A stretch of DNA of 64,000 bases from Polytrichum commune (lineage: Eukaryota; Streptophyta; Polytrichopsida; Polytrichales; Polytrichaceae): the NCBI GenBank assembly GCA_950295325.1, contig OX485806.1, positions 37,014,001-37,078,000 on the forward strand. Direction: 5' to 3'. Of the stretch, positions 1 through 64,000 are shown piece after piece (position 1 is the first letter of the stretch; each line of letters opens with the position of its first letter). Position numbers and translations under genes: made by a program. The notes under the pieces were generated by a model. The model was not told where the DNA came from, ran no database searches, and was given only the letters and a program-made list of their open reading frames with translations.

Positions 1-81
1 CACTAAACGGATGTACGAAGTTGGACATTTGCCAAACACCCAAGAAAATTGGAGAGACTTTCAACACATCGTTGTGATTTC

Positions 82-1605
82 TTACAAACTTGTGACAACT
101 ACGGGCAACTTGAAGAGACCATCCGTGGCCTTTATTTTGCGTGCATAACAAGGGCATGCGGTCTTGGCGTGGTCCATTTTATCATGGATGATTGTAAGAA
201 CCTCTGTCGGCCTCATTATAGATAGTGCACGGTTCTTATAGTAATCTTGGCGGTGTGCCTCTTGATTGTTCACATGCTCAATATATTATTTTTGGTGTCT
301 AGTATGGGATTCAGTACCAATGGGGTGGGCGTCTCGAAGACCTTTGTATTTCTCACACGCCGTACACCTAGCGGACTTGTCCCCAGGTCTCTTCAAAATG
401 TATTCAACAAACTGTTGGTTTTTAATCACACTCAACTTGGACAAAGAAATGGGCCCACATCCCGCTCTGCGACCTACTTCGTTGATGTCCGTTAAGATGT
501 TCTTCCATTTTGTGCCCGTGGGCAACACCATTTGAACAACTTTCTCCCCTGTTGACAATGTCCTCGTCTTGTGGGGCATTGCATTGGCCAATGGCACTAT
601 GATGGTGAAGAGTGTTGCTGAGGCTTGTAGTGTAGCCTCCCTAGGTTTCTTTGTGCCCGAGTTGCCATGAAATCGAGAGCAGCAACCCAACGATGAATAC
701 CTCCTAAACCTATAAAAGTCAGCCTTGGAGACAACATGGATGATATACCATGCCGTACAACACATTTCGACATTTTTAAGGGTCACCACCTTATGACCAT
801 GGGTATCAATGTGCAAATTTCTGTGGACCTCGAGTTTCTTTGTGGATCTCATACGAAAATCCGCAAGCCACATCTCTTCACGAAGTGACCTAATTTTTTC
901 ACATGGGAAGAATTGGCAACATTTTCTCGCGTAACAGTCCTTGGCGGACACGAGACGGATAGAATCGTCTCCCAATATGCAATCCCGTCGTCGCTCCTTA
1001 TCACCGCGAGGCACGCGGTTAGAAGCATATCTGCGGAGGCCTTTGCGAGGAGGTAATTTGGCCAACAAAGCTGATTTCGCTTGTTTGTGCCGCCGCCCAT
1101 GATCTCACAAGCTTACTTCTTCATGGAGAACGCGACGAAGGGACCATCGACGTAAGGAAAATCTCTACGTCACCGGAACCTCGAGTAGAAGCAAAGAATT
1201 CAAGATGCACATACCAACATCATCGGCACCGAGGGGGTTGGCATCCACACATTCACGGGGATCGGAGTTTCTACATATGCCATTTGCCACCGGGACACCA
1301 AGCTCGTTAAGTAGAACGACATTAAGGCCCACCCATTCCTCTCTTCCAAAACCCACACACAATGGAATGTCATCGTTGTCATCACCGGAATGTAGACATT
1401 GTTCGTGCCCTTCAAAAGAATCATGGAAAGATGCATCCACATGCACCCCCAGCACATTTGTCATGTCAGTACCGTCCGCCAACGTGAACGTTAGTTCGCA
1501 TTCACTATCGGAGGACGATGCACTAATCCACAACTCCAATGAAATATATCCCACATGCATCGCCATTGTTCCTAAACAAACAACCATGGCATGAACAACA
1601 ACCAT
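82..1605 (-). pseudogene. Decayed multicopy ORF with KMDH motif, probably mobile-element derived
   Basis: Read on the minus strand, two blocks look protein-like. Block one (1605-1165, about 146 aa) is acidic and ends at a stop next to a possible GT donor. Block two (about 1090-82) is basic and Cys-rich, running from LPPRKGLRRYAS through CTACEKYKGLRDAHP to IIHDKMDHAKTACPC. Block two carries an in-frame TAA at 286-288 and another at 82-84, beyond which homologous-looking residues continue with more stops, so the copy is not functional as a single ORF. The IIHDKMDH stretch resembles conserved cores of repetitive transposase-like proteins of lower plants. The Asp could be catalytic, but I cannot name the family. 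There are no terminal inverted repeats I can assign. The palindrome cluster at 1706-2599 lies directly upstream of its 5' end, as another does for the plus-strand gene at 6392. Confidence 0.5.
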
Positions 1606-1705
1606 CCCAATGTTTTAAAGAACGCACAAATTATTTGTCAAAATATATGGCCCAGAAATCACAAACAACTCTTGGGGCATCCATGGGAAGGCCTCACACA
1701 CAAAG

Positions 1706-2599
1706 ACGAACGCACGTTCGAAAACAATACGAAGACATGGAAAAACTGCATGGGATTCCCATGGCAATTGACACCGGCATCAAGTTATATATCATTCGTG
1801 AAGGGTGTCGATATGATTTGTTGTCCAACCATGGCAACATGTTTGCGGCGGTTATGTATATGAACGACTGTTCGTAAGTTTTTGGAAAAACAGTAGATGT
1901 AAAAAACACTTTGACACGTCGCCATTGTGATAACTCAGGATGTACGTTTTCTGAAGACATGCCACCCTCTGTCGGGGAAATGATAGGGTGTACCACATCG
2001 CGTCGTACCCTAGTAAATAATGGGACGGCATATTTACGAACGACCGTTCGTATCTCTCTGTCATACTTTGGTTATATGCATGAAGGTGTCTGTAAGTCTA
2101 GTGTTGGATGCGATGGACATACTCCCAGGTGGTATTTACGAACGAACGTTCGTGAATTGGGAGAATCTAATTTTATACGGTTCATCTGGACGTGTGGGAA
2201 ATACGAGACGTATGCCTAGACGTCAATGAATGATGTTGCTGCATGTCTGGACATAAATCTCAGGTCGTCCTTACGAACGCACGTTCGCAAGTTGTGGTGA
2301 ATCCTATATGCATTTGGAGAAAACGGGCACGAGGGAGAATTACAGACCCACATCTCTATGATCCTGGATGTCATATTTACGAACGCACGTTCGTATATCA
2401 CCGACATGTTCTCATTGCATATAACTATTTATATGCACAGTTCATATGACGACCCATATCTGTATATATATATATATCTCAGTCTCTGAACGCAGAGTGT
2501 GCTCATATATGGTACTAACGAACGCACGTTCGTGAACTACACATCATTTCTCTGACCCATTTATTTGCCATAACGTATGTTTTACGAACGCACGTTCGT
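1706..2599. repeat. Palindrome cluster A, eight copies of ACGAACGNNCGTTCGT
   Basis: Copies lie at 1706-1721, 1860-1875, 2036-2051, 2138-2153, 2273-2288, 2379-2394, 2518-2533 and 2584-2599. Five have both 7-bp arms perfect. Central dinucleotides are CA, AC, AC, AA, CA, CA, CA and CA. Flanks share little beyond a few T before and A after, which extends the symmetry. DNA between copies is unrelated and spaced 66-176 bp, so this is not a tandem repeat of a longer unit. The cluster lies just upstream of the minus-strand pseudogene start. Confidence 0.9.
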
Positions 2600-3112
2600 A
2601 AACCTCCGGTATTTACGGCGGTATATACGGAGTCTACAGTTTGTCATGTACCTAGGAGGTGTGGGGTTGGCGGACAGGACAATGGCTTCCGCGCGCTCCG
2701 TCGGGTCTGGAACGTACACAACGTCTGCCGCTGAAAAGAACTTTGCTGTGGGGGGAAGAGCTTTAAGTACTTCTCTACGGGGGTTCAAAATCCCTTGGAT
2801 GCTCTTTAAAAAGCGGATTCCCGCTGCCTACTTTGACCTACCAATATGATATTTCATGCATGCGCGATTATATAAATAACATTATGTAAGGAACATGTAT
2901 TGCATGCACGCAACATGATATTGAAAATATGTAAATCGGTCGCATACCTTAGGTGTCACCAAGGTGTCATGAATATAAATATATATATAATAGATACATA
3001 ATGTCAAAATATGATGCTGGTTAATACATAATATTAAATGATTTGCGACCAAGGTGTGAAGTCCAAGTTAATTGACAATGGAGACCTAATATATGTTATG
3101 AATGTATGTGAT

Positions 3113-3148
<36 letters not shown>

Positions 3149-3166
3149 CACTCACACACATACACA
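3113..3166. repeat. TG/TA/CA compound microsatellite
   Basis: An uninterrupted run of about 13 TA dinucleotides is flanked by TG repeats on the left and CA repeats on the right. The whole tract can therefore form a near-perfect hairpin. Confidence 0.85.
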
Positions 3167-3863
3167 ATAAGGTAAACTCGAGTAAAAACATGTTGTGGAG
3201 GCCCCTAAAATTATAGGGATGATCATATGATTCACATCGAAACATGCCCGTAATATGCTCACCAAGCGCGTGAAAACCATTAAAAAGTTGGGTTAATCCA
3301 CAATGAACTAATCATATCTAGATGTAAGTTAGGGCTTGATTCAAATGTAGCCATATGTGTCAAAATAATGCATTAAAATGGCATGTGTGGAAATGTTTAA
3401 TTAATTTGGAATGGTGAATTTGATAGAGTAATCATAAGAAATGAAACCATACTTACGACAAGTCACACTTACAATTATGTGTTTTACATCCTACGAGAAG
3501 TATGTGCATGCTCATAGCTGAAAGTGTTGATTTAAACTAAAGTCTTAAGACATGCATGTTATAATCATGAGATTAAGTTTGGATTGTGTGATCAAATAGC
3601 ACTCAACACTATTAAGGGGAGAGATGGAGCATTTCAACACTCACTTTTCACCCGAACCAAAGCTTTATCCGAACTCTATTAATTTTGAATCTCAAAATGT
3701 CAATTATTGGCATGATTCTCAATTATTATAGTTATTGGGAACCGAATAAAGCAATTTCCAATCCAACCAACATCGATAGACCACTTTGACATGCCCATAG
3801 ACCACAACATGGACACATATATTAAGAAAGGTTGGTAAGAAGAAAAAAAATGTAGGAATGCAA

Positions 3864-3896
3864 GGTTTAGGGTTTAGGGTTAGGGTTTAGGGTTTG
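3864..3896 (+). repeat. Interstitial telomere-like tract
   Basis: Four TTTAGGG/TTAGGG-type units in a row, the canonical plant telomere heptamer, followed about 25 and 60 bp later by degenerate single units (TTAGGG, TTTAGGG). It is too short to be a chromosome end. Confidence 0.8.
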
Positions 3897-4055
3897 TGAT
3901 GGCTGTGTATGTGGTTATAGGGCTTAGGGTTTGTGATAGTTGTGTATGTGGTTTTAGGGTTTGTGGTGTGGTTGTTAATACGTTACATTACACACACAAA
4001 CAATATTGACTCCTAAAAACCTTGTATCGCACTAACTAAACTTATGAAACTGACA

Positions 4056-4570
4056 GTTGATGGTAGCCGTTATCCACAATCTCAAATTGGTCCTTTATGA
4101 ATGTAATATTTATTTGAGAAACCATGGTTCAAATTGAAAGAAATCTCGTTTCTGAAAACTGTATAATTGAAAACGTCGTATAGACATCCTTAGGGGTGGA
4201 TTCTTCATTGAAAACCTATGATGTACATTTGATGCTAGCGAAATAATGACCAATATGGCTCATTGGTTAAATGCAATTACATCATTGTTAAAAATTAAAG
4301 TTCAATGCACTATACGATTGTTAGTTCAATTTGACACCTAATTAAATTAATTGACGTCCTATTGGAAATTAAATTAATTGACGTCCTCCACCTCTTGCAA
4401 GAAAACGAATAGCCCCTCTCAACAATGTCAAATTGGGTCCTTTATGTACTATGTAATATATATTTGAAGAACCATGGTTCAACTTGAAAGTTATCTCGTT
4501 CATGAAAACTCTATACTTCAGAACACCATATACACATCCTTGGGAGTGGATTCTTCATCGAAAACCCACT
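4056..4570 (+). repeat. Local direct duplication of about 150 bp
   Basis: The stretch near 4056-4205 recurs near 4420-4570. Both share 'tcaaattgg..tcctttatg', an ACCATGGTTCAA core, a run ending in TCTCGTT, and 'ggattcttcat.gaaaac' at the end. Divergence is considerable. Confidence 0.6.
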
Positions 4571-4869
4571 AAATGACATACATTGTGCAATACTCATTAA
4601 CTTAAAGTTCTTTTTGAAAATATGTTTACAAGGAATACAAATGTAAAGGTACTAATGGGATACGGCACACAAAATTCATGTCTTCATATTAAGCTCTTGA
4701 AGTTATTGTGATTAATGCTTCCATCCCATATTATACATATACATATGCTTTGTATTGCCTTCATTACTTCTACATCCATCTCCCTTCGCATTTTCCCCCC
4801 TCCCCCGATGTCCCCATCCTATCTCCTCCCATTTCCCCCATCACCCATCTCCACCCATCCCCGCACCCC

Positions 4870-5040
4870 TCCACATGCCACGTGGAACGACGCCAATGGA
4901 CCGTCGCCATTGGAACGACGCCACGTGGCAGCCATGGGGAAACCCTAGCGGCGGCGGCTACCACCCCGCGCCCCTTCTCTCTCCTCCTCATTGTCATTTG
5001 GAACCGAGAGAGGAGGAGCGGAGAGCTTAGCGTATTCGGA
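4870..5040 (+). promoter_or_regulatory. Candidate promoter/5' leader with two G-boxes and a telo-box
   Basis: Two CACGTG G-boxes (4879-4884 and 4922-4927) symmetrically flank an inverted CCAATGG/CCATTGG pair. A telo-box AAACCCTA lies at 4940-4947, followed by a GCGGCGG run and a CT-rich tract. These are common plant promoter or 5'-UTR signatures, and this GC island stands out from AT-rich surroundings. It lies 1.5 kb upstream of the ATG at 6392, which directly follows a splice acceptor, so it could start that transcript through a 5'-UTR intron. This is inference; no transcript evidence is available. Confidence 0.4.
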
Positions 5041-5672
5041 GCAAAGCTCTTGCAGATTTTAGAGCCTTCTTCCTTTTTGCATCAAGTTGTGTTTGAGAGT
5101 TGCATATTTTGCTTTAGAATTGACTGCTTGTGAGTAGAGAGCTTGAGGGTTGTAAGAATGTTAGTAGAGCTGAAGAGTTGCAATATTGGGGTTTGAAAGC
5201 TTGAAGCTTGAAGCTTGTAGCTGTACTAGAATAGGTGATAGGGTTTGTACATAAAGAGTGAGGGCTTGAAACTGTGATAAAGGAGTGAGTGGTGCAAGGG
5301 CGCATCTCAACAACCAACATTGTAGATTTGTGTGTAGTTTTGTGTTTTTTCAACAAGCCAGGAACAGTTTGGGTTTAGAACACTTCAATGTGAGTCGATC
5401 AATCCTTCTAAACTCACAACCCACATCCTGAATTGGTTCATTGTTGATTTCCATTTTTTTTGTTTGTATTATGAGCTTTGGCAGGTTTTGCATGCATTTT
5501 GAGCTTTGATATTCATTTTGAAGTTCAATTGTGTTCTGATTTACATTTTTTTCTTCAATTCAATCATTCTGGCGATGGGAAGAAGTATAGTCCACCGAAT
5601 ACGTATTCGTATATATACGAATATGTATATGTACGGACACTATGGGAAAAAATATCCAAATTAGCCACATTT

Positions 5673-6357
5673 ACGAACGATCGTTCGTAAATGCGAATAC
5701 ATAGTCTGGCAGCCAATTTTACGAACGCTTGTTCGTAAATACCCGCACCCAAAGCACTAGCCAAGCAATTTACGAACGATCGTTCATAAATGCCCTAAAC
5801 CCAAAGCTCAAATCCAGAACATAACGAACGCGCGTTCGTAAAATAAGCTGGAAAAACCAACATATACACCACCGTATCGTCATAATTAAAAATTAAAAAT
5901 TAAAACCAAATACCCAATCACATTGAAATATATTCAAACCAAATACACAATTACATAGAATATATTGAAATACGAATACCTACTTACGAACGCGCGTTCG
6001 TAAAAGAGTGCAATCTTCATTTAACCGACCAAAACATATTTATTTACGAACGATCATTCGTAATATATGATGAAAAGGTGCTGAATCAAATAGATGAATG
6101 ACTTATTTTATGCAACCAAACCCAACATGCAGATAGTAGTGTCGGGCCTGGTGTGTATCACTCACTCACGAACGTTCGTACTTACTATTATAAACATTTA
6201 TTTTATGGTGAAGATGGTATGAAATGTGAAAAACAACCCAGAAAACCACCTCCTTTACGAACGATCGTTCGTAAATATAATAAAAATATATTGCAACAAA
6301 TACATTCATAATGAGTAGTATCTTGGATTTGCATGTCATTTACAAACGCTCGTTCGT
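5673..6357. repeat. Palindrome cluster B, nine copies upstream of the plus-strand gene
   Basis: Copies lie at 5673-5688, 5721-5736, 5772-5787, 5824-5839, 5986-6001, 6046-6061, 6168-6179 (a 12-bp contracted form, ACGAACGTTCGT), 6257-6272 and 6342-6357. The first four are spaced 48, 51 and 52 bp. Central dinucleotides are AT, CT, AT, CG, CG, AT, none, AT and CT. Most variant bases are CpG-to-TpG or CpG-to-CpA changes. The last copy ends 34 bp before the acceptor AG at 6390-6391, so the cluster probably sits within a 5' intron. Confidence 0.9.
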
Positions 6358-6391
6358 AAACTCAATACTAAATGTTTATATTTTGTTGCAG

Positions 6392-6841
6392 ATGGCAAGA
6401 TCAAGCAGAAGCGCGATTGAGATGTTCGCGGTGCAAGTCGATCGCCTCCCACAGTCGGTGTCCGACGATAACGGCAACGACAACTTTGTCCCCAAGGATG
6501 ACTTCATGGGGGAGTGGACGGCACTGCCAGAGAAGACCGCAGACGGCCTCTTCTGCATGTGATTCACCTACGAGCTGGAGACAAGACCGGACCAGCCAGA
6601 ACAGTGGGTTCAAATGAAGACGTGGGAGATAGAGTCCATAGAGGCCCAGGGGGAGTATGTAATTCTAGACATGAAGAACAAGAAGGATCATATCAACCTC
6701 TTGTTAGATTACCAAAAACATACCTTCTCCTATCAATACGCCCAAATGAACGTAGTCGAAGATGCCAAGCACTTCGACCTGGACGGCCTCTTCTCCAAAT
6801 ATGCGTTGAGCCCATACTGGACGGCAAGGAAATTGACCGCC
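6392..6841 (+). pseudogene. Exon 1, N-terminal part (150 codons, one stop)
   Basis: Begins MARSSRSAIEMF immediately after a splice acceptor (TTGTTGCAG, ending 6391), so an upstream non-coding exon is likely. A TGA at 6560-6562 interrupts an otherwise continuous frame that resumes with FTYELETRPDQPEQW and runs to KYALSPYWTARKLTA at the LTR junction. A single C-to-T change of CGA would explain the stop. I recognise no domain. The composition is acidic and soluble, with no signal peptide or membrane segment. Confidence 0.65.
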
Positions 6842-8317
6842 TGTGAGGCCAAACCCACCACCCTTAAGCGTCCTAGTCCGGGTGATGGTTTTGAGAATCA
6901 CATTCACTTCATAACATCATAATGTGAATTGCTATGTGGCTCTCATGCCCAAGGTACTCACTTTATCTTAACTCAACTTGTTACATTATTTTGAATCTCT
7001 TGGCGTGTGGTGGAATTTGATTTCTCAAGGGTCCAACCCGCGGCCTTGGCCACGCATGCTCTTAAAGAGATTCCCCTAGCACCCTTGATCTTTACTTCCC
7101 TTGTATTGCCCTTGCCAGGATCCTCCACATTCTCCATTCGTTGCACACGTGATCTTATTTTGACAAAAAAGAGTGCAAGTGTTAAAAAAAACACTTTTCT
7201 CAATAGTCAATATTTGAACACAATCACTGGTGACACCACACATGACACTGCCTAACCTAATGAATCTAACACTTATCTATAAACCAATCTAATCTAAGAT
7301 AGTCTAATGTGTCTATGATTATTTTGGTAATGCCACCCACTTAAACTATGCCTTGGCTAATGAAACGAGCTCCCGGCTGCGGTTGTCTAATGCAGTCAGC
7401 CTCAGCTAATTAAACCAGATTCTTGAGCCTTCGTCTAACCGGTCCCAGCTGCAGTCCAGCAGCAGAGTCTCCCAGTCTCGGGGCCTTCGTCTAACTGGTC
7501 CCAGCTGCAGTCCAGCAGCAAAGTCTCTACCCAGTCTCGAGGCCTTCGTCTAACCGGTCCCAGCAGCAGAGTCTCACAGTCCAGGGGCCTTCGTCTAACC
7601 GGTCCCAGCTGCAGTCCAGCAGCAGAGTCTCCCAGTCCTGGGGCTTTTACTCAATCTTTTCTCTTTGTGCCTTAATCAATAAACTAATCTATTCCTATAA
7701 TGAACTAATCCCACCCACTAATTCCACTAAAGGGCTACCTAATCCCCACACATTGTCTCAAGCTCTAAGAGCTCACTCTACTTGAGAAGTATTGAGAGAG
7801 AGAGCTTAACTAATTAACTTCACTAAAACTAATAACCCACACACGTGGCTCAAGCTCTTAAGAGCTTGCTCCCTTGAGAGCGCTTGATGGAGAGAGAGGT
7901 AAATGAGAGAAAAAACACCTTAAGTAGCAAAGAGGGAGAGAGGGAGAGAGAGGTGAGGATAGGGTGAGAGGATTAGCACCTCCAATCACAATCCCTTAAC
8001 CTTCTCCTCCAAAGTAGGGACTAATCCCCATCCACCAAGCTTCCTTCTTCCTAAACTAACAAGGTGGATCCAAAAGTGGGCATTTAACCCGCGGAGCTCA
8101 CCTTGCTTCACCTTACCCCCTACTCACATTATCAAGGCATATTCTTATTGAAATCAAACCTTGAAATAATCACACAACACCACCTAATGCCTAAAGTTAA
8201 ATCCACACCACACTTCACTCTTTTTATGTTTTGTGAATAATCATAACACATCAAAGTCAAACTAAAATTGGTTTCGAAGAGTTAATCACCACATGTGGGC
8301 ACCATTTTGGGCTCACA
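6842..8317 (+). mobile_element. Solo LTR (TGTGAG...CTCACA family) inserted in exon 1
   Basis: The insert starts TGTGAGGCC and ends GGGCTCACA, and is flanked on both sides by CCGCC (6837-6841 and 8318-8322), a perfect 5-bp target duplication. Removing it restores the host reading frame. Length 1,476 bp. It contains a GC-rich minisatellite (about 7440-7650; units around CCCAGCTGCAGTCCAGCAGC) and CT/GA-rich tracts. Two relatives in opposite orientation occur at 47326-49602 and 59722-61049, with matching ends. TG...CA-type ends, a 5-bp duplication and no internal coding region fit a solo LTR left by LTR-LTR recombination. No parent element is in the window. Confidence 0.85.
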
Positions 8318-8322
8318 CCGCC

Positions 8323-9168
8323 CTTGTATTGAACATCTTCAAATACAACAGTGTGGTCACTGAGGCCAACAAGAAGAAGAAGAGCCCCAGGAAACCATCC
8401 ACATCAGGGGCAGGAGGATCTAGAAGTGCACCTAGGCCTGTGCCTTCCACGAGTAGGGCGACGGAGGGCCCCAGCAGACACTCCACGCCATCGAAGAGGA
8501 CAAGGGACGAGATGGAGAAATCAGGAGTAACAGACACCACGGAGGTGAGCTCGCCTCCCGTAATGCCTACCCCCTTGAAAAAGGGCGAGAACCCTGACGC
8601 TATGAAGGCCACAAGGATCCTTCGAGACTTCAACAACTACTCGAAGGATTGCTGGCCCATGGGACGCCACTTCACATTCAACGTAGACTGCTTCAAGTGC
8701 GAGATGTCCCCCAACAAATGGGTGGTTCGGTCTCGCGAGAGCGGTGGTGTGAAGTGGCAGATCAACAATCTCATGAACAATGTCAAGTGGGATAGGCAGA
8801 CCGTTTGCGTCATGCCCAAGGGGCTGACATCCCGTCCGACGGAGAAGGACTGGCCACGGATCCAGAATGGAGAGTTCTGGATCATAGACGGACAACACAG
8901 CTTGGAGGCGTCCCAGATAATCCTCAAGGACGACAACTTCCAGCATGAGCTGAAGGAAGACTTGCGCTACTGGAAGGCGTTCTTGGTGTGGTCGGACGAT
9001 TGGGACAAGCTGCGGAAGATTTCCACCTTCCTCAACTCCGGCAACAAGATCAAGGCCTTCGAGGCGTCGTGGGCAGTCAACATAGTGGCTGCAAGGGACG
9101 TCTGGGTCGCCCACGGGTGCCCCCCTAAGGAAAGGGAGAACGCCAAGACGCCATCTCCACAATGGAAG
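8323..9168 (+). pseudogene. Exon 1, C-terminal part: DGQHS (ParB/sulfiredoxin-like) domain
   Basis: Resumes LVLNIFKYNSVVTEANKKKK, then a Lys/Ser/Pro-rich linker with likely nuclear-localisation character (KKKKSPRK, KRTRDEME), then a folded region from about 8590. GEFWIIDGQHSLEASQ at about 8869-8916 matches the signature of DGQHR/ParB-sulfiredoxin-fold proteins, with Ser in place of the usual Arg. RYWKAFLVWSDDWDKLRKISTFLN follows, a second block I associate with the same plant family. The exon ends QWK before GTGAGC at 9169. Apparent starts inside the LTR end (MWAPFWAH) are artefacts of the insertion. The biochemical role of plant DGQHS proteins is unknown to me. Confidence 0.6.
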
Positions 9169-9289
9169 GTGAGCTTACGAACGAACGTTCGTAAATCTCT
9201 TTGACATTCAAATTTTCAAGTTCTTTGACATTCAAATTTACGAACGTGCGTTCATATTTTGTGCGTTACTGATGCCTTTCTTACTGCAG
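9169..9289 (+). other. Intron 1 (121 bp) with two palindromes
   Basis: GTGAGC...CTGCAG boundaries, phase 0. Palindromes at 9177-9192 (8 nt after the donor GT begins) and 9240-9255 (34 nt before the intron end). A 15-bp direct repeat (TTTGACATTCAAATT) lies between them. Confidence 0.8.
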
Positions 9290-10174
9290 GCATTCTGCGA
9301 CGCGATGGTGGACAAGTTCTCCTCCATCGACATGAAGTCTACAACAACCAAGTCTGTCCTGGAGCTCAAGGGTGAGCTCCGCCTCATCTGTTGCAACAGG
9401 GACACTTGGGAGTTGTGGACACAATTTTTTGATGCGCACATCTCGGGCGATCTGGTCAACCCCGACACCGAGGAGAAATACAACGCGGAGAAGACCGGGG
9501 AGGCCCCTCCACTATTGAGGGAGTTCTTTAGGTCCCTTCAAGGGTTAACAGAGTCCAAGTTGCAAAGGTGCGCGGTGCATCTTCTTGGGAACACAGTGGG
9601 AAGAACCATCCCATACCCCAAGATATTTTTGAAGAGGCCAAGACACAAGCCCGGGCCTCCCCGTTCGAGGCAGGGGAGAAAGGACATGCCCTTCTACAAC
9701 CCCTTCATGGCCAAGTTCAAGGAGCACAAGTCGCCGGACATGAGGGAGCCTCACGTTTGGCTGTGGATAGTGGAGCAGGAGAAGTTGTCTGTCGTCACCG
9801 ACCTGTACGAGAAGACGATCAAATTCGAGTACAACATCTTCCACAACACATACGTGCCCGCCAAGACGGAAGGGATCGTGGCCATCAACGAGGCCAGGGG
9901 AAACAAGCATGTGGGGGCGGTCATCCTCGTTTTCTTAACGTACAACGCGCTTCGGAATGGGCGAGCACCTGTCAAGGCGAATAGTACTTTCAAGAAGATC
10001 TACAGCATCCCACATCCCCCTCCCAAGGATCTGTTTCAGGAGACGTTGTACACCGTCTTCCCGGCGCTGGAACTCAGGTTGGAGTTCTACGTCTCCGTTT
10101 TGCAGAGCGTGGCAATAAGCGGAGAGACCGTGTACAACGTTTGTGGAGGCAGCAAGTTCATGTACGCTGCGATG
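9290..10174 (+). pseudogene. Exon 2: intact 295-codon frame, unknown domain
   Basis: Opens AFCDAMVDKFSSID and stays open to GGSKFMYAAM at the donor GTAAGC. Conserved-looking blocks include LICCNRDTWELWTQFFD, MPFYNPFMAKFKEHKSPDMR, PHVWLWIVEQEK and a C-terminal helix-rich part. I recognise no catalytic motif. It follows the DGQHS region directly in plant proteins of this kind, so it may be the second half of that fold. High GC and strong third-position G/C bias contrast with the AT-rich surroundings. Confidence 0.65.
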
Positions 10175-10315
10175 GTAAGCTCTCCAACTAATATTTACGA
10201 ACGCTCGTTCGTAAAGTTCACCTCAACTTGTGTTGGTTTTTGATTACATTGTTTCTCGTCGTTGATTTTTACGAACGTACGTTCGTATATTCTAACGTAT
10301 TTGCTTGGATCTCAG
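10175..10315 (+). other. Intron 2 (141 bp) with two palindromes
   Basis: GTAAGC...CTCAG boundaries, phase 0. Palindromes at 10197-10212 (arms perfect, centre CT) and 10271-10286 (arms perfect, centre TA). The second ends 29 nt before the intron end. Confidence 0.8.
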
Positions 10316-11314
10316 ATGCTTGGCCTGGTCGTCAACAGCTTCGTTGACGCCGTCGACGAGGAGGACTTCTAGGTGCACAGGGCGAAGGCGTCCACGATGG
10401 ACCTGGAGGACATGACCCTCCCAAGGACGGACATCAACATGCCCGTCGACGAGGGCATGCCCGCCATGGAGACGGATGACGACGAGCCCGCGCCCTCCTA
10501 CAACATCGAGGCGATTATCTAATCCTTGGACGTCACGCCTCTGCAAATTTTGGGGCCGTCGGGAAACCCATCCGACGTGCAGGGGACTCCGGGTGGATAC
10601 ACAGGGTCGTCCGTGGGGACAACCCAAGATGTCCTCCCCGCGCGAACGTCTGGGGCGGAGGCATTCGGCACTCCCGGGGGATGCTCGACATCGGTGTCGC
10701 CTAGGCCAGTCGTGGTTCCCAGAATGGAGAACCTCGATATTCTGGACCAACGCTCCCGCCCGTCGTTGGACCACTTCTGCAACACTAGGCGGAAGATGAA
10801 GAAGACCCCCTACGTGGAGTTGCCTCCGGGGGCAATCATCAAGGTCTCCGATGAGGACGAGGGAGATATGGAGATAATGGTCGAGCTGGGGGTCGACTTC
10901 GACAAGAACAAGCAGGTCAAAGAGGAGGCCCTCTCCGTTGCCGAGCTTAACGCCAAGCTCGAGCAAAAGATGAAGGAGGACATGGTGAAGGCTGCTGAGG
11001 AGAATGCGAAGAAGATGAGAGCAATTCAGGAGGAGCTAAGGCAATCCAACGAGAAGACGGACGCCATCCTTGCCATGCTCAACAAGATGCAGAGCTTCTC
11101 GGCGCCCCCCCCAGCCGGCTTATCCCTTCCCTGGAGGATACCCATCGCAATACCCCCCGCAGGGCCAGTACCCCCCGCAGGGCCATTTCCCAGGAGGACC
11201 ATCACACCAATCTGCGCCCCACCCTACGCCTGTTGGGATTCCTCCGCCCCCAGAAGTTCCCTCGACCACCTCCCACGATGCTGTCGCGGCGGCCATCCAG
11301 GAGGACGAAGATTT

Positions 11315-11330
11315 ACGAACGCGCATTCAT
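11315..11330. repeat. Exonic palindrome in exon 3
   Basis: ACGAACGCGCATTCAT, with two CpG-to-CpA changes in the right arm. It is nested in a wider inverted repeat, GAAGATT on the left and AATCTTC on the right. The sequence is translated as LRTRIH and the frame stays open. Confidence 0.8.
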
Positions 11331-11690
11331 GAATCTTCAGGTGCTGCAGTCCTCACCCCTCCCCCTTCAAGGGTAGGACAGCCCTCAGACACCGATACGT
11401 CCTTTTTCACCGTCATCCCCAGGGTAGTAGACAGACAGGGCGATGACTCTGCGCGACACACTGACATGGTCATTGTGGAGGACACGCAGGGGAGCCCCAA
11501 TGACGCACCAGGAGTGCAGGGGATGGACGTGGAAGAGACCCCGGCTGCGTGGATGGAGGATGTCCGGATGGACGCGCTCGACCTGGGCGCCAAGGAAGAG
11601 GACGCGCTGCGCATCCAGCAGACACATGCCTCTCAATCGGAGCGTGAGGCCGACGCCATGGAAACGGAGGCGGCTGCAGCTGCGGAGGTT

Positions 11691-11706
11691 ACGAACGCGC
11701 GTTCGT
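11691..11706. repeat. Exonic palindrome in exon 3, perfect arms
   Basis: ACGAACGCGCGTTCGT, a complete 16-bp palindrome translated as TNARS inside the acidic linker. Confidence 0.85.
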
Positions 11707-11768
11707 TAATCGTTGAGGAGGGACCTGTTGCTCAGTCCAGCACCGCTGCCCCTCCCCTCGATGACAAG

Positions 11769-12342
11769 GTAAATCTCCTCTGAGAATACCATTTTTTGCG
11801 AACGCGTGTTCGTAACCTCACTAACATCGCGATGTTTTTCTCTTCATCGACATCCCCTGGCCCACGCGAGCCCTCTTCATCGACCCCCCTTATGGACGAC
11901 CAGTTTTGTAGGACACGGCATCATTTTGCCTTAGGAAAATGTGATAGACTATCACGTGAGAAATGTAAATATTCAATGGATTAATATATGGGCTTATGTT
12001 ATCTGCATCGCATTGCTTCAAATTCTGTGCCCTCAACCCCTTCTCGTATATTGTGGATGTTGATGCGATTATGTTGATTCTTGCATAACCACCTCAGTCG
12101 CGAACGCTCGTTCGTGAAAGGGTGCGACCCCCTGTCCACCTCCTAGACGAACGACCGCTCGTAAATGCACCGCCCCCGCAGCCTTCATTCACGAACGGTC
12201 GTTCGCAAGTGTGCCCTTGTGCACATTTTCCTTGCACTCTCCTCACTTCCTCGTCTTTTCCCATAATGCATCGTCTTCATTTTCTACGCAAAAATTTCAT
12301 TATTGGATCATAGCATTAAACTAGTCGCGTTGTTCATCACAG
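11769..12342 (+). other. Intron 3 (574 bp) with four palindromes
   Basis: GTAAAT...TCACAG boundaries, phase 0 by the frames on either side. Palindromes at 11798-11813, 12100-12115, 12147-12162 and 12191-12206; three have outer-base or T-to-C variants. A stretch at about 11840-11910 has coding-like composition and could be a cassette exon, but I see no convincing acceptor. Confidence 0.65.
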
Positions 12343-13110
12343 GACCCCCCGGAGATAGGTCGCAACCCCTCGACCAGTGGACCTCACACCCAGAACAATC
12401 CTTTCATCGTTTTTGACCTCAACGGGGTCTTGTGTCACACCCAACACATCCCCAGGGTCCCCACGCGTCCCTTCCGTCACCTCGACGAAAGGGACTACGA
12501 CAGCAAGCTCAACACCATAATTAACCGCAAGGCTGTCCGCGCCCGTCCCGGCTTGTGTGACTTCCTTCGAGAGGTGGTCGAGTTCGCTCACGTCATTGTG
12601 TGGAGCTCCATGGTCATGGAGAACACGGATCCCATCGTCCACTTCTTGTTCCGCGATCTCCCGAGCCCTTGCCTCGTCCTCGGCCAAGAGGACTGCGACG
12701 AGCTGCTCGACGAGAAAGGTCAACCGGTGCCCAAGTTTGGCGGTCGAGGCAGAGGACAACAGTTCCTCAAGGTCCTCCGGTCTAGACTCTGGCGAGGCGT
12801 CCCCCGTCTGCAAGGGACGCCCCACGGGTGGTGGCCGACTCCTGAGAACACCGTCCTCATCGACGACAGCCCCACCAAGAGCGTCTTGAACCCCCCGGGC
12901 AACGTCATCTTCCCGGACACTTGGACCGGCGATAGGAACAACACATTTTTGGTCGATAGGCTAGCCCCATACCTCAGAAGGCTCGTGCTCCATGCCGGTA
13001 GCATCCCATTTTTTGTTAGGTCCAACCCCTTCGGCAATGCGGCACTTAGCCCCCGCGATAATGTATATAAGAGCATCATTAGGCTCGCGAAAGTCAATAA
13101 ATTGATTTGA
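12343..13110 (+). pseudogene. Exon 4: FCP1/NLI-like HAD phosphatase domain
   Basis: The 255-codon frame is intact. PFIVFDLNGVLCHT carries HAD motif I with the nucleophile Asp at 12415-12417. The second motif position, Asp in active FCP1/SCP enzymes (DxDxT/V), is Asn here. VIVWSSMV is motif II and VLIDDSPTKS is the acidic motif with the FCP1-type DDSP. The C-terminus (NPFGNAAL) resembles plant FCP1-like proteins. Family members dephosphorylate the RNA polymerase II CTD in the nucleus; the Asn suggests weak or altered activity. The exon could function alone only with an alternative promoter. An AATAAA overlaps the end. Confidence 0.75.
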
Positions 13111-13209
13111 AATGCCTCCATGTCTTTGCTTGTTATCATGTGGTTCACATATCTAATGCTTGCTCCGTTTTTGGATGTCTTTTGTTGTTGTTCTTGTTCT
13201 TGCCCATAG

Positions 13210-14195
13210 CCTGCCCCCATATGCGACGCCCCTGGAGTCGACGGCCCTTCCTGTCCCCTCTCGCCCCCTGCCTCCCCTTCCCGCGACGTCACGGACTTCC
13301 AAATGCCATCCCTCTACCAGTTCTCGGCGGTGGACGCGGCCTCGGCCGTGGATTACTCCCGCGACGTCGGCATCGACGACGGCGTCGTCAACAGCCCGCC
13401 CCCCGCACTTGTCGCCCGCACCTACGCCCCGTCACCCTCCCCCCTCTCCAAGGAGAAACGGACGCTCGTTCGTTTGGGGCACCTCTTGCCCTCGAAGGAC
13501 GCCGCCGTCGCTCGTCGCGGGCCGAGCCGGCGTCTCCGCATGGAAGGCCCCTGTTGCCACACCTCCCCCGCCGACTCCCTTCCTCCCCCCGCAACGTCCT
13601 CCGCGATCGTGGGCCCTCCACGCCTCGACTCCCCCGCACCATTCAACAGTGCAATAGTTCCATCGGCTCCGGATGCTGCCGTCGACGCCCCGCTCGTGCC
13701 CACTGTCCCCCGCATGGACGTCCCCAAAGCCAAGGTGCCCTCTTCAACCCTAAACCCCTTTCCCGCTTTTGCTTTCCTTGTCTTGCGTGTGCGTGCCGTT
13801 ATCTTTACGAGCGCCCACCCCAAACCGCTCTCATTATTTTCCCCACTCCATTCTTATTCTTACCTTCCTATGACGTTGTTTCGCAGGTGGCTACCCGCTC
13901 GCTTGGTGCCCGACCCTCCTCCACGTCCTCCTTGGATAGGCACGCCCTCAAGGCCGTGTCATCCGAGTCCGATCGTTGTTTGGCTCTCCGCCGTAGCGCA
14001 AGACATTCCCTCTCGCAAACGCACTTGTATTCCACTCACAATACCACTCCGTACAATTCGGGAGCGTGTCCGGAAATTTGGAAGAATGACACGTATTCCG
14101 GGTCCGTCAACAAAAACGGTTATAGCCGCGGGCCTGAGATTTTCAAAGCCATGGAGGCTGCCAAAAACAAGGCCAAGGCCGCGAAAAAAAATTAG
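13210..14195 (+). CDS. Two-exon Pro/Ser/Ala-rich ORF with Lys-rich tail, unknown
   Basis: Exons 13210-13734 and 13887-14195 join in phase 0 (CAAAGCCAAG|GTGCCC ... TTTCGCAG|GTGGCT). The first has a good polypyrimidine tract and AG before 13210 and contains MPSLYQFSAVDAASAVDY from an internal ATG at 13303. The second runs CPEIWKNDTYSGSVNKNG to KNKAKAAKKN and TAG. The open frame before the ATG and the acceptor suggest a further upstream exon, perhaps an alternative 3' part of the preceding gene. A degenerate palindrome (13458-13473) is translated within it. No domain is recognised; low-complexity composition lowers confidence. Confidence 0.4.
13458..13473. repeat. Degenerate exonic palindrome, last in the window
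   Basis: ACGGACGCTCGTTCGT, one mismatch to the consensus. It is the rightmost copy found; I see none from here to 64 kb. Confidence 0.7.
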
Positions 14196-16247
14196 TAGGA
14201 CGGATGAGTGGGAATAGAAGCGTACTAGTGGGACGGACTCCCCAAGTGCGCTTAGGTGTAGAACATATTAGTGCTTACTTTCTATCTATTTCAAGTTACT
14301 CAAGACATTGATGGTATTTCCATTATATTTGTATTTCAATCCTATTGAATTCAAACAATTTCCAATCATTCCCCGCATATTTCCCTCCATTCATAACGAT
14401 TTCTCATTTCATACGCAACTATTTTCATGTATGCTTCATATTTTTGTTCACTTTGATGCCTTTATATCTAATAATTGTATCCAAAATTATACATATTTGA
14501 CTTTTAGGTTGTCATTTCTGGTCCAAATTTGAAAAGTGCGTCCTTAAATAGTCTCATAATCAACAAAAAGTCTCCAATTACCGAATATAGTGTTATGTTT
14601 TGTAAGCGCACAATACATTAGGAGATCTCCATATGCACATGATGATGTCCTCCCATTTTGAAAAGGTGTTTGTGCATCAAGAGCACTCCTGGTAGACATG
14701 ATGGTGTCCTCACTCTTTATGAATGTATTAGGCACCGGGAGGTCTCTTGGTGCACATGATAGTGTCATGTTTTGAAAGCGCAATTTGCATTGGAACACCT
14801 CCCAATTGCAATGCAATTCCTTGTGTTCAAATGAGTAACCTCAACTCTCTTCTAGTCTTAGAAGTGTAAACTACAATTGACAACAACGTTTCATGACACT
14901 TGAAGTATCAAAGAGTGCCTTCCTTTTCTTCTAGGCTTAAACAACACTTTCAGGACTTGGGGAGCTGTGTTTGAAGGATAGGTGAATGGACAAGGAATGG
15001 AGCTTGCAGGAATGTCGAAACAATCACATCTTACTAAGTCGGATGTCAACAAAATTCAAGGCTTGCCAAACGATATGCTTGAGGAGATTGGACACTTAAT
15101 CCTTAATTAGGAAGAAAGTTTGTTGTAAAGTTGTGGTAGAAGGCGTGACTTCACTTGTATCGCTCACTGACATGTGCGACATCTAGAAAATGAACTCGTT
15201 ATCATAGCTCTCTAGCCGCTTGGCACCTTTCTGCCTAATAGTTAAGTAGAGTGTAAAAGCAAGTTAGGCGGCTCAAAAAATAATATTCTAAAATTGGGCA
15301 TATTTAAAAAACAATTTACAATAAGTTAGACATTCATCCAAGTCATTTCTATAATTTATGGATGGTTTTCCTAATTTCATCCAAGGCAGCTACGATTAAC
15401 CTAAACACTTCCCTTATCCAATTCATGCTTGTATTGTTTTTAGACCATGAGTGAGATTGATGCCGCGTGAAGACATTGTTGAAGTTATTTGATGTTATTT
15501 TGTTGGATTCCAGTGAATGTCACTTGCATAATTGTGATTTTAGGAATTATATGGATGTTATTCCTTTTTTTGGACACTCAACAAAATTAATTTCCCATCA
15601 ATTTAGGCACCTTTAGAACTAATTATTTATGCCCAAGTTGCTAGAGAGCTACGATATAAGGCATGAGATCATGACAATGTTGGGTTGTGAGTGTTCGGAA
15701 AAACAAATAAATTATATGACTTAAACCTACAACATCTAGTACAAAACATAGCTCTTTCGATCACTCTGCTTCGACACGGATCTTTTTGTGTCGAAATCTA
15801 TGCTCTTTTGGACCAATGTTGGAGCTATTTGGTCATTTGGGCCACCACTAATGTTGTGTTATTAATCTTTTATATTATAATCACATTCTTGTGGGCCATG
15901 GAACCGTATTGCTATTTTGTTAGCCATGCAAAAGGTCCATGAAGTTTTTCTAACACTTTCTGGCTATTTACTAGATATAGATTCCATTCAAGCTTACTCA
16001 AATATTTAGATCCCATGTACATTATTGAATGTATAATTTAAAGGAACTTGTTTTTCTTCTTTGTTTAATTTGGGCATCTTCTTATAGTGATCTATTTCCC
16101 CTCCTTCAAATTGTTATATTTTTGGCTACTCATTCAAGCTTACATATTAGATTCCATGTTTATTATTGAATATCCATGACGGAATGTTCTATCTTTATTT
16201 AGTTCTAGAGATTTTATAGATCTAGATGTGAGTCACCTTCCTAAGTA
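14196..16247. other. Intergenic, no gene seen
   Basis: AT-rich. A degenerate tandem of about three units of 70-80 bp, recognisable by 'cacatgatgatgtcct', 'gacatgatggtgtcct' and 'cacatgatagtgtca', lies at about 14594-14816. Nothing else is supportable. Confidence 0.5.
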
Positions 16248-16620
16248 CACTAAATATGATATTTAGTGTCACCAATTCTATTGTCTTGCTCAATACTAAT
16301 TGTAAGCCACAGTGTAGTGTCACCAACACCAAATGTTGACCCAACATTATTTGTCATTCCTTGTAATTTTTTTGGGGGATTATAGATTTATAGTGTTGAA
16401 ATTACTGTCACTTAACAAGTGAATTTTTCATCCAAATTTCAATCATGCATGACAATATTTCATCACAAGTTGCTGACAAGAGAAGGGAGGGTTTTGGCCA
16501 ATGGATGAAGTCATCCACCATCCATGACAATGTTTCCTCACTTATTCATAAGTGTCCTCCGAAAAGTTACCATAGTGACATAAAATACCATATGACACTA
16601 AATATTATATTTAGTGTAGT
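16248..16620. mobile_element. MITE-like element, ACACTAAATA family, copy a
   Basis: Both ends carry short palindromes of the type ACACTAAAT..ATATTTAGTGT (16248-16268 and 16593-16618). The interior shares 'tgacaatatttcatcacaa', 'ttgtcattccttg' and 'atttttcatccaaatt' with the copies near 36.3, 42.9, 59.3 and 61.1 kb. It is non-coding. I could not define a target duplication, so the class is open. Confidence 0.5.
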
Positions 16621-16984
16621 TACTACTTTGTGAGAGAGAGAGAGAATTACTACACTTGTTAGATGTGAGTCACTTTCTTAAGTAATTACTATTGTGAGAG
16701 AGAGGAATTACCACATACAAGTATGTCTTCATACATCCAACACAGAAGCCATGAAATAATAAATTGTCCGAGTTTACTAATTTCAAATAGTCATGAACCG
16801 AATTTAGGTTCAGAGACCCAAATTAGTCTAGGCCAAGTCATTTACGATGAATCCTCCAAAAATCTATAAGGGAGAGGTTTTTATATTGGATGGATGAGAG
16901 GTACCTTATTTGGCACATTCTTATATTGCAAGGTAAAAGCGGTCTTCACATCTAGAGTGCTTCATTGCCCTCTCTTTGCAACTA

Positions 16985-17160
16985 TTAGGTGCAATGAGTT
17001 GGTCGCTATGAGGTGCAAGTGGGGGCTATGAGGTCCAAGGCTCGAATCCCTTGGCACCACCCCTCACCTACTCTTGTAGGTGGCTATGTATCTTAGGCCT
17101 CTTTGGTGTGGAGGGCCTACCAATGTGTTAGACGTGCTTTTTATGAGATAGATAAGATTA
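16985..17160 (+). repeat. Possible tRNA-derived SINE
   Basis: GCAATGAGTTGG (16991-17002) resembles a pol III A box, and GGCTCGAATCC (17039-17049) a B box, at tRNA-like spacing. No clear tail or flanking duplication. Confidence 0.35.
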
Positions 17161-17499
17161 TTTATTTCCTAAACATTACCCTGATAAATTCCTAACAAAA
17201 TTTATTGCATAAAAATTACCATGGACGGAAAATCCAACATGTCAGCACAAAGAATTTGTTAATGCTTAAATAAATTTGGTTTGTGTCAAAAGGGGCATGA
17301 CTCTTCACACACAGTCCGAATAATGCTCTTTGGACCAGCTTAGGAGCAATGGACCAAAATTTAAACACGTGTCAAATAGATCGATTTTTAATGTTTTGTC
17401 TCAAAACAAGTGCTCAAAAGAGCCATATTTTGTACTAGTGGGCTGCGAAGTGGTCTAACATGGTAGCTCAGAATAATTCCAATGTAGCTTTCATGAGAT

Positions 17500-18267
17500 T
17501 GATGTTTGGAATTGTCATAATGATGCATTAACACCTCCATCAAACAATACATATAAAACCTTATCCCCAAGACATAGAATAACTTATTTACATGTAAAAT
17601 TGTGGACCTTGGTAATTATTGGTAAATCTGATAACCCTTTCAAATCTCAATAAATATTTAAAGGTAAATTTGACATATTTGATCTTGTTCCACCAAAAAC
17701 CAATAAATTCATCCATCTCGTCAATTTAGAGTCAATAAACTCAAGTCCAATTAATAAGTGGTTTCCTTCAAATATACATCATTTTGGATGCCGGTAAGTG
17801 ACACCCTCAAGGATACATGTAGCTTACAAATGTGACCATTATCATGTAAGAAATATTTCCATTCCATAAATGAATCCTTGTATTCTAAATATATTTACAA
17901 TGATGAATGTGAAATTGCACATATATTTTTGATGTAGTGCAATCTAATAAATATATACATTTTCTAGACACACACGTGCACACACACACACATGCCTCTA
18001 TATAAATATTAGAAAAGCCTATTTTCACAACACCTTCAATAATTGTTTGGGGCAGCCATGACAAGATGCCAAGTTTGTAGAAGCCTTCATAAGCCAAATT
18101 ACCACATCTAGGACAATGTCATCTACACCAAGAAGAGAATGAAATTTGCAACCCATTTTATTGTGTACCTCGGACAATAGTTGCCTTTGACCCAATCAAG
18201 TCACTAATCCATCCAAGAATTTTGTCATTGTCTACTTCCACTTCTCCAATTAGAAGCTCGTGAGCTT
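17500..18267 (+). repeat. Segmental-duplication block, unit 1, 3' side of AP2 gene 1
   Basis: Similar in order to 26930-27536 plus 28911-29117 (unit 2), 37200-38700 (unit 3) and 52180-52379 plus 58119-58530 (unit 4). Shared landmarks include 'ccttcaaatatacatcat', 'cataaatgaatccttgtatt' and 'catgacaagatg.caagtttgta'. No gene is seen in the block. Confidence 0.75.
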
Positions 18268-19352
18268 TGTAGTTTAGTTTTTGGTTACAAACAAACCCAG
18301 GGAAACGCTTAGGGAAGACTTAAAAGGTGATTTTTGTATCGTCCAGATGTCTTAGATAAGTATTATTAGGGAAATCCTGGAGTTATTTCATATTATTCCG
18401 AATTTAAATTGATGAATAGGTGATGATTTAGGGAATAAAGACTTTAAAATCTCTCAATGTCAGTGCATGTAATTACTACAAACCATGTAGTACTTTTCTT
18501 GTGATCCTTTCATTATCGCCTAGTACTTACACATTCATAGCAAATTTATGCTCAATCACTCCTCAGTCTATGGACTCGATAGTATATTATGATATTTCCA
18601 ATCATAATCATTGAAGACTATGGTATTACCCTCGCTTCAAGGTTTCATGCCCTTACTAGACTATTGACTGATCATGTTTCTCAACACCATAGTCTATCAT
18701 AGTCTCTTGGCCTCACACGTCATACTTATCCTCTTTGCAAAAGATAGGTGATCCACTCGCACCAAACTATAGCCATACATGCACTTTTACGTAGATTGAG
18801 TTAAATATGGGTAGATGCATATAGCAAGCACATACAATTGATCATTCACAGTTTTGAGGTTTTCAGGCTATGAACATTACACGACCCCTTTGAGCATTCA
18901 CATTACCATAGACAATCGACTCAATGTGACTGCAAAGAAATTAAGAGTTTGATATTATAACCGTGACCAATCAATTGTCCAAGGAATCACGCCCATGCAA
19001 TCATATTGTAACAATAGATTATGGTCCAAGATAATTTCACCTTCAAATACAAATCAATCACTAATCTAGGAACTATCTATTAAGTCTATTGTCCTTTACA
19101 ACAATTTTCTCACCCTCTCTCAGACTCTCAAACTTTCTGCCCTTCTCTCACACATCCTAAAGGTTATATATATGCCCCTAGGGGATGCAACTTCTCATAT
19201 CAGACTTTTTCCTTCCCAATTCTCACTTTCTCTATCTCCTAGGCTATGGCCCGCGTTTAGCACCTAGCAATTTAGAGAACCGGCTCTTCAACCCCTTTTC
19301 ACATTTTATTTCTTAATATTTAGAAAAAAACATTAAAAAAATCTCTATTACA
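18268..19352 (+). mobile_element. Solo LTR-like insertion in unit 1
   Basis: Ends TGTAGTTTAG and TCTATTACA (TG...CA). Flanks are AGCTT (18263-18267) and AGTTT (19353-19357), one mismatch. Unit 2 has the uninterrupted site, GAGCTTGTTTATC, near 29114, which fixes both boundaries. Length 1,085 bp and non-coding, so a solo LTR of a second family is the simplest reading. Confidence 0.75.
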
Positions 19353-19378
19353 AGTTTGTTTATCATACACCTTGTTTT

Positions 19379-20581
19379 CTAGGATGAGCCCGTCTTATGC
19401 AAAGGAGAACACGTATCAACCATGTTTGGCAAATCACTTGCAAACATGAAATACGATTTGTTCATATTCTCAACCACTCCAAAACCTTTGTTACAGGTAT
19501 TTACTTCTCGAGGAGCTTCGTCCACAACTTCAAGTGATGGATATTTCTTCAAGGTCATGATATCTTTGGAATTTGGTTGAATGTCAATTTGTGTTACAAG
19601 AGGAATCATTTTGCAATCTTCGTTGACCAAAGCACATGTTGGCATTGCCCTTGCTTGAGCATTAGGTTCGCCCAAGAAAATTGTATGAGTGCTCAAAGGC
19701 ATGGATGGGGACGCTGAAACATCAAATGAGTTGTCTATTGCATTTCTTTGATTACTTGGCATGATACACCGCATGGTGGAGTTTGAGACGTGCTTACTAG
19801 AGTCCTCAAAATTGAGAGTTGTTTTCTTTTTGTATCGAATGACGGCAACGTCATATGCTCGAGCAGCTTCCTCTGGAGTGTCAAAGTTACCAATCCACAT
19901 CTTCTTGTTGGTCTTCTTTTCAGAGATCTTGATTTCAGCAACCCAAGGATGTTTGCGTTCCGGACGCCAACGTACGCCTTTGTAGCGTGGGATGACTGCA
20001 CCTATAAGTTGCTCCAATTCTCGAGTCATTGTTCGTGTCATTGTCCTTTCCAACCTCCAAGCTCTTCCACATTTTGGAACAAAAAATTGTGTTGCACGAA
20101 GATCATAGCATTCAATTACTATTGAAAATTTTGTATGCCCTTCATGTTCACGAAATAACGAAGAAACATGATTTACTGCAATTTTTGACATTCTTTTATT
20201 ATAGTCTAAAAATGCAAGTATGGATTGGGAGGGCTTTGTACCAAAAGATTGTATTGAGAATTCCAAAAAACCACATTGATTCAATGTACTAGAATCCAAT
20301 ACTAGACGATGTTGTGGTGTTGTTGTTGGATTCGTGATATTATAATACGGTGGCGCACTTGGATTTGACAAATATGAGATTGAAACTCCCGACTCATTGA
20401 CACTCTTTGTGTGTAAATCTATACATTGGTGAAACAAATGAGAAATAGATGTTGCAATTTTTTGTGGAAACAAATAAATACTACCTTTTATACAATAATC
20501 ATCCCATTGAGCATGTACCTCAAACTTGTAAGAACCATTTTCAAGTGTTGAATATTGACATGTTGCTTTGGTGAACTTCAT
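19379..20581 (-). CDS. AP2/ERF-type protein, paralog 1
   Basis: 400 aa with one AP2 domain at about residues 200-258: YKGVRWRPERKHPWVAEIK (three-stranded sheet, DNA contacts), then MWIGNFDTPEEAARAYDVA (helix), ending TTLNFED. AP2 proteins are nuclear sequence-specific DNA-binding regulators. The 199-residue N-terminus (MKFTKATCQYSTLENG..., NPSAPPYYNITNPTTTPQH, ECYDLRATQFFVPKCGRAWRLERT) is unlike any AP2 partner I know and is conserved in all three paralogs. So is the C-terminal NKSYFMFASDLP block, which argues for selection on the whole protein. The ATG lies about 30 bp after an acceptor-like TTTGTAG, so an upstream exon is possible. The frame is intact. Confidence 0.88.
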   Translation of the reverse strand: MKFTKATCQYSTLENGSYKFEVHAQWDDYCIKGSIYLFPQKIATSISHLFHQCIDLHTKSVNESGVSISYLSNPSAPPYYNITNPTTTPQHRLVLDSSTLNQCGFLEFSIQSFGTKPSQSILAFLDYNKRMSKIAVNHVSSLFREHEGHTKFSIVIECYDLRATQFFVPKCGRAWRLERTMTRTMTRELEQLIGAVIPRYKGVRWRPERKHPWVAEIKISEKKTNKKMWIGNFDTPEEAARAYDVAVIRYKKKTTLNFEDSSKHVSNSTMRCIMPSNQRNAIDNSFDVSASPSMPLSTHTIFLGEPNAQARAMPTCALVNEDCKMIPLVTQIDIQPNSKDIMTLKKYPSLEVVDEAPREVNTCNKGFGVVENMNKSYFMFASDLPNMVDTCSPLHKTGSS

Positions 20582-21525
20582 GACGTCCTTTAACTTGTTG
20601 CTTTCAATACTAGCCTACAAACTCAAGCAAAACTATAAAGTTGTATGTATATCATGCACGATTGCAATTGCTATATGTCGGTTGCAAACTAAGAGATACA
20701 ATGTGCTTTAATGGCGCTTTCTAAAACCAACATCATAGTATGTTCAATGTGGACATTGAAATCATGAGATCCATAGGTCTCATATCTCACATAGATACAT
20801 ACTAAGTTGAATTTGTACAACACAATCCAACCCATGAGAATGAGATATTCAACAACAATTGTGTTGAGCTATGAAAAATAACACGTCAAGGATATTAGGC
20901 GCTCAAAGTGTGTTGGATATTAAACGTTTAGAAAATTCCAAGCAAGGAAATAGATACGTTGGAAAATAGCGAGGAATTGAACACTAACAAATATGCAAGG
21001 CACTTGAACATCACCAAAGTTCTAGTCCCAAGCAAAGGATGCAAATTTTGAAAGAGCGCCTTGAAATCCTCTCATAACATTGTGCTAGTTGAAGGTTTGA
21101 TACTTTGCATGAGCCGATTCAATGATTGAGAAGCTTCTTTCCAAGCCGCCCTACATGTTGGTGTTCTTATTCACTTTAAGGTACACTTTGAGGTGCACCC
21201 CTAAAATGCATTGACTACATTGACTAGCCTTTTATTCAAGTGTCAAACTTCGTGCGTTGAAATTTGAAAGTGGATCGTTTAGTCAACCTTGATGATTATT
21301 TGGAAGAAGCATGGCCGAGGAATGGGGAACAATGACATCGAAGTCCAAGTCAACAAAGTGACATGACAAAATAAATTGTGATCAAACACCCAAAAAAAAA
21401 AATAATGCCAAAACAAGGTCCAAAATTCCTACTAAGAACTTTGAAACATTAGTGACATTGGCTTTGTTTTTAGTAACATGATGAAAACAATTGACTTTGT
21501 GGCTTGTTACTTTAGTTGAGCACTC
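20582..21525 (-). promoter_or_regulatory. Conserved upstream region of AP2 gene 1
   Basis: The stretch upstream of the ATG is similar to 30262-31290 and 39898-40470, and partly to 63658-64000. It includes the acceptor-like TTTGTAGGCTAGTATTGAAA and 'gttggatattaaacgttta'. Its preservation may reflect shared promoter/5'-intron function or only shared duplication history. Confidence 0.5.
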
Positions 21526-21547
21526 GGGGGGGGGGGGGGGGGGGGGG
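21526..21547. repeat. Poly(G) tract of 22
   Basis: An uninterrupted run of G, with a shorter C run at about 21861-21870. Potentially G-quadruplex forming and hard to sequence, so the length is uncertain. Confidence 0.85.
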
Positions 21548-23318
21548 CAGTGTGTTAAAAAGTTAAGGATATAGGTGCGAACAACCACTATTTTATAGGG
21601 GGGTATTACTTTCAATTTTTTTTTTTTTTTCACATGCTATCATTATGTAAACTTCTACTTTGGGTTAATAGAAAAATGGCTTGCCTTACTTATAATTCCA
21701 AATTACTTATTATTTCATACCCTATATTACTTTAAAGATGTCCAATGCCATTTTTGATACCCTATATTACTCTTAAGTCCAATTATAATTTTTTGCCCTC
21801 ATGTTTTTTAAATACCCTATCATTTGTTCGCACGTGTATTGCTACTCCAACCAATGACTACCCCCCCCCCCGAGGTTGAGCAATCCCTTTTAGAGGGTGA
21901 TTTAGGGGATCAATGAATGGGGAAGACTGGCAACTACATTGTTTTGTCTAATTACTGTGGGTTACCATTCGGGGTTACGCATTGCTATAATTTTTTACCG
22001 ACATTATCATTTATTACCAACTAAGTTATGTCACATTCTTTGGTGTTAGATACTATCTACTTATGTCATTTGGGTAAAAATGGATACTCTCATTAAATTG
22101 TTATAGCAATGTGTAACTCCAAATGGTACCCCACACTAATTAGACAAAATGATGTAGTTATAGATGAATTGGTTGAGTTTGACAATTAACGAGTTAAAGT
22201 TCAATACTTTGGGAAAATTACTAACCATATTAGGGTAATTTATACAATATATCTCAAATTAATAAATCGATACCTTAAGATGTGAACATGTAACCGGTTG
22301 GACTAGGATCTTGACTGATTATGCCCAAAATTCTCCCCAGACACTGTACGAGATTGCATAAGACGTGTGTAACAAAATGCTATAAATTGGCTCTTTAATA
22401 TAAGGCCATAATTACTTGGTAAGTATTTTGAAACACATGTAATTCAAGAGGTCCTTGATCTTAGATAAGAGTTTTCCTCTTGGCTTTTCATTTCCTTTAC
22501 AGATTACCAAGAAAGATTCAGTACTATGTATCTAGTGTCACACATTCACACTGTGACACATGTTAGTGTCACAAATCATGGGTTCGATAAACAACCCTGA
22601 ACGCTCTTTGCTTGGGGGGTGGCGGGGGCTAAAGCTGAATGGGCAGGCTCTCTCTTACTCAAGATGTTTAAACCGAATACTGTATTTAGTGTCCTATGAT
22701 ACTGTGTGTCATTGTGGTGGCTTTTCTAATGACACTTCTTATGAATTAGTTGACATGAGTAGTCAAGAATAATTGAAATGTGGATGAAATTCATGTCAAT
22801 TCTTGAAACAAAGTTTTGTATAATCTGCATCCCAAAAAATTGAAATGAAAATTTGCCATCTATTATAAAAATTTGGATTAAAAATCGCTTAGTAAGTGAC
22901 AACGTTGTAAATTGATAATGCCTCAAGAAATTTGTATCTCCAGCATAATTACTTGAAAGTAAAAAGAAATTGGAGTTGACTCCCTCTTGTGATATCTTCA
23001 CATCAAGAGTCTTCACTGTGTGGTTTACCTTAAGTTACCTCAAACGTTTTATTGTTACTTGTACATACATAACTTACAACTTGCTGCACACCTGATTTGT
23101 AGATAAAATTAAATCCACCTCAATTCTGTAAACAACAAAGGAACGTGGCTTTGCCACAAGAAGCTCTATCCCAAACTGGCATTTTGCATGTTTAAAACAA
23201 TTAGTGCTTAATATATGCCTATGTGATTATATGTTTCTATGATCATTTAACGTGATAAATTGAAAATTTCACTGACCTTCCACTGAGTTTTCAATGAGCT
23301 TCACTAAACCTTAATATA

Positions 23319-24586
23319 TGACATGCATTATCCCAGCCCTATTAACACTCAAAAATAATCCTCACAATGCTTCTATCCCATGATGTGAGAAACAATTAAC
23401 AAATCTTCAAACTCAACTTGTGAAAGCACTTTTGAGGGTAGTTAACTCTGACACTTCCCTTTAAGGTAGTAGTTTAAAATATACATGTATGTTTGTAGCA
23501 TGACTTCTGGTGATTACGTTACACACATTAAGGAGAAGTCAGTTTTATCTTCAAATCAGGTCATGTCTCAAAAGCACATTTTAAGTTCTGTGCTACTAGA
23601 ATTCCATCTCTGCAAATTCGAAAGGGCTGAGTAGTTGACATGCATTATCCAAGCCCTACTACCACTCAAAAGCAATCCCCACAATGCCTCTATCCCATGA
23701 TGTGAAAAACAATTAACAAAATTTCAAACTCAATTTGTGAAAGCACTTTTGAGGGTAGTTAACTCTGACACTTTCCTTTAAGGTAGTAGTTTAAAATATA
23801 CATGTATGTTTGTAGCATGACTTCTAGTGATTACGTTACACACATTAAGGTGAAGTCAGTTTTATCTTCAAATAAGGTCATCTCTCAAAAGCACATTTTA
23901 AGTTCTGTGCTACTAGAATTCCATCTCTGCATATTCAAAAGGGTTGAGTAGTTGACATGCATTATCCAAGCCCTACTACCACTCAAAAGCAATCCCCACA
24001 ATGCCTCTATCCCATAATGTGAAAAACAATTAACAAAATTTCAAACTCAATTTGTGAAAGCACTTTTGAGGGTAGTTAACTCTGACACTTTCCTTTAAGG
24101 TAGTAGTTTAAAATATACATGTATGTTTGTAGCATGACTTCTATTGATTACGTTACACAAATTAAGGTGAAGTCCGTTTTATCTTCAAGTCAGGTCATGT
24201 CTCAAAAACACATTTTAAGGTTTGTGCTACTAGAATTCCATCTCTGCAGATTCGAAAGGGCTGAGTAGTTGACATGCATTATCCAAGCCCTACTACCACT
24301 CAAAAGCAATCCCCACAATGCCTCTATCCCATGATGTGAAAAAAATTAACAAATCTTCAAACTCAACTTGTGAAAGCACTTTTGAGGGTAGTTAACTATG
24401 ACACTTCCCTTTAAGGTAGAAGTTTAAAATATACTTGTATGTTTGTAGCATGACTTCTGGTGATTACGTTACACAAATTAAGGTGAAGTCAGTTTTATCT
24501 TCAAGTCATGTCATGTCTCAAAAGCACGTTTTAAGGTTTGTGCTACTAGAATTCCACCTCTACAGATTAGTAAGAGTTGAGTAGTT
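23319..24586 (+). repeat. Four tandem copies of a 317-bp repeat
   Basis: Units begin TGACATGCATTATCC at 23319, 23636, 23953 and 24270, all exactly 317 bp apart, and are highly similar. The last ends near 24586. Single diverged versions occur near 31460-31612 and 62080-62220, so this is an expansion of a sequence belonging to the segmental unit. No ORF runs through it. Confidence 0.93.
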
Positions 24587-25296
24587 GCCTGCACATCTTT
24601 GAATTCGCAAACCAGGCTATTTAAATGAGAATTGTCTTTCACGAGAACCATAGCATGTGCTACAAATGCATTGTTATCTAAGAGTAGGTCCCATCTGTAT
24701 AACATTAACTTTTTTACTGTCTTCTAAACCAGGTTTAAATATGAGTGAAGCCAACGTCCTAAGCTTTCATTTAATGCTTTCTGTTTGTACACGGTACAGT
24801 AAAATGTTTGAGGTAACTCAAGGTAAACCACATGGTGAAGATTCTCAATGTGAAAAAATATCAAAGGTGGGAGTCAGTCCCAAAATTCCAGTTTTAAGTG
24901 ATTTTGCTGGACTTGCAAATTCCTTTGCAGGGAAGTGCCCTCATATACATAGAAACAAAAGGGCTAACACTTCAGCACATTCCTTATGGGATAGAAGGAA
25001 ACACTCCAAAAAAGAAAAGAAAAAAATACACACGAAGATCCAATATCAGCTGGAACGGACATAGAGAAACCAACTTTGTAGCACAAGAATTGACCCTTAA
25101 CTTTGTGGAGAATATTGTGGTTTCATCTCAAAAGTAAGCTTTCTGAAGCTCAATTTTTATTGTTCCTAAAAGGAGAGTTGTTGCTAATGATTTTAAGATC
25201 ACATCAATACGGTAGGAATATTTAGTAAATTTCATCAAATTTTTATGATTGATTAAAATCATTAAACTTCAAGAACTTGTGTTGAATATACGTAAT
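24587..25296. other. Between repeats, no recognised gene
   Basis: An open frame of 135 codons on the plus strand near 24657-25064 ends in a Lys-rich tail. It has no recognisable domain, and I would not call it a gene. Confidence 0.4.
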
Positions 25297-25303
25297 AAAT
25301 TTA

Positions 25304-26362
25304 GGGGATTGCTATTTCCACACCTTTTTTGGCTAGATTCACACCTTTTTGCCGGTTCGGTTGCCGTGTCACTGAGGCGCTATATATGAGATTCTTCATG
25401 GTGCATCCCGACCGTTGATCCACCAAGGCCCATCCAAGGGCCTCAATGATCCTAGGTGGCGGTGGGGTGGGGGGCGGGGGTGGTGCTTGCCACCAAGGCG
25501 GAGTGGGGCCGTGGGCCTCATGTCTTTTTTGGGGAGGCCGGATTTAGGGTGGTGTCGGGCCTAGTGGCTAGGCGGGCCCAGTGGCTAGGCCTACTTATTA
25601 TATAACTAGTTGGTTACCCTAACTCTACTTACTAAATAACTAGTTGGTTACCCTTACTCTACTTACTAAATGACTAGTTGGTTACCCTTACTCTACTTAC
25701 TAAATGACTAGTTGGTTACCCTTACTCTACTTACTAAATAACTAGTTGGTTACCCTTACTCTACTTAAGGTCACTCTTCTTAATTGGACATGTATATTTG
25801 AGTGGTATATGTGCAAGTCTTGAAGTTAGGTATGGACACCTATATGATCATTATTGACACCATAATCTTCACTTTGATAATGACTAAGATATTCATATGA
25901 GCTCCTAAATTTTGATTTGGATTTGCTAACCATCTCGTACTAACCTACTTGTTTCATATCATGCCATAAGTAGAGTAAGGCTAACCAACTAGTTATTTAG
26001 TAAGTAGAGTAAGGCTAACCAACTAGTCATTTAGTAAGTAGAGTAAGGGTAACTAACTAGTTATATAATAAGTAGGCCTAGCCACTGGGCCCGCCTAGCC
26101 ACTAGGCCCGACACCACCCTAAATCCGGCCTTCCCAAAAAAGACATGAGGCCCACGGCCCCACTCCGCCTTGGTGGCAAGCACCACCCCCGCCCCCCACC
26201 CCACCGCCACCTAGGATCATTGAGGCCATTGGATGGGCCTTGGTGGATCAACGGTCCGGATGCACCATGAAGAATCTCATATATAGCGCCTCAGTGACAC
26301 GGCAACCGAACCGGCAAAAATGTGTGAATCTAGCCAAAAAAGGTGTGGAAATAGCAATCCCC
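25304..26362. mobile_element. Foldback element with about 0.4-kb inverted arms
   Basis: The left arm 25304-25767 is the inverted complement of the right arm 25969-26362, starting GGGGATTGCTATTTCC and ending with its complement. A 201-bp loop separates them. The left arm holds five 35-bp units (ACTAGTTGGTTACCC core) and the right arm three, which accounts for the 70-bp length difference. Outer parts are GC-rich. Symmetry continues a few bases beyond (AAATTTA/TGAATTT), so I cannot assign a target duplication. No coding capacity. Confidence 0.88.
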
Positions 26363-26777
26363 TGAATTTATAGTCCAAAATTTTAAGACTGTATCAAGAA
26401 TGATACACACTTTGAGGTAAGAAAAAGAGCCCATAGAAAATTGACAATTTTCAATCAAAATAATATGAAGTTATTATGTATAGAAATATATATAGAAAGG
26501 AAAACATTAGTTCACTCTTGACTTTAATTCTTGTGAAGAACCATCTTTTCATATTAGAATGGGATCATTGCCATTGACAATGAAATTTCATGATGAACAC
26601 AATGATACGTATTGTGACCTTCCTAGCACCTTCCTTCATAAGCCCAAAACGGGCCTCTCATAAAGTTTTGGGTTGAATACACTAGTGTAGGAGTTGTCAG
26701 TAGGATAGACCTTGCCCATCTGATACGCAACTGTAATTGTTGACACCATTTGAGTGAAGCTTGTTGGGGGTTTTTAT

Positions 26778-26794
26778 CCCCCCCCCCCCCCCCC
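26778..26794. repeat. Poly(C) tract of 17
   Basis: Uninterrupted run; a paralogous site at about 62731-62740 has only a short CT/C-rich stretch. Confidence 0.85.
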
Positions 26795-26929
26795 TTGCAT
26801 GTCAAATCCCTTGTTTGATCGAGATGTTCCTTATACTTTTGGAACACCCTTGAAAATAGCTTTCCAACAACGATTTAATTACCCAAACAAGATATAATCT
26901 TGATTGTAGACACTTTCACATGGCTAAGA

Positions 26930-27536
26930 ACAATTCCAATGCAGCTTTCATGAGATTGATGTTTGGAGTTATCAAAAACTCATATACAAGGGCATAATGA
27001 TGCATTAACACCTCCATCAAACAACACATATAAAACCTTACCCCAAAACATAGAATAACTTATTTATAGGTAAAATTGTTAAACTTGGTAATTATTAGTA
27101 AATTTGAAGAACCTTTCAAATCTTAATAGATATTTAGGGGTAAGTTTGACATAATTGATCTTGTTCCACCAAAAAAAAATGAACTCGTCTATCTTGTCAA
27201 CTTAGAGTCAATAACCTCAAGTCGATATAATAAGTGATTTCCTTCAAATGTACATCATGTTGAATGCCGGGAAGTGATGCCCTCAAGGATACATATAGCT
27301 TACAAATGTGACCCTTATCATCTAAGAAACATTTCCTCCCATAAATGAATCCTTGTATTCTACATACAATCTAGAACGATGAATGTGAAAGGGCACATAT
27401 ATGTTTGACGCAATAATACAACCTCATAAATATATACATTTTCCAAACACACACACACAAGCCTTTATATAAAATATTACAAGAGCCTATTTGCACGATA
27501 CCTTCAATAAATGTTTGGAGTAGACATGACAAGATG
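26930..27536 (+). repeat. Segmental-duplication block, unit 2
   Basis: Counterpart of 17460-18068 (unit 1), carrying 'gcagctttcatgagattgatgtttgga' in order with the later landmarks. It is interrupted at 27536 by the insertion below and resumes at 28911. Confidence 0.75.
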
Positions 27537-28910
27537 TAGTGTTCAAGATTGAAACCCTCATATGAGTTTCATTTTGAAGGACTCTCAAATTACAACCATT
27601 CAGTTGAAGGGTTGTTTCAAATCCAAGACGTCAATCCAAGAATATAGATATGAAATACAAAACTCATATTAAACTTGTGCATGAATTATATTCTAGAGCA
27701 CAGCATGCAGCCCTGTGTTCACTCATCAAAAATGTAGCCATGAATGTTAAGAACTATGTCGACATGTAGCGGGTGCTGTTGCCGAAACAAAAGGTCACAT
27801 GATCTGAACCCTAATTCGATTGCAACTACCTTCTCCAGTCCAGCTTGGGGAGCTGAAGAGACATGGAGCAGGTGCACTTCTATTACCAGACCAAGCCCGA
27901 CTCTGCGATGACCTGCAACTAAGAGATAAAAATTGTCGAGCTCCCCCTCAGATAAAACCACTTGAATGACGCGAAGAGATACAAAAACGGATCTGTTCCA
28001 CTCAAATCTTTAGAGGCGATTACCTGTGAGAAAGTGATGCAGTAAAACTTCGACCTCAGCATGATAAATAACAACAAAACTATTCGAAAATGGCCGAATA
28101 CCATGGGAGCCAATCTGTTGCATGATACCAGCATGACAATCAAGCTCTATCTCGAATCAATGCAAGATGACTAGATCCAAGAAGAAGTTTCGATTTCACA
28201 TCTGAAACTCCATCAAATGTGAGGTCACATTGAACCTGACATGCGATCCGAGTCCATCACTAACCTCCGCATGCACAATCGATCCCCAAAAACCTCCCAA
28301 ACAAAACAAAAAAATTGTAACAATGTGCAGATGTGCTACAAGCTCATCACCACCTGATTGAATGCCTTCGGAGATGTGGCCACCGCCTCTTTCAATCCTC
28401 ACCAGATCAAATTTCTGGCACCACATTCCCACAGCTCTCCAAGCTTTAATTCCAAACACAAAAATTCCCAAAAGCTTGCAGACAAATTTCACCAAATCAC
28501 GAAATCCAACCCAACCCAACCCAACCCAATGTCAGAGGGTCAGAGAGATCGGTGTGTGCACATCAATGAGTGCTCAGGTGCCACTTCCAGCAGAGGCCAG
28601 ATCTCAGCCGTCCGATCTAAATCCAGCGTGCTAACTGCCCTCATTCACTCATCTGGGTCAACCTGGGCCATCGATCAGCAAAGGTTCATTATAGAATGAT
28701 TTTATAAATTAATTATCCCACTTGCCATTCTATTCAAGTTGACATTGTATCAACTTGAACAGTGCTTGAGAGGCACACAATACTCAACATTTCAAGTGAC
28801 GTCTTCATTTTCAATTTGGGGTTGTGTTTTGAAGTGTTGCTTTGAGAGAGATATATTTTGAAGAGCCAAATCATGTTTGAAAGGCATTCAAGACTTCAAT
28901 TTGGAACACT
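27537..28910. mobile_element. Mutator-like insertion, possibly carrying captured sequence
   Basis: Unit 1 has the uninterrupted site (GACAAGATGCCAAG). Here GACAAGATG (27528-27536) and GAGAAGATG (28911-28919) flank a 1,374-bp insert, a 9-bp duplication with one mismatch, the size typical of Mutator elements. Ends are TAGTGTTCAAGATTGAA and the complement of AGTGTTCCAAATTGAA, imperfect inverted repeats. The interior is richer in GC than its surroundings and has minus-strand open frames (27719-28143 and 28196-28519) without recognised domains. That pattern would fit a Pack-MULE, but the source gene is unknown. Confidence 0.65.
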
Positions 28911-29136
28911 GAGAAGATGCCAAGTTTGTAGAAGCTCTCAAAAGCCAAATTACCACATCTACAACAATGTAATATACACCAATAAGAAGATGAAATATGC
29001 AACCGAATTTATTGTGTACCTCCAAGTAATGTCTTTGACCCAATCAAGTCACTATTCCATCCCAATAATTTTTACATTGTCTCCTTCCACTTCTACAATA
29101 AGAAGCTCATGAGCTTGTTTATCATACACCTTGTTT

Positions 29137-30261
29137 CTAGGATGAGCCCATCTTTTGCAGAGGACAATATGTATCATCCATGCTCGGCAAATCACTTGCA
29201 AACATGAAATATGATTTGTTTCCATTCTCAACCACTCCAAAACCTTTGTTGCAGGTACTTACTTCTCGAGGAGCTTCGTCCATAGCTTCAACTGGTGGAT
29301 ATTTCTTCAAGGTCATTGGCATTGCCCTTTCTTGAGCATAAGGTTTCCCCAAGGAAACTGTATGAGTGCTCAAAGGCATGGACAAAGACGTTGAAATACC
29401 AAATGAGTTGCCTATTTCATTTCTTTGATCACTTGTCATGACAAACCACATGGTGGAGTTTGAGACGTGCTTACTAGAGTCCTCAAAATTGAGAGTTGTT
29501 TTCTTTCTGTATCGAATGACGGCAACGTCAAATGCTTGAGCAGCTTCCTCTGGAGTGTCAAAGTTACCAATCCACATCTTCTTTTTGGTCTTCTTTTCGG
29601 AGATCTTGATTTCAGCAACCCAAGGATGTTTGCGTTCCGGACGCCAACGTACGCCTTTGTAGCGTGGGATGACTACACCTATAAGTTGCTCCAATTCTCG
29701 AGTCATTGTTCGTGTCATTGTCCTTTCCAACCTCCAAGCTCTTCCACATTTCGGAAGAAAAAATTGTGTTGCACGAAGATCATAGCATTCAACTACTTTC
29801 AAAAGATGTGTAGGCTCTCTTTGTTCAAGCAACAAAGAAGAAATAGTATTTATTGGAGTCTTTGACAATACTTTAGTATACTCAAAAAATGCAAGTATGG
29901 ATTGGGAGGGCTCTGTACCAAAAGATTGTATTGAGAATTCCAAAAAACCACGTTCACTCAATGTACTAGAATCCATTACCATACAATGTTGCGGTGTTGT
30001 TGTTGGATTCGTGATATTATAATATGGTGGCGCACTTGGATTTGACAAATATGAGATTGAAACTCCCGACTCATTGATAGTCTTTGTGTGCGAATCCATG
30101 CACTGTTGAAGCACTTTGGGAGAAAAAGATGATACAATGTTTTGTGGACACCAAATAGAACTACTTTTGATCAAATAATCATCCCATTGACCATGTACCT
30201 CATACTTGTGAGAACCATTTTCAAGTGTGGAATATTGACATGTTGCTTTGGTGAACTTCAT
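29137..30261 (-). CDS. AP2/ERF-type protein, paralog 2
   Basis: 374 aa, intact, with the full AP2 domain (YKGVRWRPER through MWIGNFDTPEEAAQAFDVA). Relative to paralog 1 it lacks about 28 residues between the AP2 domain and the C-terminal block, joining ERAMP to MTLKKYPP. The deleted part holds CALVNEDCKM and IDIQPNSKD in paralog 1. The N-terminal module and NKSYFMFASDLP are retained. It lies in the same orientation as its paralogs, about 9.7 kb from each, with the same acceptor-like TAG upstream of the ATG. Likely a nuclear DNA-binding regulator. Confidence 0.87.
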   Translation of the reverse strand: MKFTKATCQYSTLENGSHKYEVHGQWDDYLIKSSSIWCPQNIVSSFSPKVLQQCMDSHTKTINESGVSISYLSNPSAPPYYNITNPTTTPQHCMVMDSSTLSERGFLEFSIQSFGTEPSQSILAFFEYTKVLSKTPINTISSLLLEQREPTHLLKVVECYDLRATQFFLPKCGRAWRLERTMTRTMTRELEQLIGVVIPRYKGVRWRPERKHPWVAEIKISEKKTKKKMWIGNFDTPEEAAQAFDVAVIRYRKKTTLNFEDSSKHVSNSTMWFVMTSDQRNEIGNSFGISTSLSMPLSTHTVSLGKPYAQERAMPMTLKKYPPVEAMDEAPREVSTCNKGFGVVENGNKSYFMFASDLPSMDDTYCPLQKMGSS

Positions 30262-32122
30262 GATGTCTTTTAACTTGTTACTTTCAATACTAGCCTACAA
30301 AATCAAGCAAAACTACAAAGTTGTATGCATATCATGCATGATTGCAATTGCTATATGTCGGTCGCACACTAAGAGATACTTCCTTAATGGCGCTTTCTAA
30401 AACCAACATCATGGTATGTTCATAGTGGACATTGAAATTACGAGATCCATAGGTCTCATATCTTCTTATTTTGTCTCGCCTTCGTTTGACAAAGACTCAC
30501 ATAAATGCATACAAAGTTGAATATGTACAACACAGTCCAACCCATGACAATGAGATATTGAAGACCAAGTATGTTGAGGTAAGAAACATAAAACCTCAAG
30601 GATATTAGATGCTCAAAGTGTGTTGGATATTAAACGTTTAGAAAATTGCAAGCAAGGAAATAGATTCTTTGGACAATAGCGAGGAATTGAAGACTAACAA
30701 ATATGCGAAGCACTTGAACATGACCAAAGTTCTTGATCCAAGGAAAGGATGCAATTTTAGAAAGAGTATCTTGAAATCCTCTCAGGACAGTGTGGCTAGT
30801 TGAAGGTTTGATACATTGCATGAGTTGTTTTAGTGATGGAAAAGCTTCTTTTCAAGCCACCCCACATGTTGGTGTTCCTTTGTAATGTAATATGGGTTGA
30901 TCTTTTCGTTCACTTTAAGGTGTATGCACTTTGAAGTGGACCCCCAAAATGCATTGACTAAATTGACTTGCACTTTATCTGATTTTCGAACATCGTGCAA
31001 AGAAAGTTGGAAGTACAAAGTTCAGTCAATCTTGATGAGTAATACGGAAGAAGCATGACCAAGGCAGGGGGACATGGACATCTAAATCCAAGTGAATCGA
31101 TGAAAATGACAAAATAAAATATAATAATGATCATACTTAGACCATAAAATCAAAATCATTATTATTATGAAATTGGAGCATTAGTTCTATTGCCTTTGCT
31201 TTTAATAGAAGGTTGAAAACATTTTGCTTATGGCTTGTTACTTTAGTTGGGGCAAACTCTTTGAGAAGGTGGTGTAGGGGATTGCTTAACACTTCTGTAG
31301 AACAAAATGTTGAGGTCATTAATTAGCTCTTTAAAATAAGGCTGCTTCAAATTAATTATCTCTTTCAACATTTTACTGTTAGTACTCATACATACAGAAC
31401 TTGAAACTTGGCCAACACCTGATTTGTAGATAAGACCCAATTCACCTCAATTTCTGTGATTAATAAAACTTGAGACTCAACTTGAGTGAAGACTTCAGAG
31501 GGTGAATACCTCTAAGACATACTTTAAGGCAATAGTTTAAAATATGTAGGTTCGTACCATGTCTTGAGGATTGCATAAATTAAGATGAACTTCATTTTCT
31601 CTTCAAAACAGGTACCGTAGGTTCATGGCTGGTTCGACACATGTTAGCCAAATAATTAATTAAAGTGGAAAAATTGCATTCGGCTAAAAAAATATTAAAA
31701 AAATAAAATTTCAACTTTTGCTACAGTTTATTTTTAAATCAGCTATAAGTAAGAATGTACATGTGAAATTTATTCAATTATTACAAATGAATGTTTTCTC
31801 ATTCTCAAAAATATTCAAATGCCTTAAAATTTGATGTTTCTAACCTAAATTGCAGAAGAGGTGACGGCTTAGTTGAACTTAACCTAAACCTACTTACCCT
31901 AATCAGGGTTTGAGGCTCCTTTGAACACTCTTTTCATGTGTTTGAGCTTTGAAGTGTGTTTGGTGAAATTTTGAGTGTTCCCGTTGCTTTGCTTGTTTGA
32001 GCTTTTAGTTCAAGTCAAAATGACAAAGTCAAAGACTTTGAGTAGTATTAATTTTCATGTCACTTTCCAAAGAAGAGATGCAACAGTGAGTGGCACCTGA
32101 TTTTGAGACTCTAAAGACTAAG

Positions 32123-33860
32123 ATGGATGAGGAAGCGGCTTTGCAAGTAGAAGTGGTGAAGCGTCCAGTTGGAAGGCCACGAGGCACATTGGAGGCAATG
32201 TTGTTGACTCCTAAAGTGGAAGAAGAGGAGCCAACTTCTAAAAAACTCAAGGTTAGGGGTCATTACACTAATTGGTTTGAGCCTTCTCTTTGGGATCCCA
32301 TTTATGTTGCTGTTACAAAACATAGAAACATCAACAATACATGCAAGTACTTGAAGATGATGTACAAGAAACCGGGAGAGAGCTATGACACTTACGAGAA
32401 GCTTGCTAGAAGCAGTATGTATGAATGGTTCGCATCTACATGAGAACTCAAAGATGCTTACAAGAAGTGTGTAGATGAAGGATCTTCCCATTTCCATGGA
32501 GGAAAACAATATTGTTTTATTCTATCCAATCATCAAGAATTAAAGGAAGCTATCATTGAGATGCTACATGCACATAGGAAGGCGGGACAACCTTTCTATG
32601 CAAGATCAATCCGCAATCTCATCATCCCCTTTATTCAAAAGAGGGCTCCAGATCTACTTGTTCAAGAAAGCTCAACTTTATTCAAGGTATCACTTAGTTG
32701 GTTGAGGGCGTTTGCTAGAAACGAGTTAAATTGGTCTTTTAGAAAAGCTACTACAGCAACAAGCAAATTACCAAAAGATTGGGAGCTACAAGGTTTGAGG
32801 ATGACCCAACGGATAGCCTACTTGGTTAAGTGCTACAATGTCCCATGTGAGCTAGTGGTAAACACATATCAGACCGGACTCCATCTTGTTCCAACATATG
32901 GAACAAAAACTTGGGAAGAGAAATGATCTAAACATGTGGCTGTGATTGGAATTGAAGACAAAAAAACAAATTACAGTAGCGGTTTCATCTTCATTATCGG
33001 GTAACATCTTACATTTTCAAGTCATTTTCATAGGAACAACAAGTAGGAGTTTACCTCCTATGAACCTAGGTCAGAAAACATGTGAAGAAGCTAGGTGACA
33101 CATCATACACACTAGCAACCATTAGTCCAATCTTGACTCTTGCAAGGCATTTGTTGAAGAGATACTTCAACCCTACAGACTTAAACAAATAGAGATTGTT
33201 AGACTCCCCATCCATACTCCTCTTATTTGGTTGATTGACTGTTGGTCCGTTCATACCTCTACAACGTTTTTTACATGGTTGAAATTGACTCATCCCTTAG
33301 TGAAAACAATATTTGTTTCTGCCAACTGCACAAGTGTTTTACAGCCAGCAGATGTTATCCTCCAACGACCTTTCAAGCATACCTTTCGGAACCAATACGA
33401 CAAATGGAGCATGAATCAAATATCTCAACAATTAGATTCAGAGGAGGAAGAAAACATCAAGCTCGATTCTAAACTAAGCGTTTTAAAACCTCTCATATAT
33501 TCATGATTGTAGGAGGCTTGACTTAGCATTTACAAAAAATGAATGGTACAAATTGGATGGGAACAATGTGACATTGTTAAAGCTTTTCAACATGATTTTC
33601 AAGAGGTTACCTTGTGCGCAAATTTATCAACACTACTTTTCAAGGAGGAAACAACTCAAATAGAAGAAGTTACAAACAAGGACGACATAATAGAAGACAT
33701 GGAGCCGGATACTTGCATTACAAGAATCATGCAAGAGTCATTAGAAAGGGCAACTAAGATCAGCCGTTTACATGGAGCTCGAGTTTCATCTCTAAAGGAC
33801 GCAGCTAGAAAAAAATATGTTCAATCTGCACAAAAAGGTAAATCTTTTGGACGGTTCTGA
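32123..33860 (+). pseudogene. pogo-like transposase, broken by stops and frameshifts
   Basis: Starts MDEEAALQVEVVKRP, with an AT-hook-like RPVGRPRG, then an N-terminal helix-turn-helix region (NNTCKYLKMMYKKPGESYDTYE), a TGA at 32441-32443, and a CENP-B/Tigger-like block (HAHRKAGQPFYARSIRNLI, SLSWLRAFARNELNWSFR). A TGA at 32924-32926 and a frameshift follow. Beyond them, IDCWSVHTS and ANCTSVLQPADVILQRPFK are typical of the DDE_1 catalytic core. A C-terminal stretch ends near 33860, and Pro/Gln-rich remnants may reach 34240. The enzyme would cut and paste the surrounding element; this copy cannot. Confidence 0.8.
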
Positions 33861-34334
33861 TATATAAACATCTGCAGGATTTAATGGAATGTTTTGGGGC
33901 TGATTGCATTGATGATGTTTTTGTTGTGCAAAGGCTGTGCAAATCCTAACGAACACATTCCAGGGCCAAACTTCATATCCCAGATGCCCGAATCCCCACT
34001 ACCACCACCACAACAATAAGAATCTGAACCTCCACATCAACAATAACTCCTCCACCATCACAATCACAACAATCTTTAACCTCTGCAGCATCTGCAAGTT
34101 CACCTGGATCTGCATCAGTTTCATCTCCTACAAATCTCACACAAAGTACTGTAACCACATACAACATCGGTGGTACTGCTCAGACCACATCCCCAAGTGC
34201 AACCTGGAATCTGCAGAGTCCAAGTTTAGCCTGGTTAGCTAGATGAAGCAATAATCATTGAGTTAGTGCAACCTTCCTCCGTAGATTCATTACCATCTGC
34301 GGCACTTCGGAGTACTACCCCAGGTGTACATGGT

Positions 34335-34440
34335 TGCGGAGGAGGATCGAGCTGAGGAAGAGGAGGAGGAGGAGGAGGATCGAGCTAGATTGAGCTGCTG
34401 CGGAGGAGGAGGATCGAAAAGCTACGGAGGAGGAGCTGCG
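34335..34440 (+). repeat. GAGGAG-rich simple sequence within the pogo element
   Basis: Imperfect GAG/GGA trinucleotide run. It produces Glu/Gly-rich frames that should not be read as genes. Confidence 0.7.
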
Positions 34441-34802
34441 AGATTCCTCAGCTCTCACAGCAGAGGCTCCCCTAATTTCGAGGCGTTCTTTAGTTTTGTA
34501 CTGTGATTCCAAGGCGTTTATGCTCAAAATAGAGAAGCTCTTACAGATTCGTTTGTGACCAGGCTGTTACATTTGTTTTTAGTGTGGAATGTGCTTCACA
34601 AGTGCAAAGTACCTTTTGATGTGACTTGGTGCCTTTTAATTTATTACGGCATCAAGAACATAAATTTATGTATTTATAATTTAGTTCGTCATATGTTGAC
34701 TTTGATTTCAAAGGATTTCAACAACATTAAGTGATAATTTCCAAAAAAAATCGACCTTTTTTTTGAATTATTTAGTGTCGGACCAACTATGAACCTATGG
34801 TA

Positions 34803-36331
34803 CACGTGTTGAGAACAAATTTTATATTCTGCAACTAGACTTCAAATGTGTGTTCGAATTTGTAAGGGTTGAGAATAAATATTCATATTCATAACAATGT
34901 TATGTGGGACTGACAATAACCATTGAGTATTCCCCACATTTAGACATAATGTGGAAAATATCCATATTTATCTTAGGAATTATTGAATGTGGGAATATTT
35001 GTGGAATACTGTCAATCCCACAGAACTTTCTTATGAATATGAATAATGGTACGAGTGGTTGGCTGATCTTTGAATATTTAGGTTTTGCAAATCAAGCTAT
35101 TTATAAGAAGATTGTCTTTCACAAGAAACACAACATGTGCTACAAATGTATTGCTATCCGAGGGTTGGTACACATGGGATCCCAATTCCTAAGTCCCAAC
35201 TATGACATGGATGTCTACATGGCAAGACTATTTGGAGGTGAGACTTGAGACTTGTGTTGTGAGTTGGGTCGAGCAAAAAACTCGACAGAACTCTCAACCC
35301 AAATCCTAAGAATATTTTCACGTAAAATCAAGATCCAACTTAATGTTCATTCACCATATTTTAGTGCTATTCGAGGCTCATAACTTGGGACTTTGCCTCC
35401 AAATTGAGACTTGCTAACATGAGTGGGACTTGCGACTTGAGACCTATGTGAACTAGCCCTAATAATACATATCTTTTGTACTAAGGGCATTTTTACTTTC
35501 TTCAGAACCATGTTTAAATACGAGTGAACCAAAGGCTCTAACCCTTCAGTTCTCTATGACAAGGATTGAAGGAAGTACTATGGAAAAGACAAGAAAACTA
35601 AACATGATGACCTTATATTAGCTGGTCATGAGAGACACCAACATTGTAACGCAAGAATGTGTAATACTAGATTTTACATTCGTGACCCTAAACTTGGAGC
35701 CCTTTCCATGGGATAAGGTTTGGGTCAACCAACCCAAACTCAGTTTCAGATCCTACTGTAGATAATCGTGTGTTTGGATTGGTTGACCCAAAGATGATAA
35801 CCCTAATCACTGTAATTCCAGGCCTTGCATCAGAGAGCTTCAACATGGGGTCCGTTTTCTATGGGTTAAGGTTTGGGTTGATTGAACCAAACTCTTCTTT
35901 ATATCCTACTACAAGTAAACATGGGTTTGGGTTTGTTTTGTTGGGGATGAAATCCCAGTGTTCAAATGAGTATGCATTTATTACATTGCAATTTTGTAGG
36001 CTAGAGGACCAAGATTTTATGTTATATGCTAAATATATCCTACATTCCTTTGATTTTATTGATGAAGTAGGTTTAAAGTGTTCTACCCAATCTCCTTGAA
36101 TAGGCCACTCATTAACTTTGGGATTGAACTAATTACATTTTTCTTGCCGATATACTGTAGCCTATGTTTAGCATGACTTCATGTTGTTACCATCCATATA
36201 TTAATTTGAGACAATGGAAAGTTTCAATTTTACCTAATATACATCCAATTAGAAGAATTTACAGAGTACTCCCCAGCTCAATAACGAAAAACCAAAAAAT
36301 GTCAAAATGTAAGCGGTTGGTCTTGGAAACA
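34803..36331. other. Intergenic, unit 2 remainder, no gene seen
   Basis: AT-rich, with short frames only. Near 35700-35950 'tttgggt(t/c)aa' and 'ccaaactc' recur as a weak local duplication. Confidence 0.5.
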
Positions 36332-36738
36332 CTACACTACATATGATATTTTGTGTCATATGGTAACTTTTCGGATGACACTTCTTATGAATAACTGAAC
36401 AAATATTGTCATGGATGATGGATGAGTTCATCCGTTGGTCATAACCCTTAACCCTACCTTCTCTTGTCAGCAACTTGTGATGAAATATTGTCATGGATGA
36501 TTGAAAATTGGAAGAAAAATCACTCGGTAAGTGACAGTCATTGCAACACCGCAAATCTATAAACCACCCCACCCCCCCCCCCCCAAAAAAAATTTAAAAA
36601 AAAAACAAAATAAAAATTACAAGGAATGACAAATAATGTGGGGTTAACATTTAGTGTTGGTGACACTAGACCGCGGTTTACAATTAGTATTTGGCAAGAC
36701 AGTTAGAATTGGTGACACTAAATGTGATGTTTAGTGGC
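36332..36738. mobile_element. MITE-like element, ACACTAAATA family, copy b
   Basis: Opposite orientation to copy a, with a shared interior ('gatgaaatattgtcatggatgat', 'acaaggaatgacaaataat') and a right end GACACTAAATGTGATGTTTAG. It contains a C14/A-rich interruption at about 36561-36610. Confidence 0.5.
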
Positions 36739-37587
36739 ATCTCGACCGGACACTCTGGTGGATGAAGTTTGGGACCTAGTCTGTCTGTGCCAGGTGTCGT
36801 GGCCACAGCCACAGCCACTGCATGGGCCAAGAGTTTTGTTTTTATGCAAACAACATAAGTAGTTAGTATGCAACTTGGAAAATACGATTTAACTTTGTTG
36901 GTTGACAACGACAACGTCAGTAAAAAGTTATAGCATATGTGCAACATATGAAATGTTCAAAGTGGTGAGAAATTTCCCACCAAAACCCAAGTTTTTAGAA
37001 GAGTGTAAAAGTGGCTCACTTATGTCATTGTATTTCATCTTCCCTATGGACATGTGGAGAGAAAGAACGTATGTCGGTGATCCTCTATTGAATAGAACAA
37101 GAAGCTTTTTGGTAAACACGGCCACTTGCATTCAAATGCTCACTCCATACACCACCTTTAAACATGCATTAGTACCTACATCAAACTTCATGCATAACAC
37201 CTCACATTTAATTCACATAAAAGTTTATTTACATGTAAACTGGTGAATCTAGTAAATCTTCTTAAATTTGAAGAGCCCATAAAATCCCAATGAATATTTA
37301 GGGGCAACTTTGACATAATTGATGTTGGTCCACCTAAATGTATAGCCAATCACCTCAAGTCTATTCAATAAGTGTTTTCCTTCAAACATACATCATTTTC
37401 GATGACGGTAACTACATGCCTCGAGAGGATAGGTAGCTTACAAACATGCCCATTTTCATCCAGAAAACTTTTTTCTTTATAAATAAATTATTGTATTCAA
37501 AACATATCTATTTTAATTTATAAGAGAATGATAAATTTCACATTGCACCAATATTCTTGATGCATTAGAACACATTAAGAAACATAT

Positions 37588-37996
37588 CCCGGGGTGTGCA
37601 CTCCATTGTCAAGTTGAACACCATGTGCGATAAAACAAAATCTACTTTTCACATATAGCATCACCAAAACCAATAAAAAAATTTATCATTTTCCTCATGG
37701 GTAGATATACACAATATCTATTACATAGTAAAAAGAAGTAACCAAATTTTATGTTTTGTTTGTTTTATTAAACATACCGTTTCTAACTAAAATGACGCAA
37801 AATTGAAACAAAACATAACTACCAAAAATGAAGATGACTAAAATTTTCAAAAAATTATACACAAGATATTACCAATTATTATGTATATGTAGAACAAATA
37901 TCATGATTTTCAAAAAATATCTAAGGCGTATAATATAGGGTAGCAAAAGTATATCTCACGTGGTTATGAAACGTAAGGGGGTGTGATTGCCCCGAC
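37588..37996. mobile_element. 409-bp inverted-repeat element with 8-bp duplication (copy E)
   Basis: Flanked by AAACATAT at 37580-37587 and 37997-38004. The left end reads CCCGGGGTGTGCACTCCATT and the right end GGGGGTGTGATTGCCCCGAC. The interior resembles family I below in inverted, diverged form. The 8-bp duplication and length suggest a hAT-like non-autonomous element. Confidence 0.75.
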
Positions 37997-38025
37997 AAAC
38001 ATATGCATTCTCCACACAACATGTC

Positions 38026-38435
38026 CACGGGGAGGTCACTTCATTGTCAAAGTGACACCACGTGCGGACAAAGTTTGCTACCCCTATATTACATGCCATA
38101 TATAATTTTAAAATTTATGATATTTTTTCTACATATACATAACCATTGATGGTATCTTTTCTACACTTTTTTGAAATTTTTAGTCATCTTTATTTTTTTT
38201 AGTAATTGTTTTAGTTCAATTCTGTGTCATTCTAGTTGGAAATGGTATGTTTTATGAAAAAAACAAATCATCAAATTTAGTTACCACTTTTAACTATGTC
38301 ATAGGTATTGTGTATATCTACTCATGAAAAACATTTGATAGGATTTTAACCCATTTTGGTGGTGCAACTAACCAAAAGAAGATTTTTTTTGGCCGCACGT
38401 GGTGTTCAACTTGACAATGGAGTGATCTACCCGTG
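38026..38435. mobile_element. 410-bp family I MITE, copy A
   Basis: Starts CACGGGGAGGTCACTTCATT, ends CAATGGAGTGATCTACCCGTG-like, flanked by AACATGTC (38018-38025 and 38436-38443). The unfilled paralogous site (ACACAACATGTCTTTATTT) survives at about 58375-58393. Ends can pair over roughly 45 bp, including CCACGTGCGG against CCGCACGTGG. Confidence 0.92.
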
Positions 38436-38703
38436 AACATGTCTTTATTTAGAAGAGTACAAGAGTCTATTTGTACAATACCTTCCATAAGTGTTTTGGG
38501 GTAGCCATGACAAGATGTCAAGTTTGTAAATGCCCTCACAAGACAAATCATCAACATCTAGAACAATGTCATCTACATAAATATGAAACAAAATGTGCAA
38601 CAAAGTTTAGTGTGTAGCTTGGACATAACTCAATGAAGTCACTATTCAACTCAAGACCTTTGACATTGTCTCTTTCCACTCCTAAAATGAAAAGCTCACG
38701 AGC

Positions 38704-39897
38704 TTAATTATCGTACACCTTGTCCTTTGAGGATGAGCCCATCTTTTGTAGAGGAGAACATGTATCACCCATGCTCGGCAAATCACTTGCAAACATGAAA
38801 TATGATCTGTTCCCATTCTCAACCACTCCAAAATTGATGTAGGTATTTAATTCTTGAGGAGCTTGGTCCACAACTTCAAGTGGTGGATATTTCTCCGAGG
38901 TGATGATATCTTTGGAATTTGGTTGAATATCAACTTGTGTTATGAGAGGATTCATTTTGCAATCTTGATTGACCAAAGCACATGTTGGCATTATCCTTGC
39001 TTCCACACTAGGTTTTTCCAAAGAAGAATGAGTGTCCAAAGGCATAATTTGAGATGTTGAAACCTCAAATGAGTTGTCTATTGCATTTCTTTGATCACTT
39101 GGTATGACAAACCGCATGGTAGAGTTTGAGACGTGCTTACTAGAGTCCTCAAAATTGAGAGTTGTTTTCTTTCTGTATCGAATGACGGCAACGTCATATG
39201 CTCGAGCAGCTTCCTCTGGAGTGTCAAAGTTACCAATCCACATCTTCATGCTGGTCTTCTTTTCGGAGATCTTGATTTCAGCAACCCAAGGATGTTTGCG
39301 TGGGATGATTGCACCTATAAGTTGCTCCAATTCTCGAGTCATTGTTCGTGTCATTGTCCTTTCCAACCTCCAAGCTCTTCCACATTTCCGAACACAAAAT
39401 TGTGTTGCACGAAGATCATAGCATTCAACTACTTCCAAAAGATGTGTAGGCTCTCCTTGTTCCCTAAACAACGAAGAAAATATATTTATTGAAATCTTTG
39501 TTAATATTTTAGTATAGTCAAAAAATGCAAGTATGGATTGGGAAGGCTCTGTACCAAAAGATTGTATTGAGAATTCCAAAAAACCACGTTCACTCAATGT
39601 ACTAGAATCCGATACCATACAATGTTGCGGTGTTGTTGTTGGATTCGTGATATCATAATAGGGTGGCGCACTTGGATTTGACAAATATGAGATTGAAACT
39701 CCCGACTCATTGATAGTCTTTGTGTGCGAATCCATGCACTGTTGAAGCACTTTGGGAGGAAAAGATGATACAATGTTTTGTGGACACCAAATAGAACTAC
39801 CTCTGACGAAATAATCATCCCATTGACCGTATGCCTCAAACTTCTGAAAACCATTTTCAAGTGTTGAATATTGACATGTTGCTTTGGTGAACTTCAT
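38704..39897 (-). CDS. AP2/ERF-type protein, paralog 3, with AP2 domain lacking its first strand
   Basis: 397 aa, open throughout. Compared with paralogs 1 and 2, exactly 30 bp are missing at 39300/39301, deleting YKGVRWRPER, so the protein reads AIIPRKHPWVAEIK. That segment is the first beta strand, whose Arg residues contact DNA in characterised AP2 domains. GCG at both ends of the deletion in the relatives suggests microhomology-mediated loss. The rest of the domain, the N-terminal module and NRSYFMFASDLP are intact. The product may have lost DNA binding and could act as a competitor or be drifting; both are inference. Confidence 0.85.
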   Translation of the reverse strand: MKFTKATCQYSTLENGFQKFEAYGQWDDYFVRGSSIWCPQNIVSSFPPKVLQQCMDSHTKTINESGVSISYLSNPSAPPYYDITNPTTTPQHCMVSDSSTLSERGFLEFSIQSFGTEPSQSILAFFDYTKILTKISINIFSSLFREQGEPTHLLEVVECYDLRATQFCVRKCGRAWRLERTMTRTMTRELEQLIGAIIPRKHPWVAEIKISEKKTSMKMWIGNFDTPEEAARAYDVAVIRYRKKTTLNFEDSSKHVSNSTMRFVIPSDQRNAIDNSFEVSTSQIMPLDTHSSLEKPSVEARIMPTCALVNQDCKMNPLITQVDIQPNSKDIITSEKYPPLEVVDQAPQELNTYINFGVVENGNRSYFMFASDLPSMGDTCSPLQKMGSSSKDKVYDN

Positions 39898-40482
39898 GAA
39901 GTCCTTTAACTTGTTACTTTCAATACTAGCCTACAAACTCAAGCAAAGCTACAAAGTTGTATGCATATCATGCACGATTGCAATTGCTATATGTCGGTTG
40001 CACACTAAGAGATACTTCCTTAATGGCGCTTTCTAAAACCAACATCATGGTATGCTCACAGTGGACATTGAAATTACGAGATCCATAGCTCTCATATATT
40101 TTTATTTTGTCTCACCTTCTCTTGACAAAGACTCACATCAATGCATACAAAGTTGAATATGTACAACACAGTCCAACCCATGACAATGAGATATTGAAGA
40201 CCAAGTATGTTGAGGTAAGAAACATAAAACCTCAAGGATATTAGATGCTCAAAGTGTGTTGGGATATTAAACGTTTAGAAAATTGCAAGCAAGGAAATAG
40301 ATTCTTTGGACAATAGCGAGGAATTGAAGACTAACAACTATGCAAGGCACTTGAACATCACCAAACTTCTTGTCCAAGCAGAGAATGCAAATTTTGAAAG
40401 AGCGCCTTGAATCCACTTGTCCTATTTCTAGTCCTATTTGAAGGATTCATGCATTGATGGAGAAGCTTCTTTCCAAGCCACC
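39898..40482 (-). promoter_or_regulatory. Upstream region of AP2 gene 3
   Basis: Closely matches 30262-30830 upstream of paralog 2, more so than paralog 1, including 'ctcaaggatattagatgctc'. Units 2 and 3 are therefore probably the more recent duplicates. It is interrupted after 40482 by a family I MITE. Confidence 0.55.
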
Positions 40483-40892
40483 CACGGGGAGGTCACTTCA
40501 TCGTCAAGGTGACACCACATGTGGACAAAGTTTGCCACCCCTATATTATATGCCATATATAATTTTAAAATTTATGATATTTTTTCTACATATACATAAC
40601 CATTGATAGTATTTTTTATTTTATTTTTTGAAATTTTTAGTCATCTTTATTTTTTTTAGTAATTGTTTTAGTTCAAATCTGTGTCATTCTAGTTGGAAAT
40701 GGTATGTTTTATGAAAAAAACAAATCATCAAATTTAGTTACCACTTTTAACTATGTCATAGGTATTGTGTATATCTACTCATGAAAAATATTTGATAAAA
40801 TTTTGACCCATTTTGGTGGTGCAACTTACCAAAAGAAGATTTTTTTTGGCCGCACATGGTGTTCAACTTGACAATGGAGTGATCTACCCGTG
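40483..40892. mobile_element. 410-bp family I MITE, copy B
   Basis: Flanked by AAGCCACC (40475-40482) and ACGCCACC (40893-40900), an 8-bp duplication with one mismatch. Ends and interior match copy A. Confidence 0.88.
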
Positions 40893-41085
40893 ACGCCACC
40901 GTACATGGTGGTCGTCCATTTCACATTACAATATAGGTTGGTGTTATGATTGACTTTAAGGTGTGTGCACTATGAGGTGGACCCCTAAAATGCATTGCTT
41001 TGCACTTTATTTGATTTTCAAACTTTATACAGTGAAAATTGAAAGTGGAGTGTTTAGTCAATCTTGACGAGTAATATGGAAGAAG

Positions 41086-42091
41086 CACGGGGAGGTCACT
41101 TCATTGTCAAGTTGACACCACGTGCGGACAAAGTTTGCCACCCCTATATTACATGCCATATATAATTTTAAAATTTATGATATTTTTTCTACATATACAT
41201 AACCATTGATAGTATCTTTTTTACACTTTTTTGAAATTTTTAGTCATCTTAATTTTTTTTAGTAATTGTTTTAGTTCAATTCTGTGTCATTCTAGTTGGA
41301 AATGGTATGTTTTATGAAAAAAACAAATCATCAAATTTAGTTACCACTTTTAACTATGTCATACGTATTGTGTATATCTACTCATGAAAAACTTTTGATA
41401 GGATTTTAACCCATTTTGGTGGTGCAACTTCACGGGTAGATCACTTAGTGCATTTTAAAAACGACGTGCGGCATAATATAGAGAGGATTAAAATCATTTG
41501 AAATAAAAATTATAAAGGAATTCCAAAATAATGAAGGGGCCATTAAATGTAGACAATCCCATTATAAGTAAGTTAGATGAACATAAAATGTGGGCCATTA
41601 TTTTTTTGTAAAATTAATATAGGGGCTGAAGATAAGGATCCTAGAAGGATCCTATGTGTTTTCATCATAATAGTGTTTGCAATGGTATTACTTTGCTATG
41701 GTCTCCTATGTGTTTTCTTCATAACTAAGTTTGCAATGATATTACTGTTTGCACCCTTCTTTGTTTCCATGCTTTCCCTCAACACTTGTGCGTTAGGAAG
41801 TAGATTAGCTTTTATTACTTAAAAGGAATATAGAGTACAAAAAATTACAGTGACTTTGACAATATAAGTAATGAAAGGGTGCAAACAAATGGGCCATTTT
41901 TGAAATTTAAGTAATTATAGGGAGGCTTTAATTCAGCCCTTGAAGGTAAATAGCCCCAAAACAAAAAACCCCTAGCCGCACGTGGTGCACAAAAATGCCT
42001 TAGAGTGATCTACCCGTGTGCAACTTACCAAAAGAAGATTTTTTTTGGCCGCATGTGGTGTTCAACTTGACAATGGAGTGATCTACCCGTG
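41086..42091. mobile_element. 410-bp family I MITE, copy C, split by a nested element
   Basis: Outer flanks are GGAAGAAG (41078-41085 and 42092-42099), a perfect duplication. Subtracting the nested 588-bp element and its 8-bp duplication leaves exactly 410 bp, the length of copies A and B. Confidence 0.92.
41431..42018. mobile_element. 588-bp family II element D1 nested in copy C
   Basis: Starts CACGGGTAGATCACTTAGTG and ends GCCTTAGAGTGATCTACCCGTG-like, flanked by TGCAACTT (41423-41430 and 42019-42026). It shares the terminal CACGGG and CACGTGCGG-type ends with family I but has a different interior, including a short unassigned frame at 41577-41822. Confidence 0.92.
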
Positions 42092-42099
42092 GGAAGAAG

Positions 42100-42879
42100 G
42101 TTGACCGAGGCACGGGGAATATTGACACCTAAGTCCAAGGAGCTAATTGAAATGACATAATGATATATAAAACATTAGAAATAAATAAAACTAAGACAAA
42201 AAAGCATACTTCCTACTATTAAGAACTTTGAAATGCTAGTTTTGTTGCCTTTGTTTTTAATAGAAGCTTGACAACATTTGACTTATGGCTCTTACTTTAG
42301 TTGGGACAATCCCTTTCAGAAGGTGGTGTAGGGGATTGCTTAACACGTGCCTGAAACGAAATGTTAAGGTCATTGATACCTCTTCCAAGATAAGGCTATA
42401 TTTACTTGATTAACATTTTTGTAGCTCAAGTTGTCTTTGATGTTAGAATAGGGTTATTTTGCATGGCTTTTCTTTTGCTACAAATTACCAACAAAGATTG
42501 AGTGCTATGTATCTACTGTCACACATTCACAACGTCATCTCACATGTGAGTGACGTAAATTATGGAGGTGGATAAACAACCCTCAAGGAGTAGTGTTTGG
42601 GGGGGTGTCAAGGGCTAAAACTATGCAGTTTTGTCTATTTAGTATGGGTCATCATTTTGAGTTACATGTTGCTATAACAATTTCTTGAGAGTATCATTTC
42701 AAAACCCAATTTACATAAGTAGTTAGTATGCAAACTAAAGAATAGGATGTAATTTAGTTGGTAAAAACCAACAATGTAGGTAAGAAATTATACCTACACG
42801 TAACTTAATTAGAAGGGAAAAACTGTAGATATTAGATAGGCAGGCCACAACATGTCTACAATAAATAGCAGATTAAGTG
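42100..42879. other. Unit 3 upstream continuation, no gene seen
   Basis: Resembles 31040-31330 and 22240-22620 of the other units ('tagttggg.caatccctt', 'taggggattgcttaacac'). Non-coding. Confidence 0.55.
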
Positions 42880-43256
42880 CGCTATGGTATATTTCCACTA
42901 TGGTAACTTTTTCTATTATCACTGCTTAATAACAAGATTGCAAGTATTGTCATGAGTGATGGAGTTTTGGATGAGAACTCTATCAGTTATTGAAGCAACG
43001 TTTGGTATAATCTGCATCCAAACAATTTTGTACTAAAATATTTTCATTGATGATAGAATTTGGATGAAAAATCACTTAGTGAGCGACAACTTTTACAACA
43101 ACATAAATTTACAATGCCCAATTTCTTTTTGCAAGGGATGACAAACAATGGTAGGTTTACATTTAGTGTTGGTAACACTACACAAGCGGTTTATAGTTAG
43201 CATTGAGGAAGACACATAGAGTTGGTGATACTAAATACATTATTTAGTGTAGTATC
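42880..43256. mobile_element. MITE-like element, ACACTAAATA family, copy c
   Basis: Right end GATACTAAATACATTATTTAG and shared interior landmarks ('tttagtgttggtaacactac', 'gcaagggatgacaaacaat'). Confidence 0.5.
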
Positions 43257-43436
43257 AAACTTATGGACACCCTCTCACAAATCATCATCAAATACTTTAC
43301 ACACATTATCCTTGATGAAGGAAGACTTTAAAAGTCCCCAAACGTCTTGTCCAAGGACCTAAGCGACACTAGACCCACCTACTTTGAGACTCATTTGGGT
43401 TGCCCCTCCTTTGGGCTTCCCAAGTTAGGCTCCACT

Positions 43437-43997
43437 CACGGGTAGGTCACTTAGTGCATTTTAAAAACGACGTGCGGCATAATATAGAGAGGATTAAAAT
43501 CATTTGAAATAAAAATTATAAAGGAATTCCAAATAATGAAGGGGCCATTAAATGTAGACAATCCCATTATAAGTAAGTTAGATGGACATAAAATGTGGGC
43601 CATTATTTTTTTGTAAAATTAATATAGGGGCTGAAGATAAGGATCCTAGAAGGTATGTTTAGTATGTTTGCTATGGTCTCCTATGTGTTTTCTTCATAAC
43701 TTTGTTTGCAATGATATTATTGTTTGCACCCTTCTTTATTTCCATGGTTTCCCTTAACACTCGTCAATGCGTTAGGAAGTAGATTAGCTTTTATTACTTG
43801 AAAGGAATATAGAGTACAAAAAATTGCAGTGATTTGGACAATATAAGTAATGGAAGGGTGCAAACAAATGGGCCATTTTTGAAATTTAAGTAATTATAGG
43901 GAGGCTTTAATTCAACCCTTGAAGGTAAATAGCCCCAAAACAAAAAACCCCCAGCCGCACGTGGTGCACAAAAATGCCTTAGAGTGACCTACCCGTG
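43437..43997. mobile_element. 561-bp family II element D2
   Basis: Flanked by GCTCCACT (43429-43436 and 43998-44005), a perfect 8-bp duplication. Nearly collinear with D1, with a short internal deletion near 43655 and small indels. Confidence 0.92.
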
Positions 43998-44005
43998 GCT
44001 CCACT

Positions 44006-45571
44006 AGCCTAACTCTACTCGTTTGACACAACTAGGTTGGACCTCAACGGTTTCACTATGTTGTCTCGGTTGCAACTCCGAGATGACTTTCCATTGTTAA
44101 GCCACACCTCAATCGCACGGGGGTGACGTGAAGTCCTGCCTAAGTTGGTTCCCACTTTGCTCTTTCGAAACATGGGTTCATGACTCCCATGCGGCAACTC
44201 TCGTTAGCTCGTGGGCTGTAATTTTATGAGTACGCGCCATCACCTTACCCCCGCTCAGACAAGCCCATGGTTAAGAGGTTCCTTAGTTTTATCCATGCCC
44301 CTTCCAAACCATGGCCCCCAATTATTCAGCCTACCCAACCTAGTTTGGCATATCTATTCCCCCTCTCCCACTAACCAAGCACAAGTACAAGACTAAGACT
44401 TCATCTCATACTTTTCTCTTTGCACCACTAAAGTTGAACTTTATAACCTCAAGACAAACAACAAATACATGTTGTGGAGGGCATTGCCTCCAAGCTAAGT
44501 ATGCTACTAGCATCTCTCCCCCACTAAAGGGTCACGAGCATTAATCCTTCGCATTCCACCATGCTAATGATTAGCTCCTCCTACCCTTCACCTTATAGTT
44601 CATAGGAGGGGAACCAACCCTCCTACTTTGCTTTCGGGACTCACCCCTTTATCGGTGACCAATTCTTAAATGTGGACTTCCATGCATGGAAGTCCAATCT
44701 TATGTTGATCGTCGCGTTGCCGGAGCAACACTACAACAACCCGAACGATATTAGGCAACAATGCCCTCACATTGGGCCAATGCCCATGAAAGCCGTGCCG
44801 TTCAGCTTCGGATGGGTGAGGCCACACCACCTCACCCATATAAGCCTCTAGGACTCTAGGCGGGGCCCCTACCCCACCGTCAAGAAACCTTTTGTCTCTC
44901 TATCAAGAGTTGGGGCCAAGTAGACATTTTCCCTTAGCCTCTGGGCCTAGAAACCCGAAGCAGCTTCAGACCAACATAACTTCCTTATGTGATCTCTGAT
45001 GCTAACAAGCAACCACTCCATCTTCATTTACGCTTCACGTAGATGTCGATGGACTCCTCACTTACCCCATTTGGGCAAGTATTGAGGAAGTTATCCCTGT
45101 TCAAACCTTGGCAATCCCAGGAGCCACTCCCAGGCCACTGCTGTACCAGGGCGCTGTCTCTGGACAACGCCCCACTCAAATTGCCATAACTCCTAACTCA
45201 CACCTCCCATTGAGGTGTTCTTGAGCATTCTAGAATCTACACGCCATAACCTACGCATAGCTGATGGCCTTACCCTCGTGCCTCCTAGTCTCTGTGGGTG
45301 GGAGGCATTCCCAACGACAGGGCCCTCGCCCACACTAGGATCACTTGGGCCCTCTCACCAACGGCGCCACAAGTCCCAAGTGTCACTCCGGGGTCCCTCT
45401 TGTGCCCTTGGTGATTCAGGCACTCCTCATAGAGAGGTGCGCGACAAACTCATTGGTGAGTACATGCTTGTGCCTCCCCAACACCTCGCGAATGTGCTTT
45501 AAGAGAGGCCCATTGTTTTTAGCCTCCCTGTAAGTTCTTTGGAGTTGCTTCATTCGAACCACCACCATCAT
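44006..45571. other. GC-richer DNA, no gene recognised
   Basis: Composition resembles an old retroelement on the minus strand, but I find no reverse transcriptase or integrase motif. Short plus-strand frames at 44211-44396 and 45215-45533 have no protein-like features. Confidence 0.4.
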
Positions 45572-46920
45572 TTATTCATTGGTTATTTGGTCTATCGAGA
45601 CCAAATTCAACTTGCCTCCTTTTGCCATAGGAATCCTTGTCAACTTTAAAGTCACCTCTTTGCCATTAACGCAAACTACAAGCCGCACCGGCTTGTGCCT
45701 CACATCCACTGTGTGAATCTCAAAGAATATTTCCCCCAAAATGATGTCCACCTCATCCATTCTACAAAGTGTGAAATTCTCATTAAATTCGACCATCCCA
45801 CCCTTTGAGTTCATATTCAATATCACCTCCTTTGTCTCATACGGCTCGCCCTTTGCAATCTCAACGTTAATGGGTTTGCCCGCTCTATGCGTTGGCAAAC
45901 CCAATTCCTTTTGCGAGCTTCGGGCTCATAAAGGAGTTCGTTGCGCTTGTATCAACCAAATATGAGATATTCAGACCATTGATTTTGGCCTTGATATTGA
46001 TACAGAAGACTTGGCATTGGTTTAAGGCTACTAGCGGTACAACCACAATTCGCCTTGACACTCACCTTGTTATCAAGACACGCCTCTTGAAAATGATCAA
46101 ATTTATTACATTTGTGGCACCGCTTGTCCTTCATGTCGCCGCCTTTGATTTTAACATTGGATGGTTTTTTTCTTTGATAGTCATTCTTGTTGGCAATTGT
46201 CCCGTCTGCTTGTCCTTTGAATTGGTTGTATTGCCTAAATTTTTTGCGCTCCTTATCTTGGGACCTATTTCAGCTTGAGCTACTTTATTGTGAGGGCTAT
46301 TTGACTTCTTTCCGGGGCCATTGACTTCAATTTTTTCCACAATCTTAATGATCTCCGTCACGTCTTCAGGAAACTTTGGAAACTTGTACAAGACATATAC
46401 CACCCATTTTTGTAAATCACCTAAGAAAATGCATTTCTTAGCAAATTCGTCTATCTTAGGTGTAGCATTTGTTTGGGCATTTGGACATTTACGCACGTAG
46501 GCCTTAAGAGACCATGTATGTCTCATTTGCACCAAATTCATTGTCTCTCACAATTCTTGATACTTTGGCGTGAATCTATTATCGTGCATTTCCTTGAAGT
46601 CGATCAAAGTTGAGTTTGCCGTCACCTCATGCTCTTGCTATTTTTTACTCGTCCACCATTGAAGTGCATGGTGTTTTAAAAATGTCACCGCTATGGAGAC
46701 CTTATCGTCCTCTTCGAACTTTTGAACATCGTAGTAGTTGTCTATTTCCAACAAAAATTCTTTGACCTTTCTCTACTTGGCATGTTAACTTTGGCTAACT
46801 TGTTTGTCGAAGAAAAAAACCTAGCACCTTGCATTATGAGGAATTGGATCATTTTGTCTTGTCGGACCCTCTTGTCCTTGTCACGCTTGATTTACGGAGT
46901 CTAGAAATTCAAACATTTTG
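45572..46920 (-). pseudogene. Ty3-type retroelement gag-protease remnant
   Basis: On the minus strand, from about 46920, decayed gag reads through KVKEFLLEIDNYYDVQKF, FLKHHALQWW (a gag hallmark) and PKYQEL, with several stops. The 46541-46131 part is open (VRKCPNAQ..., KFPEDVTEIIKIVEK). A shifted frame gives a zinc knuckle, CHKCNKFDHFQEAC (CX2CX4HX4C). The 45904-45572 part contains MDEVDIILGEIFFEIHTVDV, like retropepsin-type domains of Ty3 elements. No polymerase follows. It is a truncated, inactive fragment. Confidence 0.7.
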
Positions 46921-47325
46921 ATGAAGGGGACAAATGATGGAGGGATCCAAGATGTAGTTGAAGGACTCACGTAACGATTAACGAGGTACAATCTTTGGTA
47001 GGCTTAAGGTTTTTGTAAAAGCTTCAAGGAGCAAGGATATAAGTGGGATTAAATCAGATAAGTTAGATCAGATATTAGATTTGATTAGTTCAGAGATTAA
47101 TTCAAAAATTAGATTAACGATTACATCAAATAGCACCGGGAGTTGCAAAATGGAATGTAAAGCGAGATGAGAAGATGCAATGCGAGATGAAGAGATGAAA
47201 TGTGAGATGGAAAGATGCAATGTGGGATGGGGAGGATGAAACCTGGGATGAATGCCTCGAACAGAAAAGAAAAGAAAATCAGATTTAGATTTAGACAAAA
47301 GAAGTGAGAGGCTAGAATAAGGAGG

Positions 47326-49602
47326 TATGAGCCCAAAATGAGTGCTCATATTTGTTTTATGTTTAGAATTTAATTAGAGTTGTAATCGGAGTGTTATTGA
47401 AACAATCAAAAGTATAAAAAGAGTGAGGAGTGGTGTGGATTTATGTTTAGGCCTTAAGCCATTTTGTGTGGTGTATTAGAAGCTTAGTGACATTAGGGAG
47501 TGTTTTGATTAGCGGAGTAGTGCTTGAGGGGGCAAGGGGAAGTGCCTTTGATTTTAATTGTTTGAATTAGAACGTGTCCTTGTTGGTTTAGGAGTTGAAG
47601 GGTTAGCGGAGAGGATGAGGTCCTCCTAAGGGGGAGAAGGTTAAGGGGTTGTGATTGGATGCCTTATCTCTCCTCTTCCTCCCTTATCCTCTCTTCTCCT
47701 TAAGTTCCCTCTCTTTACCTTTTCCTCTCTCTTCTTCACATTCATTCTCTATTTTTCTCTCCCTCTCCCTCTTAGAGGTGTGTGTGTGTGAGTGTGAGTG
47801 TGTGAGTGTGAGTATGGGAGTGTGTGTGGGTGTGATTGTGTGTTGTAGTGTGGTAGGAAATGATTTTTATTAGGGAAGAACTTAGAAAGATAGTTGACTA
47901 AGGTAGGAACTAGTTAGTAGTTTAGTAGGATTAGTTAAGAAAATAGTTGATTAAGGTAGGAACTAGGTAGTAGTTTAGTAGAATTAGTGGACTTGTGAGG
48001 ATACTTAGTTAGGGGGTTGTTAGGGATTAATTGGGTACAGCAGAGTTGGGACTAGGTTCAGTTCTGGAGCGGCCCAGCAGAGCTGGGATTAAGTTCAGTT
48101 TGGGAGTGGCCCAACAGAGTTGGGACTAGGTTCAGTTCTGGGGCAGCCCAGCAGAGCTGGGATTAAGTTCAGTTTGGGAGTGGCCCAACAGAGTTGGGAC
48201 TAGGTTCAGTTCTGGGGCAGCCCAGCAGAGCTGGGATTAAGTTCAGTTTGGGAGCGGCCAGCAGAGCTAGGACTAGGTTTAGTTATGGAGCGGCCAGCAG
48301 AGCTGGGACTAGGTTCAATTTTGGAGCGGCCCAGCAGAGCTGGGATTAAGATCAGTTTGGGAGCGGCCCGGCAGAGCTGGGATTAAGTTCAGTTTGGGAG
48401 TGGCCCAGCAGAGCTGGGACCAGGTTCAATTCTGGAGCGGCCAGCAGAGCTGGAATTAAGTTCAGTTTGGGAGCGGCCAGCAGAGCTGGGACTAAGTTCA
48501 GTATTGGGAGCGGCCCAGCAGGGTTGGGACTAAGTTCAGTTTGGGAGCTAGTGGTTTAGGAGAAGAGGGTTGAGATTACCATATTCTAAGGAAAGGGGAA
48601 CTTACTAGGTTGACAATAGATTATATTATAGCTAGTTAGTAGATTTAACACGTAATGTTAGTTAGATGCTTAGTCATTAGCATGTTGGTTGACCACTATA
48701 CATTATAAGGTGGCAATAAGAGATGGACTTGGGATTGAGGGGGGTACCACATGGGGGGTAGGCAGGCCGTACTGCTTGCCCCCATTGGCCGAGCCCACCT
48801 GCCACTTACCACACCAAGGGCAGGCAGGTGAGAGGCTATCCCTGGTGGCATCCCCGAGGGGCAGGGAGACTCTACCAGGGAAAATACACTGGCAGCGCTC
48901 ACCTGCCGTGCCACATCAGATGGCGGGACCACCATATGGCGTCTCCTCCAGCACCCTCACTCCCCGCTCCTGCTCCGAGCTCCCTCACTCCCTGGCAGAG
49001 TGTGGTGGGGGTCAGGGGCAGCGGCTGACGTGCCACCCCCCACCCTAGCCTTTACCTCCTCCCAGGCTGCCACTCATGTGGTATCGGCCTGAGTTGTGTG
49101 GGATTGCACTCGGTTACGCTAATAGCGCCATGATAGAGAAGAGTGTTTTTTAACACTTGTGTCTTTATTATGGAATAAATTGAAGTGCTAAGCTTGATGT
49201 GAAGTACTAGGGTGGGTTGTGTGGTTCTACACGCAGAGAACGGCCTTGGGTTGACAATGGGGGATTAATACATGAGAAACTTAATTGCCACATGGAGTCT
49301 ACAAGGCATAACCTCATGGAGGCTAAGATCACTAATGATGAAGCCTTGGCCAAAGCTAAGGTTTCAAGAAGAATATCCTTAAGGGCGTGTGTAGCCAAGG
49401 CCAAGGGTTGGACCCTTGAAAAGGCCAACGCTCCACCCATTCATGAGGCTAGCATTAATAAAATGACATGACTTTAAGTAAGGTGGGTGCCCAATGAGAT
49501 GGATATTACATTTCACGCTACCCCAAGTTCTATGGAGTGCATGTGATTCTCAAAACTATCACCCGGACTAGGACACTTAAGGGTGGTGGGTTTGGCCTCA
49601 CA
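47326..49602 (-). mobile_element. Solo LTR, TGTGAG...CTCACA family, long member with minisatellite
   Basis: Flanked by GGAGG (47321-47325 and 49603-49607). The lower end reads TATGAGCCC (one change from TGTGAGCCC) and the upper end GGCCTCACA. The last 60 bp match the ends of the other two members. It is 2,277 bp because a roughly 38-bp GC-rich unit (core GCCCAGCAGAGCTGGGA) is repeated about 13 times at 48040-48550. GT-rich and CT-rich tracts lie at 47640-47850. A 119-codon frame at 48689-49048 is not convincing. Confidence 0.85.
48040..48550. repeat. Minisatellite of about 38-bp units within the solo LTR
   Basis: About 13 units alternate 'ctgggactaggttcagttctgg' -like and 'ctgggattaagttcagtttggg' -like halves joined by GCRGCCCAGCAGAG. 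Confidence 0.85.
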
Positions 49603-50182
49603 GGAGGACAAAGAGATCTAGATTAGATTAAGTGAATATTAGTGATGACAAAAAGGGACCAGAGTGAGAAGGCGCAAAACGCTTAAGAAAGAAGAGGTAG
49701 GAGTTTAGATTGGATCTAGGGGAGGACGACAATCAACCAAAAAATAAAGGAAAAAAGGGAAGTAGCTAGGAAGGAATGTAAATCAGGGAAGGGAAAGCAA
49801 CTCAGGAAAGAGAGAAAGAGAGAGAGAAAGGAAGAGAGATCTGCACGGAGGGAGAAGATCTAGAGAAGTTAGTAGGCGAAGGAGAGATTTGTGAGGGAGG
49901 GTCCTGAAGAGTGGAGCCTGATCTGGAGCGGAACCAAGGAGGAGGAGATTTCTAGCACAAAGGAAGATTTGATCTAGAAGAGAGAGGGGAGCGGAGTGCA
50001 GGTGAGAAAGAAGCTCCAGTGGACTGATTCGGAGAGGAGGAGCCCTGGAGCCTCTTCGATGAGGCGGAGTCTGCTGGAGGAGAGGAGAGTCTGATGAGCC
50101 TGGAGGAGGACATCTAGAGAGCTTGGGGAGGGAGTCCGCGAGAGGTATGGCCCAAAGCAGCTGGGAGCTAGACTAGGACTAA
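49603..50182. other. Purine-rich stretch, no gene
   Basis: GA-rich on the plus strand. Removing the solo LTR joins it to the DNA upstream of the Ty3 gag fragment, so it may be that element's leader or LTR. Confidence 0.4.
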
Positions 50183-50730
50183 GGGCCAAGTTCCATGTGC
50201 CGGTCCCAGTCCGTTTTTTTCAAAATAAATGGGTGGGCCGGTGAAAAGAGGGTGGTGCCATGTGCCCATCCTTCTCACCCAAGGACCGGTACCCCCCATG
50301 GATGGGTGTCCCACATTTTGTGTTGTGCAAGAACGGGTGCCAAAGGACCAACGGTCCTAACGGTCACAAGAAGGACATGTGCCGGTTAGAAAGCTCCGGT
50401 GACCGGATCGGCCAGTCACCTAGGGTACACCCTTGGATACTAAAGGCCACTTTGTTCTTCTAGTCCCTTCTTTTGAGGAGTAATCCTAGGGAAAGCGTAT
50501 TTTATGATGTTTTTAGAATCTAGATGACCTTCATTGCCAGTGACCTTCATAAAGTGTCATGTCTTATCACTCACCAAATTTAGTTAGAAAGTAGGAAATC
50601 GAAAAAAACCGGCACCCCACATAGAAGTACCCCTCCATAAAATGGGTGACATCACCCATTTTTTGGATGATGTCACCCGTTTCTCACCCATTTAAAAAAC
50701 GGACCGGGACCGGCACATGGAACTTGGCCC
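50183..50730. mobile_element. Tourist-like (PIF/Harbinger) MITE, complete
   Basis: Begins GGGCCAAGTTCCATGTGCCG and ends with its inverted complement. Ends pair for more than 30 bp. TAA flanks both sides (50180-50182 and 50731-50733), the duplication expected of PIF/Harbinger elements. Length 548 bp, no coding capacity. Confidence 0.88.
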
Positions 50731-50733
50731 TAA

Positions 50734-51075
50734 GGGCCAAGTTCCATGTGCCGGTCCCGGTCCGTTATTTTCAAAATAAATGGGTGGGCCGGTGAAAAGA
50801 GGGTGGTGCCATGTGCCCATCCCTCTCATCCAAGGACCGGTACCCCCCATGGATGGGTGTCCCACATTTTGTGTTGTGCAAGAACGGGTGCCAAAGGACC
50901 AACGGTCCTAACGGTCACAAGAAGGACATGTGCCGGTTAGAAAGCTCCGGTGACCGGATCGGCCGGTCACCTAGGGTACACCCTTGGATACTAAAGGCCA
51001 CTTTGTTGTTCAAGTTTTTTTTTTGAGGAGTACTCCTAGGGAACGTGTATTTTATGATGTTTGAAGAATCTAGAT
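50734..51075. mobile_element. Second Tourist-like MITE, right end missing
   Basis: Starts directly after the shared TAA and matches the first copy for about 340 bp, ending near GAATCTAGAT. The right inverted repeat is absent. Confidence 0.82.
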
Positions 51076-52379
51076 CTTAACAATATATATACATATATAA
51101 GGCAAACAAACCAAAGGAAACACTCATAAAATATTTCAAAGACTATTTTGGTATCATTTAGGTGTCACAGTTAAGTTTTATTAAAACAAACACATGATTA
51201 TTTCACTTTATGTAGTGGTTACATTGATAATTAGATTATCAATTGGGGGTATAAACTTAAAAAAATCTCTATGTATCAGTACATGCAATGTTGACAGCCA
51301 CTCGCCTCACTCTAATTACTTGAACAACAATCTGGTATTGAGTAGGCTATTTACTTACCAAAACCGGAAGCACTTGGGTATAGTCCATACTCTTGCATTT
51401 AAATTAAAAAAATTAGTGTAACTTGAAATTTACAATGTAGTCAACATTAATCAAAATTGTTGACATTCTTAAATTAATTATGATTTTAAATTAGGTTTTC
51501 CTACTATAGCCTTTTACCAAATCTTGACCAAAGTAATCAGAATATTCATGGATTGCATCAATAAGCTAAACCACATATTGACAATCACATGAGGAATCTC
51601 TCCTCTGTAATAATTCAATTCTTCTACGAGGCAAACCCTAAACCATGTAAATGCATGTTATTTTTGCAAATATATTTACACAAAAATAATGAACTATGTG
51701 CTTTTCCTTTAAATTCATTCTAGACTACCGTTATCTTAATTCTAGTCAATATGTACTAATGATGGCCCATGTTACGTGTCGGGTTTAATAAAAAAAATGT
51801 ATCAAAAATCCCTTATAAACAATGTACAATGACGATTTCAACTAAAATAATAATATATATAAATATTTACATATTTCCATAGATGACAGTAGTACCAACC
51901 TACGCATATCAACAACACATATAATGAAATACAACCATGCGGCTGAATAATGTTATGACCTCCTTCAACATATGAAATGTTAAAAGTGGGGAGAAATTCC
52001 TCACCAAAACACAAGTTTTTGGAGAGTTAAAAAAAAACGCGCATATGTCATTGTATTTCATCTTCCCTATGGACATGTGGAGAGAAAGAAAGGTCTTTTG
52101 GTGACCTTCTATTGAATATCACAGTAAACTTTTTGCTAAACACAACTGCTTGCATTCAAATGGTCACTCCTTACACCATCTTTAAATATGCGTCAAACTT
52201 TACATATAACACCTCACTCTTAAGTCATAAAGTAGTTTATTTACATGTAAACTGGTAAATCTAGTAATTCTCCGTAAATTTGAAGGGCCTGTTAAATCGT
52301 CATGAATATTTAGGTGCAACTTTGACATAATTGATGTTCTTCCACCAAAAAACAATAGACTCATCAAATATATTTATAG
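51076..52379. other. Intergenic; right part is a unit 4 duplication block
   Basis: 51076-51940 holds no recognised feature. 51960-52379 matches 36940-37335 of unit 3 ('catcttccctatggacatgtgg') and is interrupted by the copia element. Confidence 0.55.
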
Positions 52380-52571
52380 TATTGGAAGATAGTGTTAGGT
52401 TGCAACGGTGACATTGTCCCATATGGGTTGTCTACGCTGGTCCTAACCCATACATATAAATAAAGGCATAAGGGGAGGAGCTAGTCACTCTCTCCATTGT
52501 ATGCAATCCTTGTGTGTTGTGTTCTATCTTTCTACGCTGATGTCTTTGCTTTCTCCTCTCATTTCCCAATA
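52380..52571 (+). repeat. copia 5' LTR, TA...TA ends
   Basis: Starts TATTGGAAG, ends TTTCCCAATA; terminal TATTGG pairs with CCAATA. The ends are fixed by the TATAG duplication and by the adjacent primer site. A CATATAAATAAAG TATA-box region lies in the middle. Confidence 0.9.
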
Positions 52572-52584
52572 GGTTATGGGCCCA
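52572..52584 (+). other. Primer-binding site, half-tRNA type
   Basis: GGTTATGGGCCCA directly abuts the LTR. It is complementary to the anticodon stem-loop region of plant initiator tRNA-Met rather than to its 3' end. Drosophila copia primes from this internal region using a tRNA fragment. Confidence 0.75.
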
Positions 52585-52812
52585 CTTTGCTTTAGAGCTT
52601 AGAGATCAACTTAGGAGGAGGTAGGAGAGAGCCGGATCTGATCGGAGGCGATTTTGAGGTGTTTCAAGCTTTTGGTGAAGTTTTGGAGTTTTGGAGCACT
52701 TTTGGAGCGCCTTGGAGCATTCTTGGACACTTGGACCAGCGTGGAGGATACCTTAGGTTGAGGTTCATTGTATCTTGAGTGTTTACGTGAGATCGATTCG
52801 CATTTTGAGGGT

Positions 52813-53759
52813 TTGAGGTGTTTTGAGTTCCAAAAGGCTTAGTTTTGGCTTTTTGATGGTTATGTAGTTATTTGGCTTAGTTTTGGAGTGGAGAGGTGCT
52901 GACTTGAGAGATCCATCCATTCAAAACTTACTTTGAGGTGTTTTGAGTTCCAAAAGGCTTAGTTGTGGCTTTTTGATGGTTATGTAGTTATTAAGCTTAG
53001 TTTTGGAGTGGAAAGGTGCTGATTTGAGAGATCCATCCATTTAAAACGAACTTGGAGGTGTTTTGAGTTCCAAAAGGCTTAGTTGTGGCCTTTTGATGGT
53101 TATGTAGTTATTTGGCTTAGTTTTGGAGTGGAAAGGTGCTGACTTGAGAGATCCATCCATTCTATGCTTACTTTGAGGTGTTTTGAGTTCCAAAAGGCTT
53201 AGTTGTGGCTTAGTTGTGGCTTTTTGATGGTTATGTAGTTATTTGGCTTAGTTTTGGAGTGGAAAGGTGTTGACTTGAGAGATCCATCCATTCAAAACTA
53301 ACTTTGAGGTGTTTTGAGTTCCAAAAGGCTTAGTTGTGGCTTTTTGATGGTTATGTAGTTATTTGGCTTAGTTTTGGAGTGGAAAGGTGCTGACTTGAGA
53401 GATCCATCCATTCTAAACTAACTTTGAGGTGTTTTGAGTTCCAAAAGGCTTAGTTGTGGCTTTTTGATGGTTATGTAGTTATTAAGCTTAGTTTGGGAGT
53501 GGAAAGGTGCTGACTTGAGAGATCCATCCATTCTATGCTTACTTTGAGGTGTTTTGAGTTCCAAAAGGCTTAGTTTTGGTTTTTTGATGGTTATGTAGTT
53601 ATTTGGCTTAGTTTCGGAGTGGAAAGGTGCTGACTTGAGAGATCCATCCATTCAAAACTAACTTTGAGGTGTTTTGAGTTCCAAAAGACTTAGTTTTGTA
53701 TTTTTGATGGTTATGTAGTTATTTGGCTTAGTTTCGGAGTGGAAAGGTGCTGACTTGAG
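52813..53759 (+). repeat. Eight tandem 120-bp repeats in the copia leader
   Basis: Units start TTGAGGTGTTTTGAG (third: TGGAGG) at 52813, 52933, 53053, 53173, 53304, 53424, 53544 and 53664. One unit is 131 bp because GCTTAGTTGTG is doubled. They lie between the primer site and gag and contain no long plus-strand ORF. Confidence 0.93.
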
Positions 53760-53874
53760 TGTGTGAGAACCTTGAATTAATTCCAAAGTTTAAAATCAAA
53801 TTCTAAATTTTTTCGAGGGCTTTGTAGCCCTCATGGTACATTAAGTGAGTGGGAGCTTGCATTTGAGTTGCAAA

Positions 53875-56800
53875 ATGGCTTCTAGTGAGGGCGATGGCCA
53901 CATCACGCTCGACAAGTTTGGCGGCGACAACTTCAACCTCTACAAGTTCAAGTTGGAGATGGTGATGTCCACCAAAGACCTTTGGGAGATCGTGGAGGGG
54001 TCGGAGTTGCCGCCACCGTCCACGGCGAGCGACGAGGTCAAGAAGGCGTACGAGCGTCGATGCAAGAAAGCCTTCGCCATCATTGCCACGAGCTTGGTGG
54101 ACAAGGAGTTGGCGCACATCAAAGGGTGTAAAGGACCGGCGGAAGCGTGGAAAACGTTGTGCAACATCCACGAAACCAAAAGCTTGTCCAACATCTTGTT
54201 CATTAGGCGCAAGTTTTTCACCATCAAGATGGACGAAGGCGCCGACATCCTCGACCACATCAACAAGGTAAAATCTCTCGCCGACCAACTCACATGCTTG
54301 GAGGTGCCAATGAAGGACGAGGATGTGGTCATGACCTTGCTCGATAGCCTACCGCCTTCATTCGACCATTTGATCACGGCGTTGGAGACGCGCCCCATGA
54401 AGGAGCTCACGTTGGATTTCATCACCGCACGTCTCATGCACGAGGTGTCCAAGAGGAAGGAGAAGGAGCCTCAAGGAGACGATGCGGCCATGTTGTCCCG
54501 CCAACTTCGCACGTTCGACAACAACGAGAGGCGAGGTGAGGGCCCGAGGTGCTACAATTGTGGTAAGTTGGGCCACCTTGCTCGCAATTGTCGATTGAAA
54601 CGCAAGGTGAATGCCAACGTCGCGAGGTCGAGCGATGATTTTGCATTTGTTGTGAGAGATGGGGCGTCTAAAACCTCCACCACTAGATGGATAGTTGATT
54701 CGGGGGCCTCGAACCACATAACACCGCATAAGCAATTTTTCGACACGTACGAATTCATTTCGGGCCGTAAAGTGTTTATGGGTGACAATGGCATCGTAGA
54801 GGTCCTAGGCAAAGGCTCCATTCTAGTGCAAACACGTGTGAAGGGTCGTGCACGGAGCATTAGAATGCACGACGTGCTTCACGTGCCCGACTTGCATTCC
54901 AACTTGCTTTCGGTGAGCAAACTCATATCGCGGGGTTTGAAAGTGCAATTCAACTCGTTGGGATGCGTGGTGAGGGCGAGCAACGGCGAGATGTTGGCCG
55001 TGGCGTCGTTGGAGTCCAATTTGTACCAATTGGACACGAAGGTGATGCATGAGGCCGAAACGAGTTCTTTGGCGCATTCGGAGGCGAACTCGCATCCTTT
55101 GGAGCTTTGGCACAAGAGGTTGGGGCATCTCAACGCCAATAGCGTGAAATCGCTCCAAACCATGGTGAGCGGCATGGACGTGCAAACGGTGCCCAACGAC
55201 GTGCATTCGTTCGCGTGCGAAGGATGCGTCCAAGGCAAGCAAGCAAGGCGTCCGTTTCCCACGGAGGGAGGCACCCGCGCCACCAAGATCTTAGAGCTCG
55301 TGCATTCCGACGTGTGCGGGCCGATGAAAACGCCGTCCATCGGAGGCGCAAGGTATTTTCTCACCTTTATTGACGATTTTTCGCGCAAGATTTGGGTGTA
55401 TGTGCTCAAATCCAAGAGCGAGGTGTTGGCAAGGTTCAAAGAATGGAAAACCTTGGTGGAAAGGCAATCGGAACACGTAGTGAAGGTCCTTAGGACGGAT
55501 AACGGCGGGGAATACATTTCTAAGGCATTCGATGATTTTTTAAGCAAACATGGCATTGCACGCCAAAATTCTTCACCTTACACGCCGCAACAAAACGGGG
55601 TGGCCAAACGGGCCAATCGCACCATCGTAGAGATGGCACGGTCCATGATTCATGCCCAACGCCTCGGCCACGAATTTTGGGCGGAGGCGGTGTGCAATGC
55701 GGTGTACGTGCGCAACCGGTGTCCCACGAAGGCCGTGGAAGGTAAGACGCCCGAGGAAGCGTGGAGCGGGAGGATGCCGCACGTGTCCCACATGCGCGTG
55801 TTCGGTTGCGTGGCTTATGCGAAGGTGCCGGATCAACGGCGGACGAAGTTGGACGCGAAGGGCGTCAAGTGTTTGTTCCTCGGATATTGCGAAGGCACGA
55901 AGGCGTACCGGCTCATTTGCTTGGAGACGAAGAAAATCATCAAGAGTCCGGACGTGGTGTTTTTCGAGGACAAAACGCATTTGGAGGATTGTCCAAGTGG
56001 GAGCATTGACGAAACACCGGCGGTCAAGGTGGACATATCCGCCAAATCGGACGTGGACGAGTCGGAGGCCAACGGCGACGATCCTTTGGAGGACCTCGAC
56101 ATCGAGGAGGAGGAGGAGGATGCGGAGGCCAACATTCCGGCCATGAAATCCACTCGTAACGCGGAGGCATCGAAACTTGACAACGGTAAGAAACCCGCAA
56201 CCAAAGCACCTCCACCACCGCAACATAGCAATGAAACCATGGGCCATTCTAGGTATCCGGATAGGGCACGCAAACCGCTCGGGGAATGGTGGAAGAACCA
56301 CATTCCGCCGCCCCAAGACAAAGAGCATGCAAACATGGCAACCATCGGGGAACCTAGAAATGTGAGAGAGGCCATTCAATCGAGTGATGCGAGCGAGTGG
56401 GAGTTGGCTATGCAAGAGGAGTTCGAATCTCTCATTGCCAACGGCACGTGGAAGTTAACTCCGTTGCCGAAGGGCCGCAAGGCCGTGAAGTGCAAATGGG
56501 TGTTTAAAACGAAAAAAGATGCGAGAGGCGTGGTGGTTCGTTTCAAAGCAAGGTTAGTAGCAAAGGGGTGCTCGCAAGTGGAAGGCGTAGACTTTAGCGA
56601 AACCTTTGCACCGGTGGCCAAATTCAACACCATTCGAGTCATACTCGCATTGGCGGCGGCCATGGGCTTGGAGATACATCAAATGGACGTGAAGACCGCA
56701 TTCTTGAACGGCGAATTGGACGTGGTGATCTACATGGAGCAACCGGAGGGGTTCGTGCAAAAAGGCCGAGAGCATCTCGTATGCAAGTTGAGGAAAACGC

Positions 56801-57939
56801 TCTACGGATTGAAGCAATCCGGACGAGCATGGTACGAATGCATTGACGTGTTCTTCGTGAACAAAGGCTTTACGAGGAGCCATGCGGATCACTCGTTGTA
56901 TGTTTTGCAAACTTGCAACTACATTGTGATTGTCATCATATATGTGGACGACCTCGTGATTTTGTCGGACGACGTGGACATGATCAACGAGTTGAAGGCT
57001 AGCCTCGAGCGCGAATTCGAGATGAGCGACCTCGGCGAGTTGCATTTCTTCCTCGGCGTTCATTTCGAGAGGGATAGGAGGACGCGCACCATCACCATGC
57101 ATCAACGAAGCTACATCGAAACCATTTTGGAACGATTCGGCATGAGTGATTGCAAGCCCATCGCAACCCCGCTCGACACCAAGACATCGTTGCCGAAGCT
57201 TTCGGATGACGAGCACGAAGAGCATTTGCATGAAATGAAGGGCGTTCCATACCAAGAGGCGGTGGGGTCGTTGATGTACGCCATGGTGGCCACAAGACCG
57301 GACCTCGCATTTGCGGTAAGCGTGGTAAGCCGCTATATGTCGAAACCTGGTCTGATGCATTGGATGGCGGTTAAACGGATCATGCGCTACTTGAAGGGCA
57401 CCTTAGATATGAAGTTGCGCATCGGAGGCAATCATATTAACGTCAAAGGATATTCGGATGCGGATTGGGCCGGCGATGTGGAAAACCGTAGGTCCACGTC
57501 CGGGTACGTATTCTTTGTTGGAGAGGGAGCCGTTTCGTGGAATAGCAAACGGCAACAAACGGTGGCACAATCAACAATGGAGGCGGAGTATATGGCCATG
57601 AACCGATGCACGAGGGAGGCCATTTGGCTAAGGCAATTAATGGAGGATGTAGGTTGTGTACAAGAGGAAGCCACGACCATCATGTGCGACAACCAAGGTT
57701 CTATGACATTAGCTAAGAACCCAACCAACCATGATAGATCGAAGCATATAGATGTGCAACACCATTTCATTAGAGAAAAGATTGAAAACAAAATTGTAGA
57801 GTTAGAATATTGTCCAACGCAATATATGGTAGCGGACATTCTAACAAAGGCTTTAGCGAGAGATAGGCATGAGGGGTTAAATAAAATAATGGGCTTGGAG
57901 TACAATGCCACCTCGCAAAGTGGGAGTATTGGAAGATAG
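53875..57939 (+). CDS. copia gag-pol polyprotein, 1,354 aa
   Basis: Start chosen at ATG 53875 (MASSEGDG); the open frame upstream lacks an ATG. Order: copia-type gag (1-220), zinc knuckle CYNCGKLGHLARNC (C226), protease DSGAS (D275), GAG-pre-integrase LWHKRLGHLNANS, integrase with D479 (HSDVCGP) and D542 (TDNGGEY), reverse transcriptase with YVDD at 1023-1026, and RNase H (SDADWAGD near 1194, then MEAEYMA). The integrase Glu expected 35 residues after D542 is Lys578 (codon AAA, 55606-55608) within NGVAKRANRT. No stop or frameshift. The terminal TAG (57937-57939) lies inside the 3' LTR. It makes the particle, protease, integrase and polymerase; this copy could not integrate by itself. Confidence 0.95.
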   Translation: MASSEGDGHITLDKFGGDNFNLYKFKLEMVMSTKDLWEIVEGSELPPPSTASDEVKKAYERRCKKAFAIIATSLVDKELAHIKGCKGPAEAWKTLCNIHETKSLSNILFIRRKFFTIKMDEGADILDHINKVKSLADQLTCLEVPMKDEDVVMTLLDSLPPSFDHLITALETRPMKELTLDFITARLMHEVSKRKEKEPQGDDAAMLSRQLRTFDNNERRGEGPRCYNCGKLGHLARNCRLKRKVNANVARSSDDFAFVVRDGASKTSTTRWIVDSGASNHITPHKQFFDTYEFISGRKVFMGDNGIVEVLGKGSILVQTRVKGRARSIRMHDVLHVPDLHSNLLSVSKLISRGLKVQFNSLGCVVRASNGEMLAVASLESNLYQLDTKVMHEAETSSLAHSEANSHPLELWHKRLGHLNANSVKSLQTMVSGMDVQTVPNDVHSFACEGCVQGKQARRPFPTEGGTRATKILELVHSDVCGPMKTPSIGGARYFLTFIDDFSRKIWVYVLKSKSEVLARFKEWKTLVERQSEHVVKVLRTDNGGEYISKAFDDFLSKHGIARQNSSPYTPQQNGVAKRANRTIVEMARSMIHAQRLGHEFWAEAVCNAVYVRNRCPTKAVEGKTPEEAWSGRMPHVSHMRVFGCVAYAKVPDQRRTKLDAKGVKCLFLGYCEGTKAYRLICLETKKIIKSPDVVFFEDKTHLEDCPSGSIDETPAVKVDISAKSDVDESEANGDDPLEDLDIEEEEEDAEANIPAMKSTRNAEASKLDNGKKPATKAPPPPQHSNETMGHSRYPDRARKPLGEWWKNHIPPPQDKEHANMATIGEPRNVREAIQSSDASEWELAMQEEFESLIANGTWKLTPLPKGRKAVKCKWVFKTKKDARGVVVRFKARLVAKGCSQVEGVDFSETFAPVAKFNTIRVILALAAAMGLEIHQMDVKTAFLNGELDVVIYMEQPEGFVQKGREHLVCKLRKTLYGLKQSGRAWYECIDVFFVNKGFTRSHADHSLYVLQTCNYIVIVIIYVDDLVILSDDVDMINELKASLEREFEMSDLGELHFFLGVHFERDRRTRTITMHQRSYIETILERFGMSDCKPIATPLDTKTSLPKLSDDEHEEHLHEMKGVPYQEAVGSLMYAMVATRPDLAFAVSVVSRYMSKPGLMHWMAVKRIMRYLKGTLDMKLRIGGNHINVKGYSDADWAGDVENRRSTSGYVFFVGEGAVSWNSKRQQTVAQSTMEAEYMAMNRCTREAIWLRQLMEDVGCVQEEATTIMCDNQGSMTLAKNPTNHDRSKHIDVQHHFIREKIENKIVELEYCPTQYMVADILTKALARDRHEGLNKIMGLEYNATSQSGSIGR

Positions 57940-58118
57940 TGTTAGGTTGCAACGGTGACATTGTCCCATATGGGTTGTCTACGCTGGTCCTAACCCATAC
58001 ATATAAATAAAGGCATAAGGGGAGGAGCTAATCACTCTCTCCATTGTATGCAATCCTTGTGTGTTGTGTTCTACCTTTCTACGCTGATGTCTTTGCTTTC
58101 TCCTCTCATTTCCCAATA
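57927..58118 (+). repeat. copia 3' LTR
   Basis: 192 bp. Two substitutions from the 5' LTR (G/A in 'gagcta.tcac', T/C in 'gttcta.cttt'). Confidence 0.92.
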
Positions 58119-58123
58119 TATAG

Positions 58124-59283
58124 TTAATCACCTCAAGTCCATTCAATAAGTGCTTTCCTTCAAACATACATCATTTTGAATGTCGGTACTAACGGCGTCA
58201 AGAATAAAGGTAGCTTACAAACATGCCCATTATCATCTAAGAAACATTTTGCCCTATAAATGGACTATTGTATTCAAAACATATCTATTTTTATTTATAA
58301 TAGGATGATAAATGTCACATTGCACAAATATTCTTGATGCATTTGGACACATTAAGAATCCAATGCATTCTCCACACAACATGTCTTTATTTGGAAGAGT
58401 ACAAGAGTCTATTTGTACAATACCTTCCATAAGTGTTTTGGGGTAGGCATGACAAGATGTCAAGTTTGTAAATGCCCTCACAAGACAAATCATCAACATC
58501 TAGGACACTGTTATCTACACAAATATGGTGTTGTCATTCACATTATAATATGGGTTATTATTGTAAAGGCATGTTCACTTCAAGGTGGACCCCTTGATTA
58601 CATGGACTCAATTGACTTGCACTTTATTCAAGTGTCAAACTACATGCGTTGAAAGTGGGAAGTGGAATGTTTAGTCAATCTTGATGACTATGTTGGAAAA
58701 AGCATGACCAAGGAACATGGAACATTGACATCCGAGTCTAGTTGAACCGATTGAAATGAAAAATATAATACAATTAAATAGATAATCAAATACTTAGCAA
58801 AATTTCCGCCAAAATGCTTTTAAGAACTTTGAAACGCTAAAGATGTTGCCTTTGTTTTTGATAAAAAGTTGACAACAATTGACTTTATGGCTTGTCACTT
58901 TAGTTGGGGCAATCCCTTTGAGAGGGTGATGTAGGAAATTGTTTAACACATGTGTGAAACAAAAGTTAGGGTCATTAATTAGCCCATTAACATAAGGTCA
59001 AATTTACTTGATTAGTAGTTTTAGACACAAGTAACTCGAGTGGTCCTTCATCTCAGATAAGAGCTTATCTCCTAGCTTTATCTTTTGCTACATATTACCA
59101 ATAATGATTCAATACTATGTGTCATGTGTCACACATTCACACAATGATCACACGTGTCAGTGTCGTAAATCATGTGGGTGGATATACAACGCCCCACAAA
59201 TCTCTACTTTGGAGGTGTCAAGGACTAAAGTTGGATATTAGATGAGTAGGGTCTCTCCTCCACAAGATGTTTACAATAATTAT
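58124..59283 (+). repeat. Unit 4 duplication block lacking its AP2 gene
   Basis: 58124-58530 matches the 3' flank of AP2 genes. After 'ttatctacac' the sequence jumps to DNA corresponding to about 21170 of unit 1 (upstream side), so roughly 3 kb containing the AP2 gene is missing. No gene seen. Confidence 0.65.
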
Positions 59284-59690
59284 TGTATATTGTGTCACGG
59301 ATGTGTTAATTTTTCTAGCAACACATCTTGTGGATAAGTTGACAAGAACTATCATGAATGAATGAAATTTGGTTGAAATCCATATTAATTAGTGAAACAA
59401 AGTGTGTGTATAACATGCATATAAAGTCTCAGATTACCTAATATAGGGTTCTAACAATTTTGTAATGAAATATTGTCACTAATGATTGAAATTTGAATGA
59501 AAAATCACTTAGAAAGTGAAAAAAATCGCAACATTATAAAATCATACTACCGCATTATTTTCTACTTCCAGAGAAGTGACAAATAATATTAGGTTTCCAT
59601 TTAGTGTTGGTGACACAACACGGGTTGTTTACAGTTAGTATTGAGCATGACAAAGAGAAATGGTGACACTGAATACAATATTTGGTGCAC
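59284..59690. mobile_element. MITE-like element, ACACTAAATA family, copy d
   Basis: Interior and right end (GACACTGAATACAATATTTGG) match the other copies. Confidence 0.5.
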
Positions 59691-59721
59691 TTCTCGTGCT
59701 TTAATGTTGGTGTAATATGAT

Positions 59722-61049
59722 TGTGAGCCCAAAATGGTGCCCACATGTGGTGATTAACTCTTCGAAACCAATTTTAGTTTGACTTTGATGTGTTATGATT
59801 ATTCACAAAACATAAAAAGAGTGAAGTGTGGTGTGGATTTAACTTTAGGCATTAGGTGGTGTTGTGTGATTATTTCAAGGTTTGATTTCAATAAGAATAT
59901 GCCTTGATAATGTGAGTAGGGGGTAAGGTGAAGCAAGGTGAGCTCCGCGGGTTAAATGCCCACTTTTGGATCCACCTTGTTAGTTTAGGAAGAAGGAAGC
60001 TTGGTGGATGGGGATTAGTCCCTACTTTAGAGGCGAAGGTTAAGGGATTGTGATTGGAGGTGCTAATCCTCTCACCCTATCCTCACCCCTCTCTCCCTCT
60101 CTCCCTCTCTCCCTCTTTGCTACTTAAGGTGTTTTCTCTCTCATTTACCACTCTCTCCATCAAGCGCTCTCAAGGGAGCAAGTCCTTAAGAGCTTGAGCC
60201 ACGTGTGTAGGTTATTAGTTTTAGTGAAGTTAATTAGTTAAGCTCTATCTCTCACTCTCACACTTGGGGTAAGCTCTTAGGATTAGACATAATGTTAGGG
60301 ATTAGGTAGTTAAACATTTAGAATTAGGAGGTTGGGATTGGTTGGTTAGTTGAAAGATTATCTTGAGTTTAGTGGAAGTCTTAATTAGTGGTGTGGGGTG
60401 GCTAGTTTAATAGTTAGACAAGCAGCTGGGAGCTGGTTACCTAGACTGGTTACTTTCGGCAGCAGAGCTGCAAGCAGCCGGGAGGGCTTGGTTATTAACA
60501 CATACACATGAAGCTACAGTGGGTAGCTAATTAGTGGAAGTAAGCAAGGTGGCATTTACTCATTAACTAATGGGTACCAGTTGTAAGTAAGATAGCCTAG
60601 TACGTAGACAACTTAATTAGCTCATAGATAAGTAGCTAGTCACATTAGGCTTGCTTGGCATGTGTGGCCTTCACTAGCAAAGTGTACTTACTATTGGTTA
60701 TAGAAAATAGCGTTTTTTAAACGCTTGCATCCTTTATATTAAATAAATCAAGTGCACAAGTGATGGAGAATGTTAACAACTCTAGCGATGGCCAGACAAA
60801 GGAAGTCAAGACTAAGGGTGCAAGGGGAATTTCCTTGAGGGCATGTGTGGCCAAAGCCGCGGGTTGGACTCTTGAGAAATCAAACTCTACCATAAGCCAA
60901 GAGGCTAACATTAATAAAGCACGGTGAATTAAGATGACATGAATGCCTTGGGATGTGAAGGGAGCATTTTCAATACACAAACAATACATGTGATTCTCAA
61001 AACCATCACCCGGACTAGGACGCTTAAGGGTGGTGGGTTTGGCCTCACA
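59722..61049 (-). mobile_element. Solo LTR, TGTGAG...CTCACA family, third member
   Basis: Flanked by ATGAT (59717-59721 and 61050-61054), perfect. Starts TGTGAGCCCAAAATGG and ends GGCCTCACA. Orientation is opposite to the exon 1 copy, with which it shares most of its sequence except the minisatellite, nearly absent here (a trace at about 60425-60490). It separates the left end of the next MITE-like element from its body. Confidence 0.9.
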
Positions 61050-61054
61050 ATGAT

Positions 61055-61402
61055 CTTTTATGTCAATGTGCTAACTTTCCTAACGACACTTCTAATGAAT
61101 AATTTCTTAAATACTCATCCTCACTAACCTTTAATTCAACCACTTTTGGTATATTCTGCATCCTAACATTTTTGTAATGGAATGATATCATGGACGATTC
61201 AAATTTGGATGAAAAGACACTTAGTAAGTGACAATAATTGTAACATTGTAATGAATAAAACAAATAAGTTTTTTGCAAGGAATAACAAATTATATTACGT
61301 TCACATTTAGTGTTGGTGGCACTACATGGATGGTTTACAATTAGCATTGAGGGCGACAAATAGACCCGGTGACACTAAATACAATAGTATTTAGTGTAGT
61401 AT
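61055..61402. mobile_element. MITE-like element, ACACTAAATA family, copy e
   Basis: The right end GACACTAAATACAATAGTATT and interior match the family. The left part was cut off by the solo LTR insertion. Confidence 0.5.
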
Positions 61403-61608
61403 CGAATCTACCTTATCAGTAAAGTTCTTTCTTATGGACCTTGCTTCAATTATGCAACGATGCACTCAAAGGCGCAAGCCCTTTTTTGTTCCCAAATAAG
61501 AGCACTTCATGGCCAAGGAATTTGCAACTTCAGCACAATTAGTTGACAGTAAAGTTTTCGGGGATTGACTCCCTCCTGTGATATTCTCACATGGAGAATC
61601 TTAATGAC

Positions 61609-61716
61609 TTGTGAAATCTCCTCTCTACTTGACGAAAAACTTGCTAGGTGGTGAATTGCCTCCTGTGCTTTGGCGTTGGCCTGTTGGCCTTCTGTCTCAA
61701 AATAAATAAAAATAAA
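61609..61716 (+). mobile_element. 5'-truncated SINE
   Basis: Flanked by AATCTTAATGAC (61597-61608 and 61717-61728). It matches the 3' part of the SINE at 61789-61982 in opposite orientation, ending CTGTCTCAAAATAAATAAA and an A-rich tail. Confidence 0.85.
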
Positions 61717-61788
61717 AATCTTAATGACATGGTTATCTTAAGTAACCTCAAACACTTTACTGTTGGTACTTATGCATACAAAGCTTTG

Positions 61789-61982
61789 TTTGTTTTTTGT
61801 TTTTTTTTTTGAGACAGAAGACGGACATGCCAACGCCAAAGCACAAGAGGCATTTGACCACCTGGGAAGTTTTCCGTCAAGTAGAGAGGAGATTTCACAG
61901 CCGGGATTCGAACCACCAACCTCTTCCTTGAGATTTGGGTATCTCTCCACCATCATCCGGTAGTTTAAGGTCATCTCGGACC
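61789..61982 (-). mobile_element. tRNA-derived SINE, near full length
   Basis: On the minus strand a perfect B box GGTTCGAATCC (complement at 61904-61914) lies in a tRNA-like head, followed by a unique body and an A-rich tail (T-rich at 61789-61810). A 17-bp duplication, ATGCATACAAAGCTTTG (61772-61788) and 61983-61999 with one mismatch, proves target-primed insertion. The A box is degenerate. Confidence 0.87.
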
Positions 61983-61999
61983 ATGCATACAGAGCTTTG

Positions 62000-63189
62000 A
62001 ACATGCTTGACACCTGATTTTCCGATAAGACTGATTTCACCTCAACTTTTGTAATTAACATTAAATCTTCAGACTCGACTTGTGAGAGCACTTGAGAGGG
62101 TGGATAACTCTGGGACTTACTTTAAGGTGGTAGCTTAAAATATGTATGTTTGTCGCATGACTTGAGGTAATTAAGTAAACTAACATGAATTTGGTGTTTA
62201 TCTTCAAGTCAGTTCTGGAACTAGGCTAGCTGTTGGATTTAGTATCACTTACAACTTCGAATCACACAATGCTATATTTATTTACTGTATAAATTGTATT
62301 TTACCAACAAATGTCAAAATGGTTGTTTGGACATTAGAGACCAATCACAACCTTACTTTGTAAAAAAAATACATGAATAGTAATAGTATATGGCATTGTT
62401 TAGCTCAGAATAGTAAGTGACACTAAATACCATATTTAGTGTAGACTTCACATGTCTGTTCAAATTTGTAAGGGTTGAGTGGTTGGCTCCTCTTTGAATG
62501 CTTGTGTTTTGCAAATCGGGCTATTTATATGAAAATTATCTTTTGAGGAAACATAGCAATTTCTACAAACGTATTGTTACCTAAGAGTAAATATGATTTG
62601 AACAAGGTTGATTAGGATGAGAATTTAATACACTTGTGGAAATGTTGGGGCCAACATGGACATTGCCCTTTTGATATCCAACTTTAGTCGTTGACACCCC
62701 TTGAGTGAAGCATGTTGGGGGATGTTGGTCCCCCTCCCCCCTTGTAGGTTATGTTCCTTGTCTGATTGGGACACTTCTTACATTGTTAGAATACCCTTTA
62801 GAATTGATTTTCAGTGGTAATTCAATCAACCAAATAAGAGATAATCTCGAGTTTAGGCTCTCAAAAGAGTGTTGTTGTCCCCATGATGTAATGTGTGCCT
62901 TATGAGCCTTACCTAGTGGGAAGAGTTGTATAATAAGGTCCCAAAAAAATTACATTGAATATTTATTAAAATGGCATTTATGTGCCATATGCCTTTTCCT
63001 TTTACTACCATACCCCCTCTCTTGCCTCTCTCACTATGAAACCCGTTGGAATATATATATATGGGGAACTTGAACCTCCATGGCCACTCTCCCATTTTTT
63101 TCCTTGGTGTAAACCGAAGTGGTTCTAGGAAGAGTTTAGCAATCAATCAACGCTCTTACAACACCCTGGAACGACTTCTTGGTCCATAG
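62000..63189. other. Unit 4 remainder, no gene seen
   Basis: 62050-62220 is a single diverged version of the 317-bp repeat. 62460-62900 matches parts of 35060-35160 and 26680-26830. An isolated ACTAAATACCATATTTAGT palindrome lies near 62419-62437. Confidence 0.5.
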
Positions 63190-63655
63190 TGTAAATTGGC
63201 CCTGAATTGCACCAACTCTCAAGTCCTTGTTAGTGTCATTGTCCTCTCCAACCTCCAAGCTCTTCCAAATTTCAAAATACAAAGTATTGTTTCCCGAAGA
63301 TCAGATAGCATTCAACCACTATTCAAAATTGTATATGCCCTCCTTGATGACAAAATAACGAAGAAAATGGATTAACTAAATTTTTTTTTGTTAATAGTTT
63401 GTTATATTCTAGAAATGCAAGTATGGATTCAGAATGCTCTATACCAAAAGATTCTGATGAGAAATCAAGAAAACCTCATGAATTGGATACAGTAGAATTC
63501 AATAGTACATGATATTATGGTGGTGTTGTTGGACTTGTGATACTATAAAATGGAGACCCACTTGCAATTGACAAATATGACATTGAGACTCCTGACTAAA
63601 TGACACTCTTTCATTTGCAAGTCTTGAGTATTCATGTGTTGCTTCGGTAAACTTC
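63190..63655 (-). pseudogene. AP2-gene remnant, paralog 4
   Basis: On the minus strand the start ATGAAGTTTACCGAAGCAAC matches the other AP2 genes. An internal deletion and frameshift follow within the N-terminal module, and similarity ends near 63200 around the 'cctccaagctcttcca' segment, before the AP2 domain. The upstream side (63658-64000) matches the promoter regions of the paralogs. Confidence 0.75.
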
Positions 63656-64000
63656 ATAATGTCTTTTAATTGGTCATCTGCATATAGATCATGCACAATT
63701 GCAATTGCTATATGTCGGTTGCACACTAAGAGATACTTCCTTTATGGAGCTTTCTATAAACAACATTATGCTATGGTCATAGTGGACATTGAAATTATGA
63801 GATCCATAAGTCTTGTATCTCCTTATTTTGTCTCACCTTCTATTTTTAGAAACTTGTATGAATACATTCTAAGTTGAATTTGTAAAACACAATCCAGCCC
63901 ATGACAATGAGATATTCAATACCAATAATATTGAGTTAAGAAACATAGAACCTCAAGGATATTAGACCCTCAAAGTGTGTTGAATATTGAACGTTAGTAA

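Follow-up and report, generated by a model that had tools for sequence, protein, structure and literature searches.

Lineage-specific palindromes in a high-copy transposon of Polytrichum commune as candidate self-recognition sites

The closest described counterparts of the palindromes considered here are found in VANDAL21 and VANDAL6, Mutator-like transposons of Arabidopsis with VANC anti-silencing proteins, where the motif, YAGTATTAY, is 9 bases long, non-palindromic and repeated in the same orientation (PMC5735166). As described there, VANDAL motifs are enriched in their own family, occur in repeat groups, for the most part within introns, between genes and in terminal non-coding DNA, and differ between families (PMC5735166). 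The P. commune locus, which lies in a stretch of 64,000 nucleotides analysed as a whole (the window; contig OX485806.1, positions 37,014,001 to 37,078,000), shares with the VANC-VANDAL system a short element-specific motif that is predominantly non-coding and in some copies regularly spaced, as well as the use of a different motif by each sister family. Unlike VANDAL, it combines a rigid two-armed palindrome with a DUF7869 gene, CACTA-like ends and 4-bp target duplications; it has no known VANC homologue, and no Mutator family was found by Pfam in the ORFs scanned, the left gene giving DUF7869 instead.

Other systems share some of these features. Elements of the CACTA (En/Spm) type, which make 3-bp target duplications and carry subterminal TnpA sites, resemble this one in termini containing CACTA and in element-specific internal sites, here putative protein sites; by contrast, the duplication here is 4 bp long and the sites are internal and intronic. 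A canonical CACTA element was rejected, because the 4-bp duplication was seen in 2/2 copies and no TnpD-type transposase domain appeared at E<=1 among the 11 ORFs scanned. Bacterial parS is a 16-bp palindrome, as are the sites described here. A DGQH motif, which also occurs in the second gene of the element, has been described in the ParB/Srx-fold proteins DndB/DGQHR and GmrS (PMC4619093). What distinguishes this gene from DndB/DGQHR and ParB is that H-S replaces H-R, that no profile match is significant, and that an FCP1-like phosphatase exon is joined to it in phase within a eukaryotic transposon. Sola2, finally, is a terminal-inverted-repeat (TIR) element with a 4-bp target duplication and reported TIRs of 12-21 bp (PMC3627910); the likeness is one of structure.

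The original prediction of 28 dispersed 16-bp palindromes confined to 1706-13473 was borne out. At <=3 mismatches the window contains 33 matches, against a mean of 0.89 and a maximum of 4 in 100 shuffles, and all 28 palindromes at <=2 mismatches (29 matches minus an overlapping one at 6164) fall within that interval (Table 1). Thirteen are perfect and the one at 6168 is shortened to 12 bp; 25 of the 28 are non-coding, and three (11315, 11691 and 13458) lie in inferred exons. Their flanks had been called unrelated, but the palindrome is in fact prolonged outward to about (A)TTTACGAACGNNCGTTCGTAAA(T), with a common TTTA/TAAA extension. What had been taken for a pseudogene neighbourhood is an entire transposon: inverted repeats form its termini, and it is bordered by a target duplication of 4 bp (the length found in both copies with both ends known). 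This 16.5-kb element (C4:37,012,058-37,028,594; window -1942 to 14,594) encloses all 28 sites, and its left end lies outside the window at -1942 (L020:8058, C4:37012058). Its AACACTATATTCG ends provide the CACTA-containing termini. In the window copy ~3.6 kb separate the left end from the first palindrome and ~1.1 kb the right end from the last, most of them being central. The refutation named with the original prediction, that the motif be the end of a known larger repeat, thus applies halfway: the motif does belong to a larger repeat, but as an internal dispersed component and not as its end.

Table 1. Features of the window copy of the element (window coordinates; negative values lie left of the window)
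Feature	Position	Strand	Remarks
Left gene, DUF7869 (transposase-like)	1..1614, on to about -1490 (L020:8453-10000)	-	several frames
Palindrome cluster 1, 8 sites	1706..2599	.	between two divergent genes; 1706, 1860, 2036, 2138, 2273, 2379, 2518, 2584
Palindrome cluster 2, 9 sites	5673..6357	.	immediately 5' of DGQHS gene; 5673, 5721, 5772, 5824, 5986, 6046, 6168 (shortened), 6257, 6342
Exon 1, DGQHS gene	6396..9171	+	disrupted by stop codon and ~1.5-kb insert
Intron 1 palindromes, 2 sites	9177..9255	.	9177, 9240
Exon 2	9290..10174	+	shorter than in copy E; boundaries inferred from GT-AG and phase
Intron 2 palindromes, 2 sites	10197..10286	.	10197, 10271
Exon 3	10316..11768	+	internal stop codon in window copy; coding palindromes 11315, 11691
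Intron 3 palindromes, 4 sites	11798..12206	.	11798, 12100, 12147, 12191
Exon 4, FCP1/NIF-like phosphatase domain	12343..13110	+	putatively in phase with exon 3 (copy E)
Final palindrome	13458..13473	.	within inferred downstream exon
Right inverted terminal repeat	14566..14594	.	4-bp target duplication ATGT next

The left gene matches Pfam PF25273 (DUF7869) with E=6.6e-39 on L020:8456-10000; literature searches for DUF7869, and for the motif as a text string, found no paper. In the second gene, the insert in exon 1 (about 6842-8316) is missing from copy E, and the DGQHS exon is present in at least 130 copies genome-wide (130 scored for 8266-9171). Exon 4 matches PF03031 with E=2.2e-15 and 57.2 bits (cut-off 21.8), and exon 2 matches no Pfam family above cut-off. 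The DGQHS exon gave no significant profile match in Pfam or NCBIfam, and nothing useful emerged from a PDB sequence search or from viral contigs. Among 24 DGQHS members no DndB or ParB family was listed at E<=1; the weak matches were to DUF6551 (4/24 members, best E=0.012), DUF1015 and GmrSD_N.

The palindromes are integral tags carried by a transposon of high copy number. The genome-wide scan proposed with the original prediction returned 5,602 exact palindromes, compared with 4 for the reversed control, and the listed matches (C1:640,647-2,466,125), the first-listed places being the only ones inspected individually, all fall within five element stretches, A-E, the first four of which can each be aligned with E. 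Other copies carry sites in homologous places, including the introns of diverged copies, and in A, C and E regularly spaced groups occur whose surroundings are duplicated along with them. The spacer measures 2 bp in 132/132 exact arm pairs, spacers of 0-12 having been considered. Counted gap-free (W, window copy), change in core, spacer and flank amounted to 0.026, 0.214 and 0.211 for the diverged pair E-B, 0.046, 0.357 and 0.210 for W-B, and 0.039, 0.375 and 0.232 for C-B. Closer pairs showed a weaker contrast (E-W 0.038 versus 0.076; F-W 0.042 versus 0.067; C-W 0.046 versus 0.094; E-C 0.015 versus 0.048), which is absent for E-W and F-W when gaps are scored as changes.

This one genome houses at least three lineages, each with a palindrome of its own. 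The palindromes of sister lineages were predicted from the read-through tails of distant homologues (lineage-1 tails: 12/15); TTGGGTCGNNCGACCCAA, predicted in this way, occurs 10,011 times genome-wide versus 0 in the control and ACGGACGNNCGTCCGT 1,394 times versus 1, and the homologue tails predict a further motif, ACGGCCGNNCGGCCGT. At one locus for each of the two counted motifs (L054 and L056) the matching motif adjoins a diverged DGQHS exon, L054 having 11 sites at <=3 mismatches, 10 of them at <=1. A lineage-2 copy retained the same terminal repeat although its palindrome was replaced. Different palindromes in the same layout in sister transposons suggest that each family encodes a protein recognising solely its own DNA. 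Near window position 35.7 kb, decayed sites compared at the DNA level with L054 and L055 gave no more than two matches, each of 24 bp and surrounding the palindrome, so a remnant at that position has no other support.

What could such tags be for? Of the two readings originally offered, a family-specific binding site fits the rigid 2-bp spacing, the conservation of arms relative to flanks and the lineage-wise replacement of the motif. In our analysis the palindromes are probably self-recognition sites for a dimeric binder encoded by the element, most likely with a VANC-like anti-silencing or activating role in a different kind of transposon. We infer that this protein would bind as a symmetric dimer, with one subunit per ~10-nt half-site (TTTACGAACG) and the fixed 2-bp centre between them, and that binding at the upstream clusters and in the introns would mark the entire element as self. 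As with VANC on VANDAL, binding would most likely keep the element unsilenced or turn its genes on. The likeliest binder is the product of the DGQHS/FCP1-like gene or a partner of it, and protein and site may have diverged jointly into the three or more lineages, even though divergence of DGQHS alongside the motif is no proof that DGQHS binds it.

Several observations count against this self-recognition reading: the three exonic sites, the weaker contrast between closer pairs, a DGQHS exon with no significant profile match, and, at L056, a single stray lineage-1-like site with 1 mismatch.

If self-recognition is the correct reading, sequence-specific recognition by means of rapidly replaced motifs would be a general transposon strategy extending beyond the Arabidopsis VANDALs, reached here via a different transposase-like gene and a different site architecture; the candidate protein would have an apparently undescribed domain make-up, and the three co-existing lineages would constitute a natural specificity series for the divergence of recognition codes.

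Could the sites instead serve transposition itself? Sites for a transposase or accessory protein acting in end synapsis, similar to the subterminal sites of CACTA and spread inward by local duplication, would likewise be element-specific, dimeric in form and grouped, and the CACTA-like ends agree with this. We nevertheless regard it as unlikely, since the sites are mostly central and far from both ends, diverged copies retain them in introns, and the palindrome was replaced while the terminal repeat stayed similar.

A fuller version of the self-recognition reading, namely that a non-Mutator DNA transposon independently evolved anti-silencing self-recognition using a ParB-fold-like DGQHS protein with an FCP1-type phosphatase, seems quite doubtful. 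Here the DGQHS protein would load on the CpG-containing palindromes, spread along the element and counter silencing, and motif and protein would co-diverge to give insulated transposon lineages within one genome.

That host transcription factor sites are exploited for the element's own expression is improbable: the clusters do lie immediately 5' of gene starts, yet one genome holds different palindromes in three lineages and, among the matches listed, every motif place is in an element copy; a host promoter motif was rejected on account of the lineage-by-lineage replacement. Still more improbable are parS-like sites on which a ParB-type clamp, the DGQHS protein, would load to partition or organise the element. 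The 16-bp palindromic form of parS and the weak DUF6551, DUF1015 and GmrSD_N matches are in keeping with this, as is the assignment of the DGQH motif to the ParB/Srx fold (PMC4619093); against it, neither ParB nor DndB gave a significant profile match, and an integrated transposon does not need partition. The second reading originally offered, mini-palindromes inserting singly, can draw on irregular spacing and on sites in exons and introns alike, but it was rejected and is barely credible, given that diverged copies of a single 16.5-kb transposon have the sites at homologous positions, that regularly spaced groups bring their surroundings along, and that the TTTA/TAAA extension is shared. A plain satellite was also rejected, as single intron sites are kept between diverged copies.

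The 28 palindromes that the original prediction placed between positions 1706 and 13473 were all recovered in that range: a window scan with ACGAACGNNCGTTCGT at up to two mismatches returned 29 rows, or 28 once an overlapping row is subtracted, and up to three mismatches gave 33 matches against a shuffle mean of 0.89. The gene in their midst is indeed broken by stop codons and an insert in the window copy, but the unit that holds them is not a pseudogene neighbourhood; it is a whole terminal-inverted-repeat element of 16,537 bp, insert included. Nor are the flanks unrelated, as had been supposed, for T-rich sequence precedes and A-rich sequence follows the palindrome, so that the full site is approximately (A)TTTACGAACGNNCGTTCGTAAA(T). 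Twenty-five of the 28 sites are non-coding, the one at 6168 is a shortened 12-bp palindrome, and 10 of their 19 mismatches are CpG transitions (C>T or G>A), as expected if this dead copy is methylated. A scan of the window's own genome (407.8 Mb in 64 contigs) counted 5,602 exact occurrences, against four of the reversed pattern. The places inspected, the first ones listed of the 5,602, fall into five stretches of contig C1 (copies A-E), and a text search of one open-access library did not find the motif string.

Features of the element, its relatives and the rest of the window (window positions unless a contig, locus or copy is named)
Feature	Position	Strand	Remarks
Element, window copy	C4:37,012,058-37,028,594		ends at -1942 and 14,594
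Insert	about 6842-8316		~1.5 kb; missing from copy E
Left gene, DUF7869	left part of element	minus	Pfam E=6.6e-39 (window copy), 1.8e-38 (copy C)
DGQHS gene	right of DUF7869 gene	plus	interrupted in window copy
DGQHS gene exon 1	copy E		ends in domain with motif DGQHS
DGQHS gene exon 2	copy E		442 aa
DGQHS gene exon 3			coiled-coil-type HAUS-augmin3 match, E=2e-4, below cut-off
DGQHS gene phosphatase exon			NLI-interacting-factor/FCP1-like domain, PF03031 E=2.2e-15
P0029-like exon	C1:2118768-2120105	minus	lineage 2
Lineage-2 palindrome array	C1:616090-617356		78-bp period, satellite-like
Lineage-3 locus L056	C1:27957300-27959900		picked from listed ACGGACGNNCGTCCGT positions
Identical 208-bp stretches	L052 433-640, 9762-9969		9.3 kb apart, flanking interruption of copy F; also at end of stretch A
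Three similar ORFs in a row	19379-20614, 29137-30294, 38704-39930	minus	385-411 aa; presumably AP2/ERF-like
Three decayed lineage-2-type palindromes	35720-35890		2-3 mismatches, mostly CpG to TpG/CpA
Open frame	53845-57939		1,364 aa; taken to be a Copia-type polyprotein
Possible end of related element	59448	minus	21/25 bases of terminal-repeat pattern

Copies A-E, copy F on contig C3 and the window copy with 10 kb to its left (W) contain stretches alignable with each other. The inverted terminal repeat AACACTATATTCG(T/G)TAAT(C/T)GGAGACTTT stands at both ends of W and of A, the two copies with both ends known; with AACACTA as terminus, these are flanked by the direct duplications ATGT/ATGT and CATA/CATA, respectively. 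CACTA elements duplicate 3 bp of target, and the 4-bp duplications of these two copies thus speak against that superfamily in spite of the CACTA-like ends. Sola2 elements are described, in the relevant passages of PMC3627910, as having 4-bp duplications as well. In copy E, the exons of the DGQHS gene join in phase at GT-AG borders, judging from the sequence. The genome contains at least 130 copies of the DGQHS exon at ≥90% identity (130 scored of 1,827 first-look candidates), and the open 511-aa frame in many of them suggests that the window-type family (lineage 1) was probably active recently. A search of the same open-access library for DUF7869 found no paper. The interruption of copy F is probably a young LTR retrotransposon within the element.

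Sites in the same intron are found again in other copies, and many are regularly spaced in copies A, C and E. In seven stretches, all 132 exact arm pairs have the 2-bp spacer; spacers of 0-1 and of 3-12 are missing, as are pairs in outward order, and 58 of the 322 half-sites lack an exact partner. Between diverged copies the arms change far less than the flanks, whereas the spacer changes at least as much (core/spacer/flank 0.026/0.214/0.211 for E-B, 0.046/0.357/0.210 for W-B and 0.039/0.375/0.232 for C-B), and CpG positions as such are not conserved in the flanks (E-B, core CpG 0.018, flank CpG 0.234). Core and flank contrast less in closer pairs (E-W, 0.038 versus 0.076; F-W, 0.042 versus 0.067; C-W, 0.046 versus 0.094; E-C, 0.015 versus 0.048), and if gaps are scored as changes the contrast is absent for E-W and F-W and small for C-W, one cause being gapped sites.

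Sister lineages carry other palindromes. Among distant DGQHS-exon homologues (33-45% identity in the exon alignment, from metagenome contigs), the open frame of some continues into the following intron. By regular expression, 12 of 15 lineage-1 tails contain the lineage-1 palindrome; P0003 and P0006 stop inside it and P0001 is off by one residue. TTGGGTCGNNCGACCCAA is spelled by three of six lineage-2-group tails (P0028, P0032, P0035), and among five lineage-3 tails P0018 spells ACGGCCGNNCGGCCGT, while reading by eye up to the stop gives ACGGCCGNNCGGCCGT for P0019 and ACGGACGNNCGTCCGT for P0022. In a second set, exon-2 homologues (52 of 54 listed proteins examined), the lineage-1 pattern occurs in 16 of 28 with ≥61% identity; the remaining 24 include ACGGCCG in P0064 and P0071, an ACGGACG-only pattern in P0069, P0073 and P0093, and the lineage-2 pattern in P0089. 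P0065, P0068, P0069 and P0093 contain a pattern compatible with either lineage 1 or ACGGACG, the two giving identical residues in one reading frame.

For two of these motifs, the genome bears this out. Genome-wide, 10,011 occurrences of the lineage-2 motif stand against 0 for the control, and P0029 is present in at least 94 copies (94 scored of 1,155 candidates). At L054, a P0029-like locus, there are 11 lineage-2 sites at ≤3 mismatches (10 at ≤1, six perfect), which lie upstream of the DGQHS exon and directly inside the following intron. Lineage-1 sites are absent there at ≤3 mismatches, and W and E have no lineage-2 sites at that threshold. Exact sites just past the end of the tabulated P0029-like exon are followed by others 1.6 kb and 2.9-3.3 kb downstream, close to the lineage-1 intron positions of copy E (1.5 and 3.1-3.5 kb). 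A lineage-2 copy retains the same terminal repeat (24/27 bases) near its expected right end; thus the ends stayed and the internal palindrome was replaced. For lineage 3, ACGGACGNNCGTCCGT occurs 1,394 times (control, 1). L056 has a DGQHS exon that shares 75-79% identity with P0018, P0019 and P0022, against 42% with lineage-1 P0001. Five ACGGACGNNCGTCCGT sites stand upstream of that exon and one just after, L056 also has a single lineage-1-like site with one mismatch, and lineage-2 and ACGGCCG sites are absent there at ≤1 mismatch; neither exact ACGG palindrome occurs in the 55 other loci searched.

The site is rigidly symmetric, with conserved arms and a freely varying spacer; it is concentrated in the element and replaced from lineage to lineage. 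Together these traits point to a dimeric, element-encoded protein that would recognise the palindromes of its own element. Such recognition would most likely, by analogy, serve anti-silencing or element-specific activation; the main rival is that the palindromes serve transposition itself. For self-recognition, the nearest worked-out case is VANC, which, according to the pertinent parts of PMC5735166, targets a short motif lying in intronic, intergenic and non-coding terminal parts of VANDAL transposons, a motif that was gained as tandem repeats and differs between families, and causes methylation loss. The best candidate for the putative binder is the DGQHS gene product, since diverged DGQHS versions accompany diverged palindromes. 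DGQHR-type motifs are assigned to the ParB/sulfiredoxin fold in the relevant section of PMC4619093, with which the weak profile matches of the DGQHS exon, none significant, agree.

The decayed trio in the window exceeds expectation (shuffle mean 0.12; none of 100 shuffles with three) and is perhaps a rotted sister-element remnant; BLAST of this region against loci L054 and L055 matched just around the palindrome itself.
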